A stretch of 64,000 nucleotides of DNA from Branchiostoma lanceolatum (Eukaryota; Chordata; Leptocardii; Amphioxiformes; Branchiostomatidae): the NCBI RefSeq assembly GCF_035083965.1, contig NC_089722.1, positions 39,541,958 through 39,605,957 of the forward strand. Reading direction: 5' to 3'. The translations under genes were made by a program, and so were the position numbers. This document shows positions 1-64,000 of this stretch, piece after piece. How positions within the stretch are numbered: the stretch's first letter is position 1; each line of letters begins with the position of its first letter. A model generated the notes under the pieces. The model did not search any database, was not told where the DNA came from, and worked only from the letters and a program-made list of their open reading frames with translations.

Positions 1-834
1 AAACGTCTTCAGAATTCCTTGCGGCTTTCTGACGAGAATAAGTCTTAATAAGAAGCCGCGCTAGTCTTTATATGATCTCACCACAGCCTAAGGCAATCTG
101 TAGACAGGTGGACAGACTGCAATCGGGATCTGTCCGAGGATAATCGGCAATTCTACCATCTCTACTGTGACAAATACATAAAATAAAAGGTAAATTTGAT
201 AATTAAAGAAAATGTTGATTACCCCTTCCCCATCCTTCACCCATGATCGTCCACGGCCTGCCCCAAATCTTCCCCTTACTCTTCTGCATGGTCCGCCACC
301 ACGTCCCCTCCCGTAACCATGACCCCCGTCTTTCCATGGGTCAAAAGACTCTGCAGAAGAAAAGAGGGCGGGGGAATATTTTCTGCTCTCACACGCCTTT
401 TATCGTTTTACACAAACCTTCCACTGCTTTGATACTTGGTGTGTCTTTTATGATTGAAGAACCATTCGCACGTTCGAAGGAAAAACACCAGAAAGCACGA
501 ATTGGACCAAAATCACGAGTGCAACTGTGCTAAAAGAACATATAGCACTGACAGTAATGATACTTGTTTAAAGCTGCAACTGGTTGTGTTATCTCGTCAT
601 CCGTGATGTACACTCTGTCAGCGACCATTACCGTCGTTGTGGGTCTAATAGACCTATAATGAGGATGAACGTCCAGTCTAACATTCAGCCACTAGCCACT
701 GATAAGAAATATTAGATCACTACAACAAGGTACTTCACTGGTCACATGGCCAGGGATACTATGCCGAACAGTCATGCCCTACCTTAGAGATGGGAAAGTC
801 TCAGCTTTTGTCTGTGATTATCAAATTGCATAAT
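1..834. other. No recognisable gene
   Basis: I see no conserved protein motif, RNA gene or repeat here in either strand. The only open frames are short and have no family signature. It is flanking DNA outside the U2 array. Confidence 0.5.
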
Positions 835-1295
835 GTAATCACTTATCATCCCAAGCATACACGCTCACAGTGGGCAGCACTGAAGATGACTTAAACCAGC
901 TCCTGCACAGTGGTTGGCCCTTGGCAGTCGGGCAGGTCTGGGTCCAGGAAGTGTTGTTTTACGTGATCAGCTTGCCAGGAATTCTGGCAATCACACTCAA
1001 AGTGGTTTGCCAGTTTGACTCCAAATACCATAGTAAAGAAATACAGAACTTAGAAAAAGCATCTATTCACACAGCATATTTTATCTTTGCTCTGTATTAC
1101 TAGTAGCCTGAGCATTGCGCATGCCTATGGAGGTAAAATCTGTGGTGTGTATCAAGAGCACAAGGTACAATACAGTTCTTGTCTGTCAGTTCTTAATGAG
1201 TCTGCCATCTGTATAAGGCCTTAAGTACTAAGAAGTTTGAAGTGATTTAATGGCTTAACTAATACTTCCTTGTTTTATCCATGCCTATCTATAGT
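835..1295. repeat. Duplicated segment, copy 1
   Basis: This segment is repeated in the same orientation at 2218-2612. Shared landmarks are the run around CATACACGCTCACAG, the CTGCACAGTGGTTGGC stretch, and the tail CCTGAGCATTGC followed by GTGTATCAAGAGCACAAGG. This copy carries about 70 extra bases near 940-1015. By eye most positions agree. No protein is supported in this copy. Confidence 0.75.
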
Positions 1296-1582
1296 AGAAG
1301 ACAGCTGTTGTTCTTGCAGCTTGGGCATTGCTGATAATATGCCCTGTTCGCATTTTCGTTAAAATGCATGGCGGCGAGAATCACCCTGAAAAGGGGGTAC
1401 ATACAGTGTGATTACATACAGTGTGATTACCAGAATAGGAATGCAAACAGGATGATAATCTCTACAATTGGTACAAGTAGAGCACAAACAAACAATCATT
1501 CTAAGGGGGCACAAAGGAAACCAGTTAAACATAGGAGCATACACAGGATGCATAGTTCCAAAAATATAAAAATTATGATTAC

Positions 1583-1790
1583 CTGCATTGCATCCCCGTG
1601 TGCGAAAAGTGAAACATCTTCGGGGCAAAGTGCAGAATGAGTGCATGGAAGGCCTCCAGGTTTTATGTTTGGTAGTCTGGAGACAGGCGTTTGATGTCTT
1701 GGCAGAGCTTCTTGTTGGTGATGATTTTCTCCATCTCAACAGACGTATTTGTATCTGAAGAACTCGTACTATGTCTATAACTTCGTCAGT
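1583..1790 (-). pseudogene. Exon-like relic with a FAPKMFHFSHTGMQCR motif
   Basis: On the minus strand an open stretch reads EMEKIITNKKLCQDIKRLSP, then, after one in-frame stop, NLEAFHALILHFAPKMFHFS. It ends at a good splice-donor sequence (CAG followed by GTAATC). The HFAPK...HFS..GM pattern is one I associate with a widespread animal family of transposon-derived genes, but I cannot name the family with certainty. The stop shows the exon is dead. The reading is by eye, and the next exon was not found. Confidence 0.45.
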
Positions 1791-1898
1791 AGAGGGTGGT
1801 TCAAATGATGTCAGTTGACTGCTAAGACGAGTAAAAGCATGTTTGACTATCTCTTAACCTGACAGCATCTTCTGACAATTGAGCCGGTCGGTAGGCGT

Positions 1899-2150
1899 TG
1901 GTCGGTCCGTTGCTGTTGCTCGATCCGTTGGCGTTGGCCGATCCGTTGGCGGCGTTGTTCGATCCGTTGGCGTTGTTCGATCCGTTGGCGTTGTTCGATC
2001 CGTTGCCGTTGTTCGATTCGTTGGCGTTGTTCGATCCGTTGGCGTTGTTCGATCCGTTGGCGTTGTTCGGTTCGTTGGCGTTGTTCGATCCGTTGCCGTT
2101 GGCCGGTGCGTTGCCGTTGGCCGATCCGTTGCCGTTAGCATGTCCGTCAC
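1899..2150. repeat. 18-bp minisatellite (GATCCGTTGGCGTTGTTC type)
   Basis: About a dozen tandem copies of an 18-bp unit with single-base variants. The unit length is a multiple of three, so all frames stay open; on the minus strand it reads as repeated Asn-Ala-Asn-Gly-Ser-Asn inside a 139-codon frame (1822-2241). I see no flanking domain that would prove the frame is translated, so it is called as a repeat only. Confidence 0.8.
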
Positions 2151-2217
2151 TATTGGCCGGTCCCACCATCTGCTGGTCCGGTCGCGATATCTCCATATCC
2201 TGCACCTGGATATGGAT

Positions 2218-2612
2218 GTAATCGCTTATCATCGGAAGCATACACGCTCACAGCGGTCAGCCTGAAGATGACTTTGACCAGCTCCTGCACAGTGGTTGGC
2301 TCTTGGCAGTCGGGCAGGTCTACTTTGATTCCAAATACCCTAGTAAAGAAGTACAGAACTCCAATTTAGAAAAAGCATCTATTCATGCAGCATATTTTAT
2401 TATTGCTCTGTTTTACTAGTAGCCTGAGCATTGCCTATAGAGGTTAAATCTGTGGTGTGTATCAAGAGCACAAGGTACCATACAGATCCTGTTTGTCAGT
2501 TCTTCACGAGTCTTCCATCTGTACAAGGCCTTAATTACTCAGACGTTTTAAGTGATACAATGGCTTAACTAATGATTGCTATCAATTCCATGTTTTATCA
2601 TTACCTATCCAG
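2218..2612. repeat. Duplicated segment, copy 2
   Basis: Partner of 835-1295, separated from it by the exon-like relic and the minisatellite. On the minus strand the start of this copy keeps a short open stretch reading DLPDCQEPTTVQELVKVIF. The same stretch is interrupted in copy 1, so this may be the older, once-coding version. No family was recognised. Confidence 0.7.
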
Positions 2613-2766
2613 TAGAACAAAGCAGTGTATCATCTGCATCGTCTGTTCAGAGGTGCTTCCTCAGCTTCTCGAGCATCGGGAGGACTTGGCCGGATGTAGG
2701 ACACCGCTCTGCAGACATGGCTTCTGTTATCTGGAATGGTTTGAGCATGACTCGTACAAATCAGTA
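2600..2766 (-). pseudogene. hAT-type transposase fragment (dimerisation region)
   Basis: The minus strand reads VMLKPFQITEAMSAERCPTS followed by GQVLPMLEKLRKHL and a stop. Pro-Phe ... Thr ... Met-Ser-Ala-Glu ... Pro-Thr ... Val-Leu-Pro with a trailing leucine-rich helix is the pattern seen in hAT/ZBED transposase-derived proteins just before the RNase-H-like core. Only about 50 codons remain, with no terminal repeats or other domains in sight. It is a decayed DNA-transposon or ZBED-gene fragment. Confidence 0.5.
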
Positions 2767-2769
2767 TGG

Positions 2770-3045
2770 ATGACATATTTTAAGACATGCTTTAATCTGT
2801 TGGTAATAGCCTTAGAAGTAATTTGTAATCCACATTTAACAAGGATATTGGGCGTTTGTTTTTAACATCCAGTGGATCACCCTGTTTACTCAAAAGAATT
2901 ATTACACTCACTTTTTGTGAATGGGAAAGTTCCCCTTTATCTAAACCTTCATTTAGTGTCTCAGTGATATGGTATTTTATTTTATCCGTTAAACCGTCTT
3001 CCCCAGGAGTTTTATTGTTACTGAATCCTTTCAGAGCATAGAAGG
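2770..3045 (-). pseudogene. Tx1-like LINE reverse transcriptase relic
   Basis: The minus strand spells the stretch just before RT motif A in Tx1-clade LINEs: NNKTPGEDGL, then LNEGLDKGELSHSQKVSVII, then KNKRPISLLNVDYK. The frame then shifts and continues as SKAITNRLKHVLKYVI. The same signature is intact in the Keno ORF2s at 38286-41759 and 53099-56572. The catalytic part is lost. It probably belongs with the ORF1 relic just upstream (3151-4190) as one heavily deleted element. Confidence 0.7.
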
Positions 3046-3150
3046 ATTCGTTCTACGTCTGGCTCTTCTTGAGATCTTATAATTGAAAAGCACAAGTCGC
3101 ACAGATACTGATCTTCCTTCATGCAATTTACACATCCTAACATAACCACC

Positions 3151-4190
3151 TCATGGGCATTCACTTACTCTAAACATTGGTGAAATTTTTGTTTCGAGAA
3201 AAGATCGCACTCGTGAGATGCTTTGCAAGTACGTAATGCACGATATTTTGGTTGGATCAGATTCCATCTCTTCTTCAGGAGTTGTTGGTATTACTTCAGG
3301 AGTTGTTGTTGGTGCTACTTCAGGAGTTGTCTTGGTCATTATGGTCCCTAATAGTAATACTTATAATCAATTGCTTAGGATCCCCCTGGACTACAGGTTC
3401 AAACGATTGAGTTTGAGAAACGATTATTTCAGGTCCCCCTGGGCTACAGACTCTTGTGTTTCAGGTCCCCCTACGCTACAGAGTTAGATGACTGAGGTTC
3501 TTTGGTTTGAGAGTAAATTACTGGATCCCCCCTGGGCTACAGGATTAGACTCCTGGTCAGCAAGAAATGTACCGCAAATGGAGCAAGTTACATCGTTTTC
3601 ACAATCTTGTGTTTTATGGCCTAATTGGAGACATCGAACGCATTTATCAAAGCCCCTTGTAAATGCCCCTTTCCTCCACACTTGTTACAGGCTTTCTTCT
3701 GACCAAGGTGTTTAAACCATATAATACCTTTTCCTACTCTTAATCCATTTGGATGGATTTATTCAATTACATTCGATATTGTCTCACACCCTTCTTGATG
3801 TTATCGAAGGGAGGAGGATGGGTAGGATATTTCACGGAGATAATTTTACCGTACTGGGACAGGGCCGCCTGCATCGAGCCCTCGCTTAGATTAGCGGGGA
3901 CGTTCAAGCAGGTGACCACTGTCCCAAGCCCGTATCCACTAACTGAGGAAGAGGGAAACATATCTTAGAATTTCAATACCGAACTATCCTTCTTTACTAA
4001 GGAAGCAAAAGGTTACTTCAAGTACGGTTTTGTTCACTTGTCTGATACATTCAAAATCGTTCGTAACGTCTACCTCGGGAATCTTACTGATATCCTCGAG
4101 GAGTTGTTGTACACTTAAATTTTGGTCGTTCTCAAATCTCCAACTTACGGTTCCAAAGAAATAATGTATAAAAGGGGCGATAAGGAGCAA
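3151..4190 (-). pseudogene. Tx1-like LINE ORF1 relic (zinc-knuckle protein)
   Basis: Three open pieces on the minus strand follow the order of a Tx1-type ORF1. An N-terminal piece (4190-3984) is followed by a middle piece ending KGVRQYRM (3961-3767). Then comes a knuckle piece with C-x2-C-x4-H-x4-C (CVRCLQLGHKTQDC) near 3630, then a Thr/Pro-rich tail (3339-3151). The same order is seen in the better copy at 7396-8094. Frame breaks separate the pieces, so no intact protein is encoded. Role when alive: RNA-binding partner of the ORF2 enzyme. Confidence 0.7.
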
Positions 4191-4199
4191 GCCTGTCTC

Positions 4200-4570
4200 A
4201 CTCCCCTCTTAAAATCTATTTTATTGGTTAATTGACCGTTGAGCAAAATTTACAGTAAGCTTCTTTGTACAATGTCTGAATATACAAAATGTAACTTCTA
4301 AATACTTGTCCAAAACCCAATTTCTTAAGAACGCTGTCTAGGTAATGACGGTCACCTATCAAACGCTTTTTCCGGGTCAAAGGAAATAATCACTCCCTCT
4401 TGGTCCCTATGATTTATGTATTCAACAATATTCTTGAAATTTAAAAGATTATCAGTAATCGTTCTTTCGGGGACGGGACACGATTGGTCCCTATGTATGA
4501 CATATTTTAAGACATGTTTTAATCCTTAGAGAGTATTTTGTAATCCACGTTTAACAAGGATATTGGACTT
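4200..4570 (-). pseudogene. Second Tx1-like reverse transcriptase relic
   Basis: The minus strand retains SLLNVDYKILSK, then (other frame) HRDQSCPVPERTITDNL, then GVIISFDPEKAFDR, which is RT motif A with its first catalytic Asp. A shifted frame continues as YLDSVLKKLGFGQVF. At least two frame changes are visible. It overlaps in content with the relic at 2770-3045, so it comes from a different element. Confidence 0.7.
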
Positions 4571-5204
4571 TCGATAATGTAAAGATTTTTTATAAAAATC
4601 TTCAAAAACTGTCTTTATTTCATCTTGGGACTGACCGTTCTTATCCTTTATTTCCTCTATGATTTTCTTCTTCCCCCTCTGTGTTTTTCCTTGGACAGGA
4701 AGAATCTTGTTGGTTTCTCACCTTGCTCTACCCATAAAATTCTAGCACTAATTCTAGTCCCTTCATTCTCAATGCAAAATGCAAAGCTGCAACTCATGAA
4801 ACCAGGCATACTTTATGTGACAAGAAGTTGTACAAACCACTTTTGCAGACAGTGGTGTGTCCAACGAAGTGACTCTCTTGCCAAAGGGTATTGTTTTCTA
4901 TATCGTTACACGTAGAATGGTAAGATGTTATGGGTGCACGTATCTATGCGTTGTTCCATGCCACAAGGTAATGGAATATTATAAACCACCTTGAGGGGAT
5001 GACTCCTGCTTAAGCAAAAGTGTTAATAAGTTACTGCAGTATTAAAATTTGCTGCAGAAGAACCTATAAATTATTAGGTACATGTACATATGCAGTCAAA
5101 TTTAGATCCATCACTGCTCACATTGCATTTCTTGCATAGGTCCTTGATCTCAGGGTGACAAGCATATTTAGTCACAACACAAGTTCAGTCTGCTGTAGAC
5201 CCTA
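4571..5204. other. No recognisable gene
   Basis: I see no family motif in this stretch on either strand. It separates the LINE relics from the DUF6589-like relic. Confidence 0.4.
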
Positions 5205-6963
5205 GTTATCATTAAGAGTCATTGATTGAGGTGTTCAAGGAAATCCAGTGACGTCTACTGAATATGGGGGTGTTTCGCCCTGATGTAGCAAAGTTCTTAC
5301 ATGCGGTGGCCTGGTCACCTACAACTGTCTAATAGCAATTATCTATAATGTAATATGTATAAGCAACTGATAAGTATACATCTAGTGCCTTATATAAGTA
5401 ATAGATGTCCATACACATTGTTATCATTGTGTTTGATAATTCTGTTACCACAATTCAGATTGAGACACCATGTGTAATTATAGCACCTGGTCCTTCATGT
5501 TGTCTTTCAGTTTCAACATCGCAAACGTCAGAAGGATGTCGATCGTGTCGTCCTTTTTGGATTCATCCTTGTTTTCGAGTGGTAGGGGTGTTATCACACT
5601 TTTCTTTACAAGGAAGGGGCTTGATGTTTTTTTTTACACAGTCTTTGAACTGAGAGAAGCTGGAGAAGTTATCAACGAGAATCGCAACAATCTGTTGCTG
5701 GAATCTGTTTTGCAGAGCAGTAACATCATTGCAGTCTGCAAGTATGTCCGCTTCGGACAGGTCCTCTCTCTTGCCCTACAAAAGTATGTTAATAGCTTAA
5801 GTGTGATTTATTGTGAAAGGTAAACATATAATGATATATATGTATTGACATTAAGTTCATGTTTTATCAAAGAAGTTGAACAAACCAAAATTAATTCATC
5901 TTGTTTACAGATTATAACAAAACACAATTGCAACTAAAGTGCAGTTCAATATATATGACAGTTTCAATCTACTTCTACATATATCTGCTTACGATAGTTA
6001 GAACATAATCATGACATTTTCGTAGATTTTGATTTCATGTGTTACGTGGGGTTCTCTGCTCGCTGAGACATCTTCGTACTCTACAGCCACAGCCAAACGA
6101 CTTGTCCAATTGAACATTTCGTTCTGTTTTCCTGGAACAAGCATGTACATACGTTGATGAAGGCCAGACATCCAGGTAATGAGATAATCAATACACAAGT
6201 AACTCAAGCAGCTGAATCAGTTTTGTAAGTAAAAGTACATGTATGTACATACTTGTTTTACCATGAATAATGATATGAATAGAGTATAGAATCTGACAGA
6301 GTACCACTTGTTTTACCGTCTCTCCAAAGTATAAAACTGTTTTGTGTGATTTAATGACTCACCTATCCTCACATGTCCCACACTTTTAAGGATGTTGACA
6401 TTGTCGAATAAAAGTATCCAAGGCTTGGTGCTATCCAGATGTAAGTTCGCCATCTGCTTCGCCGCAAAGGTGGTCAGAAAGTTCCATGCTGTCTGGTAGG
6501 AACTGGCAATACCCATTCTGTTCAACATGGAGATGACCTGCAGAAAGAGTCAATGGTTTACATATGGATAAATAATTTTTGAAAATGTAGAGCTAAGAAA
6601 GATTTTAACACAATTCAAAACTCTCATAACTTTGCTTTGGAAATAAGTATTTGGGTTCAACTTCAAGAGATGATATACAACATAATAGAACAGACATACA
6701 GAATGTTAAACCAGTAGCAAGGGGTTAACTAGTCTGTTAATTATCAAGTATAACTAAACATACCTGCACATTTGTGGAACTTGATATGAGGGAGAGAGTT
6801 GTGATCAGTTCTATGGCATTTGCTTGCTGCTTCCTCTTGTTGGCAATGGAACAAACACTGAGGAATGCTCCCATCGAGCTATCTTTGTCCCCAAAACCGT
6901 CACCCTTGATACAATTATCCAGCAGTTGGAACAGTACTGGTTTTGAACCTGGTGTCGCATGGC
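5205..6963 (-). pseudogene. Decayed multi-exon gene, DUF6589-like
   Basis: Several exon-like blocks lie in order on the minus strand. Block one (6963-6764) reads PVLFQLLDNCIKGDGFGDKD and ends at a CAG/GTATGT donor. Block two (6537-6363) starts after a CTTTCTGCAG acceptor, reads VISMLNRMGIASSYQTAW then PWILLFDNVNILK, and ends at a perfect GTGAGT donor; the two join in phase. Block three (about 5775-5465) reads LSEADILADCNDVTALQNRF and, after a frame shift, DESKKDDTIDILLTFAMLK. A last block near 5335-5205 contains VVGDQATACK. The DNVN and GDQAT elements are those I know from DUF6589 proteins, a transposon-linked family of unknown function. The frame shift in block three and the unclear exon near 6000-6207 suggest it is broken. 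Confidence 0.5.
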
Positions 6964-6989
6964 ATGTGGAGTCATCTTTGCAATGTCAG

Positions 6990-7395
6990 CTGCAGTCTCT
7001 GCGTTTAAGGTTAATGTGGCATCCTTTCTAACTAGTTGTGCTAGTTCTGCTTGTGCAGTTTCGTGCACTGCATCAACCTGGCCTGGCTGTATGTCTTCAG
7101 GTCACTGATCTCTTTTTGTTGCTGCTCAATGACTGTTCATCTTTGTTAACTGAGACTTGAGTTTCTCCTCCATTTGTTGGAATGTTTGTAAGGTTACAGT
7201 TGGCTGGATATAGCTGGTCGAAGGCCCACGACATGCTCGGGGAGATTGGCAATCTATTCCTGGTGACCTATGGTAAGCTGGAAGTGAGAGCTGTGCCGGT
7301 GGAGAGAAGATGGCAGGATTTGCATAGGGAGAAAACTGGTACATTGGTGACCGGAAGAACGTGTCTTCCTGAACCCCTTGTCCTCTAACCCCTCC
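6990..7395 (-). other. Pro-rich and coiled-coil-like open stretches after the knuckle ORF
   Basis: Downstream of the ORF at 7396-8094 the minus strand has a Pro/Tyr-rich stretch (PYANPAIFSPPAQLSLPAY) followed by heptad-like QQMEEKLKSQLTKM. In a second frame IEQQQKEISDLKTYSQ follows, and then DATLTLNAETAADIAKMTP. These could be the C-terminal tail of the knuckle protein after a frame break, or the 5' exons of the DUF6589-like relic. I cannot decide from sequence alone. Confidence 0.35.
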
Positions 7396-8094
7396 TCAAC
7401 ATACTCGACTGTCCTTTGACCATCTGCTAGTGGGCCTCGCCAGCGCACTAGCATATGATGCACCACAATCTCTGTTGGAATGTCCAGATTTTGCACAAAC
7501 GTTACACCTGATGTCATTGCCACAATCTCTTACCGTATGACCGAGCTCCCCACACCGGAAACACCGAATCGTTTGACAGTCGGCGGCAAAGTGACCCTCC
7601 TCGCTACACTTCAAACACACCTGCCTCTTCCCCTCATATTTCACCCATATGTGGTTGTTGCTTATCCTAAGCGCATTCGGAATGGGCTTATCCAACACCA
7701 TCCGGTGTTGTCGAATACCTTTCTTGATGTGATGGTACGGTGGTGGGTAGGTCGGATATCGGACCGAAATCACCGTCCCATAGTGTCTCAAAACAGCCTG
7801 GACGGTTCCTTCCGTGACATATGCTGGGATCTGGAACAACGAAACTACTGTCCCCTGACCATATCCCTGGACTTCGACAGTTGGAAACATATCATTAACC
7901 CCCAACATCAATTCATTCTTTTTCCCGAATGAGTTTACTGTTATTTCAAAAGTATTACGACCCTTCATTCTAACTGTGTCCAAGTCGACCGTTACATCAA
8001 TACCATTGACATTGTTCAGAGACTCCAAAACTGCCTGTATACCAATGTCCTCCTCGAACTTTAAACTCATCGTCTTTTGGAACAGATCATTCAT
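7396..8094 (-). CDS. Zinc-knuckle ORF1-like protein (Tx1-type LINE)
   Basis: A 232-codon frame starting at 8094. Residues 1-135 form a mixed alpha/beta N-terminal region ending in IKKGIRQHRMVLDK, the counterpart of TGTRQYRMKLKR in Keno ORF1. After it come three C-x2-C-x4-H-x4-C knuckles: CLKCSEEGHFAADC, CFRCGELGHTVRDC and CNVCAKSGHSNRDC. The layout matches ORF1 of Tx1-clade LINEs and resembles the vertebrate protein ZCCHC3. Its frame is open, whereas the related copies at 3151-4190 and 8560-8895 are broken. No ORF2 follows it within 3 kb. It may be a recent 3'-truncated copy or a host-retained gene. Likely role: single-stranded RNA or DNA binding. Confidence 0.6.
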   Translation of the reverse strand: MNDLFQKTMSLKFEEDIGIQAVLESLNNVNGIDVTVDLDTVRMKGRNTFEITVNSFGKKNELMLGVNDMFPTVEVQGYGQGTVVSLFQIPAYVTEGTVQAVLRHYGTVISVRYPTYPPPYHHIKKGIRQHRMVLDKPIPNALRISNNHIWVKYEGKRQVCLKCSEEGHFAADCQTIRCFRCGELGHTVRDCGNDIRCNVCAKSGHSNRDCGASYASALARPTSRWSKDSRVC

Positions 8095-8555
8095 TGTAGA
8101 GAACTACATACGGTAGCGATCGAAAAAATGAAGTTAATTGATACAATTGAAACCCTGTAAAACTGTATTTTGCGATACTAGGTACCAGTCTCCCTAACAG
8201 AAAAAAAACTGTTGCTTCAACTAGACTTTTCTCAGACAAAAGTGTAAGCGGCGAGGGTGCTAACCTTTGCTATTGACGGGTGGAGTGTCCCAAAAAGGGA
8301 GTCCAACCCGCTATCCCCTGAGGATATAGGTCCCCAGGGGTCCTTAACTAAAACTGCCACTAACCAGAAAAAAACGACAAAAAGAGCCAAATTTTAGAAA
8401 GCTAACTTGCGATCAATGACCTGTCCAGGTAATTAACCAAAACTGACGTACACTCTTGAGACTAAAAACGATCACCGTGATATCCACAAGGTTTGCATAC
8501 CGCCGGCATGGAAACACTCATATTTTAAATATGGTCAGACCTACACTTGACCCCC
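8095..8555 (-). other. Probable 5' leader of the ORF1-like element
   Basis: There is no coding signature. A motif CCCTGAGGATATAGGTCCCCAG near 8315 recurs in altered form near 8925, beyond the next ORF1 relic, so it is probably part of a shared leader. The block 8456-8552 resembles 16878-16975, which lies next to another LINE relic. Confidence 0.35.
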
Positions 8556-8559
8556 TGAA

Positions 8560-8895
8560 CTACGGGATTAGATTCCTGATCAGCGACCCATTTGCTACCA
8601 TGTTAGCAAATGATTTGGGACATGCCCGATGGACGTGGCCTGATGCACTGCAAATAGAGCAAGTAACATCGTTTTCACATTCTTGTGTTGTGTGTCCCAA
8701 CTGGAGACATCGGTCACATTTGTCAAAGGGACATTTGGCGAACAAATGCCCATTTTCTTCACACTTGTTACAGGCTTTTTCCTGACATAGGTATTTAACC
8801 CAAACAACGCTATTACCTACTCTTAATCCATCTGGGATAGTTTTGTTCAGCTCCATACGATATTGCCTCACACCCTTCTTGATTTTATCGAAGGG
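8560..8895 (-). pseudogene. ORF1 knuckle fragment of a third Tx1-like copy
   Basis: The frame reads GVRQYRMELNKTIPDGLRVG and then three CCHC knuckles: CNKCEENGHLFAKC, CDRCLQLGHTTQEC and CSICSASGHVHRAC. It ends soon after the third knuckle. The N-terminal third is missing, with the 5' end running into a short leader-like stretch. The middle knuckle is very close to that of the relic at 3630, so the two belong to one family. Confidence 0.7.
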
Positions 8896-9095
8896 GGGAG
8901 GACGTTGATTTGACTACCCTCTACACCCTGAGGATGTAGGTCCTCAGATGCCTTAGCATTGAACCTACTTATAAAGAAAATAAAATAAATAAAAAAACGT
9001 TTTGTGGACAACTAGATTTTATAACCTTCCGGTAATAAAACCAAAAAAAGACAAACCGCTTCTTACAAACGATTGACCATAAAAAATGTGGTCGA

Positions 9096-9120
9096 TTTAG
9101 CCAAAAGACCGAGAAGCGAT
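9096..9120 (-). pseudogene. U2 snRNA gene, 5' end only (about nt 1-25)
   Basis: The reverse complement begins ATCGCTTCTCGGTCTTTTGG, the U2 5' end with one change, and stops matching after GGCTAA. The U2 promoter-proximal sequence AACCGGTTGAGC follows directly upstream. This is the most diverged U2 remnant in the window and marks the old edge of the array. Confidence 0.75.
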
Positions 9121-9505
9121 AAACCGGTTGAGCTTGACCGCTAGCCCCCCTCCCCCGGGAACGATCCAAAATGAGAAAGCAGCAAGCAACGGTGGTGAGG
9201 CGGCTGTGCGTGTGTACAGTCCACCTATCTCTCATACGCTGACACTAGGCGCTTTAATAGCTTCCCCAATGCCTTCCTACCAGTAACTTCAAATTACGTC
9301 CGCACCGCGCCGCTTTCTCCAAAACAAACAAAACAGAACCACAGACAGACGTCCTGCGCGCTGCCTACCTGGCTGGGAGGTACTTTTTTCACTTCCTACG
9401 TGCCTACTGCCTCTCCTCTCCTGGTGGCGCTGCTGCTTGCTCCAATCTGAAAGTAGAAGACATATAAAATTCAGAAATTACATGTAGAATAGAGTTGGGG
9501 GGGAG
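9121..9505 (-). repeat. Diverged, internally deleted U2 spacer
   Basis: The first about 45 bp match the promoter-proximal spacer of the intact units. After a deletion of several hundred bp the match resumes with AGAAAGCAGCA and runs through ATCTCTCATACG, AACCACAGACAGACGTCCTG and TGGTGGCGCTGCTGCTTGCTCC to GAGTTGGGGG. Compare 35320-36383. Many substitutions separate it from the five near-identical spacers. Confidence 0.8.
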
Positions 9506-9536
9506 GGGGAGTGCGGTGCTCAGCCGATCCGTTATT

Positions 9537-9591
9537 CAGTTTAATCTCTGATACAAAAATAAGTTGCAGTACTTCTGAGATTCGGTCCATC
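9537..9591 (+). pseudogene. Rearranged U2 3' fragment
   Basis: CAGTTTAATCTCTGATAC (U2 nt about 51-68) is joined to GCAGTACTTCTGAGATTCGG and TCCATC (U2 3' end). It lies on the plus strand, opposite to the neighbouring U2 5' end, so this unit has been inverted and deleted. Confidence 0.7.
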
Positions 9592-11617
9592 TCCGAAGGG
9601 GTTGTGGACGGCCCTCCACACCTCAGACCATTTGATTGTCGGGTTGATCGGCACACATCTTGGAACGATGTTCTTCGCTCCCAGGAGGGCATTATAGATG
9701 GACTTCACATTCATGTTCTCAATATCTCTAATGAGCTGAATGACTACCTCATAGTGAGGAGGACACTCCATTGGGTGTGGTGAGTTGTTGTCCCACGACT
9801 CTGGATCCAACCTTCTGAGGCACAAGCTCAGCCAATAGTAAACATATCTACTAGAAGGCGCCTCAGCACAGGTGAGGGCCTTCCTTACTGCTTTGAGCGA
9901 AAGAGCATTCGCTTGGGGAGGTAGAGGGTTTCTCTTTTCACTAACTCAGTCTTGCCGTCCCACAAGAACGCAAACAGAGCTTTCTCGATCTTAATTCGAA
10001 CGGAACGGGGAAGGGGGTAAACAGGGCCAGCACACCACAGGGTGGCAGCCGCCAAGTTGTTGATGATCAAGACCTTGCCAAACAAGGTCAACTTTCTTCT
10101 TTTCCACATATCAAGTTTGGCCTTGAATTTCGCAAACCTCTGCATCCAAGCCAGTTCGGCTAACTGGGTGTTACCCACAGGGCTTCCAAGAATGATGAGG
10201 TGAGACGAGGACCAACCACCGATCGGATAGGGCTGATCCCTATGTCCCCTCAAAGACCCCAGCCACAAGGCTTCAGTCTTACCCAAATTCAGTTTGGAGT
10301 CAGTGGCTCCTTCAAAACGCTGGATGGTATCGAATGTCTTGTCTATGGACACGTCGTCCGTTAGGACACACGTATTGTCGTCGGCGAACTGGACCAGTTT
10401 GGTCTCCTGGCCAGCGCCTCCTTGAACCTGTACCCCACTGATTTCTTGATCCGCACGGATGGCCGCAGCCAAGGGTTCTATACACAGCACATAAAGCAGG
10501 GGTGACAAGGGTCAGCCTTGCATAACTCCTCTACCAATGTGTATGGATGAGCTGAGGTTACCGTCGACCAAAACTCTGCTACACACCTCGTTATACAATG
10601 TCTTGACCCACCCCGTGAACCTAGGGCCAAACCCCAGTCTCTCTAACACCGCAGTCATATATCCATGATCCACGCGGTCGAGTGCTTTTTCCTGGTCTTA
10701 GGCTAGGAAAACACAAGGCATATTCTTATCATTCACATATGCTGCGATGTCCCTAAGAAGGGTTGTGCTGTCCTCAATAGACCTACCAGGGATTCCACAA
10801 GATTGGTCCGTGTGAACCACAGACGCGATGACCGACTTTAATCCGTTTGCCATAGCCTTGGACATGATATTGTAGTCCACATTTAGGAGAGAAATAGGGC
10901 GCTTATTAGTGGGGTTCAAAGGGTCCCCCTTCTTCTCAAGGAGGGATGTGACACCCTCCCTTTTAGTTGCAGACAGTTGACCTTCCCGAAGGCCCTCATT
11001 TGGGACCTCCAGGAAGTCCTGACCTATGGTGTCCCAAAATTGGAAGTAAAATTCCTTCGGAAGGCCATAAGAGCAAGGAGATTTGCCATTTTGCATCCCT
11101 TTCATGGCCTCTTGCAATTCTGACAAAGAAAGGCATCTGTCTAAAGACTCTGCACTATCTTCGGGCATGGTAACAGAAAGCTTTGACCAAAAAACGTTTT
11201 TGTTCATCAAGATCGACCTGCCCTTCCCGGTAGAACTCTTCATAAAAAAACCTGGAAAGCATCCAGGATTTTTTGGGTGGTGGATCCCGTTCCTAACCTG
11301 GTGGATGATTCGTTTTTTGCCCTTCTGGCGTTCTGACGCAAAGAAGAAACTCGTCGGTTTCTCGTCTTCTCCAAACGATCTAACCTTCGCCCGCAGTCTA
11401 TGCCCTGCCAGCCTGTCCTGTATTAACCTGTTTAATTTTTTTCTTGGCCTTGTTATATTTTTCTTACGTAGGCACGCTACGGTCTTCCACATTGAGCCGC
11501 GATCGAAGGAGGTCTACTTTTCTTTCCAGATCTTGTTCGATTAAGGTAGCTTCCTTAGCCTTTCTTTTAGAGTGCTCCCTCAAAAGGTCTCTAATTTTGC
11601 CCGTTGTGGAGTCCCAC
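9592..11617 (-). pseudogene. Keno-type ORF2 relic, 5'-truncated
   Basis: The frame begins in the linker after the endonuclease (HSKRKAKEATLIEQDLERK) and covers the RT: NKRPISLLNVDY, SCGIPGRSIEDS, motif A as DQEKALDRV and the catalytic FADDN. Two in-frame stops are clear, one just before DQEKALDRV (10697) and one before PLSPLLYVL (about 10509), plus a frame shift near 11464. The C-terminal end is cut by the U2 3' fragment at 9591. The copy lacks ORF1, the endonuclease and its own 3' UTR. Its 5' edge abuts a 16-bp U2 sliver belonging to the next Keno. Confidence 0.8.
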
Positions 11618-11633
11618 GATAAGAACAGATTCT
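11618..11633 (-). pseudogene. 16-bp U2 target sliver between two Keno copies
   Basis: GATAAGAACAGATTCT is U2 nt 50-35 in reverse complement with one change. It separates the 5'-truncated Keno relic on the left from the 3' end of the Keno copy on the right, as expected if one element inserted next to the target duplication of the other. Confidence 0.7.
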
Positions 11634-13313
11634 CTTTTGAAGTATATATCATACTGAATCACTTCAAGTATCGTCTTAGGTTCTCATCTTGTTTATGCAG
11701 CCTTAAGGCGCTCATATCCACTGATACACATGATTAGATCAAACTAATTGACCGATCGGCTCAGTATTACTCCTCGTCCCACCCACCACTCTCGGTCCAT
11801 CTCCCCATAAATCGAAAACAACACACACACACAAACCACAAAACAGGCCCAGCAATGCGGACGGAACCTTTCTCTTTTTTTTTGGTTAAGTTTTTCCTTT
11901 TTATAATTTTTTTGGGGTTTTCCAATTTTTGACCTAGCCAACTACGGCAGAGTGGCTAGGCCTACAGCTACAAAGAAGACAAGGCTTTCAACATAGCCAC
12001 AAACAAAAATCCATTAAAACCTCAAGGACAAGTGCGCTACATCGACGTCTGCCCAAGGGAACCCCTCAGCCCAGGTTGTGTAAAACCCATCTGGGCCTAA
12101 TTTAGAACCTCGAGTAAATCCCGGCCCACAGTGGGCCAAAACCGAGTGTATCTTTTGGCAGGCCATCAGACCCCGGAGTTTTACCGTTTTGCATCTCCTT
12201 GAGGGACTTCTCCATCTCTTCCAGCGAGAGCGACCGGTCGAGATGGGAACTGTCTTCATCGGGTAGCCTATTCTCCAGTTGGTCCAAGAAGTAGGCTTTA
12301 TCTTCCATCTCTATCGGCTCAGCACCATACAGGTTTTCGTAAAAATCGTATCAAGGATATCCTACCTCGACGACACCACAGTGCCATCTGCCTTCCTCAA
12401 TTCCCTGACCATTTTCTCCCCCCCTCTTGTTTTCCTTGCTAAAGAAAAACCTTGTAGGCTTCTCGTCCTTTTCTATATTTTGGATTCTGCTGCCGACACG
12501 CTGCCCCGCCAGCCCGTCCAACAGCACCTTTTGCAGTTGATCTTTAGCTGCTTGGTATTTGTGCGCTGTCACGGGGCATGGGCCGCCGATCTTTAAGCGC
12601 GACCTCAGCATATCGATTTCTCTTTCTAAGCCTCTTTCGATCAATTTCGACGCTTCGGCCCTGCGCTTGGAGTGGCTGATGAGGAGATCCTTCGTATTAT
12701 TCTTCACCTCCTCCCACCACTCTAAGGCAACCATGGTTATCTTTGCGTTTTTCCCATTATTTGTATTGTTCAGTGTATTCTCTGGTGAATAGCTCATCTG
12801 ACAAGACCTGCGTGTTACACTTCCACACTCCTGGACCACGCTCTATCCTAGGAGTGTGGGTCACGGAAAAGAATACAGCATCGTGGCATTCGTTCCAGGG
12901 GACCACAGGGCTCGGTTCCCCCACTGTCGTGACCAATAATTCTTGTCGGCCAAGGAGGACACATGGCACTCCTGGAGGCAGGCCACATCAATTTTCCTTG
13001 ACCGACAAAAATAAAAATAAAACATATCCCTCTTCCCCCGATCCTTCATTCCATCGACATTCAACGATAAAATTTTAAGGTCCGTCATTGTTTAAGTCAG
13101 AGGAAGTGTTTGGCCTTCCCTTTCCTCCTGGAAGAGGCTTCCTTGATCTTTGGGATTTTGGGGTTCTTTTATGGGAGTCATGGACTTCTGCCACGCCGGG
13201 AACTCCTGAATTTGGGAGCCGTATCCCGCCACGAAGTGTTCCGTGCTACCACAGCGGTGGTAGCCACGTGGCTGACCAAAATAGGAGAGACTATTGTGTG
13301 CAGACTTCAACAT
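11634..13313 (-). mobile_element. Keno copy with internal deletions (Keno-6 family)
   Basis: From the 3' end upward: 3' UTR with the antisense-U2 block (11650-11815) and the CCTAGCC/GGCTAGG stem near 11935. Then comes the ORF2 tail (LGPDGFYTTWAEGFPWADVD, 12014-12100) and the ORF2 linker and start of RT up to GKTPGSDGLPK (12150-12800). The endonuclease start (LKILSLNVDGMKDRGKR, 13076) and an ORF1 scrap with CHRCGSTEHFVA joined to GYGSQIQ complete it. Three large deletions remove most of ORF1, the endonuclease centre and the RT core. Two of the joins share 2-3 bp, which suggests microhomology deletion rather than splicing. Encoded segments are closest to Keno-6 (58177-64000). Confidence 0.8.
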
Positions 13314-13319
13314 GTTGAA

Positions 13320-15192
13320 CTCTTACATGTTAGCCTTCCTGGGTTCCATCTCCCTCTTCCCACTCCAAAGGAATTTGTAGAAGGCTTTATTAATATTTGC
13401 CAGAATTCCAGCCGGAGGTTTAAATACGGGAGCTATATACAACAACGTCGAAACCGCCAGAACATTGACGACCACCGACTTGCCTTTAAAAGAAAGCGAA
13501 GCCTTAAACCAATTCAGAAGAACGGCATGAAATAATTGCGAGCAGCCATGTCTATGTTACCGACAGCCGCTCCCAACAACATGATAAAAGTAGAAACAAA
13601 GGTTAGGCCCGGAACTGGGGAGTCCGTACGTCCTCTCCAGCGCCCAAGCCACAAACCTACCGTTTTGTCCCTGTTCAAGAGAGCCCCAGAGCCGCTCTCG
13701 TATACACTTATGCTCTAGAAAAGGGGGATAAATGAGTCATCCTCCGTAACAGAACAAGAATTGTCGTCCGCGTACTGACTAAGCTTTGACGCCTCCCCTC
13801 CCGGGAGACGTAAACCTTCAAATTTTTTTAATTGCTGCATTATCTCTAACCATCTGAGCGACCGGCTCCAAAGAGAGTACATACAGCAAGGGAGACAAGG
13901 AGCAACCTTGTCCCACCCCTCTAGATGGGTAAAAACGGTCAGGTAACTGACCGTTCACAATAACAGGGCAGCAAGCGCCCTTATAACAAGTGGAGATAAA
14001 GGACCGAAAAATCGGCCCAAATCCCATTCTTGCCAGAACAGCTTGTAGGTATGTGAAATGGACCCTGTCAAAGGCTTTGCGTTGGTCCAAAGAGACTTAT
14101 AGCATAAGGCAAATTGTTCTCATTGACATAGGTAACAATATCACGGAACAAGACAAGATTGTTATGTCGTCCAGAGGGGCTGGACGCTTACTTTTAGATT
14201 GATGAGCGGTCTGTTGCATATTTTCAATGTTGGCATCAAACACGGCGGAGACGTCCACAGACGCACCCACAAACATATCGCCGGGTGCAACAGAAGCATC
14301 CGAGAACACAGCGTTAACAGACGCCCGCACGGTCTCGGGCACCGCTCCCACAGCAGCAGAAGAAGAAGGGCCGGTAGATGCAGAGGCATCTGCCGGAGCA
14401 GTATCTGAGGTCACAGCAGCCTCAGCATAAACAACCCAGAAAATCTGGATCCCGTAAGGCGGAAACATAACATCTCCAAAGAACTTCTCTCTGTCCTGTC
14501 CCCGACGACCGCGCTGACCACCCAGCAAAAAACAGTCATGGTTCGATTGAGGACCCGGGACCGTTTTAGTGTGATGTCATTGTCATTGTTAAAAGGATTC
14601 AGACGAATATATGCTGTCCAGTCGACAGGCAACGTAAGGGTTACGCTGCCTCCAGGTGAATAGTTTATCCTGAGGATGTTGGGCCCGCCATACATCAACT
14701 AAACCGTTATCAGATGTGATGGACGCTAAACGAGTAGCTCCCCGATCGACTCCCTTCGCGTGGGTTACCTCCACATTTGTCAAGACTTAAGGTATGAACA
14801 CAATTAAAATCCCCACATAGAAGAGTAGAGATTTTACAAGACAGGAAAGGCTCTTTTTGTCTTATCATTGGGAGCATATACGCAAACCACTATAAAGTGG
14901 CTACTCGCCTGTCCCCTTCAAGAGGTGATGGGGACATATCTTTCAAAAATCGTTGATACTGCACTCAAAATAAGAAGAATAAAAGATTGCCACCCCACAA
15001 GACTTGTGCCCGGGTTCTATAAGGTTTTCCCTCCCCACTGCTTAGTCCAGATATTTTGTTCCTTATCACCCATATGGCATTCATGTTAACACTTGGCATG
15101 AAACCGTTTTCTTCAAAGAATTAAAAAGCATGAAGTCTCATCAAGTCATTTCTTAACCCGTTTACATTAAAATTGGTGATATTTAGACTCAT
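13320..15192 (-). pseudogene. Tx1-like LINE of another family, decayed
   Basis: The endonuclease start is at 15192 (MSLNITNFNVNGLRNDL). Endonuclease remains at 14783-14589 read FTWRQRNPYVACRLDS. RT motif A is changed to QRKAFDRVHFTYLQAV, and a GQGCSLSPLLYVLSLEP block lies at 14090-13818. A later RT stretch near 13680-13600 reads LNRDKTVGLWLGRWRGR. Large parts are missing between the blocks and frames change. The SYLQAE/TYLQAV wording links it to the plus-strand relic at 17466-18553. No U2 sequence flanks it, so it need not be a U2 specialist. Confidence 0.65.
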
Positions 15193-15409
15193 TACAAATA
15201 TGGCAGAATTAAATTGAAATTGATGTCGATAATGGGAAATAGGAGATATTACTTTAGGTCAACATTTATTGTAAGGGTATTGAAAACCAGACCTCCAGAT
15301 TTTTGCTATTTTTCCCTCCATACATTACATGTATAATCGTGATATTCATAGTCATTGATTGAATGAGTAAGCCAATTTGATGGTTTCTATATCTCAATTG
15401 TGCTTCTAC

Positions 15410-15870
15410 GCTCGGGTTTCGCTGATACGAGGGTTTTCTTGTGACCGTACCCAACGAGCTCACCTCGACGTGGGTACGTCTGACCTAGCCTCCACCAATC
15501 TCTGCGGGTCGCTGGGAAGATAGTAGAAATTGGCCAAATAGAGTCAATTGTATGAAGGGAGTAGGCTACTAGTACGGAGAGAGGGTCAAATATGTAACCC
15601 TGGATGGAAATGTTATCCTCCATGGCCAAAGTCCCCCGGCAAATGTTCTCTCTATAGCCGACGCTGTTAGTCTGGTAGAGACTACGTCTGACCCACCGAC
15701 GGGCGTTTGACGGTCATTTTCTACCTTCCGCCAGACCAAAGAGTCATCCCATTTCGTGACGCAGTTTATCAGGTATATACGGTAATTCTGACCGTATGTT
15801 TTGTTTGTTTCCATTTTCGATCGTGTTTCACGGGTTTGAAACACCACCCCTGCACATACTGGATTTGGTA
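15410..15870. repeat. Unclassified direct repeat, copy 1
   Basis: It shares two blocks with 16050-16330 in the same orientation. The first runs from TACGCTC.GGTTTCGCT to TGGGTACGTCTGACC; the second from CGGTCATTTTCT.CCTTCCGC through GGTATATACGGTAATTCT. This copy has about 190 bp extra between the blocks. No coding motif was recognised. It could be a LINE leader or another repeat family. Confidence 0.6.
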
Positions 15871-16049
15871 TCGCCCGATAGACGTTAATGCGCATGCGCA
15901 GCGTCCCCAGGCAAGCTTGGACGGCGTGGTCCGCGTCCAGGTCTCTTCTGTGGACGATTTCGGCCTTTCAGCGTCTGATTCTTGGTCTGGAATGTTGGTG
16001 AATGGTTTGCTGGGTTTCCCAGGATCATTTTGGTGGTTTTCCTGTGCTC

Positions 16050-16330
16050 CTACGCTCAAGTTTCGCTCAGATACGATTATTTTCTTGTGGCCGTACCCCT
16101 CAGCGGGCTCGCTTCGGCGTGGGTATGTCTGACCCACCGACGGACGGGAGATAGCACGGTGCGGTGAATCTTTTAAGGTCATTTTCTGCCTTCCGCCAGA
16201 GCAGAGAGTCGCCCAATTTCGTTTTGCAGGTCAGCAGGTATATACGGTAATTCTTACCGTATTTTGTGTTGCGTTTCTTCCTATATTTTTGACTGTGTTA
16301 TACGGTTTTGATGCACCACCCCCACCTTCA
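16050..16330. repeat. Unclassified direct repeat, copy 2
   Basis: Partner of 15410-15870 without the inner 190-bp stretch. Just upstream (about 16018-16040) is GGATCATTTTGGTGGTTTTC, close to GGATCATTTGGGTGGTTTTA in the Keno 5' UTR at 58315, so a LINE leader is the likeliest source. Confidence 0.55.
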
Positions 16331-16975
16331 CTTGATAATTTTGGTGTTCCCTGGCTGTTGTTTCTTCAAAACAGTCTTTGTTCCTGAACCCTTATGTATC
16401 TCGGTATAGGGTATTCCTATTCCCGGGAAAATCAGGCAGTGTGCTCAGCTTATTTCCCCTGTTTTGGGGTTCTGCATTGTATATAATAGCAGGACTTAAA
16501 AACCTCCCCCCACACGGTGAAATGCTGTCGTCCACTCAGCAACGTAGACTTGACTAGGGAGCACAGTAGGTCACTTCGGCCTGCAGAGGCTGCGTGAGGG
16601 TTTTTTGTATATATGGCACTCTGATCGCAGCTGCAAAGGGCTCTAGTATTCTATTGTCGTACTTCAATGTTATTGTAATGTTAAGTGGTCTGCAACATCA
16701 GCTTGGCTGCCTGGCGCTTCACTATGTATTGTCTTGTTGCAGTTTTTAATAAAGAATGTATAACGTCATCAATCGCGAGTTTGTCCAACGATTCGGATTT
16801 TGACGGAACATCCAGCATACTCAGGGGTTTCGTTAGTCAGGAATATTTAGACTATTTTAGACAGCTGCAAAATCTGACAAACTTCTCGGGACTAAAAACG
16901 ATATCGGTGTTGTCTGCTAGGTCTCCCTCCCGCCGGAATGGAGGCGCCCATACCTGTAAATATGGTCAGAACTCT
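16331..16975. other. Non-coding stretch with a LINE-associated block at its end
   Basis: No gene was recognised. The last about 100 bp (from GGGACTAAAAACGAT to AAATATGGTCAGAAC) resemble 8456-8552 and may belong to a Tx1-like leader or to the site where the next Keno relic inserted. Confidence 0.35.
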
Positions 16976-17465
16976 TTTAAGTATATATATAAACGATTTC
17001 TCGAGCATACTGTAACTTATCATGTTTATGGGCACTGTGGCCCCTCATATCCGGCTGATACAAAATCAAGAAAAAATTGACTGTCGGATCGGCTCAGCAT
17101 TGCAGTGCTTCATCCCACCCACCACTCTCGGTCCATCCCACACAAATCCAAGAACAAGACGCACACACATATATTTTTGGCTTTTGTACTTTTTTAGGTT
17201 TTTCTTTTTCTGACCTAGCCGACTAAGACAGGGCGGCTAGCCCTTCAACTACTACTAATCTACATATGCTCCAAACGGAGCCAACAACAAGTAAAAGCTT
17301 CAACGACACGATGGCGGCGCCTCCTAAAAAAGGAGAAAGCCACGCTTACCACATCACACGTGGCCCAAGAAAAACCATCGGCCCAGACCGTAAGAAAACC
17401 ACTAGGGCCAAGACGTGTGTCTTTTATGGGCAGGCGCCGGGGTTTGTGGCGGTGCAACACATCTG
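16976..17465 (-). mobile_element. Keno 3'-end relic outside U2
   Basis: The order on the minus strand is the ORF2 C-terminus (RLGPSGFLTVWADGFSWAT, about 17410-17350), the CCTAGCC-type stem block near 17215-17240, then the antisense-U2 block (about 17000-17140, with CGGATCGGCTCAGCATTGCA and CGGTCCATCCC). The 3' boundary is CTCTTTT as in other copies, but the flank is GGTCAGAA, not U2. It is either a rare off-target insertion or a copy moved by rearrangement. The 5' side is cut by the plus-strand LINE relic. Confidence 0.7.
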
Positions 17466-18553
17466 TGTTGTGTGATTCCGATTTTTTATGCGACCTGAAG
17501 CTTCGACATGTAAGGTGGCAATCTTTAAAGCCTGCCTTTGCTAATCTCCGCCTTTGGTGGGATCATGTAAAAGAAAGAATATCTGTGCTAATACGGTCGT
17601 ACTGCAAACGTCTGGCGTCTGCCCAAGATGAGGACCTTTTTATTCTCAATTGTGAGCTCGCAGACGTTTTCACAATTTATTGAATGGAGGTTCTTCAGAC
17701 CCTTCTGTGGTGGAGCGATATTACTCCTTGAAAAATGAACTTTCCACCCACCACGACCGCCTGAGTCGAGGCGCTTTTATACGCTCCAGGATTCAGGAGT
17801 TGGAGGGGGAGAAATGTTTTTCCTCTTTCTTACGGGCGGAGAAGACCAGAAGCCGTCAGAAAGAGATTTTAAATGTGAGGAATGAATCTGGTATCCTTCT
17901 GTCGGACCAGTCTGATATTTTAAAATTTTACCGTGTTTTTTATAAACAACTTTTTACAGCGGAGCCCGTTGATAAGGTCAGCATGGACACCCTACTGTCT
18001 CATGTGAATAGAACTTTGTCACATGAGCAGTCGGCCATGCTGGACACCCCTCTTACGAAGGCAGAATTTTTTGAGGCGCTAAAAGGTATGGAGGGTGGCA
18101 AGTGCCCCGGGGCAGACGGTCTGCCGAAGGAATTTTATGTAGTCATGTGGGACGTTTTGGGGGATGATGTGTCTCAGGTTCTTTTAGAAGGTTTGGAGGA
18201 GGGTTCTCTGAGCCCTTCCCAGAATCTTTCTGTTATCACTTCTGTTATCACTTTATTGCAAAAGGCCGGGGACGCGTCCGACCCCAAGAATAAGCGTCCC
18301 ATATCGCTTTTAAATGTTGATTATAAAATTTTGTCTAAGGCTCTGGCCAACCGTTTTAAGTCTGTAATGTCAACGCTGGTGCACCCCGACCAGTCCTGTT
18401 CTGTTCTGTGTCGGGCAGATCGATTTTAAATAATCTTGGTTTGCTCCGTGACATTGTGGCTTATTGCAATGACAAAAATCTACATTGCGCCATCCTGTCA
18501 TTAGACTAAGAGAAAGCTTTTGACAGAGTTAATTTCTCTTATCTACAAGCTGA
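17466..18553 (+). pseudogene. Tx1-like LINE ORF2 fragment (linker and RT)
   Basis: The longest open part (17680-18429) reads SRIQELEGEKCFSSFLRAEK, then EGGKCPGADGLPKEFYVVMW, then KNKRPISLLNVDYKILSKAL and HPDQSC. After a break it continues to motif A (EKAFDRVNFSYLQAE, with a stop just before), then ends abruptly in U2 spacer sequence. The YADD motif and C-terminus are missing. It is the same family as 13320-15192 and lies in the opposite orientation to the adjacent Keno relic. It replaces the U2 5' end and promoter of this unit. Confidence 0.75.
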
Positions 18554-19463
18554 AAACAAACGGAAGCGCTCTACTTTATGTGGACGAACCACGAACTACA
18601 CCCCAACACACAAATCACAGGCACCTGGCTCGCCCTGGCTCTGTCTAATTGGCTCAAACACGCGACTACGTCACACCAACGCAGAAAAACGGGCTCCTTA
18701 GGGTTCAAAGCCGAGCCAAGGGCGGATAGACAAGACAACAAGGCAATGTTGTTGTTCGCGAACAGCGTTGCCATTGTTGTTCGCCAGGAGGCGCGCGCCC
18801 GCGGTTCCCTAACATCATTCATCTGCACAGGACGGGCGGCGTCTGCTTTTCCCCTTAACTTCGATGCCTGTGGTGGATTTGTCAAGTCCGCCGTACGTTG
18901 TCGATTCGGCCTGAAGGTCCGCAAAGGGGAGAGGAAGGAAGGTCGCATGCAGCCAGCCCACTACATTTACGGAAGGAATTAAAAGGAGCGAGCGAGAAAG
19001 CAGCAGCGGTGGGCGAGGCGGCTAGCTGTGCGTGTGTTTTGTACCGTGTATCTCTCATACGTTGATACGAGGCGCGCGGGCGCTTAGATTCCCGATTCCT
19101 ACGTTTAACATCGAATTACGTCCACATCGCACTGCTTTCTTCAGAATCGAACCACAGACAGACGTCCTGGAATTTTCCACTGCCTCTGCGTGCTCTCCCG
19201 ACCTCTCCCGGCTCTTGGTGGCGCTGCTGCTTGCTCCAGTTCCAGTCTGAAAGTAGAAGAAAGATAAAATGCGAAAATTAAACATGTACAGTAGAGTTGG
19301 GGGATGTAAGAGCTATAAACGCAGTAAGGTTCAGTATATATACTCGTAACACGTATGCACAGACTTCAAACGAGTACAGCCGTGCTGATAAATCCACATT
19401 CCTGGATTGCTGGGCCAGTTTGGTGGTTTGTGTATGTGTGCAACTTATTTTGGATTTGTAAGG
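18554..19463 (-). repeat. U2 spacer, older copy lacking its promoter-proximal end
   Basis: It starts at ACAAACGGAAGCGCTCTAC, about 160 bp inside the standard spacer, and continues to the U2 3' end. It differs by scattered substitutions and small indels from the five near-identical 1,064-bp spacers, so it has escaped homogenisation. It contains no gene; short open frames here are shared by all spacer copies and have no coding signature. Confidence 0.9.
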
Positions 19464-19617
19464 GGATGGACCGAATCTCAGAAGTACTGCAATACTGAGC
19501 CGATCCGCGGTCAGGACGGAGCAAGCTCCTAGTCCATGACCAAAGTCAAAAAATCAATTTAATCTAGATTCCCCGATGGGGAATGTATCAGAGATTAAAC
19601 TGATAAGAACAGATACT
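19464..19617 (-). pseudogene. U2 snRNA 3' half (nt 35-188), Keno-1 target
   Basis: In reverse complement it starts AGTATCTGTTCTTATCAG and keeps the stem CCCCATCGGGG, the Sm-type ATTTTTTG, the AGGAGCTTGCTCC stem and the terminal stem ending CGGTCCATCCCC. The U2 5' half is missing on the other side of the array unit because a LINE relic replaces it. Confidence 0.93.
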
Positions 19618-19647
19618 CTTTTGAAGTATTTATACTGAATGACTTCA

Positions 19648-19785
19648 AGTATCACTTAGTTCTCATCTTGTTTACGCAGCCTTAAGGCGCTCATATCCAC
19701 TGATACACTCTAGATCAAATTGACTTTCACAGATCGACTCAGCATTGCTGTACTTCATCCCACCCACCACTCTCGGTCCATCCCC
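19648..19785 (-). other. Antisense-U2 block in Keno-1 3' UTR
   Basis: Read on the plus strand it follows U2 in order: AGTATC, then GTTCTCATCTTGTTTA, CTGATAC, TCTAGATCAAATTGA, AGATCGACTCAGCATTG, TACTTC and TCTCGGTCCATCCCC. The SL II loop and the Sm/SL III region are missing. It is therefore antisense to U2 in the Keno RNA. See the same block at 56744-56881. Confidence 0.85.
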
Positions 19786-19956
19786 AGACACTATTTAATA
19801 TTTTTGGGTTTTGTATTTTATAATTTTTTTGGGTTTTCTATTTTTGACCTAGCCGACTAAGACAGGGCGGCTAGGCCTGCAACTACTACATGAAAAAATG
19901 CTCCAGAGGGAGCCAACAACAAGCCAAAACTTCAACAACACGATGGCAGCACCTCC

Positions 19957-22900
19957 TTAAAAGGAGAAAGCCACGCTTGACACATCAACCGAGGCCCAAG
20001 AAAAACCATCGGCCCAGACCGTGAGAAAACCACTAGGGCCCAGACGAGTAAACTCAAAACGGAGTCTCTCCTCCAAACGGTTTCTCACCGACGTCACAAG
20101 TTCGGGGCCCGAAAATCGTTTGCCCTCAAACACACATTCACACCTCGTCCGCCAGAGGAAAGATCTCATGATCGCCACCAGAGCCTGCAACACACGCCTG
20201 ACCCTGGACGACAACCCCCCCGGCACCAATCCCCACAGCGCAAAGGACCTTGTGATCGAGAAACCCGGGCTGATTTTCATCGCCACCAGGTTCTCCAACC
20301 ACATCCATGCTTCAGAAATCACTGGACACTCCCAGAACAAATGCGGAACACTTTCCTCCCCCTGACAAAGGTCTCTGGGGCACGAACTACTATCTACAAA
20401 TCCCTTCCAAGAGTGGAGCTTCTTTCTAGTTTTCAGAGAGTTGTGAGCAGCATGCCAGCTGGTCATCCTCTCCCACTTGGTGAGCAGAGGGTTGTGAATG
20501 GCCTTCCAGACGGAAGACCAATCCACACTCCCATCTCCACTTTCACAACGTGGCACAATACTCTCCGCCTCCAATAAAATAGCGTAGAGGGCCGCCACCG
20601 AATTTGACTTCCACTCAATATCTACATCCCTCAAAGAGATCAACATCCTCTTGACCTCGGTGTAGTGCGGAGGGCTGTCCAAAGAGTGGGGAGCCAAGTT
20701 ACTCCAGGACTCAGCGTCTATTCTTCGCAAGGCGAGCCCAATCCAGTAGAGAGCAAATCTAGAGGCTGGCAACTGTGGCTTGACCAGAGCTTTCCTCACC
20801 ACTTTAAGGAAGAGGGCTTTGGCCTTGAGTGGTACAGAGACCAACCCCAACCCTCCTTTGTCCTTAGGCAAAAGAAGAGTTCGCCTAGCGACCATCTCTG
20901 TCTTGCCATCCCAGAGAAATGAATAGATTTCTCTCTCAATCTTAACTTTCACAGACTTAGGCAAGGGGTATACCGGAGCCGTGTACCACAAAGTGGCAGC
21001 CGCCAAACAATTCACAATCAAGGCTTTGCCAAAAAGGGTCAACCTCCGCGTCTCCCACTGGGTGAGCTTTGCCTTAAACTTCACAAATCGTTGCATCCAA
21101 GCAATCTCCGCCAACTGAATGTTGCCAATAGGGCTGCCTAAAATAGTTAGGTAAGATGATACCCACTGTTTCATAGGGTATGGGCTATCCACCCTGCCCT
21201 TCCATCTACCTAACCACAAAGCCTCCGTTTTCCCCAAATTCAATTTGGAACCGGTACCAGCCTCAAAACGCTTGATGGTGGAAAATGTCCGATCGATGGA
21301 CGGCTGGTCCGACAAGACACAAGTGTTGTCATCTGCATATTGCACCATTTTAACCTCCTGGTTCAACCTAGGGACCTTCACTCCCCTGATGTAAGGGTCT
21401 GCACGAATTGCCGCAGCCAGCGGCTCAATACATAATACATATAACAGTGGAGAAATGGGACAGCCTTGCCTAACTCCCCTCTCCACTGCTATTGACTCTG
21501 ACAAAGTACCATTCACGAGGACCTTACTGGATACCTCGCAGTACAAAGCCGCGATCATCCTTTTAAAATTCGGCCCAAAGCCAAGCTTGTCTAAAACATT
21601 GGCCATAAAATTGTGATCAACTCTGTCAAAGGCCTTCTCCTGGTCCAGTGCAATAAGAACACCAGAAGAATGCGAACTATTGACATACTCTACAATGTCT
21701 CTTAACAGGCAGACACTATCTTCAATTGACCGGCCTGGAATACCACAGGATTGATCAATGTGAACTACCGACCCAATGACATTCTTCAGCCGGTTGGCCA
21801 AGGCCTTGGACAGAATTTTGTAGTCCACATTCAGTAACGAAATCGGTCTTTTATTCGAAGGGTTCGGTGGATCCCCCTTTTTCTCCAAAAGAGAGATGAC
21901 GCCTTCTCTTTGGGACACAGACAGCTGTCCTACATCCAATCCCTCATTGAGGACTGCCAGGAAGTCTGGCCCTATGATCTCCCAAAACTTGATGTAGAAT
22001 TCTTTTGGGAGACCATCCGACCCCGGAGATTTTCCATTCTCCATACCTTTCACCGCCGCTTCCAATTCAGCCAAAGTGAGATCTCCATCCAGGCTCTCAA
22101 CGCATTCATCAGGTAACGACTCAGAGAGCTTGGACAGAAAATATTCTTGCTCCACTTTGTCAATATGGCCAGCCTTATACAAGTCTGCATAAAACTGCTT
22201 AAAAACGGCAAGTATCTGCGGGGTGGTGCTCACCACGTCCCCCTTGCCATCTCTAACTTCCTGGATGACCCGTTTCTGGCCCTTGCGGCGTTCAGCCTGG
22301 AAGAAATACCTAGTCGGTTTTTCATCCTCTTCGAAGGCTTTTACTTTTGCCCGCAACCTCTGACCCTTGAGTCTGTCTAAGATCAGGTTGTTTAGGTTTT
22401 CCTTCTCCTTCTCATACTCTTCTCTAGTTGCAGGACTTCGGTCTCCTACATTAAGTCGAGACCGGAGTGAATCCACCTTCCTTTCCATACCCTTCTGAAT
22501 CAAGGAGTCCGCCTGAGCTCTCAGCTTGGAGTATTTGATAACCAAATCTTTACAATAAGATTTAACGGTATCCCACCACTCCCTCGCCGATTGCCCCTCC
22601 TCTAAACTCTTCCTCCATATAGGATACTTCTCACGAAACTCCTGCTCTAAACGAGGATCGGACAAAACCTTGACATTGCACTTCCATAGACCCCGACCCC
22701 GTTGAACAGAAGGGACAGGATCTATGGATGAAACAATGCCATCGTGGTCAGAACACGAACAAGACTTAATAGTCGAGGAAACAATTGTGCCCTCCTGGAC
22801 ATAAATTCTATCCAGCCTGGATCTGGTTTTATTTGACTTGGACCTCCAAGTGAAATCTACCTGGGCGGGGTGTTCAATTCGCCAGGCATCCACCAAATCC

Positions 22901-23417
22901 AAGTCAGCGCACAAACTACGCAAATGCACCACAGCCTGAGTGCGATTCCCAGGGGTGAATATGGATTCCGATATTCTGTCCAAGTCTGGATCCAAAACAC
23001 AATTAAAATCCCCCGCTAAAACTAGCACCGCATTGGGGTACAAATATTGATGAACACTATCAAAAAAGGTGGCCCGCTCCGCTGGAACTGAGGGAGCATA
23101 GATGTTACACACATTGTACTGTACGCCATCTACCGATAGTAGAGCAGAGACAACCCTACCATCTGTATCACATTTTGACGACACGAACGACCACCTAGAG
23201 GATAATAAAATACCAACACCTCTGGCGGAGTTCGTGCCTAGGGACCAGATTGCCTTGTGTCCCCACTGGCGAGACCAGGCACCCTTGTCAGCAATCGTGG
23301 AGATGTGGCACTCCTGCAGGCATGCCACATCTGCACCGTTAGACCGACAAAAATCGAATGTCCCTCTTACCCCGGTCCTTTAACATTTAGAGACAAGACA
23401 TTTAAAGTAGAATCCAT
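19957..23417 (-). pseudogene. Keno-1 ORF2: endonuclease + reverse transcriptase
   Basis: Same family as the intact 1157-residue ORF2 at 53099-56572. The original ATG is probably at 23417 (MDSTLNVLSLNV). Two small deletions of about 8 and 5 bp just after it shift the frame, so the continuous frame begins only at MACLQECHIS (23328). That loses the first endonuclease strand with its LNVNG motif. The rest is open: GDFNCVLDP, SDHD, GIPGRSIEDS, DQEKAFDRVDH, QGCPISPLLYVL, YADDN and the C-terminal C-x4-C-x7-H-x4-C. The element looks recently dead. Confidence 0.9.
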
Positions 23418-23429
23418 GATATCATTTAG

Positions 23430-25122
23430 GAAAGGGAATAAAGTCCAAACTAGGACCTATTTCCCCTTGTCTTTCCCCATTTCCCTGCCCTCGCACTCTT
23501 TCTCTGGGACTTCGCCCTGGCGATTTCCCCGGAAGAGTAATGGCCAATCTGGGAACGAAAATCTGACTTCCCCTTTCTCTTCCTCTTTTCTTTTCCTTCT
23601 TGTGTCTGCCAACCCTAGGCCTTCTGGGTGTCCGACTCGGACTCAGAACCCATCTGGGATGAGGAACACACGGAACTCTACGTCCGACTCTATGTGCTCA
23701 TTGAGATCCATAACCAAGTCATTAGTGAACGATTCCTCCAAGCTGAGGTGAATATTGGCCACACTGTCATTTTCACCAGACAAAGGTTTGTGCTCATCAG
23801 ACTCCTCCAACTGAGACGGAATCTTGTTGTCCCCGCTCGGAGGGAAGTTGTGCTCCCCAGACTCCTCCAACTGAGACGGTAGCTTGTTGGCCCCGCTCGG
23901 AGGGTATTGAGAATACTGGTCCCACATATCCTTCCCAGACAGATTAGACTTGTCATCATCCTCACAAGGATCCTTCTTCTCCTCTTCTAAGGTATTTTTA
24001 CCTTTCTGGGAGAGGCACTCTACCCTTTGAGGGGAGGGTTTCTGAGTCCACTACCTCCTGCAGGGGAACTTCTGGGCCCGTTACCCCCTTGGACTGGGAC
24101 TCAACGACGATCGAGAATTTAACCTCCTCGTCGCCATCTTCCCCGTTTGAGAGCGGGGGCTCTTGAGCAGTGCCCTTACCCGGCTCTCCTGGCATAGTCT
24201 GTTTCTCACCAGTTTTTGACCCACCAGGTGCCACTTTGTCATCATCAGAACCCGACCCAATTGATTGTTGTTCATCAGACCCAGTGTCAGATTCCTTACC
24301 ACCAGTGCCCGACCCACCAGCCTGTGCTCCAGTACTCGACCCACCCACCAGCCTGTGCTCCGGTAGGCACAGCCCCCTTAGACGATTTGTTTTTTTTTTA
24401 CCAGGTCGAAGTCAGGGCACACCTGTATGGGAAGTTCAACTGGCAGCTGCGCCCTGCATGCCCTTCTTCCCCACAGACATTACACTTGATGCCCGAAGTG
24501 CAGTCTTGGGCCAGATGGCCCAGACCCATGCACTTCGAGCATTTGTCTTCATCACAATCAGTGACGAGGTGGCCCTCTCGCCCGCACCTGTGGCACAACC
24601 TAGGTTGCCCAGCATAGCGGAAAGAGAATGTTTCATCCCCCAGCCGCATTGTGTTGGGCACATGAGATTTCAGCCTTATCCTGTACTGACGGGTTCCGGT
24701 CAAAATCTCCGGGAAGCCCTGGCTAGCGTAGCTGACGTACTTGCTATCCAGGACTTACTTCCCCGTATTCCCTCAATCGATGTCTGACATAATTGTCATC
24801 CAGCTCTAACGGGATATTCAGGGCCGTCATCACAGTGATGCCGGTCCCGAACGTGTCTATCTCTACATCCTGGACAGACGAAAGGGAAGGACAAGCCGCT
24901 GGAAGGCAGCCTGTGACTTGAATGTAATGTCAAAGCGTCCCTTCCCCTTCTTCTGCCCCCCCCCTGCACGACCGAGATAGGGACACCGCTCCTCTCCAGC
25001 AACTTTACCACATCTGACAATTCTGTGTCAGTTACTTGGTTTCGAAACGTCACCCCCACGCGCCTCACCCTTGTAAATTTGTAGGGAGCTGGGGGCATCT
25101 TGCTATAGGGAATGGACGACAT
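23430..25122 (-). pseudogene. Keno-1 ORF1 (zinc-knuckle protein), broken
   Basis: The start at 25122 (MSSIPYSKMPPAPYKF) corresponds to MPPVPYRKMPPAPSGF of the intact ORF1s. Frame breaks occur before and after the knuckle region, which reads CHRCGREGHLVTDC, CSKCMGLGHLAQDC and CNVCGEEGHAGRSC (24703-24398). The acidic, Gly/Ser-rich tail (24348-23998) and a block with YSQYPPSGANKL and LVMDLNEHIES (23927-23690) are in further frames. The YSQYPPSGANKL block occurs twice in degenerate form. No intact protein is encoded. Confidence 0.88.
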
Positions 25123-25160
25123 TTTGCCTTACTACGTGTGGCAAAATGCTGCTGAAACTT

Positions 25161-25552
25161 TCTAAGTAGTCCCAAAACCCATTCGACTCCTGACTTTCGG
25201 ACGGCGGTGTTGTGGCCGTCCTGTCTGACAAAGAATATCCTCCTCTTTCTTATCTTTCTCCTCGAAGTGAGGGAGGGTAGCGGTGGGACCCGCTACCCCG
25301 ACCTCCTTGGGAAGGGATACGCCCTTGTCCTCCCCGTTTGGGGGCAGGGATGAAGAGCCATTTTCCACTTTCATCTTATCATTCTCATCCTCCTTACTAC
25401 TTTCTTCATTTTTGAGTTTTCCTTTTATGATTTTTTTTGGGTTTTCCAAATTCTGACCTAGCCGACTAAAACAGGGTGGCTAGGCCTACAACTACAGATA
25501 CTCTTTTGAAGTATATATCATACTGAATGACTTCAAGTATCGTACTTAGGTT
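25161..25552 (-). mobile_element. Keno scraps between Keno-1 and the CR1-type LINE
   Basis: 25161-25429 holds a charged open frame without a knuckle or other recognised domain. 25430-25492 is the Keno 3' UTR stem block (GACCTAGCCGACTAAAACAG, then GGTGGCTAGG). 25493-25499 is AGATACT, seven bases of U2. 25500-25552 is the extreme 3' end of another Keno (CTTTTGAAGTATATATCATA), cut off by the CR1-type insertion. So at least two Keno copies met here. Confidence 0.6.
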
Positions 25553-28500
25553 CTGTTTATTTGTTTATTAAAATTTACCACAGATGTGGAAGGGGTGAGA
25601 GAACAGGCATGATGCCTTTTCTAGCCCCCACCCACAGAAATATTTACATCAGGTATAACAAACATTTAAACCTATACAATTATACAATTACATAAGCAAT
25701 AGCTTAACGTACTCAGTCATATCGCACAATACTACACAACAACTTAGTTAAAACATGACTAAAATTAAACATATCGCACTTCATCCGAGAGGCACTTTCA
25801 CTAACTACCGCGGTCTTAACGCCAGACATGTAGCACATCTGCAGGCAGATGTCCATGTGCAGAGGTTATCAGTTACAAAATGCTCTCTAAACCTGTCTGA
25901 AAATGACGTGTTAAGCAGCCGTTTGAATGACAAGAGTTCTGACTGTTGTGAGGCCAACATCCCCATGTTTCTAACTGAGACACCGAGGTTGTTCCACTCG
26001 GTAACGAGGCGGGGCATGTAGGACGACGCAAATGTTGAAGTTTTACAACGAATTGGCATTAACATGTGAGACCGACTACCTCTTGTTGGTCTAGTGGAGA
26101 ATGATACATATTAGTGCATGTCTAGATCATAAACATTTGCCATGGCCTTCACAAACACCATTATGTCAGCAATCTCCCTTCTGTACGTAAGCGGTAACAT
26201 GTTGAGGAATGTTAGTCTAGCCTTGTAATCTAGTTCACGGGCATCTGCTTTAGCACTTATAATGAACTTAGTTGCCCGCCTCTGCACGCCCTCCAACAGT
26301 GGCATCATATTGCGAGACAGAGGTGACCAAACCTGACAACAATATACAAGCAATGATCTAACAAGTGTTATGTACAATGATTTACGTACTACAAGGCTGG
26401 ATTCATACCCGACCGTGCGTCTTATGAAACCAGTAATAGAATTGGCTCTCGACACAATATTCACAATATGGCTGTTCCACAGCAGGTCAGCCTGGGCAAG
26501 AACTCCCAGGTCATTCATACTATTGACTGTAGATAGGGCAATATCTGACATATAGTAGGTAAATGTTACTGGGCTCCTGGAACGAGTTAAACGGTGGACC
26601 ATGCACTTCGATGGATGGAAAGACATTCCCCATCGAAGGCTCCACTCATACATGGAGAAAATATCATTCTGTAGCTTATAACAATCACCAGGGTTACATA
26701 TCTCTCTATAGCACTTAGAGTCATCTGCGAACAGGGCTACAGTGGAGTTTTGGGCTGAGCAAGGTAACTCGTTAATGTACAATAAGAATAACATTGGCCC
26801 CAGAATTGAGCCCTGAGGAACTCCAGAGGTAACGGTGAGCCACTCTGATAGACTACCTTCAACTACCACACGCTGCCTTCGGTTAGCTAGGTACGAGTGA
26901 AACCATGACAGCAGTTTGCCGTTAAACCCATACATCTGAAGCTTATGAAGTAAAAGTGAGTGAGGAACAGAGTCGAAAGCCTTAGCGAAGTCAAGAAAAA
27001 GCATATCGACTTGTCCACCTCTATCAAGAACGGAGCCTACATAATGATATACCTCAAGCAGCTGAGTGGTAGTTGAGCGCCCCTTTACAAATCCATGTTG
27101 GAGATCGTGAATTGATTCGTGCAGAATTGGGAACACCATGTCGTACATGCACCTCTCCATGACCTTACTCACAATAGACAATAAAGAAACCGGCCGATAG
27201 TTTGACACGACTTGCTTATCCCCCTTTTTGTAAACAGGGGATACGTTAGCCTCTTTCCAGCACGAAGGAACCACGCCTATAGTGACTGATTTGTTGAACA
27301 GCAAGGTCAAAGGGAGTGCTAGTACCTGGGCACAATACTTTAACACAAATGGAGAAATATTATCAGGGCCTACAGCCTTACTTGTGTCTAGATTGACAAG
27401 CACATCTCGGACAGAGTCGACATCAAACAGAAGGTTACAAAGGCTATCAACAACTTTGATATCAATAGTAGGTTTCTGAACATTCTGGTCAGCTTGACTG
27501 AAAGTAGAGAAAAAGTACTTATTGAACAAAGTAGCCTTTTCGTCTGCAGATTTAGCAACAGAGTCCTCAAGATGCACAACAGGTGGTAAAGTTCGGGACT
27601 TAGACTTCGCACGAACAAAGGTCCAGAAGCGTTTCGGAGCCTCATGTAGGGAAGATGCTAAACTGTCCAAATAACTCGCATACTTGAGAGACAGAACGGC
27701 TTTCAGTTTGTTACGGAGCATTCGATATTTTGTCCAGTGTGATGGAGAGTCCGTCCGCTTGGCTTTGTGCCACGCCGTCCGCTTGCGATTTTGGATGTCA
27801 CGGACCTCGCCATCTATCCATGGTGGTGTATTGGAGTCCTTGAGTCTGCGACAGGGCACGAACTGGTCGACTGCTGACTGGATCGTAGACGACAAGGATT
27901 CCCAGGCCGAGTCAATGTCCTGGCACTGACCGACGGCCTCAGCTAGATGACTTGAGACCAGGTGCGCCCCAAGACCCTCCCAGTCGGCGCGACGATAGTT
28001 GTAGACCTTCCGAGAAATCCCGTGCTTAGGGTTCAGTTTGCAGTGAATGCCGAATTCCAAGATCGTGTGATCCGTGTCGAATTCGGTTGGAAGCTCCTTG
28101 ATGTCCGACACTCTATCGGGAATGTTGGTGAAGACTAAGTCCAAAATATTGCTGTTAGAGTTTGATGGAATCTTGTTGTGCTGGAGAAGGAAATGATCAT
28201 TTATTACTTCACAAAAGTCTGATTCCTTGCCACTTTCCACAACGACGCAGCTGGACCAGTCGACCCAAGGGAGATTGAAGTCCCCAAGTACACAGCACAT
28301 TTGGTACTCATGCTGAACTTTCTCTAGGACTGAAGCCAGGTTGACGGTAAATGCAGACAGGTCCCCCGAAGGCGGTCTGTAGCAGAGCACGGTGGCCAGC
28401 TTACCCAGACCGGGAGGCTGAATTTCGCAGACGAGAATTTCATCCTTGACCTCAAGGTCTGGCCTTCTCAAGCTGCACACAGATGAACGGACAGCCAGAA

Positions 28501-28984
28501 GAACGCCGCCACCAGTCTTGCCTGCGTGAACGTGGTGACGGTCTTTACGGTAAGTTACAAAGCCGGGTGGGATGACCTCTTGGTCACGGATATCGTCGTT
28601 AAGCCAAGTCTCCGTTATGGCCAGAACATCAGGACTGTTTAAGTGAATCAAGTTCTGAAGTTGTACCAACTTGTTTCTCTGAGGATTTACCGCTTTAACA
28701 CTTCTTGCATTGAGGTAAACGACTTTGAATAATGAGGAGGGACGTTTATTGACCAGGGATCGGGCGTTAGTCAAAAGCAAACTCGGCATACCTTTGGGCT
28801 TGATTAGCGGCTTGACGGTATCACGTTTCAGGGGCCGCAGGTGTTGTCGGCCTACATGTTGAGAATGTCGGAATATCGGCTTGTATTGTTCTGCCCAATG
28901 AGATTTGCATGTTAATGCATCAGCTTCCACTTGCATTACCGGCCTATTCCCAACAACTGTTGGGATCTTGCGTTGAAAGTTTTT
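25553..28984 (-). mobile_element. CR1-type (Jockey/CR1 group) LINE
   Basis: It encodes an endonuclease-RT polyprotein and ends with a short AATAAACAAATAAAC tail, which is cleaner than a long poly(A). It interrupts Keno 3' UTR sequence on its 3' side and the U2 3' half at nt 131 on its 5' side. The two flanks do not match each other, so insertion was accompanied by deletion or was followed by recombination. ORF1 is not visible, so it may be 5'-truncated. Confidence 0.85.
25805..28936 (-). CDS. CR1-type ORF2: APE endonuclease and reverse transcriptase
   Basis: The endonuclease part (about residues 70-310) shows VVYLNARSV, ITETWLND, GGGVLLAV, GDFNLPWVDW, LDLVFTN and DHTIL. The RT part shows SNYRPVSLLSIVSKVMERC, motif A LDFAKAFDSVPH, SGVPQGSILGPMLFLLYINE and the catalytic FADDSKC. 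One in-frame TAA at 26111-26113 follows YDLDMH; the frame then continues for about 100 codons with the usual C-terminal tail (MPRLVTEWNNL). The start was taken at the first Met of the open frame and may lie further in. Apart from the stop the enzyme looks whole, so the copy is young. Confidence 0.85.
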
Positions 28985-29081
28985 GCAAGCTCCTAGTCCA
29001 TGACCAAAGTCAAAAAATCAATTTAATCTAGATTCCCCGATGGGGAATGTATCAGAGATTAAACTGATAAGAACAGATACT
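28985..29081 (-). pseudogene. U2 snRNA nt 35-131, cut by the CR1-type LINE
   Basis: It begins at AGTATCTG (29081, reverse complement), directly after the Keno-2 3' end, and stops in the AGGAGCTTGC stem where the CR1-type sequence starts. The last about 57 nt of U2 are absent. Confidence 0.93.
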
Positions 29082-29112
29082 CTTTTGTGAAGTATTTAAT
29101 TCGATTTTCACG

Positions 29113-29241
29113 AGTATACTGGACTTATCAAGTCTATGGCACAAAGGCCTCTTATCCACTGATACAAATCTAGACAAATCAATTCCACGGATCGACTCAG
29201 CACTGCAGCACTTCGCCCACCCACCTCTCTCGGTCCATCCC
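29113..29241 (-). other. Antisense-U2 block in Keno-2 3' UTR
   Basis: Plus-strand reading: AGTATACTGGACTTATCAAG, CTGATACA, AATCTAGA, CGGATCGACTCAGC, ACTGCAGCACTTC and TCGGTCCATCCC, all in U2 order. In the stretch CGGATCG..CTTC the four differences from U2 are transitions that still let the antisense RNA pair with U2 RNA through G-U. Confidence 0.85.
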
Positions 29242-29414
29242 ACACAAATCCACACATATATTTTTGGCTTTTGCATTTTATATTTTTTTTTGGTTTTTCT
29301 TTTTCTGACCTAGCCGACTAAGACAGGGCGGCTAGGCCTGCAACTACTACATGAAAAAATGCTCCAAACGGAGCCAACAAGTAAAGTCTTCAACAACACG
29401 ATGGCAGCACCTCC

Positions 29415-32400
29415 TTAAAAGGAGAAAGCCACGCTTGCCACATCAACCGTGGCCCAAGAAAAACCATCGGCCCAGACCGTGAGAAAACCACTAGGGCCAA
29501 GACGAGCAAACTCAAAACGGAGTCTCTCCTCCAAACGGTTTCTCACCGACGTCACAAGCTCAGGGCCCGTGTATCGTTTGCCCTCAAACACACATTCACA
29601 CCTCGTCCGCCAGAGGATAGATCTCATGATCGCCGCCAGGGCCTGCAGCACGCGCCTGACCCTGGACGACAACCCCCCCGGCACCAATCCCCATAGCGCA
29701 AAGGACCTTGTGATCGAGAAACCCGGGCTGATTTTCCTCTCCACCAAGTTTTCCAGCCACATCCACGCCTCCGCGATCACTGGGCACTCCCAGAACAAGT
29801 GTGGCACACTCTCCTCTCCTTGACAACGGTGTCTGGGACACGAACTACTGGCCACAAATCCCCTCCACGAGTTAAGCTTCTTTCTGGTCTTCAAAGAATT
29901 GTGGGCAGAGTGCCAGCTTGTCATTCTCTCCCACTTGGTGAGTAGGGGGTTGTGGAGGGCCTTCCATACAGAAGACCAGTCCACGCTCCCATCCGCACGC
30001 TCACACAGAGGCACGATATTCTCCACTTCTAGCAGAATAGAGTAGAGGGCCGCCACCGAAAGCGACTTCCATTCGATATCGACATCACTCAAAGCATTCA
30101 ACAATCGCTTCACTTCAGTGTAATGCGGAGGGCTGTCCAACGTGTGTGGAACAGCGTTAGACCACGACTCCTCATCAATCCTCCTCAAAGCAAGGCCTAT
30201 CCAGTAATGTGCAAATCTGGATACAGGCAACTGAGGATTAACCAGGGCTTTCCTCACCACTTTAAGGAGGAGAGCTTTGGCCTTGAGTGGTACGGAAACC
30301 AGGCCCAACCCTCCTTTGTCCTTCGGCAAGAGCAGAGTGCGTCTTGCGACCATCTCTGTCTTGCCGTCCCACATAAAACAATAAATCTCTTTCTCTATCC
30401 TTACTTTTACAGCCTGTGGCAACGGATAGATCGGCGCCGTGTACCACAGAGTAGCAGCCGCTAAACAATTTACTATGAGAGCTTTACCAAAAAGCGTCAA
30501 CTTTCTACTCTCCCACTGGGACAACTTGGCCTTAAATTTAACAAAACGCTGCATCCAGGCGACCTCAGCCAACTGGATGTTGCCAACCGGACTACCCAGT
30601 ATAGTCAAATAGGTCGAAACCCACTGCTTAATAGGGTAAGGCTTATCTTCCCTTCCTTTCCAACTGCCCAGCCATAAGGCTTCTGTTTTACCCATATTTA
30701 ACTTCGATCCCGTACCCGACTCGAACCTTGTAATGGTCAGGAAAATCTTGTCGATCGACAGTTGGTCCGTAAGCACACATGTGTTGTCGTCCGCAAACTG
30801 AACCAACTTAACCTCACTTCCCGAACCACCGGGCAGTTGGACACCTCGAATTTGAGGATCAGCCCTTATGGCCGCAGCCAAAGGTTCTATACATAACACG
30901 TACAACAAAGGTGACAGAGGGCATCCCTGTCTTACCCCCCTAGCCACAGAAATCCTGTCAGACAGGTGACCATTTACCATAACTTTACTGGATACGTCGC
31001 TATACAGCGTCTTAATCCAGCCAATAAAGTTAGGGCCAAAGCCCAACTTTTGTAGCACCTGATTCATGTATTCATGATCCACCCGATCAAAGGCCTTCTC
31101 CTGGTCCAGGGCCAGGAAGGCACAAGGAATATTTTTACTATTGACATACTCAGCTATATCCCTTAAAAGAGTCAAGCTATCCTCAATAGCCCTCCCCGGT
31201 ATTCCACAAGACTGATCTGGGTGAACTACCGAGGATATAACATTCTTTAGTCTATTGGCAATACTTTTGGACAAAATCTTGTAATCGACATTGAGTAATG
31301 TTATTGGACGCTTCTTCGCCGGGCTCAATTGGTCTCCCTTCTTTTCGAGAAGAGAAATCACACCCTCTCTTTGAGACGAGGACAGTGAACCCTCCCGCAG
31401 TCCCTCATTTACGACCTCCAAAAGGTCCCCACCCACTACTGCCCAGAATTTCTGATAAAATTCCTTGGGCAGCCCATCTGACCCAGGCGATTTCCCATTT
31501 TGCATACCTTTTAGAGCTTCCTCCAGCTCTGCAAGGGAAATCGGCCTGTCCAAACTGTCCACACACTCTACGGGGAGTGTTTGATCCAAACTATTCAGGA
31601 AGAAACTCCTCTCCCCAGGATCACTCTGTTCAGCACTAAATAACTGGCCATAAAATTGGTGGAAGACCTGGACTATATCCTCAGTACTGTCAACTACATT
31701 GCCTTCAGGAGTTCTTATTTGATGAATGACCTTTTTCTGCCCCCTCTTTCTTTCCTTTTGGAAGAAAAATCGGGTTGGCTTTTCATCATTCTCAAAGTTC
31801 TTGATCTTACTGCGCAGACGCTGTCCGGCAAGCCGGTCTTGTACCAATTTATTCAAGGACGTCTTGGCTGACTCATACCTGCTCAGGGTCTCAGCTGTTG
31901 TGTCACCTGAGTTCAAGCGGGACCTGAGTTGTTCCACCTTTTTTTCCAGATCTTGTTGGATAAGTCTATCGTCCCTGGCCCTTCGTTTCGAATGAACCAC
32001 CACAAGACCTTGGATTTGGTGGCATCCCACCAGTCTCTCCGATTATCATAGTCCTTTTTGCCCTGTTGCCACGTCTTGTAATTACTCACAAATTCACGCT
32101 CAAAGAGCGAGTCTGATAATACACTTACGTTGCATTTCCACAAGCCATTGCCCCGGTCTATACCGTGAGTGGGCTCAATTTTCGTAACCACCCCGTCATG
32201 GTCAGAGAATGGACAAGAGACAATGCTGGAAGCAGACACCAACCCCACCTGGGTGTAAATTCTGTCCAGCCTGGACCTCGAAGTATTTGAGGGCGACCTC
32301 CATGTGAACTCAGTCTCATTTGGGTGTTCTACCCTCCAGGCATCACTCAGTTCTAATTCAGTACAGAGCGCTCTTAACTCTCTAACGTCCTGAGTCTGAG

Positions 32401-32881
32401 ACCCCGGTGCCGTTAGAGAGGTAGTGAACCTATCCAATGCAGGGTCCAGTACACAATTAAAATCTCCTGCCAACACCAAGGTGGAGTTTGGGTACATATA
32501 TTGGTGGAGGTTGGCAAAAAAGGCCTCCCTCTCCGCCGGGACACACGGGGCATACACATTAACAACATTAAAACGAACATTAGAATTCTGAACCAAAACT
32601 GACACAACCCTTCCTTCCATGTCAGTCTTGGAAGACACAAGCTCCCAATTTTCCGATAGGAGAATGCCAACCCCCCTCGCGGAATTGGTGCCCATCGACC
32701 AGACAGTCCGACCGCCCCATTGACGGGACCAGTAATTCTTGTCAGCCAAGGAGGAGACGTGACATTCCTGCAGGCATGCCACGTCAATCCTCCTTGCCCG
32801 ACAGAAATCAAAGACCGACATTCGTTTGTCCCTATCCTTCATCCCATTCACATTCAACGACAATACATTAAGTTCAGCCAT
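29415..32881 (-). pseudogene. Keno-2 ORF2, one frame shift
   Basis: The start ATG at 32881 lies 6 bp after the ORF1 stop. The first 300 residues form the endonuclease (LSLNVNGMKDRDKR, CLQECH, GDFNCVLDP, SDHDGV). Compared with Keno-3, a 7-bp deletion near 32015, between two CTTGGA direct repeats, shifts the frame. The RT part is then open in a second frame (32030-29415) with DQEKAFDRVDH, QGCPLSPLLYVL, FADDN and the C-terminal zinc motif. This single lesion separates it from a coding copy. Confidence 0.93.
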
Positions 32882-32887
32882 TGAGAC

Positions 32888-34429
32888 CTACTTCTTTTTG
32901 TCTTTTCCGACCCTTCCACCCCTCGCACTCTTTCTCTGGGGCTTCGGCTCGGGCACCTCACCAGAGGAAAATTGGTTTATCTGGGATCCAAACCCAGACA
33001 ACCCCTTCCTCTTCTTCTTCTTCTTTTCATTTCCCTGAACCTTCCATCCTTTTTGGGCGTCCGGCTCAGAGTCAGATGAGGAGCGCATGGAACTTTCTGT
33101 GTCTGACAGCCTCTCGATGTTCATCACTAACGGGTTTGATAGGTCTAACTTGAGATGAATATTCTCATTACTCTCCAATTCAGAGCCTTCGTCATCAAAC
33201 AAGGATTTCTCACCCTCCGACTCAACCTGAGTCAGGAGCTTGTTAGCCCCGCTCCCAGGGAGGCCGTGATCGAACGGATCCTCATCCTTATCTTCCATCC
33301 TGACGGGAGGGGCTACTGGACCCACTGTATTAGCTGACTCTACATCAGGGGAATCTGAGAGACTCGATACCCCTTTGGACTGTGACACCAAGAGTTCCGA
33401 CTTCTCAGAGGAAGTCTCCTGGCCCACTGCCTTAGAGGGAACTGCTTTAACAGAAGTATTTTCTGACACCGTCTCATTCTCAACAGAACCCTTCACACTG
33501 ATCCCGTTCTCACCCGACCCACTAGCACCATCGGTAATAGACCCACCAGGCTGTGGCCCGGGGAGCTTGGCCTCCTTAACAGAAGGTTCTTCTGACTCTA
33601 ACCCCTTCTCACCAGAGCCCGACTCTAACCCCTTCTCACCCGAGCCCGACCCACTAGCTTGTGGCTCGGAAGACGTGGCCCCCACAACAGACGGCGGCTT
33701 CGGGGTTTTCGACCATGTCGTTTTCAGGGTACACGCTTCAGGAAACGTTAAGTTACAGGTACGACCTGCATGACCCTCCTCCCCACACCAATTGCACTTG
33801 ATGGCCGAAGTGCAGTCTTTGGCGAGGTGGCCAAGACCCATACATTTGGAGCATTTTTCCTCGTCGCACTCCGCGACGAGATGCCCCTCCTTCCCACACC
33901 TGTGGCACAACCTCGGTTGGCCGCCATATCGGAATGAGATGATCTCATTTCCCAACCTCATGGTGTTGGGAACATGCCTCTTGAGCTTCATCCGGTACTG
34001 GCGCGTACCGGACAACAGCTCCGGGAACCCTTTGCTTGCATAGCTGACGTACTTGCTGTCAAGTACGTCCCCATACTCCCTCAGACGATGTCTCACGTGG
34101 TTATCGTCTAGTTCTAGAGGGATGTCCAGGGCTGTCACCACGGTGATACCAGCCCCGTACGTGTCTACCTCTACACTACTATCTGCACACAGTGCGGGCG
34201 AAGCCTTGTGGAAAGCCGTCTGTGATTTAAAGGTAATCTCACAGCGGCCCTTCCCCTTGTTTTGGATTCCCTGCACCTCAGTGACAGGGATCCCGTTCTT
34301 TCCCAGCAGGTTTACAACATTCGCCAAGTCACCCTCTACTTTCTTATCTAAAAACGTTATCCCTACACTCCTCTTCCTAACGAAACCGGAAGGAGCCGGG
34401 GGCATCTTCCTGTAGGGAACTGGCGGCAT
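32888..34429 (-). CDS. Keno-2 ORF1, zinc-knuckle RNA-binding protein (513 aa)
   Basis: The N-terminal domain (about 1-170) contains the conserved GTRQYRMKLKRHVPNTMRLG stretch and resembles ZCCHC3. Three C-x2-C-x4-H-x4-C knuckles follow at about residues 175-225: CHRCGKEGHLVAEC, CSKCMGLGHLAKDC and CNWCGEEGHAGRTC. The tail is acidic and Ser/Gly-rich, with a short repeat GSGSGEKGLE and a basic C-terminus (KKKKKRKG, GFGSQINQF). It is expected to coat the element RNA. The frame is intact. The start was chosen by its conservation with Keno-3 and Keno-5. Confidence 0.93.
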   Translation of the reverse strand: MPPVPYRKMPPAPSGFVRKRSVGITFLDKKVEGDLANVVNLLGKNGIPVTEVQGIQNKGKGRCEITFKSQTAFHKASPALCADSSVEVDTYGAGITVVTALDIPLELDDNHVRHRLREYGDVLDSKYVSYASKGFPELLSGTRQYRMKLKRHVPNTMRLGNEIISFRYGGQPRLCHRCGKEGHLVAECDEEKCSKCMGLGHLAKDCTSAIKCNWCGEEGHAGRTCNLTFPEACTLKTTWSKTPKPPSVVGATSSEPQASGSGSGEKGLESGSGEKGLESEEPSVKEAKLPGPQPGGSITDGASGSGENGISVKGSVENETVSENTSVKAVPSKAVGQETSSEKSELLVSQSKGVSSLSDSPDVESANTVGPVAPPVRMEDKDEDPFDHGLPGSGANKLLTQVESEGEKSLFDDEGSELESNENIHLKLDLSNPLVMNIERLSDTESSMRSSSDSEPDAQKGWKVQGNEKKKKKRKGLSGFGSQINQFSSGEVPEPKPQRKSARGGRVGKDKKK

Positions 34430-35281
34430 TTCGCAACAAAAGTCCTATGGAAGGACCTTCCGTCGCAACAAACACCTTCAGAACCTTTACCGCCAAACCC
34501 CCATCCACACCCTCCGCTGTAGAGCCGAAAATAACCTAATACCCGGAGATCTAGGTCAACGACCGCGCAGCCCGCGTGCCTTCGCTCGCTAACGAGACAG
34601 GCGGGCGGGCGATAGCACTATGAAAACGGGGGTGAGGGTTAGAAAACACGTTTCTTACGGTTCTAAAACACTCCGAAATATTCACCAGGTAGGGAAAAAA
34701 TTCCACACCAATTTCACAGAGTTACTCCCGGTTGGCGCCAACCGTTTTGGAGCAACTCAGTGACGAAAACAGTCTCTTTGTTCTCAGACCACGCGGTCTG
34801 AGGTGGACTGTACCACTCCGTCCGCCGCTTTCACGGGGGGGGGGGGGTGCGGATACAGAAGACCCCTCAAAACACACTTAAATCAAAAAACAAAATCAAA
34901 CTAACACCGTACAAGTACCTAGACAAACCTGCTCCCCAACCTGACGGAAGGGGAAGTCAGTTACTCCACGCAAACCGGAGAAAACAGCCCCCAAAGATCG
35001 ACCGGAGCTGGCTACCCCCGTCCTGCGGAGGAAACGGTGTGCTTCCACCGACCGTCTCCCGTAAGAGAGGTACGGTGCAAGAAAAACGGCCGTAGCTTTG
35101 GAAAACCACAAGCTATAGAAATAACAAAACTACCAAAATGATCCGAAGACAACCCGCAACCAAGTCGCTGGACTTATCGCCCTCTACGAGAACTCTAACC
35201 GCCCTCAGTGGGCTGAAAGGAGGACTCGAAGCGGAGCGGGGGCAAGGCACGTCTGAACGTGTCCCCCTAGCGATCAGATAC

Positions 35282-35319
35282 TACTACACTTGATCTTAGC
35301 CAAAAGGCCGAGAAGCGAT
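35282..35319 (-). pseudogene. U2 snRNA 5' part (nt 1-38)
   Basis: The reverse complement starts ATCGCTTCTCGGCCTTTTGG and ends GTGTAGTA. The branch-point recognition sequence GTAGTA is intact on this side, and Keno-2 follows directly. Confidence 0.95.
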
Positions 35320-36383
35320 AAACCGGTTGAGCTTGACCGCTAGCCCCCCTCCCCCGGGAACGAGCCAAGTTCACGTGGCGAGCTATGCATCGCAAACAGC
35401 TTCAAGCTTGAACATAAAGCAATTAGTGCCCGCACACCTGGCGCGCCTTCTCTCCTTCATAATCTCTTCAATTTGGTTGACAAACGGAAGCGCTCTACTT
35501 TATGTGGACGAACCACGGACTACACCCAAAAACACACATCACGCGCTCCTGGCTCGTCCTGGCTCTTCCTGGCTCTGCCTAATTGGTGCAAAGAAGCGAC
35601 TACGTCACACCAACGCAGAAAACGGGCTCCTTAGGGTTCAAAGCCGAGCCAAGGGCGGGTAGACAAGACAACAAGGCAATGTTGTTGTTCGCGAACAGCG
35701 TTGCCATTGTTGTTCGCCAGGAGGCGCGCGCCCGCGGTTCCCTTACATCATTCATCTTCACAGGGCGGGCGGCGTCTGCTTTTCCCCTTAACTTCGATGC
35801 CTGTGGTGGATTTTTCAAGTCCGCCGGACCTTGTCGATTCGGCCTGAAGGTCCGCAAAGGGGAGAGGAAGGTCGCATGCAGCCAGCCCACTAAATTTACG
35901 GAAGGAATTAAAAGGAGCGAGCGAGAAAGCAGCAGCGGTGGGCGAGGCGGCTAGCTGTGCGTGTGTACGTATCTCTCATACGTTGATACGAGGCGCGCGG
36001 GCGCTTAGATTCCCGATTCCTACGTTTAACATCGAATTACGTCCACATCGCACTGCTTTCGTCAGAATCGAACCACAGACAGACGTCCTGGAATTTTCCA
36101 CTGCCTCTGCGTGCTCTCCCGACCTCTCCCGGCTCTTGGTGGCGCTGTTGCTTGCTCCAGTTCCAGTCTGAAAGTAGAAGAAAGATAAAATGCGAAAATT
36201 AAACATGTACAGTAGAGTTGGGGGATGTGAGAGCTATAAACGCAGTAAGGTTCAGTATATATACTCGTAACACGTATGCACATACTTCAAACGAGTACAG
36301 ACTGCTGATAAATCCACATTGCTGGATTGCTGGGCCAGTTTGGTGGTTTGTGTATGTGTGCAACTTATTTTGGATTTGTAAGG
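35320..36383 (-). repeat. U2 spacer copy A (1,064 bp)
   Basis: This runs from the 5' flank of one U2 copy to the 3' flank of the next. It is near-identical to copies at 36721, 44177, 46236 and 57066, all 1,064 bp long. It contains the U2 promoter next to 35320. Open frames shared by all copies on both strands show no protein features, and I regard them as chance. Confidence 0.95.
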
Positions 36384-36537
36384 GGATGGACCGAATCTCA
36401 GAAGTACTGCAATACTGAGCCGATCCGCGGTCAGGACGGAGCAAGCTCCTAGTCCATGACCAAAGTCAAAAAATCAATTTAATCTAGATTCCCCGATGGG
36501 GAATGTATCAGAGATTAAACTGATAAGAACAGATACT
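36384..36537 (-). pseudogene. U2 snRNA 3' half (nt 35-188) at the mini-Keno locus
   Basis: It has the same sequence as the other 3' halves. It is separated from its own 5' part (36687-36720) only by 149 bp, so a transcript from this promoter would be about 340 nt long. Confidence 0.95.
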
Positions 36538-36686
36538 CTTTTGTGAAGTATTTGATTCGATTTTCACGAGTATACTGAACTTATCAAGTTTATGGCACAA
36601 AGGCCTCCTATCCACTGATACACATCTAGAAAATCAATTCCACGGATCGACTCAGCATTGCAGCACTTTCCCACCCACCACTCTCG
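36538..36686 (-). mobile_element. 149-bp mini-Keno, almost only the antisense-U2 block
   Basis: A severely 5'-truncated family-2 Keno. It holds the terminal hairpin half (CTTTTGTGAAGTATTTGATT) and the antisense-U2 block at 36569-36686, ending at CACTCTCG. No bases of U2 are lost or duplicated: nt 34 precedes it and nt 35 follows it. No coding sequence remains. Confidence 0.92.
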
Positions 36687-36720
36687 ACACTTGATCTTAG
36701 CCAAAAGGCCGAGAAGCGAT
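36687..36720 (-). pseudogene. U2 snRNA 5' part (nt 1-34)
   Basis: It ends at GTGT, the exact cleavage point used by the other copies. With the 3' half at 36384-36537 it would make a complete U2 if the 149-bp insert were absent. Confidence 0.95.
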
Positions 36721-37784
36721 AAACCGGTTGAGCTTGACCGCTAGCCCCCCTCCCCCGGGAACGAGCCAAGTTCACGTGGCGAGCTATGCATCGCAAACAG
36801 CTTCAAGCTTGAACATAAAGCAATTAGTGCCCGCACACCTGGCGCGCCTTCTCTCCTTCATAATCTCTTCAATTTGGTTGACAAACGGAAGCGCTCTACT
36901 TTATGTGGACGAACCACGGACTACACCCAAAAACACACATCACGCGCTCCTGGCTCGTCCTGGCTCTTCCTGGCTCTGCCTAATTGGTGCAAAGAAGCGA
37001 CTACGTCACACCAACGCAGAAAACGGGCTCCTTAGGGTTCAAAGCCGAGCCAAGGGCGGGTAGACAAGACAACAAGGCAATGTTGTTGTTCGCGAACAGC
37101 GTTGCCATTGTTGTTCGCCAGGAGGCGCGCGCCCGCGGTTCCCTTACATCATTCATCTTCACAGGGCGGGCGGCGTCTGCTTTTCCCCTTAACTTCGATG
37201 CCTGTGGTGGATTTTTCAAGTCCGCCGGACCTTGTCGATTCGGCCTGAAGGTCCGCAAAGGGGAGAGGAAGGTCGCATGCAGCCAGCCCACTAAATTTAC
37301 GGAAGGAATTAAAAGGAGCGAGCGAGAAAGCAGCAGCGGTGGGCGAGGCGGCTAGCTGTGCGTGTGTACGTATCTCTCATACGTTGATACGAGGCGCGCG
37401 GGCGCTTAGATTCCCGATTCCTACGTTTAACATCGAATTACGTCCACATCGCACTGCTTTCGTCAGAATCGAACCACAGACAGACGTCCTGGAATTTTCC
37501 ACTGCCTCTGCGTGCTCTCCCGACCTCTCCCGGCTCTTGGTGGCGCTGTTGCTTGCTCCAGTTCCAGTCTGAAAGTAGAAGAAAGATAAAATGCGAAAAT
37601 TAAACATGTACAGTAGAGTTGGGGGATGTGAGAGCTATAAACGCAGTAAGGTTCAGTATATATACTCGTAACACGTATGCACATACTTCAAACGAGTACA
37701 GACTGCTGATAAATCCACATTGCTGGATTGCTGGGCCAGTTTGGTGGTTTGTGTATGTGTGCAACTTATTTTGGATTTGTAAGG
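36721..37784 (-). repeat. U2 spacer copy B (1,064 bp)
   Basis: By eye it is identical or nearly so to spacer copy A in all translated and untranslated landmarks, from AACCGGTTGAGCTTGACCGC next to U2 to TTGGATTTGTAAGG at the far end. Confidence 0.95.
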
Positions 37785-37938
37785 GGATGGACCGAATCTC
37801 AGAAGTACTGCAATACTGAGCCGATCCGCGGTCAGGACGGAGCAAGCTCCTAGTCCATGACCAAAGTCAAAAAATCAATTTAATCTAGATTCCCCGATGG
37901 GGAATGTATCAGAGATTAAACTGATAAGAACAGATACT
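37785..37938 (-). pseudogene. U2 snRNA 3' half (nt 35-188), Keno-3 target
   Basis: Begins AGTATCTG directly after the Keno-3 3' end at 37939. Same sequence as the other 3' halves, including the Sm-type ATTTTTTG. Confidence 0.95.
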
Positions 37939-37969
37939 CTTTTGTGAAGTATTTAATTCGATTTTCACG

Positions 37970-38097
37970 AGTATACTGAACTTATCAAGTTTATGGCACA
38001 AAGGCCTCCTATCCACTGATACACATCTAGACAAATCAATTCCACGGATCGACTCAGCATTGCAGCACTTTCCCACCCACCACTCTCGGTCCATCCC
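37970..38097 (-). other. Antisense-U2 block in Keno-3 3' UTR
   Basis: Plus-strand reading AGTATACTGAACTTATCAAG, CTGATACA, CATCTAGA, CGGATCGACTCAGCATTGCA and TCGGTCCATCCC, in U2 order. The differences from U2 in the CGGATCG..CACTT part are compatible with G-U pairing. Confidence 0.85.
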
Positions 38098-38285
38098 TCA
38101 CAAATCCAAAACAGACGCACACACATATATTTTTGGCTTTTGTATTTTATCATTTTTTTGGGTTTTTCTATTTTTGACCTAGCCAACTAAGTCAGGGCGG
38201 CTAGGCCTGCAACTACTACATGAAAAAAGCTCCAAACGGAGTCAACAAGAAATAATAACTTCAACGACACAATGGCGGCGCCTCC

Positions 38286-41200
38286 TTAAAAGGAGAAAGT
38301 CACGCTTGCCACATCAACCGTGGCCCAAGAAAAACCATCGGCCCAGACCGTGAGGAAACCACTAGGGCCAAGGCGATCAAACTCAAAACGGAGTCTCTCC
38401 TCCAAACGGTTTCTCACCGTCGTCACAAGCTCAGAGCCCGTATATCGTTTGCCCTCAAACACACATTCACACCTCGTCCGCCAGAGGATAGATCTCATGA
38501 TCGCCGCCAGGGCCTGCAGCACGCGCCTGACCCTGGACGTCAACCCCCCCGGCACCAATCCCCATAGCGCAAAGGACCTTGAGATGGAGAAACCCGGGCT
38601 GATTTTCCTCTCCACCAAGTTTTCCAGCCACATCCACGCCTCCGCGATCACTGGGCACTCCCAGAACAAGTGTGAAACACTCTCCTCTCCTTGACAACGG
38701 AGTCTGGGACACAAACTACTGGCCACAAATCCCCTCCACGAGTTGAGCTTCTTTCTGGTCTTCAAAGAATTGTGGGCAGAGTGCCAGCTTGTCATTCTCT
38801 CCCACTTGGTGAGTAGGGGATTGTGGAGGGCCTTCCATACAGAAGACCAGTCCACGCTCCCATCCGCACGCTCACACAGAGGCACAATATTCTCCACTTC
38901 TAGCAGAATAGAGTAGAGGGCCGCCACCGAAGTCGACTTCCATTCGATATCGACATCACTCAAAGCATTCAACAATCGCTTCACTTCCGTGTAATGCGGA
39001 GGGCTGTCCAGAGTGTGAGGAACAGCGTTAGACCACGACTCCTCATCAATCCTCCTCAAAGCAAGGCCTATCCAGTAATGTGCAAATCTGGATACAGGCA
39101 ACTGAGGATTAACCAGGGCTTTCCTCACCACTTTAAGGAGGAGAGCTTTGGCCTTGAGTGGTACGGAAACCAGGCCCAACCCTCCTTTGTCCTTCGGCAA
39201 GAGCAGAGTGCGTCTTGCGACCATCTCTGTCTTGCCGTCCCACATAAAACAATAAATCTCTTTCTCTATCCTTACTTTTACAGCCTGTGGCAACGGATAG
39301 ATCGGCGCCGTGTACCACAGAGTGGCGGCCGCTAAACAATTTACTATGAGAGCTTTACCAAAAAGCGTCAACTTTCTACTCTCCCACTGGGACAACTTGG
39401 CCTTAAATTTAACAAAACGCTGCATCCAGGCGACCTCAGCCAACTGGATGTTGCCCACCGGACTACCCAGTATAGTCAAATAGGTCGAAACCCACTGCTT
39501 AATAGGGTAAGGCTTATCTTGCCTTCCTTTCCAACTGCCCAGCCATAAAGCTTCTGTTTTACCCATATTCAACTTCGATCCCGTACCCGCCTCGAACCTT
39601 GTAATGGTCAGGAAAATCTTGTCGATCGACAGTTGGTCCGTAAGCACACACGTGTTATCATCCGCAAACTGAACCAACTTAACCTCACTTCCCGAACCAC
39701 CGGGCAGTTGGACACCTCGAATTTGAGGATCAGCCCTTATGGCCGCAGCCAAAGGTTCTATACATAACACATACAACAAAGGTGACAGAGGGCATCCCTG
39801 TCTTACCCCCCTAGCCACAGAAATCCTGTCAGACAGGTGACCATTTACCATAACTTTACTGGATACGTCGCTATACAGCGTCTTAATCCAGCCAATAAAG
39901 TTAGGGCCAAAGCCCAACTTTTGTAACACCTGATTCATGTATTCATGATCCACCCGATCAAAGGCCTTCTCCTGGTCCAGGGCCAGGAAGGCACAAGGAA
40001 TATTTTTACTATTGACATACTCAGCTATATCCCTCAAAAGAGTCAAGCTATCCTCAATAGCCCTCCCCGGTATTCCACAAGACTGGTCTGGGTGAACTAC
40101 CGAGGAAATAACATTCTTTAGTCTATTGGCAATACTTTTGGACAAAATCTTGTAATCGACATTGAGTAATGTTATTGGACGCTTGTTCGCCGGGCTCAAT
40201 TGGTCTCCCTTCTTTTCGAGAAGAGAAATCACACCCTCTCTTTGAGACGAGGACAGTGAACCCTCCCGCAGTCCCTCATTTACGACCTCCAAAAGGTCTC
40301 CACCCACTACTGCCCAGAATTTCTGATAAAATTCCTTGGGCAGCCCATCTGAACCAGGCGATTTCCCATTTTGCATACCTTTTAGAGCTTCCTCCAGCTC
40401 TGCAAGGGAAATCGGCCTGTCCAAACTGTCCACACACTCTACGGGAAGTGTTTGATCCAAACTATTCAGGAAGAAACTCCTCTCCCCAGGATCACTCTGT
40501 TCGGCACTAAATAACTGGCCATAAAATTGGTGGAAGACCTGGACTATATCCTCAGTACTGTCAACTACATTGCCTTCAGGAGTTCTTATTTGATGAATGA
40601 CCTTTTTCTGCCCCCTCTTTCTTTCCTTTTGGAAGAAAAATCGGGTTGGCTTTTCATCATTCTCAAAGTTCTTGATCTTACTGCGCAGACGCTGTCCGGC
40701 AAGCCGGTCTTGTACCAATTTATTCAAGGACGTCTTGGCTGACTCATACCTGCTCAGGGTCTCAGCTGTTGTGTCACCTGAGTTCAAGCGGGACCTGAGT
40801 TGTTCCACCTTTTTTTCCAGATCTTGTTGGATAAGTCTATCATCCCTGGCCCTTCGTTTCGAATGAACCACCACAAGATCTTGGACCTTGGATTTGGTGG
40901 CATCCCACCAGTCTCTCCGATTATTATAGTCCTTTTTGCCCTGTTGCCACGTCTTGTACTTACTCACAAATTCACGCTCAAAGAGCGAGTCAGATAATAC
41001 ACTTACGTTGCATTTCCACAAGCCATTGCCCCGGTCTATACCGTGAGTGGGCTCAATTTTCGTAACCACCCCATCATGGTCAGAGAATGGACAAGAGACA
41101 ATGCTGGAAGCAGACACCAACCCCACCTGGGTGTAAATTCTGTCCAGCCTGGACCTCGAAGTATTTGAGGGCGACCTCCATGTGAACTCCGTCTCATTTG

Positions 41201-41759
41201 GGTGTTCTACCCTCCAGGCATCACTCAGTTCTAACTCAGTACAGAGCGCTCTTAATTCTCTAACGTCCTGAGTCTGCGACCCCGGTGCCGTTAGAGAGGT
41301 AGTGAACCTATCCAATGCAGGGTCCAGTACACAATTAAAGTCTCCTGCCAAAACCAGGGTGGAGTTAGGGTACATATATTGGTGGAGGTTGGCAAAAAAG
41401 GCCTCCCTCCCCGCCGGGACACACGGGGCATACACATTAACAACATTAAAAAGGACATTAGAATTCTGAACCAAAACTGACACAACCCTTCCTTCCATGT
41501 CAATCTTGGAAGACACAAGCTCCCAATTTTCCGATAGGAGAATGCCAACCCCCCTCGCGGAATTGGTGCCCATCGACCAGACAGTCCGACCGCCCCATTG
41601 ACGGGACCAGTAATTCTTGTCAGCCAAGGAGGAGACGTGACATTCCTGCAGGCATGCCACGTCAATCCTCCTTGCCCGACAGAAATCAAAGACCGACATT
41701 CGTTTGTCCCTATCCTTCATCCCATTTACATTCAACGACAATACATTAAGTTCAGCCAT
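38286..41759 (-). CDS. Keno-3 ORF2: APE endonuclease + reverse transcriptase (1157 aa)
   Basis: The endonuclease (about 1-240) has LNVNG near residue 11, CLQECH with the catalytic Glu near 40, GDFNCVLDP near 140 and SDHDGV near 228. A charged linker follows. The RT (about 450-760) has GIPGRAIEDS, motif A LDQEKAFDRVDH, RQGCPLSPLLYVLCIEPLA and FADDN. A C-terminal C-x4-C-x7-H-x4-C zinc motif ends in HLFWECP. It performs target-primed reverse transcription at U2 genes. The ATG lies 6 bp past the ORF1 stop, so translation probably depends on termination-reinitiation. All catalytic residues are present. Confidence 0.95.
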   Translation of the reverse strand: MAELNVLSLNVNGMKDRDKRMSVFDFCRARRIDVACLQECHVSSLADKNYWSRQWGGRTVWSMGTNSARGVGILLSENWELVSSKIDMEGRVVSVLVQNSNVLFNVVNVYAPCVPAGREAFFANLHQYMYPNSTLVLAGDFNCVLDPALDRFTTSLTAPGSQTQDVRELRALCTELELSDAWRVEHPNETEFTWRSPSNTSRSRLDRIYTQVGLVSASSIVSCPFSDHDGVVTKIEPTHGIDRGNGLWKCNVSVLSDSLFEREFVSKYKTWQQGKKDYNNRRDWWDATKSKVQDLVVVHSKRRARDDRLIQQDLEKKVEQLRSRLNSGDTTAETLSRYESAKTSLNKLVQDRLAGQRLRSKIKNFENDEKPTRFFFQKERKRGQKKVIHQIRTPEGNVVDSTEDIVQVFHQFYGQLFSAEQSDPGERSFFLNSLDQTLPVECVDSLDRPISLAELEEALKGMQNGKSPGSDGLPKEFYQKFWAVVGGDLLEVVNEGLREGSLSSSQREGVISLLEKKGDQLSPANKRPITLLNVDYKILSKSIANRLKNVISSVVHPDQSCGIPGRAIEDSLTLLRDIAEYVNSKNIPCAFLALDQEKAFDRVDHEYMNQVLQKLGFGPNFIGWIKTLYSDVSSKVMVNGHLSDRISVARGVRQGCPLSPLLYVLCIEPLAAAIRADPQIRGVQLPGGSGSEVKLVQFADDNTCVLTDQLSIDKIFLTITRFEAGTGSKLNMGKTEALWLGSWKGRQDKPYPIKQWVSTYLTILGSPVGNIQLAEVAWMQRFVKFKAKLSQWESRKLTLFGKALIVNCLAAATLWYTAPIYPLPQAVKVRIEKEIYCFMWDGKTEMVARRTLLLPKDKGGLGLVSVPLKAKALLLKVVRKALVNPQLPVSRFAHYWIGLALRRIDEESWSNAVPHTLDSPPHYTEVKRLLNALSDVDIEWKSTSVAALYSILLEVENIVPLCERADGSVDWSSVWKALHNPLLTKWERMTSWHSAHNSLKTRKKLNSWRGFVASSLCPRLRCQGEESVSHLFWECPVIAEAWMWLENLVERKISPGFSISRSFALWGLVPGGLTSRVRRVLQALAAIMRSILWRTRCECVFEGKRYTGSELVTTVRNRLEERLRFEFDRLGPSGFLTVWADGFSWATVDVASVTFSF

Positions 41760-41765
41760 TGCGAC

Positions 41766-43292
41766 CTACTTCTTTTTGTCTTTTTTGACCCTTCCACCCC
41801 TCGCACTCTTTCTCTGGGGCTTCGGCTCGGGCACCTCACCAGAGGAGAATTGGTTTATTTGGGATCCAAACCCAGACAACTCCTTCCTCTTCCTCTTCTT
41901 TTTCTTTTCATTTCCTTGAACCTTCCATCCTTTTTGGGCGCCCGGCTCAGAGTCAGATGAGGAGCGCATGGAACTTTCTGAGTCTGACAGCCTCTCGAGG
42001 TCCATCACTAGCGGGTTTGATAGGTCTAACTTGAGATGAATATTCTCATTACTCTCCAATTCAGAGCCTTCGTCATCAAACAAGGATTTCTCACCCTCCG
42101 ACTCAACCTGAGTCAGGAGCTTGTTATCCCCGCTCCCAGGGAGGCCATGATCAAACGGATCCTCATCCTTATCTTCCATCCTGACGGGAGGGGCTACTGG
42201 ACCCACTGTATTAGCTGACTCTACATCAGGGGAATCTTTGGACTGTGGCACCAAGAGTTCCGACTTCTCAGAGGAAGTCTCCTGGCCCACTGCCTGAGAG
42301 GGAACTGCTTTAACCGGAGTATTTTCTGACACCGTCTCATTCTCAACAGAACCCTTCACACTGATCCCTTTCTCATCCAACCCACTAGCACCTTCGGTAA
42401 CAGACCCACCAGGCTGTGGCCCAGGGATCTTGGCCTCCTTAACAGAAGGTTCTTCTGACTCTAACCCCTTCTCACCAGTGCCCGTCTCTAACCCCTTCTC
42501 ACCAGAGCCCGACCCGCTAGCTTGTGGCTCGGCAGACGTGGCCCCCACAACAGACGGCGGCTTCGGGGTTTTCGACCATGTCGTTTTCAGGGTACACGCT
42601 TCAGGAAACGTTAAGTTACAGGTACGACCTGCATGGCCCTCCTCCCCACACCAATTGCACTTGATGGCCGAAGTGCAGTCCTTGGCGAGGTGGCCAAGAC
42701 CCATACATTTGGAGCATTTTTCCTCGTCGCACTCCGCGACGAGATGCCCCTCCTTCCCACACTTGTGGCACAACCTCGGTTGGCCGCCATATCGAAATGA
42801 GATGATCTCATTTCCCAACCTCATGGTGTTGGGAACATGCCTCTTGAGCTTCATCCGGTACTGGCGCGTACCGGTCAACAGCTCAGGGAAACCTTTGCTT
42901 GCATAGCTGACGTACTTGCTGTCAAGTACGTCCCCATACTCCCTCAGACGATGTCTAACGTGGTTATCGTCTAGTTCTAGAGGGATGTCCAGGGCTGTCA
43001 CCACGGTGATACCAGCCCCGTACGTGTCTACCTCTACACTACTATCTGCACACAGTGCGGGTGAAGCCTTGTGGAAAGCCGTCTGTGATTTAAAGGTAAT
43101 CTCACAGCGGCCCTTCCCCTTGTTTTGGATTCCCTGCACCTCAGTGACAGGGATCCCGTTCTTTCCCAGCAGGTTTACAACATTCGCCAAATCACCCTCT
43201 ACTTTCTTATCTAAAAAAGTTACCCGTACACTCCTCTTCCTAACGAAACCGGAAGGAGCCGGGGGCATCTTCCTGTAGGGAACTGGCGGCAT
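41766..43292 (-). CDS. Keno-3 ORF1, zinc-knuckle RNA-binding protein (508 aa)
   Basis: It is nearly the same protein as Keno-2 ORF1. The N-terminal region shows VTFLDKKVEGDL and GTRQYRMKLKR. Three knuckles read CHKCGKEGHLVAEC, CSKCMGLGHLAKDC and CNWCGEEGHAGRTC. An acidic tail follows, ending in a Lys/Arg-rich segment and GFGSQINQF. Length differs from Keno-2 by five residues because of a small in-frame deletion in the tail. The tail is the fastest-changing part. The frame is intact. Confidence 0.94.
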   Translation of the reverse strand: MPPVPYRKMPPAPSGFVRKRSVRVTFLDKKVEGDLANVVNLLGKNGIPVTEVQGIQNKGKGRCEITFKSQTAFHKASPALCADSSVEVDTYGAGITVVTALDIPLELDDNHVRHRLREYGDVLDSKYVSYASKGFPELLTGTRQYRMKLKRHVPNTMRLGNEIISFRYGGQPRLCHKCGKEGHLVAECDEEKCSKCMGLGHLAKDCTSAIKCNWCGEEGHAGRTCNLTFPEACTLKTTWSKTPKPPSVVGATSAEPQASGSGSGEKGLETGTGEKGLESEEPSVKEAKIPGPQPGGSVTEGASGLDEKGISVKGSVENETVSENTPVKAVPSQAVGQETSSEKSELLVPQSKDSPDVESANTVGPVAPPVRMEDKDEDPFDHGLPGSGDNKLLTQVESEGEKSLFDDEGSELESNENIHLKLDLSNPLVMDLERLSDSESSMRSSSDSEPGAQKGWKVQGNEKKKKRKRKELSGFGSQINQFSSGEVPEPKPQRKSARGGRVKKDKKK

Positions 43293-44121
43293 TTCGCAAC
43301 AAAAGTCCTATGGAAGGACCTTCCGTCGCAACAAACACCTTCAGAACCTCTCCCGCCAAACCCCCATCCACACCCTCCGCTGTAGAGCCGAAAATAACCT
43401 GATACCCGGAGATCTAGGTCAACGACCGCACAGCCCGCGTGCCTTCGCTGGCTAACGAGACAGGCGGGCGGGCGATAGCACTATGAAAACGGGGGTGAGG
43501 GTTAGAAAACACGTTTCCTACGGTTCTAAAACACTCAGAAATATTCTCCAGGTAGGGAAAAAATTCCACACCAATTTCACAGAGTTACTCCCGGTTGGCG
43601 CCAACCGTTTTGGAGCAACTCAGTGACGAAAACAGTCTCTTTGTTCTCAGACCACGCGGTCTGAGGCGGACTGTACCACTCCGTCCGCCGCTTTCACGGG
43701 GGGGTGCGGATACAGAAGACCCCTCAAAACACACGTAAATCAAAAAACAAAATCAAACTAACACCGTACAAGTACCTAGACCAACCTGCTCCCCAACCTG
43801 ACGGAAGGGGAAGTCAGTTACTCCACGCAAACCGGAGAAAACAGCTCCCAAAGATCGACCGGAGCTGGCTACCCCCGTCCTGCGGAGGAAACGGTGTGCT
43901 TCCACCGACCGTCTCCCGTAAGAGAGGTACGGTGCAAGAAAAACGGCCGTAGCTTGAGCAAAATACAAGGTACAGAAAAACTAAAACCACCCAAATGATC
44001 CGGGGACAACCCGCAACCAAGTCGCTGGACTTATCGCCCTCGACGAGTACTCTAACCGCCCTCAGTGGGCTGAAAGGAGGACTCGAAGCGGAGCGGGGGC
44101 AAGGCACGTCTGAACGTGTCC
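43293..44121 (-). promoter_or_regulatory. Keno-3 5' UTR with conserved palindromes
   Basis: About 830 bp without an ORF of interest. It contains the palindrome CGGTTGGCGCCAACCG and the hairpin CTCAGACC/GGTCTGAG found in all complete Keno leaders here. No promoter motif is evident, so transcription may rely on the upstream U2 promoter. Confidence 0.6.
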
Positions 44122-44140
44122 CTTAGCCAAAAGGCCGAGC

Positions 44141-44176
44141 CTACACTTGATCTTAGCCAAAAGGCCGAGAAGCGAT
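44141..44176 (-). pseudogene. U2 snRNA 5' part (nt 1-36)
   Basis: ATCGCTTCTCGG to GTGTAG in reverse complement, followed at 44139 by an additional partial U2 5' end (nt 8-25) before Keno-3 begins. Confidence 0.95.
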
Positions 44177-45240
44177 AAACCGGTTGAGCTTGACCGCTAG
44201 CCCCCCTCCCCCGGGAACGAGCCAAGTTCACGTGGCGAGCTATGCATCGCAAACAGCTTCAAGCTTGAACATAAAGCAATTAGTGCCCGCACACCTGGCG
44301 CGCCTTCTCTCCTTCATAATCTCTTCAATTTGGTTGACAAACGGAAGCGCTCTACTTTATGTGGACGAACCACGGACTACACCCAAAAACACACATCACG
44401 CGCTCCTGGCTCGTCCTGGCTCTTCCTGGCTCTGCCTAATTGGTGCAAAGAAGCGACTACGTCACACCAACGCAGAAAACGGGCTCCTTAGGGTTCAAAG
44501 CCGAGCCAAGGGCGGGTAGACAAGACAACAAGGCAATGTTGTTGTTCGCGAACAGCGTTGCCATTGTTGTTCGCCAGGAGGCGCGCGCCCGCGGTTCCCT
44601 TACATCATTCATCTTCACAGGGCGGGCGGCGTCTGCTTTTCCCCTTAACTTCGATGCCTGTGGTGGATTTTTCAAGTCCGCCGGACCTTGTCGATTCGGC
44701 CTGAAGGTCCGCAAAGGGGAGAGGAAGGTCGCATGCAGCCAGCCCACTAAATTTACGGAAGGAATTAAAAGGAGCGAGCGAGAAAGCAGCAGCGGTGGGC
44801 GAGGCGGCTAGCTGTGCGTGTGTACGTATCTCTCATACGTTGATACGAGGCGCGCGGGCGCTTAGATTCCCGATTCCTACGTTTAACATCGAATTACGTC
44901 CACATCGCACTGCTTTCGTCAGAATCGAACCACAGACAGACGTCCTGGAATTTTCCACTGCCTCTGCGTGCTCTCCCGACCTCTCCCGGCTCTTGGTGGC
45001 GCTGTTGCTTGCTCCAGTTCCAGTCTGAAAGTAGAAGAAAGATAAAATGCGAAAATTAAACATGTACAGTAGAGTTGGGGGATGTGAGAGCTATAAACGC
45101 AGTAAGGTTCAGTATATATACTCGTAACACGTATGCACATACTTCAAACGAGTACAGACTGCTGATAAATCCACATTGCTGGATTGCTGGGCCAGTTTGG
45201 TGGTTTGTGTATGTGTGCAACTTATTTTGGATTTGTAAGG
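44177..45240 (-). repeat. U2 spacer copy C (1,064 bp)
   Basis: Same length and landmarks as spacer copies A and B. Confidence 0.95.
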
Positions 45241-45394
45241 GGATGGACCGAATCTCAGAAGTACTGCAATACTGAGCCGATCCGCGGTCAGGACGGAGCA
45301 AGCTCCTAGTCCATGACCAAAGTCAAAAAATCAATTTAATCTAGATTCCCCGATGGGGAATGTATCAGAGATTAAACTGATAAGAACAGATACT
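45241..45394 (-). pseudogene. U2 snRNA 3' half (nt 35-188)
   Basis: Begins AGTATCTG at 45394. Its first 18 nt (45377-45394) are duplicated at 46184-46201, giving a clear 18-bp target duplication around the Keno fragment. Confidence 0.95.
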
Positions 45395-46183
45395 CTTTTG
45401 TGAAGTATTTGATTCGATTTTCACGAGTATACTGAACTTATCAAGTTTATGGCACAAAGGCCTCCTATCCACTGATACACATCTAGACAAATCAATTCCA
45501 CGGATCGACTCAGCATTGCAGCACTTTCCCACCCACCACTCTCGGTCCATCCCACACAAACCCAAAAAAGACGCACACACATATATATTTTTGGCTTTTG
45601 TATTTTATAATTTTTTTGGGTTTTCCTATTTTTGACCTAGCCAACTATGTCAGGGCGGCTAGGCCTGCAACTACCACATGTAATAAACACCTCAACCGAG
45701 GTCAAAAAAACAGTCTAAAGCTTTATAGACACTTGGGAAATATCAACGTCAGCCCAGGAATACCCATCTGCCCAGGTAGTGAGAAACCCATCTGGGCCTA
45801 GGCGATGGTATTCAAACTCAAGTCTCTCCCTAAGAGATTTCTGCAGACGCGCAATCAATTCCTGCCCAGAAAACTTCATCTTCTCAAAGATAACCTGGCA
45901 CCTGGTCTTCCATAATAGAGCCCTGGTGATGGCCGCCAGGGTCTCCAAAACAAGCCTCGTTCTTGTCGGCATATTCTGGAAGACCAGACCAAAAACGGCA
46001 AACGCACCCGACAGACGAAACTGTGGGAAGATACGCCTATATACAAGGCCTTCAACCCACTCCCAAACCTCCGCCACCACCGCACACTCCCAGAAGAGAT
46101 GTGTCACACTTTCCACCAAGTTGCAACCATTTCTGGGACAGGTGTCCGAATCAATATAGCCCCTCCACGATCGCAACTTCTGC
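45395..46183 (-). mobile_element. 789-bp 5'-truncated Keno fragment with 18-bp target duplication
   Basis: It carries the last about 155 codons of an ORF2 (46182-45715) and a complete 3' UTR with the antisense-U2 block and the CCTAGCC stem. The flanking duplication CTGATAAGAACAGATACT (45377-45394 and 46184-46201) is U2 nt 52-35 in reverse complement, the cleanest in the window. The ORF2 remnant is a different family from Keno-1 to -5 and is not identical to Keno-6. Confidence 0.93.
45715..46182 (-). pseudogene. ORF2 C-terminal fragment
   Basis: Reads QKLRSWRGYIDSDTCPRNGC, then the zinc motif with HLFWECAVVAEVWEWVEGL, and ends LGPDGFLTTWADGYSWADVD like other Keno ORF2 termini. The endonuclease and RT are absent because of 5' truncation. 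The frame itself is undamaged, so the insertion is young. Confidence 0.88.
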
Positions 46184-46235
46184 CTGATAAGAACAGATAC
46201 TACACTTGATCTTAGCCAAAAGGCCGAGAAGCGAT
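46184..46235 (-). pseudogene. U2 snRNA 5' part (nt 1-52)
   Basis: The longest U2 5' part in the window. It ends CAG, includes the whole branch-point region and one copy of the 18-bp target duplication. Confidence 0.95.
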
Positions 46236-47299
46236 AAACCGGTTGAGCTTGACCGCTAGCCCCCCTCCCCCGGGAACGAGCCAAGTTCACGTGGCGAGCT
46301 ATGCATCGCAAACAGCTTCAAGCTTGAACATAAAGCAATTAGTGCCCGCACACCTGGCGCGCCTTCTCTCCTTCATAATCTCTTCAATTTGGTTGACAAA
46401 CGGAAGCGCTCTACTTTATGTGGACGAACCACGGACTACACCCAAAAACACACATCACGCGCTCCTGGCTCGTCCTGGCTCTTCCTGGCTCTGCCTAATT
46501 GGTGCAAAGAAGCGACTACGTCACACCAACGCAGAAAACGGGCTCCTTAGGGTTCAAAGCCGAGCCAAGGGCGGGTAGACAAGACAACAAGGCAATGTTG
46601 TTGTTCGCGAACAGCGTTGCCATTGTTGTTCGCCAGGAGGCGCGCGCCCGCGGTTCCCTTACATCATTCATCTTCACAGGGCGGGCGGCGTCTGCTTTTC
46701 CCCTTAACTTCGATGCCTGTGGTGGATTTTTCAAGTCCGCCGGACCTTGTCGATTCGGCCTGAAGGTCCGCAAAGGGGAGAGGAAGGTCGCATGCAGCCA
46801 GCCCACTAAATTTACGGAAGGAATTAAAAGGAGCGAGCGAGAAAGCAGCAGCGGTGGGCGAGGCGGCTAGCTGTGCGTGTGTACGTATCTCTCATACGTT
46901 GATACGAGGCGCGCGGGCGCTTAGATTCCCGATTCCTACGTTTAACATCGAATTACGTCCACATCGCACTGCTTTCGTCAGAATCGAACCACAGACAGAC
47001 GTCCTGGAATTTTCCACTGCCTCTGCGTGCTCTCCCGACCTCTCCCGGCTCTTGGTGGCGCTGTTGCTTGCTCCAGTTCCAGTCTGAAAGTAGAAGAAAG
47101 ATAAAATGCGAAAATTAAACATGTACAGTAGAGTTGGGGGATGTGAGAGCTATAAACGCAGTAAGGTTCAGTATATATACTCGTAACACGTATGCACATA
47201 CTTCAAACGAGTACAGACTGCTGATAAATCCACATTGCTGGATTGCTGGGCCAGTTTGGTGGTTTGTGTATGTGTGCAACTTATTTTGGATTTGTAAGG
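46236..47299 (-). repeat. U2 spacer copy D (1,064 bp)
   Basis: Same length and landmarks as A-C. It is also the left outer arm of the large palindrome, matched by spacer copy E at 57066-58129 in reverse. Confidence 0.95.
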
Positions 47300-47453
47300 G
47301 GATGGACCGAATCTCAGAAGTACTGCAATACTGAGCCGATCCGCGGTCAGGACGGAGCAAGCTCCTAGTCCATGACCAAAGTCAAAAAATCAATTTAATC
47401 TAGATTCCCCGATGGGGAATGTATCAGAGATTAAACTGATAAGAACAGATACT
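47300..47453 (-). pseudogene. U2 snRNA 3' half (nt 35-188), Keno-4 target
   Basis: Begins AGTATCTG at 47453. Mirrors 56912-57066 across the palindrome. Confidence 0.95.
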
Positions 47454-50400
47454 CTTTTGAAGTATTTATACTGAATCACTTCAAGTATCACTTAGTTCTC
47501 ATCTTGTTTACGCAGCCTTAAGGCGCTCATATCCACTGATACACTCTAGATCAAATTGACTTTCACAGATCGGCTCAGCATTGCTGTACTTCATCCCACC
47601 CACCACTCTCGGTCCATCCCCAGACACTATTTAATATTTTTGGGTTTTGTATTTTATAATTTTTTTTTTTTGGGGTTTTCTGTTTTTGACCTAACCGACT
47701 AAGACAGGGCGGCTAGGCCTGCAACTACTACATGAAAAAGTGCTCCAGAGGGAGCCAACAACAAGCCAAAACTTCAACAACACGATGGCAGCACCTCCTT
47801 AAAAGGAGAAAGCCACGCTTGACACATCAACCGTGGCCCAAGAAAACCCATCGGCCCAGACCGTGAGGAAACCACTAGGTCCAAGACGAGCAAACTCAAA
47901 ACGGAGTCGCTCCTCCAAACGGTTTCTCACCGACGTCACAAGTTCAGGGCCCGAAAATCGTTTGCCCTCAAACACACATTCACACCTCGTCCGCCAGAGG
48001 AAAGATCTCATGATCGCCGCCAGGGCCTGCAACACACGCCTGACTCTGGACGACAACCCCCCTGGCACCAATCCCCACAGCGCAAAGGACCTAGTGATCG
48101 AGAAACCCGGGCTGATTTTCATCGCCACCAGGTTCTCCAACCACATCCATGCCTCAGAAATCACTGGACACTCCCAGAACAAATGCTGAACACTTTCCTC
48201 CCCCTGACAAAGGTGTCTGGGGCACGTACTACTATCTACAAATCCCTTCCAAGAGTGGAGCTTCTTTCTCGTTTTCAGAGAGTTGTGAGCAGCATGCCAG
48301 CTGGTCATCCTCTCCCACTTGGTGAGCAGAGGATTGTGAATGGCCTTCCAGACGGAAGACCAATCCACACTCCCATCTCCACTTTCACAACGTGGCACAA
48401 TACTCTCCGCCTCCAATAAAATAGCGTAGAGGGCCGCCACCGAATTTGACTTCCACTCAATATCTACATCCCTCAAAGAGATCAACATCCTCTTGACCTC
48501 GGTGTAGTGCGGAGGGCTGTCCAAAGAGTGGGGAGCCAAGTTACTCCATGACTCAGCGTCTATTCTTCGCAAGGCGAGCCCAATCCAGTAGAGAGCAAAT
48601 CTAGAGGCTGGCAACTGTGGCTTGACCAGAGCTTTCCTCACCACTTTAAGGAAGAGGGCTTTGGCCTTGAGTGGTACAGAGACCAACCCCAACCCTCCTT
48701 TGTCCTTAGGCAAAAGAAGAGTTCGCCTAGCGACCATCTCTGTCTTGCCATCCCAGAGAAATGAATAGATTTCTCTCTCAATCTTAACTTTCACAGACTT
48801 AGGCAAGGGGTATACCGGAGCCGTGTACCACAAAGTGGCAGCCGCCAAACAATTCACAATCAAGGCTTTGCCAAAAAGGGTCAGCCTCCGCGTCTCCCAC
48901 TGGGTGAGCTTTGCCTTAAACTTCACAAATCGTTGCATCCAAGCAATCTCCGCCAACTGAATGTTGCCAATAGGGCTGCCTAAAATAGTTAGGTAAGATG
49001 ATACCCACTGTTTTATAGGGTATGGGCTATCCACCCTGCCCTTCCATCTACCTAACCACAAAGCCTCCGTTTTCCCCAAATTCAATTTGGAACCGGTACC
49101 AGCCTCAAAACGCTTGATGGTGGAAAATGTCCGATCGATGGACGGCTGGTCCGACAAGACACAAGTGTTGTCATCTGCATATTGCACCATTTTAACCTCC
49201 TGGTTCAACCCAGGGACCTTCACTCCCCTGATGTAAGGGTCTGCACGAATTGCCGCAGCCAGCGGCTCAATACATAATACATATAGCAGTGGAGAAAGGG
49301 GGCAGCCTTGCCTAACTCCCCTCTCCACTGCTATTGACTCTGACAAAGTACCATTCACGAGGACTTTACTGGATACCTCGCAGTACAAAGCCGCGATCAT
49401 TCTTTTAAAATTCGGCCCAAAGCCAAGCTTGTCTAAAACATTGGCCATAAAATTGTGATCAACTCTGTCAAACGCCTTCTCCTGGTCCAGTGCAATAAGA
49501 ACACCAGAAGAATGCGAACTATTGACATACTCTACAATGTCCCTTAACAGGCAGACACTATCTTCAATTGACCGGCCTGGAATACCACAGGATTGATCAA
49601 TGTGAACTACCGACCCAATGACATTCTTCAGCCGGTTGGCCAAGGCCTTGGACAGAATTTTGTAGTCCACATTCAGTAACGAAATCGGCCTTTTATTCGA
49701 AGGGTTCAGTGGATCCCCCTTTTTCTCCAAAAGAGAGATGACGCCTTCTCTTTGGGACACAGACAGCTGTCCTACATCCAATCCCTCATTGAGGACTGCC
49801 AGAAAGTCTGGCCCTATGATCTCCCAAAACTTGATGTAGAATTCTTTTGGGAGACCATCCGACCCCGGAGATTTTCCATTCTCCATACCTTTCACAGCCG
49901 CTTCCAATTCATCCAAAGTGAGATCTCCATCCAAGCTCTCAACACATTCATCAGGTAACGACTCAGAGAGCTTAGACAGAAAATATTCTTGCTCCACTTT
50001 GTCAATATGACCAGCCTTATACAAGTCTGCATAAAACTGCTTAAAAACGGCAAGTATCTGCGGGGTGGTGCTCACCACGTCCCCATTGCCGTCTCTAACT
50101 TCCTGGATGACCCGTTTCTGGCCCTTGCGGCGTTCAGCCTGGAAGAAAAACCTAGTCGGTTTTTCATCCTCTTCGAAAGCTTTTACTTTTGCCCGCAACC
50201 TCTGACCCTTAAGTCTGTCTAAGATCAGGTTGTTTAGGTTTTCCTTCTCCTTCTCATACTCTTCTCTTGTTGCAGGACTTCGGTCTCCTATGTTAAGTCG
50301 AGACCGGAGTGAATCCACCTTCCTTTCCATATCCTTCTGAATCAAGGAGTCCGCCTGAGCTCTCAGCTTGGAGTATTTGATAACCAAATCTTTACAATAA

Positions 50401-50950
50401 GATTTAACGGTATCCCACCACTCCCTCGCCGATTGCCCTTCCTCTAAACTCTTCCTCCATATAGGATACATCTCACGCAACTCCTGCTCTAAACGAGGAT
50501 CGGACAAAACCTTGACATTGCACTTCCATAGACCCCGACCCCGTTGAACAGAAGGGACAGGATCTATGGATGACACAATGCCATCGTGGTCAGAACACGA
50601 ACAGGACTTAATAGTCGAGGAAACAATAGTGCCCTCCTGGACATAAATTCTATCCAGCCTGGATCTGGTTTTATTTGACTTGGACCTCCAAGTGAAATCT
50701 ACCTGGGCGGGGTGTTCAATTCGCCAGGCATCCACCAAATCCAAGTCAGCGCACAAACTACGCAAATGCACCACATCCTGAGTGCGATTCCCAGGAGTGA
50801 ATATGGATTCCGATATTCTGTCCAAGTCAGGATCCAAAACACAATTAAAATCCCCCGCTAAAACTAGCACCGCATTGGGGTACAAATATTGATGAACACT
50901 ATCAAAAAAGGTGACCCGCTCCGCCGGAACTGAGGGAGCATAGATGTTAC
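47454..50950 (-). mobile_element. Keno-4, minus-strand arm of the palindrome
   Basis: Complete 3' UTR (antisense-U2 block 47484-47621) and ORF2 from the endonuclease segment NIYAPSVPAERVTFFD to the stop at 47799. At 50950 it stops and joins the plus-strand 5' UTR of Keno-5, with 2 bp (AC) shared at the join. It is nearly identical to 53421-56911 of Keno-5. The first about 107 ORF2 codons, ORF1 and the 5' UTR are absent. Confidence 0.93.
47799..50950 (-). pseudogene. Keno-4 ORF2, N-terminally cut
   Basis: Open from NIYAPSVPAERV to the normal C-terminus, with GDFNCVLDP, SDHDGI, DQEKAFDRVDH, YADDN and the zinc motif. The frame runs on at its start into reverse-strand Keno-5 leader (to 51059), giving about 36 foreign codons and a chance Met. 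The LNVNG and CLQECH parts of the endonuclease are missing, so it cannot nick DNA. Confidence 0.92.
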
Positions 50951-51097
50951 TTCCCCTTCCGTCAGGTTGGGGAGCAGGTTTGTCTAGGTACTTGTACGGT
51001 GTTAGTTTGATTTTGTTTTTTGATTTACGTGTGTTTTGAGGGGTCTTCTGTATCCGCACCCCCCCGTGAAAGCGGCGGACGGAGTGGTACAGTCCAC

Positions 51098-51117
51098 CTC
51101 AGACCGCGTGGTCTGAG
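51098..51117 (+). other. Conserved 5' UTR hairpin
   Basis: CTCAGACCGCGTGGTCTGAG: an 8-bp perfect stem with a 4-nt loop. Keno-2 has the same stem with loop ACGC. Keno-6 (58651-58672) has one extra base. A conserved stem with a changed loop fits an RNA structure. Confidence 0.6.
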
Positions 51118-51155
51118 AACAAAGAGACTGTTTTCGTCACTGAGTTGCTCCAAAA

Positions 51156-51171
51156 CGGTTGGCGCCAACCG
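51156..51171 (+). other. Conserved 16-bp palindrome in Keno 5' UTR
   Basis: CGGTTGGCGCCAACCG is a perfect palindrome present in the leaders of Keno-2, Keno-3, Keno-5 and Keno-6 at the same distance from the hairpin. It could be a dimeric protein site in DNA or an RNA dimerisation element. The sequence alone does not decide. Confidence 0.55.
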
Positions 51172-51470
51172 GGAGTAACTCTGTGAAATTGGTGTGGAAT
51201 TTTTTCCCTACCTGGAGAATATTTCTGAGTGTTTTAGAACCGTAAGAAACGTGTTTTCTAACCCTCACCCCCGTTTTCATAGTGCTATCGCCCGCCCGCC
51301 TGTCTCGTTAGCGAGCGAAGGCACGCGGGCTGTGCGGTCGTTGACCTAGATCTCCGGGTATCAGGTTATTTTCGGCCCTACAGCGGAGGGTGTGGATGGG
51401 GGTTTGGCGGTAAAGGTTCTGAAGGTGTTTGTTGCGACGGAAGGTCCTTCCATAGGACTTTTGTTGCGAA

Positions 51471-53066
51471 ATGCCGCCAGTTCCCTACAGGAAGATGCCC
51501 CCGGCTCCTTCTGGTTTCGTTAGGAAGAGGAGTGTAGGGATAACGTTTTTAGATAAGAAAGTAGAGGGTGACTTGGCGAATGTTGTAAACCTGCTGGGAA
51601 AGAACGGGATCCCTGTCACTGAGGTGCAGGGAATTCAAAACAAGGGGAAGGGCCGATGTGAGATTACTTTTAAATCACAGACGGCCTTCCACAAGGCTTC
51701 GCCCGCACTGTGTGCAGATGGTAGTGTAGAGGTTGACACGTACGGGGCTGGTATCACCGTGGTGACTGCCCTGGACATCCCTCTAGAACTAGACGATAAC
51801 CACGTGAGACATCGTCTGAGGGAGTATGGAGACGTACTTGATAGCAAGTACGTCAGTTATGCCAGTAAAGGGTTCCCGGAGCTTTTGTCCGGTACGCGCC
51901 AGTACCGGATGAAGCTCAAGAGGCACGTTCCCAACACCATGAGGTTGGGAAATGAGATTATCTCATTTCGATACGGCGGCCAACCGAGGTTGTGCCACAA
52001 GTGTGGGAAGGAGGGGCATCTCGTCGCGGAGTGCGACGAGGAAAAGTGCTCCAAATGTATGAGTCTTGGCCACCTCGCCAAAGACTGCACTTCGGCCATT
52101 AAGTGCAATTGGTGTGGGGAGGAGGGCCACGCAGGCCGTACTTGTAATTTGACTTTCCCTGAACCGTGTGCCCTGACAACAACCTGGGCGAAAACCCTGA
52201 AGCCGGCGGTGGTGGAGGCCACGCCTTCCGGGCCACAGCCTGGTGGGTCTGGTGCCGGTGGTAACGAAACGGCTAGTGGGTCGGGTGAAGGCAAGATCGG
52301 TGATGCGGGTTCCGTCGAGAAAGACTCGTTGTCGGAGGAGCCTTCTGTTAAAGGGGGCAAGCCTTCCGAGCCACAGGCTGGTGGGTCGGGGAAAGATGGT
52401 GATAGGAAGAGTGATTCATCGACTCCCGCTATCCCGGCTGAGTCCAAGTCCAGGGAGATACCGGATTCCCCCGATATCTCCATGACTAAACCTCCAGTAG
52501 GCCCAGGGGTCCCCTTGCATAAGGGAGAGGACTCAGGAGCCTCTCCTCCAAAGGGAGATGGTTCCCAGAAAAGTAAAATCTCCTCGGGAGATGAGAAGGA
52601 GGACTTCCCTGAGGAAGATGATAAGTCAAATCTGTCCGGAAATGATATGTGGGAGCGGTATTCTCAATACCCTCCGAGCGGGGCCAACAAGCTTCGGACT
52701 CAGTTGACGGACTCTGATGAGAACAAGTCTGTGTCTGGTGAGGGTGACGGTGAGGCCAGTATGCACCTAAACTTGGTCGAGTCACTGACCAATGACTTGG
52801 TTATGGATTTTAAAGAGCACGAAGAGTCGGACGCAGATAGTTCTGTGTCTGTGTGTTCCTCATTCCAACCGGGATCTGAGTCTGACTCGGACACTCAGAA
52901 GGGTTGGCAGACACAGGGAGGGAATAAAAAGAGGAAGATGAAAGAGAAATCAGGCTTTGGCTCCCAGATTGACCATTACCCTTCCGGGGAGGTCCCTAAG
53001 CCGAAGCCCCAGAGAAAAAGTGCGAGGTCAGGGAAATTGGGAAAGACAAAAGGAAATAAGTCCTAG
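51471..53066 (+). CDS. Keno-5 ORF1, zinc-knuckle RNA-binding protein (531 aa)
   Basis: The N-terminal domain (1-170) includes GTRQYRMKLKR. The knuckles are CHKCGKEGHLVAEC (175-188), CSKCMSLGHLAKDC (193-206) and CNWCGEEGHAGRTC (212-225). A long acidic Ser/Gly-rich tail contains YSQYPPSGANKL and LVMDFKEHEES, as in Keno-1, and ends in a basic segment with GFGSQIDHY. The first about 220 residues are Keno-2/-3 type and the remainder Keno-1 type. The ORF2 ATG follows after 32 bp, longer than the 5-6 bp in other copies. Confidence 0.94.
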   Translation: MPPVPYRKMPPAPSGFVRKRSVGITFLDKKVEGDLANVVNLLGKNGIPVTEVQGIQNKGKGRCEITFKSQTAFHKASPALCADGSVEVDTYGAGITVVTALDIPLELDDNHVRHRLREYGDVLDSKYVSYASKGFPELLSGTRQYRMKLKRHVPNTMRLGNEIISFRYGGQPRLCHKCGKEGHLVAECDEEKCSKCMSLGHLAKDCTSAIKCNWCGEEGHAGRTCNLTFPEPCALTTTWAKTLKPAVVEATPSGPQPGGSGAGGNETASGSGEGKIGDAGSVEKDSLSEEPSVKGGKPSEPQAGGSGKDGDRKSDSSTPAIPAESKSREIPDSPDISMTKPPVGPGVPLHKGEDSGASPPKGDGSQKSKISSGDEKEDFPEEDDKSNLSGNDMWERYSQYPPSGANKLRTQLTDSDENKSVSGEGDGEASMHLNLVESLTNDLVMDFKEHEESDADSSVSVCSSFQPGSESDSDTQKGWQTQGGNKKRKMKEKSGFGSQIDHYPSGEVPKPKPQRKSARSGKLGKTKGNKS

Positions 53067-53098
53067 TTTGGACTTTTTTCCCTTCCCCAGTTGATAAC

Positions 53099-56000
53099 AT
53101 GGTCTCTACTTTAAATGTTTTGTCTCTAAACGTTAATGGGATGAAGGACCGGGGTAAGAGAGACATGGTGTTCGATTTTTGTCGGTCCAACGGTGCAGAT
53201 GTGGCATGCCTGCAGGAGTGCCACATCTCCACGATTGCTGACAAGGGTGCCTGGTCTCGCCAGTGGGGACACAAGGCAATCTGGTCCCTAGGCACGAACT
53301 CCGCCAGAGGTGTTGGCATTTTATTATCCTCTAGGTGGACTTTCGTGTCGTCAAAATATGATACTGATGGTAGGGTTGTCTCTGTTCTGCTGGAGGTAGA
53401 TGGCGTGCAGTACAATGTGTGTAACATCTATGCTCCCTCAGTTCCGGCGGAGCGGGTCACCTTTTTTGATAGTGTTCATCAATATTTGTACCCCAATGCG
53501 GTGCTAGTTTTAGCGGGGGATTTTAATTGTGTTTTGGATCCTGACTTGGACAGAATATCGGAATCCATATTCACTCCTGGGAATCGCACTCAGGATGTGG
53601 TGCATTTGCGTAGTTTGTGCGCTGACTTGGATTTGGTGGATGCCTGGCGAATTGAACACCCCGCCCAGGTAGATTTCACTTGGAGGTCCAAGTCAAATAA
53701 AACCAGATCCAGGCTGGATAGAATTTATGTCCAGGAGGGCACTATTGTTTCCTCGACTATTAAGTCCTGTTCGTGTTCTGACCACGATGGCATTGTGTCA
53801 TCCATAGATCCTGTCCCTTCTGTTCAACGGGGTCGGGGTCTATGGAAGTGCAATGTCAAGGTTTTGTCCGATCCTCGTTTAGAGCAGGAGTTGCGTGAGA
53901 TGTATCCTATATGGAGGAAGAGTTTAGAGGAAGGGCAATCGGCGAGGGAGTGGTGGGATACCGTTAAATCTTATTGTAAAGATTTGGTTATCAAATACTC
54001 CAAGCTGAGAGCTCAGGCGGACTCCTTGATTCAGAAGGATATGGAAAGGAAGGTGGATTCACTCCGGTCTCGACTTAACATAGGAGACCGAAGTCCTGCA
54101 ACAAGAGAAGAGTATGAGAAGGAGAAGGAAAACCTAAACAACCTGATCTTAGACAGACTTAAGGGTCAGAGGTTGCGGGCAAAAGTAAAAGCTTTCGAAG
54201 AGGATGAAAAACCGACTAGGTTTTTCTTCCAGGCTGAACGCCGCAAGGGCCAGAAACGGGTCATCCAGGAAGTTAGAGACGGCAATGGGGACGTGGTGAG
54301 CACCACCCCGCAGATACTTGCCGTTTTTAAGCAGTTTTATGCAGACTTGTATAAGGCTGGTCATATTGACAAAGTGGAGCAAGAATATTTTCTGTCTAAG
54401 CTCTCTGAGTCGTTACCTGATGAATGTGTTGAGAGCTTGGATGGAGATCTCACTTTGGATGAATTGGAAGCGGCTGTGAAAGGTATGGAGAATGGAAAAT
54501 CTCCGGGGTCGGATGGTCTCCCAAAAGAATTCTACATCAAGTTTTGGGAGATCATAGGGCCAGACTTTCTGGCAGTCCTCAATGAGGGATTGGATGTAGG
54601 ACAGCTGTCTGTGTCCCAAAGAGAAGGCGTCATCTCTCTTTTGGAGAAAAAGGGGGATCCACTGAACCCTTCGAATAAAAGGCCGATTTCGTTACTGAAT
54701 GTGGACTACAAAATTCTGTCCAAGGCCTTGGCCAACCGGCTGAAGAATGTCATTGGGTCGGTAGTTCACATTGATCAATCCTGTGGTATTCCAGGCCGGT
54801 CAATTGAAGATAGTGTCTGCCTGTTAAGGGACATTGTAGAGTATGTCAATAGTTCGCATTCTTCTGGTGTTCTTATTGCACTGGACCAGGAGAAGGCGTT
54901 TGACAGAGTTGATCACAATTTTATGGCCAATGTTTTAGACAAGCTTGGCTTTGGGCCGAATTTTAAAAGGATGATCGCGGCTTTGTACTGCGAGGTATCC
55001 AGTAAAGTCCTCGTGAATGGTACTTTGTCAGAGTCAATAGCAGTGGAGAGGGGAGTTAGGCAAGGCTGCCCCCTTTCTCCACTGCTATATGTATTATGTA
55101 TTGAGCCGCTGGCTGCGGCAATTCGTGCAGACCCTTACATCAGGGGAGTGAAGGTCCCTGGGTTGAACCAGGAGGTTAAAATGGTGCAATATGCAGATGA
55201 CAACACTTGTGTCTTGTCGGACCAGCCGTCCATCGATCGGACATTTTCCACCATCAAGCGTTTTGAGGCTGGTACCGGTTCCAAATTGAATTTGGGGAAA
55301 ACGGAGGCTTTGTGGTTAGGTAGATGGAAGGGCAGGGTGGATAGCCCATACCCTATAAAACAGTGGGTATCATCTTACCTAACTATTTTAGGCAGCCCTA
55401 TTGGCAACATTCAGTTGGCGGAGATTGCTTGGATGCAACGATTTGTGAAGTTTAAGGCAAAGCTCACCCAGTGGGAGACGCGGAGGCTGACCCTTTTTGG
55501 CAAAGCCTTGATTGTGAATTGTTTGGCGGCTGCCACTTTGTGGTACACGGCTCCGGTATACCCCTTGCCTAAGTCTGTGAAAGTTAAGATTGAGAGAGAA
55601 ATCTATTCATTTCTCTGGGATGGCAAGACAGAGATGGTCGCTAGGCGAACTCTTCTTTTGCCTAAGGACAAAGGAGGGTTGGGGTTGGTCTCTGTACCAC
55701 TCAAGGCCAAAGCCCTCTTCCTTAAAGTGGTGAGGAAAGCTCTGGTCAAGCCACAGTTGCCAGCCTCTAGATTTGCTCTCTACTGGATTGGGCTCGCCTT
55801 GCGAAGAATAGACGCTGAGTCATGGAGTAACTTGGCTCCCCACTCTTTGGACAGCCCTCCGCACTACACCGAGGTCAAGAGGATGTTGATCTCTTTGAGG
55901 GATGTAGATATTGAGTGGAAGTCAAATTCGGTGGCGGCCCTCTATGCTATTTTATTGGAGGCGGAGAGTATTGTGCCACGTTGTGAAAGTGGAGATGGGA

Positions 56001-56572
56001 GTGTGGATTGGTCTTCCGTCTGGAAGGCCATTCACAATCCTCTGCTCACCAAGTGGGAGAGGATGACCAGCTGGCATGCTGCTCACAACTCTCTGAAAAC
56101 TAGAAAGAAGCTCCACTCTTGGAAGGGATTTGTAGATAGTAGTTCGTGCCCCAGACACCTTTGTCAGGGGGAGGAAAGTGTTCAGCATTTGTTCTGGGAG
56201 TGTCCAGTGATTTCTGAGGCATGGATGTGGTTGGAGAACCTGGTGGCGATGAAAATCAGCCCGGGTTTCTCGATCACTAGGTCCTTTGCGCTGTGGGGAT
56301 TGGTGCCGGGGGGGTTGTCGTCCAGGGTCAGGCGTGTGTTGCAGGCCCTGGCGGCGATCATGAGATCTTTCCTCTGGCGGACGAGGTGTGAATGTGTGTT
56401 TGAGGGCAAACGATTTTCGGGCCCTGAACTTGTGACGTCGGTGAGAAACCGTTTGGAGGAGAGACTCCGTTTTGAGTTTGCTCGTCTTGGACCTAGTGGT
56501 TTCCTCACGGTCTGGGCCGATGGGTTTTCTTGGGCCACGGTTGATGTGTCAAGCGTGGCTTTCTCCTTTTAA
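53099..56572 (+). CDS. Keno-5 ORF2: APE endonuclease + reverse transcriptase (1157 aa)
   Basis: Endonuclease residues: N11 and N13 (LNVNG), E40 (CLQECH), D141 and N143 (GDFN), D228 and H229 (SDHD). RT residues: D596 in DQEKAFDRVDH, the QGCPLSPLLYVL block and Y698-A-D700-D701. The C-terminal zinc motif is C1017-x4-C1022-x7-H1030-x4-C1035. All catalytic positions are present and the frame is open. It would nick U2 genes between nt 34 and 35 and copy the element RNA onto the free end. It may still be functional, but the 5'-cut leader probably impairs the copy as an autonomous element. Confidence 0.95.
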   Translation: MVSTLNVLSLNVNGMKDRGKRDMVFDFCRSNGADVACLQECHISTIADKGAWSRQWGHKAIWSLGTNSARGVGILLSSRWTFVSSKYDTDGRVVSVLLEVDGVQYNVCNIYAPSVPAERVTFFDSVHQYLYPNAVLVLAGDFNCVLDPDLDRISESIFTPGNRTQDVVHLRSLCADLDLVDAWRIEHPAQVDFTWRSKSNKTRSRLDRIYVQEGTIVSSTIKSCSCSDHDGIVSSIDPVPSVQRGRGLWKCNVKVLSDPRLEQELREMYPIWRKSLEEGQSAREWWDTVKSYCKDLVIKYSKLRAQADSLIQKDMERKVDSLRSRLNIGDRSPATREEYEKEKENLNNLILDRLKGQRLRAKVKAFEEDEKPTRFFFQAERRKGQKRVIQEVRDGNGDVVSTTPQILAVFKQFYADLYKAGHIDKVEQEYFLSKLSESLPDECVESLDGDLTLDELEAAVKGMENGKSPGSDGLPKEFYIKFWEIIGPDFLAVLNEGLDVGQLSVSQREGVISLLEKKGDPLNPSNKRPISLLNVDYKILSKALANRLKNVIGSVVHIDQSCGIPGRSIEDSVCLLRDIVEYVNSSHSSGVLIALDQEKAFDRVDHNFMANVLDKLGFGPNFKRMIAALYCEVSSKVLVNGTLSESIAVERGVRQGCPLSPLLYVLCIEPLAAAIRADPYIRGVKVPGLNQEVKMVQYADDNTCVLSDQPSIDRTFSTIKRFEAGTGSKLNLGKTEALWLGRWKGRVDSPYPIKQWVSSYLTILGSPIGNIQLAEIAWMQRFVKFKAKLTQWETRRLTLFGKALIVNCLAAATLWYTAPVYPLPKSVKVKIEREIYSFLWDGKTEMVARRTLLLPKDKGGLGLVSVPLKAKALFLKVVRKALVKPQLPASRFALYWIGLALRRIDAESWSNLAPHSLDSPPHYTEVKRMLISLRDVDIEWKSNSVAALYAILLEAESIVPRCESGDGSVDWSSVWKAIHNPLLTKWERMTSWHAAHNSLKTRKKLHSWKGFVDSSSCPRHLCQGEESVQHLFWECPVISEAWMWLENLVAMKISPGFSITRSFALWGLVPGGLSSRVRRVLQALAAIMRSFLWRTRCECVFEGKRFSGPELVTSVRNRLEERLRFEFARLGPSGFLTVWADGFSWATVDVSSVAFSF

Positions 56573-56653
56573 GGAGGTGCTACCATCGAGTTGTTGAAGT
56601 TTTGGCTTGTTGTTGGCTCTCTCTGGAGCATTTTTTCATGTAGTAGTTGCAGG

Positions 56654-56681
56654 CCTAGCCGCCCTGTCTTAGTTGGCTAGG
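56654..56681 (+). other. Conserved 3' UTR stem-loop
   Basis: CCTAGCC and GGCTAGG form a 7-bp stem around a 14-nt loop. The same stem is in Keno-1, -2, -3, -4, the fragment at 45395 and the relics at 11935, 17220 and 25450, with changes mainly in the loop. LINEs that recognise their own RNA strictly use such 3' stems, so this is the likely ORF2 binding site. Confidence 0.6.
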
Positions 56682-56743
56682 TCAAAAATAGAAAACCCAA
56701 AAAAATTATAAAATACAAAACCCAAAAATATTAGATAGTGTCT

Positions 56744-56881
56744 GGGGATGGACCGAGAGTGGTGGGTGGGATGAAGTGCAGCAATGCTGAGCCGATCTGT
56801 GAAAGTCAATTTGATCTAGAGTGTATCAGTGGATATGAGCGCCTTAAGGCTGCGTAAACAAGATGAGAACTAAGTGATACT
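56744..56881 (+). other. Antisense-U2 block of the Keno-5 3' UTR
   Basis: It begins GGGGATGGACCGA, the exact reverse complement of the U2 3' end, then GAAGTGCAGCAATGCTGAGC and CGATC (22 of 25 positions). It continues as AATTTGATCTAGA, TGTATCAG and TAAACAAGATGAGAAC, and ends GATACT, the reverse complement of U2 nt 40-35. Order and orientation follow U2 throughout. The SL II loop and the Sm/SL III region are deleted. Together with 56912-57066 it makes an inverted repeat around a 30-nt loop. Confidence 0.88.
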
Positions 56882-56911
56882 TGAAGTGATTCAGTATAAA
56901 TACTTCAAAAG

Positions 56912-57066
56912 AGTATCTGTTCTTATCAGTTTAATCTCTGATACATTCCCCATCGGGGAATCTAGATTAAATTGATTTTTTGACTTTGGTCATGGACTAG
57001 GAGCTTGCTCCGTCCTGACCGCGGATCGGCTCAGTATTGCAGTACTTCTGAGATTCGGTCCATCCC
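56912..57066 (+). pseudogene. U2 snRNA 3' half (nt 35-188), plus strand
   Basis: Starts AGTATCTGTTCTTATCAG. It has the stem CCCCATCGGGG, Sm-type ATTTTTTG (56975-56982), the AGGAGCTTGCTCC stem and the terminal stem ending CGGTCCATCCCC. The length fits a 188-nt U2. Confidence 0.95.
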
Positions 57067-58129
57067 CTTACAAATCCAAAATAAGTTGCACACATACACA
57101 AACCACCAAACTGGCCCAGCAATCCAGCAATGTGGATTTATCAGCAGTCTGTACTCGTTTGAAGTATGTGCATACGTGTTACGAGTATATATACTGAACC
57201 TTACTGCGTTTATAGCTCTCACATCCCCCAACTCTACTGTACATGTTTAATTTTCGCATTTTATCTTTCTTCTACTTTCAGACTGGAACTGGAGCAAGCA
57301 ACAGCGCCACCAAGAGCCGGGAGAGGTCGGGAGAGCACGCAGAGGCAGTGGAAAATTCCAGGACGTCTGTCTGTGGTTCGATTCTGACGAAAGCAGTGCG
57401 ATGTGGACGTAATTCGATGTTAAACGTAGGAATCGGGAATCTAAGCGCCCGCGCGCCTCGTATCAACGTATGAGAGATACGTACACACGCACAGCTAGCC
57501 GCCTCGCCCACCGCTGCTGCTTTCTCGCTCGCTCCTTTTAATTCCTTCCGTAAATTTAGTGGGCTGGCTGCATGCGACCTTCCTCTCCCCTTTGCGGACC
57601 TTCAGGCCGAATCGACAAGGTCCGGCGGACTTGAAAAATCCACCACAGGCATCGAAGTTAAGGGGAAAAGCAGACGCCGCCCGCCCTGTGAAGATGAATG
57701 ATGTAAGGGAACCGCGGGCGCGCGCCTCCTGGCGAACAACAATGGCAACGCTGTTCGCGAACAACAACATTGCCTTGTTGTCTTGTCTACCCGCCCTTGG
57801 CTCGGCTTTGAACCCTAAGGAGCCCGTTTTCTGCGTTGGTGTGACGTAGTCGCTTCTTTGCACCAATTAGGCAGAGCCAGGAAGAGCCAGGACGAGCCAG
57901 GAGCGCGTGATGTGTGTTTTTGGGTGTAGTCCGTGGTTCGTCCACATAAAGTAGAGCGCTTCCGTTTGTCAACCAAATTGAAGAGATTATGAAGGAGAGA
58001 AGGCGCGCCAGGTGTGCGGGCACTAATTGCTTTATGTTCAAGCTTGAAGCTGTTTGCGATGCATAGCTCGCCACGTGAACTTGGCTCGTTCCCGGGGGAG
58101 GGGGGCTAGCGGTCAAGCTCAACCGGTTT
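57066..58129 (+). repeat. U2 spacer copy E (1,064 bp)
   Basis: Plus-strand version of spacer copies A-D, same length. The first bases after U2 are TTACAAATCCAAAATAAG; I see no clear snRNA 3' box there. The last 65 bp hold the promoter of the next U2 copy. Confidence 0.95.
58066..58084 (+). promoter_or_regulatory. Candidate PSE of the U2 promoter
   Basis: GCTCGCCACGTGAACTTGG lies at -64 to -46 from the U2 start, where Pol II snRNA genes carry the proximal sequence element. It resembles the CTCACCGCGACTT part of the vertebrate U2 element. No TATA box is present, as expected for U2. The same sequence precedes every U2 5' end adjoining an intact spacer in the window. Identification is by position and partial likeness only. 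Confidence 0.4.
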
Positions 58130-58176
58130 ATCGCTTCTCGGCCTTTTGGCTAAGATCAAGTGTAGTATCTGTTCTT
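58130..58176 (+). pseudogene. U2 snRNA 5' part (nt 1-47)
   Basis: ATCGCTTCTCGGCCTTTTGG through GTAGTATCTGTTCTT. The branch-point recognition GTAGTA is at 58162-58167. It is followed by a second U2 piece, nt 15-29 (TTTTGGCTAAGATCA, 58177-58191), then GGGGGACACG of Keno-6. Confidence 0.95.
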
Positions 58177-59044
58177 TTTTGGCTAAGATCAGGGGGACAC
58201 GTTCAGACGTGCCTTGCCCCCGCTCCGCTTCGAGTCCTCCTTTCAGCCCACTGAGGGCGGTTAGAGTACTCGTCGAGGGCGATAAGTCCAGCGACTTGGT
58301 TGCGGGTTGTCCCCGGATCATTTGGGTGGTTTTAGTTTTTCTGTACCTTATATTTTTCTCAAGTTACGGCTGTTTTTCTAGCACCGTACCTCTCTTACGG
58401 GAGACGGGCGGTGGAAGCACACCGTTTCCCCCGCAGGACGGGGGTGGCCAGCTCCGGTCCATCTTTGGGGGCTGTTTTCTCCGGTTTGCGTAGAGCTACT
58501 GACTTCCCCTTCCGTCAGGTTGGGGAGCAGGTTTGTCTTGCTACTTGTATGGTATTAGTTTTGATTTTGTCTGTTGTTTTACGTGTTATTTGAGGCTATT
58601 CTGTACCCGCACCCCTCCGTCAAAGCGGCGGACGGAGTGGTACAGTCCACCTCAGACCGCGTGGTTCTGAGAACAAAGAGACTGTTTTCGTCTGTTTTCG
58701 ACTCAGCGTTGCTCCGGCACGGTTGGCGCCAACCGGGAGTAACTCTGGGAAATTGGTATAGAATTTTTTCCCTGCCTGGGGAATATTTTTGAGTGTTGTT
58801 AAGCCCCCAGAAACGTGTTTTCTAACCCTCACCCCCGTATACGTAGTGCTATCGCCCACCCAAGAATTTGGGGCACGGCGGGCATCGGGTTGCGGGCTAT
58901 TTTGGGCCTTCTCCGCGGAGGGTCTGAATGGGGGTTTGGCGGTAGTGGCTCTGAAGGGGTTTAGGCACGCGGGTTGCGGGTTCTCTTTGGACCTTTCCCG
59001 GAGGCCGTGAAAGGGGTTTTGTCGAACCCTTATTCCCCTTCAAC

Positions 59045-60760
59045 ATGTCAAAATTTGCCAGACAAAGATCAGTGAAGATCACGTTCAGGGACCTTCAGGA
59101 GTCCCACCTAAAGGACGTGATCGACCTTTTGACTAAGCACGGGGTCACTACCCTAGACATTGAGGGCGTTCAGCGTAAGACCAAGACAACATGTGAGGTC
59201 ACCTTCAAGTCGCGGGCGATTCTACAAAAGGCGTCGCCCGCCTTGTTGGGGGACAACACAGTGGAGGTGGAGACCTTTGGCAGTGGGGTCACTGTTATCA
59301 CTGCTAAGGGAATCCCCTTAGAATGGGATGACAATTTTATTAGACACAGGCTCCAGGAGTACGGAACTGTTCTGGACAGTAAGTTCTTAACGTACGAGAA
59401 CGACGGGTTCCCCGAGATTAAGACGGGGACCCGTCAGTACCGTATGAAGATCAAAAAACACCTGCCAAACAATGTTAGACTGGGAAATGAGATGGTTACC
59501 CTCTTCTACTCCGGCCAGCCCCGTGGGTGTCACCGCTGTGGCAGCACGGAACATTTCGTGGCACAATGCAAGGTCACGAAGTGCGCGAAATGTTGGGAGG
59601 AGGGGCACACGGCCACCGAGTGCAGTAACCAGATTAAGTGTTCGCTGTGCCTTGGGGATGGTCATGCTGCACGGGCTTGTCCTGTAAGCTACACCAACGC
59701 AGTTAAGATGGGCACTGCCTGGTCTAAGGAGCTAGTCCCCACCAAGACCGTGAAACCGGCAGGCTCCATCATTCCAGCTAAGGCTGGAGGGAGCGGGGAC
59801 AGTGATGAGCATAAGTCAGGGGATGAAAACTCCCTACAGAATGGCCAGTTATCAGAGGAGGAAGAGGACGGGAACGAAGAGAAGGATACATCCCTCGGGA
59901 ACGTCCCTCCTCCTCAAAGTGAGGATGAGGATGGTCAGTCCTCAGAGGATGAGGATGGTCAGTCCTCAGAGGAGAAAGAGTCGGAGGAGGAAGCAGATGG
60001 GAACTCTGAGAAGAAAACTTCTCCCGTCCCACCTCCTCAAAGTGAGGGGGACTGTGAGAGGAAAACTTCTCCCGTCCCACCTCCTCAAAGTGAGAGGGAC
60101 TGTGAGAAGAAAACTTCTCCCGTCCCACCTCCTCAAAGTGAGGGGGACTGTGAGAGGAAAACTTCTCCCGTCCCACCCCCTCAAAGTGAGAGGGATTCCC
60201 CCCACACAGAGACAGGGGCCTCTACTGTGGTCCCTCTCAAGAAGCCCCTCTCCCCTCCCACAGAGTCAGCGGAACCCACCGGTGGCTCTGCAGTGACCCC
60301 TTCCATGGGGTCCGGGAACCCCCTCGAGAAGGGAACTTCACCCTCCGTGACAAAGACCCCTAGCAAGGTGGCCTTAACACCACCCTTTGACAGCCAGGAC
60401 TCGGATGGATTCGGAGATCTCCCAGAAGATGGGGACAATAAACTGTGGACGCAGGAGTTGTCTCCTGTTCACTTGGAACTCCTAATGAATAAGTCTGGGG
60501 AGGAGATTTCCCCGCTCCGACTGGTTATTGTTGAAGGGGGGGAGGGAGCGCCGAAAGCTCAGGTCAATGAGACCGACCTGACTACCTCCACTCCGAAGAA
60601 TAAGAAGCCGGAGACAGAGGCGGCGGGATATGGCTCACAAATACAGCTATACCCGTCGCAGAAGTCCCCTCCTCTCAAAAAAGACCCTCCGAAAACCCAG
60701 AGAGTAAGGAAAACCTCGTCCAGAGGGAAGGTGAAGACCAAACCCTGGCTTAATTCCTAA
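59045..60760 (+). CDS. Keno-6 ORF1, zinc-knuckle RNA-binding protein (571 aa)
   Basis: The N-terminal domain has VKITFRDLQESHLKD and GTRQYRMKIKKHLPNNVRLG. The knuckles are CHRCGSTEHFVAQC (162-175), CAKCWEEGHTATEC (180-193) and CSLCLGDGHAARAC (199-212). An acidic tail follows with DGQSSEDE repeats. Then come four tandem 16-residue repeats of the form KTSPVPPPQSEGDCER, coded by 48-bp units at about 60013-60200. The C-terminus keeps GYGSQIQLYPSQ and a basic end. The ORF2 ATG follows after 5 bp. Confidence 0.94.
   Translation: MSKFARQRSVKITFRDLQESHLKDVIDLLTKHGVTTLDIEGVQRKTKTTCEVTFKSRAILQKASPALLGDNTVEVETFGSGVTVITAKGIPLEWDDNFIRHRLQEYGTVLDSKFLTYENDGFPEIKTGTRQYRMKIKKHLPNNVRLGNEMVTLFYSGQPRGCHRCGSTEHFVAQCKVTKCAKCWEEGHTATECSNQIKCSLCLGDGHAARACPVSYTNAVKMGTAWSKELVPTKTVKPAGSIIPAKAGGSGDSDEHKSGDENSLQNGQLSEEEEDGNEEKDTSLGNVPPPQSEDEDGQSSEDEDGQSSEEKESEEEADGNSEKKTSPVPPPQSEGDCERKTSPVPPPQSERDCEKKTSPVPPPQSEGDCERKTSPVPPPQSERDSPHTETGASTVVPLKKPLSPPTESAEPTGGSAVTPSMGSGNPLEKGTSPSVTKTPSKVALTPPFDSQDSDGFGDLPEDGDNKLWTQELSPVHLELLMNKSGEEISPLRLVIVEGGEGAPKAQVNETDLTTSTPKNKKPETEAAGYGSQIQLYPSQKSPPLKKDPPKTQRVRKTSSRGKVKTKPWLNS
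60013..60200 (+). repeat. 48-bp tandem repeat inside Keno-6 ORF1
   Basis: Four copies of GAAAACTTCTCCCGTCCCAC followed by CTCCTCAAAGTGAG and GGGACTGTGAG, alternating between GAGGGGGAC and GAGAGGGAC versions. All copies keep the frame. The other Keno ORF1s here lack this array. Confidence 0.9.
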
Positions 60761-60765
60761 TACCA

Positions 60766-63700
60766 ATGACGGATCTTAAGATTGTAACATTGAATGTCAA
60801 TGGAATGAAGGATAGGAATAAGCGTAGTGTAGTTTTTGATATTTGTCGTTCAAGGAAAATTGATGTGGCCTGCCTCCAGGAGTGCCATGTCTCCTCCTTG
60901 GCCGACAAGAATCATTGGTCACGACAGTGGGGGAACCGAGCCCTGTGGTCCTTGGGAACGAGTGCCGCAAGAGGGGTCGGTGTGCTTTTCGGTCGGGAGG
61001 TCACAGTTGCAGCGCACCGCTCAGACACAGAGGGTAGAGTGGTGTCTGCATTAATTAAAATTGGCGAGACAAGTTACAATATTCTCAACGTTTACGCCCC
61101 AAGCTCTCCAGCTGAGAGGGTGGATTTCTTTGCTGGCCTACACCAATACATGTACCCGAACGCATCATTGATTGTATGTGGTGATTTCAATTGTGTCCTT
61201 GACCCAGTCCTCGACAGATATTCTGAGTCCTCTGCGACCCCTAGAAACAACGTCAGGGATGTCGTGGAGCTCAGGAACTTCTGTCAGGACCTTGGCTTAG
61301 TTGACGTATGGAGAGAACAACATGCTCAACAGAGGGATTTTACGTGGCGCTCTAAAGCCAATGATTCGCGTTCTAGGCTAGATAGATTTTATGTCTCAGA
61401 TCCCACTCTTTGCTCGTCTGAGATAAATTCGTTCCCCATGTCTGACCATGATGCTGTATTCTTGTCCGTGACCCACACTCCTAGGATAGAGCGTGGTCCA
61501 GGAGTGTGGAAGTGCAACACGCAGATTTTGTCGGATGAACTATTCATTAGAGAATTCTCAGAACAATACACGGAATGGCAAAAACGCAAAGGTAACCATG
61601 GTTGCCTTAGAGAGTGGTGGGAGGAGGTGAAGAGTAATACAAAAGATCTTCTCATCAGCCACTCTAAGCGCAGGGCCGAAGCGGCCAAATTGATTGAAAG
61701 AGGTCTAGAGCGAGAAATAGACATCCTGAGGTCGCGCTTAAACATAGGCGGCCCATGCCCTGTGACGGCGCACAATTATCAGGCAGCTAAGGAGCAACTG
61801 CAGAAGGTGCTGTCGGACAAGCTGGCGGGACAACGTGTTCGCAGCAGAGTCCAAAATGTCGAAAAGGATGAGAAGCCTACAAGGTTTTTCTTTAGCAAGG
61901 AAAGAAAGAGGGGGGAAAAGAAAATGGTTAGGGAATTGAGGAAGGCAGATGGTACAGTGGTGTCATCGAGGGAGGATATCCTCGATACCTACCACGATTT
62001 TTATGAAAACCTGTACGGTGCTGAGCCGATAGATATAGAAGATAGAGCCTACTTCTTGGACCAACTGGAGAATAGGCTACCGGAGGAAGACCGTTCCCAT
62101 CTCGACCGGCCGCTCGCGCTGGAAGAGCTGGAGAAGGCCCTCAAGGAGATGCAGAACGGTAAGACCCCGGGGTCCGACGGACTGCCAAAAGAGTTTTACA
62201 CTCGGGTCTGGCCCATTGTGGGCCGGGATTTGCTGGAGGTCCTGAACGAGGGTCTCCAAGCAAATCAGTTGTCGTCTTCTCAGAGAGAAGGAGTCATCAC
62301 ACTCCTTGATAAAAAAGGTGACCCCTTGAACCCTGCGAACAAGCGCCCCATCTCGCTTTTAAATGTAGATTACAAAATCTTGGCCAAAACTTTGGCAAAT
62401 AGACTGAAAAATGTCGTGGGACAGATCATTCACACTGATCAGTCCTGCGGCATACCAGGGAGATCTCTTGAGGATAGTCTATCGCTTCTGAGGGACTTGG
62501 TGGCCTACGCTAACGACACTGATTCCACCTGTGTGTTGTTGGCCCTCGACCAAGAAAAGGCCTTTGATAGGGTCGACCATTCTTATATGGCTGAGGTCCT
62601 GGGGAAGTTGGGCTTTGGCCCTAACTTCCAGGGATGGATCGGGACTCTTTATAAGGAGGTATCGAGCAGAGTGTTAGTCAACGGGGATTTATCGTCCCCA
62701 ATCCATATTGACAGGGGTGTGAGACAGGGGTGCCCTCTGTCTCCCCTCCTGTACGTACTTTGCATCGAGCCCTTGGCGGCTGCCATCAGGGCAGACCCTC
62801 ATATTAGGGGTGTTAAAGTGCCGGGTGGTCCGGAGGTCAAGTTGGTGCAATACGCTGATGATAATACCTGCGTCCTCTCGGATCAACCCTCCATTGACAG
62901 AACGTTCCTTACCCTCCGACGGTTCGAAGCGGGCACGGGGTCCAAGTTGAACCTAGGTAAGACGGTGGCTGTGTGGCTCGGCCGTTGGAGGGGTAGACAA
63001 GATGAACCCTACCCGATTGGTAGATGGACCTCAGATAGTATTAACATCCTGGGGTCGCCAATTGGGGGTGTGAAAATGGCAGAGGAGGCCTGGCTCCAAC
63101 GTTTTGCAAAGTTCAAGGGCAAGTTAGATCAGTGGAGACATCGTAAGCTGACTCTGATCGGGAAAGTTGTGGTGTGCAACTTTCTTGCCGCAGCAACGCT
63201 GTGGTACACGGCCCCGATTTTCCCTCTCCCCAAGTCGGTGGCGAACAAGCTGGAGAGGGAGATGTTTGCCTTCATTTGGGATGGGCGAACGGAACTGGTG
63301 GCAAGGCGTACGCTCTATTTGCCGAAGGAGAAGGGTGGCCTGGCCTTGGTCTGTATTCCGATCAAGGCGAGGGCCCTCCTTCTCAAGACAGTTCGGAAAG
63401 CGTTGACTAAGCCAGACGCACCGGCGGCTAGGTTTACACACTACTGGCTGGGACTTAGCCTTCGGAGAATAGATCCAACCTCTTGGAGTAATAGTGCCCC
63501 ACACTCGGTAGATCTTCCCCCACATTATGCACATATTGCCCAGCTCTTGCAAACCATCGAGCAGAGCGACATGGACATCCAGTGGGCTTCCGTCTCGGTC
63601 GCGGCTCTGTACACGGCACTCCTAGAAGCGGAGAACATTGTACCCCGCTGTGTCAGAGAGCACCCGCGTCGAGACTGGCCAGAGATTTGGAAATCCATCC

Positions 63701-64000
63701 TCAACCCTCTTCTCACCAACTGGGAGAGGATGGTGTGCTGGAGCCTCGCACATGATGGTTTGGTGACAAACCAGAAGCTCCACTCCTGGAGACGGTTTGC
63801 TAAGTCCCCGAACTGTCCAAGACGTGGTTGTGAGGAAGTGGAAAGTGCTTCCCATGTGTTTTATGCGTGTCCGTATGTTGCGGAAGCCTGGACCTGGCTT
63901 GAGGGGCTGATAGTCAGGAAGATCTGTCCGGGTTTCATCCTGTCGGAGTCGTTTGTTTTGTGGGGATTGCCCCCGGCAGGAGTGTCGGTTAGGGCAGCCA
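60766..64000 (+). CDS. Keno-6 ORF2: APE endonuclease + reverse transcriptase, cut by the window end
   Basis: The ATG at 60766 is 5 bp after the ORF1 stop, and the frame stays open for 1,078 codons to the window edge. The endonuclease has LNVNGMKDRNKR, CLQECH (E39), GDFNCVLDP and SDHDAV. The RT has GIPGRSLEDS, D595 in DQEKAFDRVDH, QGCPLSPLLYVLCIEPLA and Y696-ADDN. A zinc motif with CPRRGC and HVFYACP follows, then LWGLPPAG. By comparison with other Keno ORF2s about 80 residues are missing beyond the window. All catalytic residues are intact, so this may be an active family. Confidence 0.94.
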   Translation, partial: MTDLKIVTLNVNGMKDRNKRSVVFDICRSRKIDVACLQECHVSSLADKNHWSRQWGNRALWSLGTSAARGVGVLFGREVTVAAHRSDTEGRVVSALIKIGETSYNILNVYAPSSPAERVDFFAGLHQYMYPNASLIVCGDFNCVLDPVLDRYSESSATPRNNVRDVVELRNFCQDLGLVDVWREQHAQQRDFTWRSKANDSRSRLDRFYVSDPTLCSSEINSFPMSDHDAVFLSVTHTPRIERGPGVWKCNTQILSDELFIREFSEQYTEWQKRKGNHGCLREWWEEVKSNTKDLLISHSKRRAEAAKLIERGLEREIDILRSRLNIGGPCPVTAHNYQAAKEQLQKVLSDKLAGQRVRSRVQNVEKDEKPTRFFFSKERKRGEKKMVRELRKADGTVVSSREDILDTYHDFYENLYGAEPIDIEDRAYFLDQLENRLPEEDRSHLDRPLALEELEKALKEMQNGKTPGSDGLPKEFYTRVWPIVGRDLLEVLNEGLQANQLSSSQREGVITLLDKKGDPLNPANKRPISLLNVDYKILAKTLANRLKNVVGQIIHTDQSCGIPGRSLEDSLSLLRDLVAYANDTDSTCVLLALDQEKAFDRVDHSYMAEVLGKLGFGPNFQGWIGTLYKEVSSRVLVNGDLSSPIHIDRGVRQGCPLSPLLYVLCIEPLAAAIRADPHIRGVKVPGGPEVKLVQYADDNTCVLSDQPSIDRTFLTLRRFEAGTGSKLNLGKTVAVWLGRWRGRQDEPYPIGRWTSDSINILGSPIGGVKMAEEAWLQRFAKFKGKLDQWRHRKLTLIGKVVVCNFLAAATLWYTAPIFPLPKSVANKLEREMFAFIWDGRTELVARRTLYLPKEKGGLALVCIPIKARALLLKTVRKALTKPDAPAARFTHYWLGLSLRRIDPTSWSNSAPHSVDLPPHYAHIAQLLQTIEQSDMDIQWASVSVAALYTALLEAENIVPRCVREHPRRDWPEIWKSILNPLLTNWERMVCWSLAHDGLVTNQKLHSWRRFAKSPNCPRRGCEEVESASHVFYACPYVAEAWTWLEGLIVRKICPGFILSESFVLWGLPPAGVSVRAA

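Follow-up and report, generated by a model that had tools for sequence, protein, structure and literature searches.

Why should a retrotransposon that inserts into U2 snRNA genes carry, in its own 3' untranslated region (UTR), an antisense copy of the very gene that it interrupts, and is the copy kept for its pairing with U2? This question is raised by a stretch of 64,000 nucleotides of the Branchiostoma lanceolatum genome (hereafter the window), which is a lancelet U2 array whose U2 genes hold Keno elements in sense direction. We will consider the elements and their antisense block, the probable origin and spread of this block, and the signs of selection on it, weighing along the way the alternatives to a role in pairing.

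The Keno elements, which we take to belong to the R1 clade and which were reportedly named in a 2004 paper, split the U2 genes in a regular fashion. Their 3' junction is with nt 35 of U2 in every case seen (six loci whose U2 half is complete, and Keno-2), and the 5' junction lies at nt 34 to 52: in the five that we looked at, it follows nt 34 (mini-copy), 36 (Keno-3), 38 (Keno-2), 47 (Keno-6) and 52 (45395 fragment). Since this position differs among loci, the target duplication varies, and it amounts to 13 bp for Keno-6. In Keno-5, a first stop-to-stop frame (ORF1, 51456-53066, + strand) carries a CCHC zinc knuckle, and a second (ORF2, 53060-56572, + strand) an AP-like endonuclease, a reverse transcriptase and a zf-RVT domain. 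All three ORF2 frames that we tested (Keno-3, Keno-5 and Keno-6) give hits above the cut-off for the Pfam families Exo_endo_phos, RVT_1 and zf-RVT, and the Pfam hits of the Keno ORF2 frames comprise this AP-like endonuclease instead of a restriction-like (PD-D/ExK) one. Among the best 120 of the 857 protein matches to the Keno-5 ORF2, the two top ones are from B. belcheri, and a B. lanceolatum protein is 100% identical over 23% of the length.

The 5' ends were compared in Keno-2, Keno-3 and Keno-6. Two of these three full-length ends are directly preceded by an extra sense piece of U2, namely nt 8-25 (44122-44139, - strand) before the first bases of Keno-3 and nt 15-29 (58177-58191, + strand) before Keno-6, the next element after Keno-5; at Keno-2, only six bases match U2 (ATCGCT). 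The pieces before Keno-3 and Keno-6 suggest that the templates begin within U2, and that they perhaps run through U2 at the other end too. The first bases of the 5' UTR itself form a compact inverted stretch rich in GC (GGGGGACACGTTCAGACGTGCCTTGCCCCC; 58192-58221 on the + strand), which matches the 5' ends of Keno-2 and Keno-3, and no HDV-like ribozyme is found at the 5' end of Keno-6 among Rfam hits up to E 10 (58100-58700). Two other features of the window can be mentioned here: a different LINE-like frame of 968 aa from stop to stop (26111-29017, - strand), which comes after the truncated U2 half downstream of Keno-2, and a tandem array of an 18-base repeat (GGCGTTGTTCGATCCGTT) at 1858-2166.

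The antisense block of Keno-5 occupies 56744-56881 (+ strand) and is complementary to U2 from nt 190 down to nt 35, except for gaps where stem-loops III and IIb lie. It is followed by the Keno 3' terminus (56882-56911), which contains, by inspection, a small hairpin (TTGAAG...CTTCAA), and then by the downstream half of the split U2 gene, nt 35-190 of the snRNA (56912-57067). A preliminary description of this DNA had reported a collinear antisense block facing U2 across a loop of about 30 nt, and such is indeed the layout; its account of the block as the reverse complement of U2 nt 188 to 35 is right as to strand and collinearity, but it has to be amended for the two stem-loop gaps and for the U2 3' flank that is added in four copies. 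The same description had listed the block in other Keno copies, and blastn does find antisense U2 pieces there, which brings to nine the Keno 3' ends that have them. All eight others are on the - strand. Keno-1 (19648-19785) and Keno-4 (47484-47621) carry a block that we call type A, and Keno-2 (29113-29241), Keno-3 (37970-38129) and a 5'-truncated mini-copy that starts inside the block (36539-36687) carry a type B. In Keno-3, positions 38098-38129 are antisense to the U2 3' flank (about +1 to +33). Antisense flank is also joined to the block in the 45395 fragment (45426-45587, to about +35), which has the ORF2 end of another family, and in two older relics, one near 11700 (11667-11858, of which about 11804-11858 is flank, to +58) and one near 17050 (17004-17167, to about +27). 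A tenth Keno 3' end, in a rearranged copy at 25200-25400 (- strand), has retained the 3' terminus, of type A, and not the block: the terminus is followed by the first U2 bases from nt 35, and then by 3' UTR sequence again.

The resemblance to antisense U2 is not a matter of chance. With a gap-tolerant alignment applied to eight 3' UTRs (those of Keno-1 to Keno-5, the 45395 fragment and the two relics, the mini-copy being left out), z is 3.6 for relic 11700 and 5.7-7.8 for the others, and none of 500 dinucleotide shuffles reaches the score of any of them; this control had been named in the preliminary description as one that could refute the block, and it did not do so. Sense U2, aligned to the same eight 3' UTRs, gives scores within the range of 200 shuffles. 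In Keno-5, the matching pieces correspond to U2 nt 190-176, 171-143, 102-86, 71-57, 56-52, 51-42 and 41-35, so that the complements of stem-loops III and IIb are lacking, each under a long alignment gap. For stem-loop III (nt 111-143), the gap spans nt 103-142 in type A and nt 101-141 in type B, and it thus exceeds the stem-loop by as much as about 10 nt on one side, while the letters AAAGTC of type A permit it to be placed at nt 111-143 alone; for stem-loop IIb (nt 69-83), it spans about nt 70-85. The block also has inserts, one of about 14 nt (the GAGAGTGGTGGGTGGG region) and a hairpin. As MAFFT misplaces the long gaps when the blocks are aligned together with U2, we relied on gap-tolerant pairwise alignments and on columns curated by hand.

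The flank tells us something about where the block came from. In relic 11700, the antisense U2 3' flank extends to +58 and is identical at 33 of 37 positions over +58 to +22, and it is matched by none of 1000 shuffles in a gap-tolerant test and by none of 2000 in a second test. Flank reaching about +27 to +35 is equalled by 6 of 2000 shuffles in relic 17050 and by 23 of 2000 in each of Keno-3 and the 45395 fragment, the gap-tolerant test giving significance for relic 11700 only; it is not significant in Keno-2 (134 of 2000) and is absent in Keno-1, Keno-4 and Keno-5 (1967, 1990 and 1817 of 2000). Its presence in four of eight copies indicates that the source was a U2 gene or a read-through transcript, and the mature snRNA, which we had considered as a source, is ruled out by it. 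A second capture of antisense U2 can be seen at 9522-9591 (- strand), where a relic Keno ORF2 is joined to perfect antisense pieces and then to sense U2: reading from 9591 to 9522, we find nt 187-160 (28/28), flank +23 to +11 (13/13) and nt 68-49 (20/20), and the sequence continues with sense U2 nt 145-154 (10/10) and then with U2 flank that starts at about +158 and matches at 81.5%. The order of the pieces is not that of U2, and at one joint two of them share five bases (TGCAA), which points to template switching on the target strand, for the second time.

Once acquired, the block did not remain within one lineage. The ORF2 proteins of Keno-5 and Keno-3 are 72.5% identical and 56% of their 4-fold sites differ, yet the two elements agree at 94% over the final 300 nt of ORF2, at 85% over the UTR that precedes the block and at 73% over the block itself. 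Between the 45395 fragment and Keno-3, identity is only 56% over the final 300 nt of ORF2, against 97% in the block, and the block of relic 11700 is 85% like that of Keno-5 and 69% like that of Keno-3. From these contrasts, we conclude that 3' ends pass between Keno families. The wider surroundings of the fragment (45228-46260, - strand) have the same character, with a distinct ORF2 C-terminus and yet a 3' UTR that is nearly that of Keno-3. The preliminary description had argued for a function from the retention of the block across several families; the block does occur in several families, but the argument is weakened because this retention is partly due to exchange. Exchange and the second capture at 9522-9591 are both what one would expect if the block were a fossil, produced by a single template switch and drifting ever since as a passenger of a 3' UTR module that owes its spread to recognition of its other parts by the enzyme. 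We regard this explanation as unlikely, although it survives better than the other rivals, and the way in which the block has changed is the first thing to be set against it.

When the changes are polarised with antisense U2 as the ancestor, over 90 curated columns, all copies together show 15 transitions that keep G-U pairing with U2 possible (A>G, C>T), 4 that do not and 7 transversions. The live copies account for 12:2:4 of these and the changes seen only in relics for 3:2:3. The controls, taken from the same copies and polarised by majority where the block was polarised by U2, give 21:23:45 in the UTR before the block (12:14:19 in six live copies, without the relics) and 26:39:49 at the end of ORF2. 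The G-U-compatible share in live copies is thus 12 of 18 in the block and 12 of 45 in the adjoining UTR (Fisher P 0.0045); ambiguous columns beside gaps had been removed before the count, and one retained column that allows a second placement was tried both ways, the alternative giving P 0.0084. With all copies, 15 of 26 compares with 21 of 89 in the UTR (P 0.0016) and with 26 of 114 at the ORF2 end (P 0.0014), and with transitions only, P is 0.028 and 0.0038, respectively. Binomial models give values from below 0.0001 to 0.1, depending on the assumed transition bias and base frequencies (0.04 to 0.14 with transitions only).

The excess of G-U-compatible changes that the preliminary description proposed to look for was thus found among the copies of the window, against both controls, and it is this unlikeness of the live block to its neighbourhood that speaks against drift. 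On the side of drift, the whole block polarised by majority, inserts included, shows no such excess (16:18:44). The difference between live copies and relic-only changes (12 of 18 vs 3 of 8) is not significant (P 0.22), the independent lineages are few, with two live types of block, and some of the C>T changes are also compatible with pairing to the inserted G-rich motif. Few parts of the block have changed as little as the segment pairing with the 3' end of U2, whose 11 columns show a single change, found in a relic. Editing of the hairpin by ADAR was considered as a cause and rejected, since it predicts A>G and not C>T, and all five changed C in the curated columns are C>T; looser pairwise alignments add some C>G beside gaps.

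The predicted folds lead in the same direction for the live copies. The block of Keno-5 and its U2 tail fold in cis at -157 kcal/mol with 96 pairs between the arms (89-96 over the eight copies), and the block pairs with 12-13 of the 13 nt at the very end of U2 and with 11-12 of the bases in nt 35-47. In all eight copies, the bases of the two stem-loops that lack a complement pair mostly among themselves (26 of 33 for III and 10 of 15 for IIb). Drift was simulated with an equal number of changes in the same columns for six of the eight copies, Keno-4 and the 45395 fragment being omitted as near-duplicates. A fold as strong was obtained in 0 of 150 simulations for Keno-5 and Keno-1 and in 0-1 of 150 for Keno-3 and Keno-2, which exceeds what drift would leave. 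The relics, in turn, match drift, as the fossil explanation would have it: 13-15 of 150 for relic 11700 and 28 of 150 for relic 17050. These P values are sensitive to the assumed transition rate: with the positions of the changes fixed and a kappa of 2.2 with 4-fold frequencies, they become 2, 3, 7 and 4 of 300 (Keno-5, Keno-1, Keno-3 and Keno-2) and 51 and 140 of 300 (relics 11700 and 17050), and with a kappa of 4, 14, 11, 34 and 11 of 300, and 108 and 216 of 300. The method does not create the signal, since 60 neutral trial sequences give no low z (mean +0.53, lowest -1.73), and the null is conservative. Functional pairing with U2, as first proposed, is therefore supported by the substitution pattern and by the fold energies against drift, and no longer to the same extent by retention across families. 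On the basis of these comparisons, selection on the pairing between the block and U2 appears likely.

A signal in the block could also concern its own structure, the inverted U2 piece having become a structured RNA tag for the Keno reverse transcriptase, with its pairing to U2 incidental. The inserted hairpin does covary (columns 109-123; at two pairs, 4 and 3 of the 8 sequences carry changes on both sides), a 27-nt motif, half of it non-U2, is nearly invariant, and an R2 structure, as far as the accessible part of the report goes, shows, of the 3' UTR RNA, a resolved core of some 40 nt on the protein (PMC10499050). Against this, the consensus structure of the block by itself is weak (-15.5 kcal/mol, 25 pairs), and the U2-derived CTGAG has been retained although its stem-loop IV partner has been replaced. 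We find this explanation improbable.

It is more doubtful still that the block acts in trans, by binding nascent U2 RNA or the top strand of a U2 gene, either to target the particle or to open the DNA. The substitution evidence would apply to it equally, and the duplex of the Keno-5 block with U2 RNA is predicted at -121.7 kcal/mol, whereas 200 mononucleotide shuffles reach -97.7 at best. However, the block ends at the insertion site, as predicted by a capture in cis, and the cis fold would compete with any partner in trans on read-through RNA. The preliminary description favoured the top DNA strand as a partner, in the manner of a guide; we found nothing that specifically supports it, and the only evidence that discriminates, namely the G-U changes and the absent complements of the stem-loops, would fit pairing between RNAs better than pairing with DNA. 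A last variant, in which the block and the U2 tail would together reproduce the target duplex as RNA and guide themselves by four-way strand exchange with a U2 gene (the tail going to the bottom strand and the block to the top strand, so that the target is opened, and the degenerate, G-U-rich RNA hairpin yielding easily to a perfect DNA match), strikes us as very improbable.

We therefore come back to pairing in cis. The explanation that we prefer to a guide role, to a tag with its own fold and to plain drift, on the strength of the modelled folds and of the U2 pieces at the 5' ends, is a putative clamping of the U2 tail: the block would be an inverted capture of the target, kept for its pairing with U2 RNA, which would probably take place in cis within read-through transcripts. 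We hold it tentatively, as something a little short of an even chance. During target-primed synthesis, the reverse transcriptase may have switched to the U2 bottom strand that was priming the synthesis, or folded back along it, skipping two stable hairpins (stem-loops IIb and III), and the inverted piece would then have joined the 3' UTR and spread among the families through the exchange of 3' ends. If Keno is transcribed through U2, as we infer, the 3' end of its RNA is the U2 half, with which the block could form about 90 pairs, in an interrupted helix that would clamp this end, stem-loops IIb and III remaining as side hairpins. Purifying selection would maintain the pairing while tolerating G-U. 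The putative benefits are that the tail would be kept from assembly as a U2 snRNP, that the 3' end would be protected, and that nt 35-47 would stay poised to exchange with the nicked strand of the target. One point counts against the argument from the stem-loops, since the loss of their complements could also be a scar of polymerase skipping and the stem-loop III gap is inexact.

Relatives were sought in several places. Two B. belcheri gene models, P0006 and P0121, contain a segment that matches the antisense U2 flank and 3' end (0 of 1000 shuffled peptides) and that adjoins Keno ORF2. It is repeated seven times in P0121, and this sevenfold repeat leads us to see in it a genuine U2 array whose opposite strand was caught in a gene model, and to discard both models as evidence for the block. 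In viral contigs, neither a protein scan nor two U2 patterns turned up a relative. In the literature, none of the matches listed describes, by its title or the start of its abstract, an antisense copy of the target within the 3' UTR of a LINE, the search covering few subscription papers, and we know of no antisense counterpart to priming by sense homology. A captured antisense copy of the target whose pairing is selected would, if true, add a new RNA part to target-primed integration and bear on how target-specific LINEs find and hold one gene family; if drift is right, the block nevertheless documents, and cleanly, that templates were switched on the target strand and that LINE families exchanged their 3' ends.

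It remains to place the block among known systems. Judging from the accessible part of its description, Keno targets U2, has an AP-like endonuclease and a reverse transcriptase and counts the lancelet among its named hosts (PMC4640811), and the elements of the window are like it in target and in both enzymes. That part does not mention an antisense copy of the target in the 3' UTR, and antisense, complement, hairpin and palindrom each occur zero times in the main text (PMC4640811). The same source reports that the U2 sequence flanking Utopia on the 3' side is identical to that of Keno; Utopia also targets U2, but with a restriction-like endonuclease, unlike the AP-like endonuclease of the Keno elements of the window. 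In SART1/R1 and in R2, the 3' end of the element RNA is able to base-pair, when synthesis is primed, with the target strand that has been nicked (PMC7265360; PMC10499050), and in the portions of these papers that we could draw on, the contribution of the RNA is sense homology at its 3' end. The RNA of R1/R2 and SART1 thus carries sense target sequence, which pairs with the primer strand, whereas the Keno block is an extra copy in antisense, of opposite polarity, which would pair with the sense tail or with the top strand.
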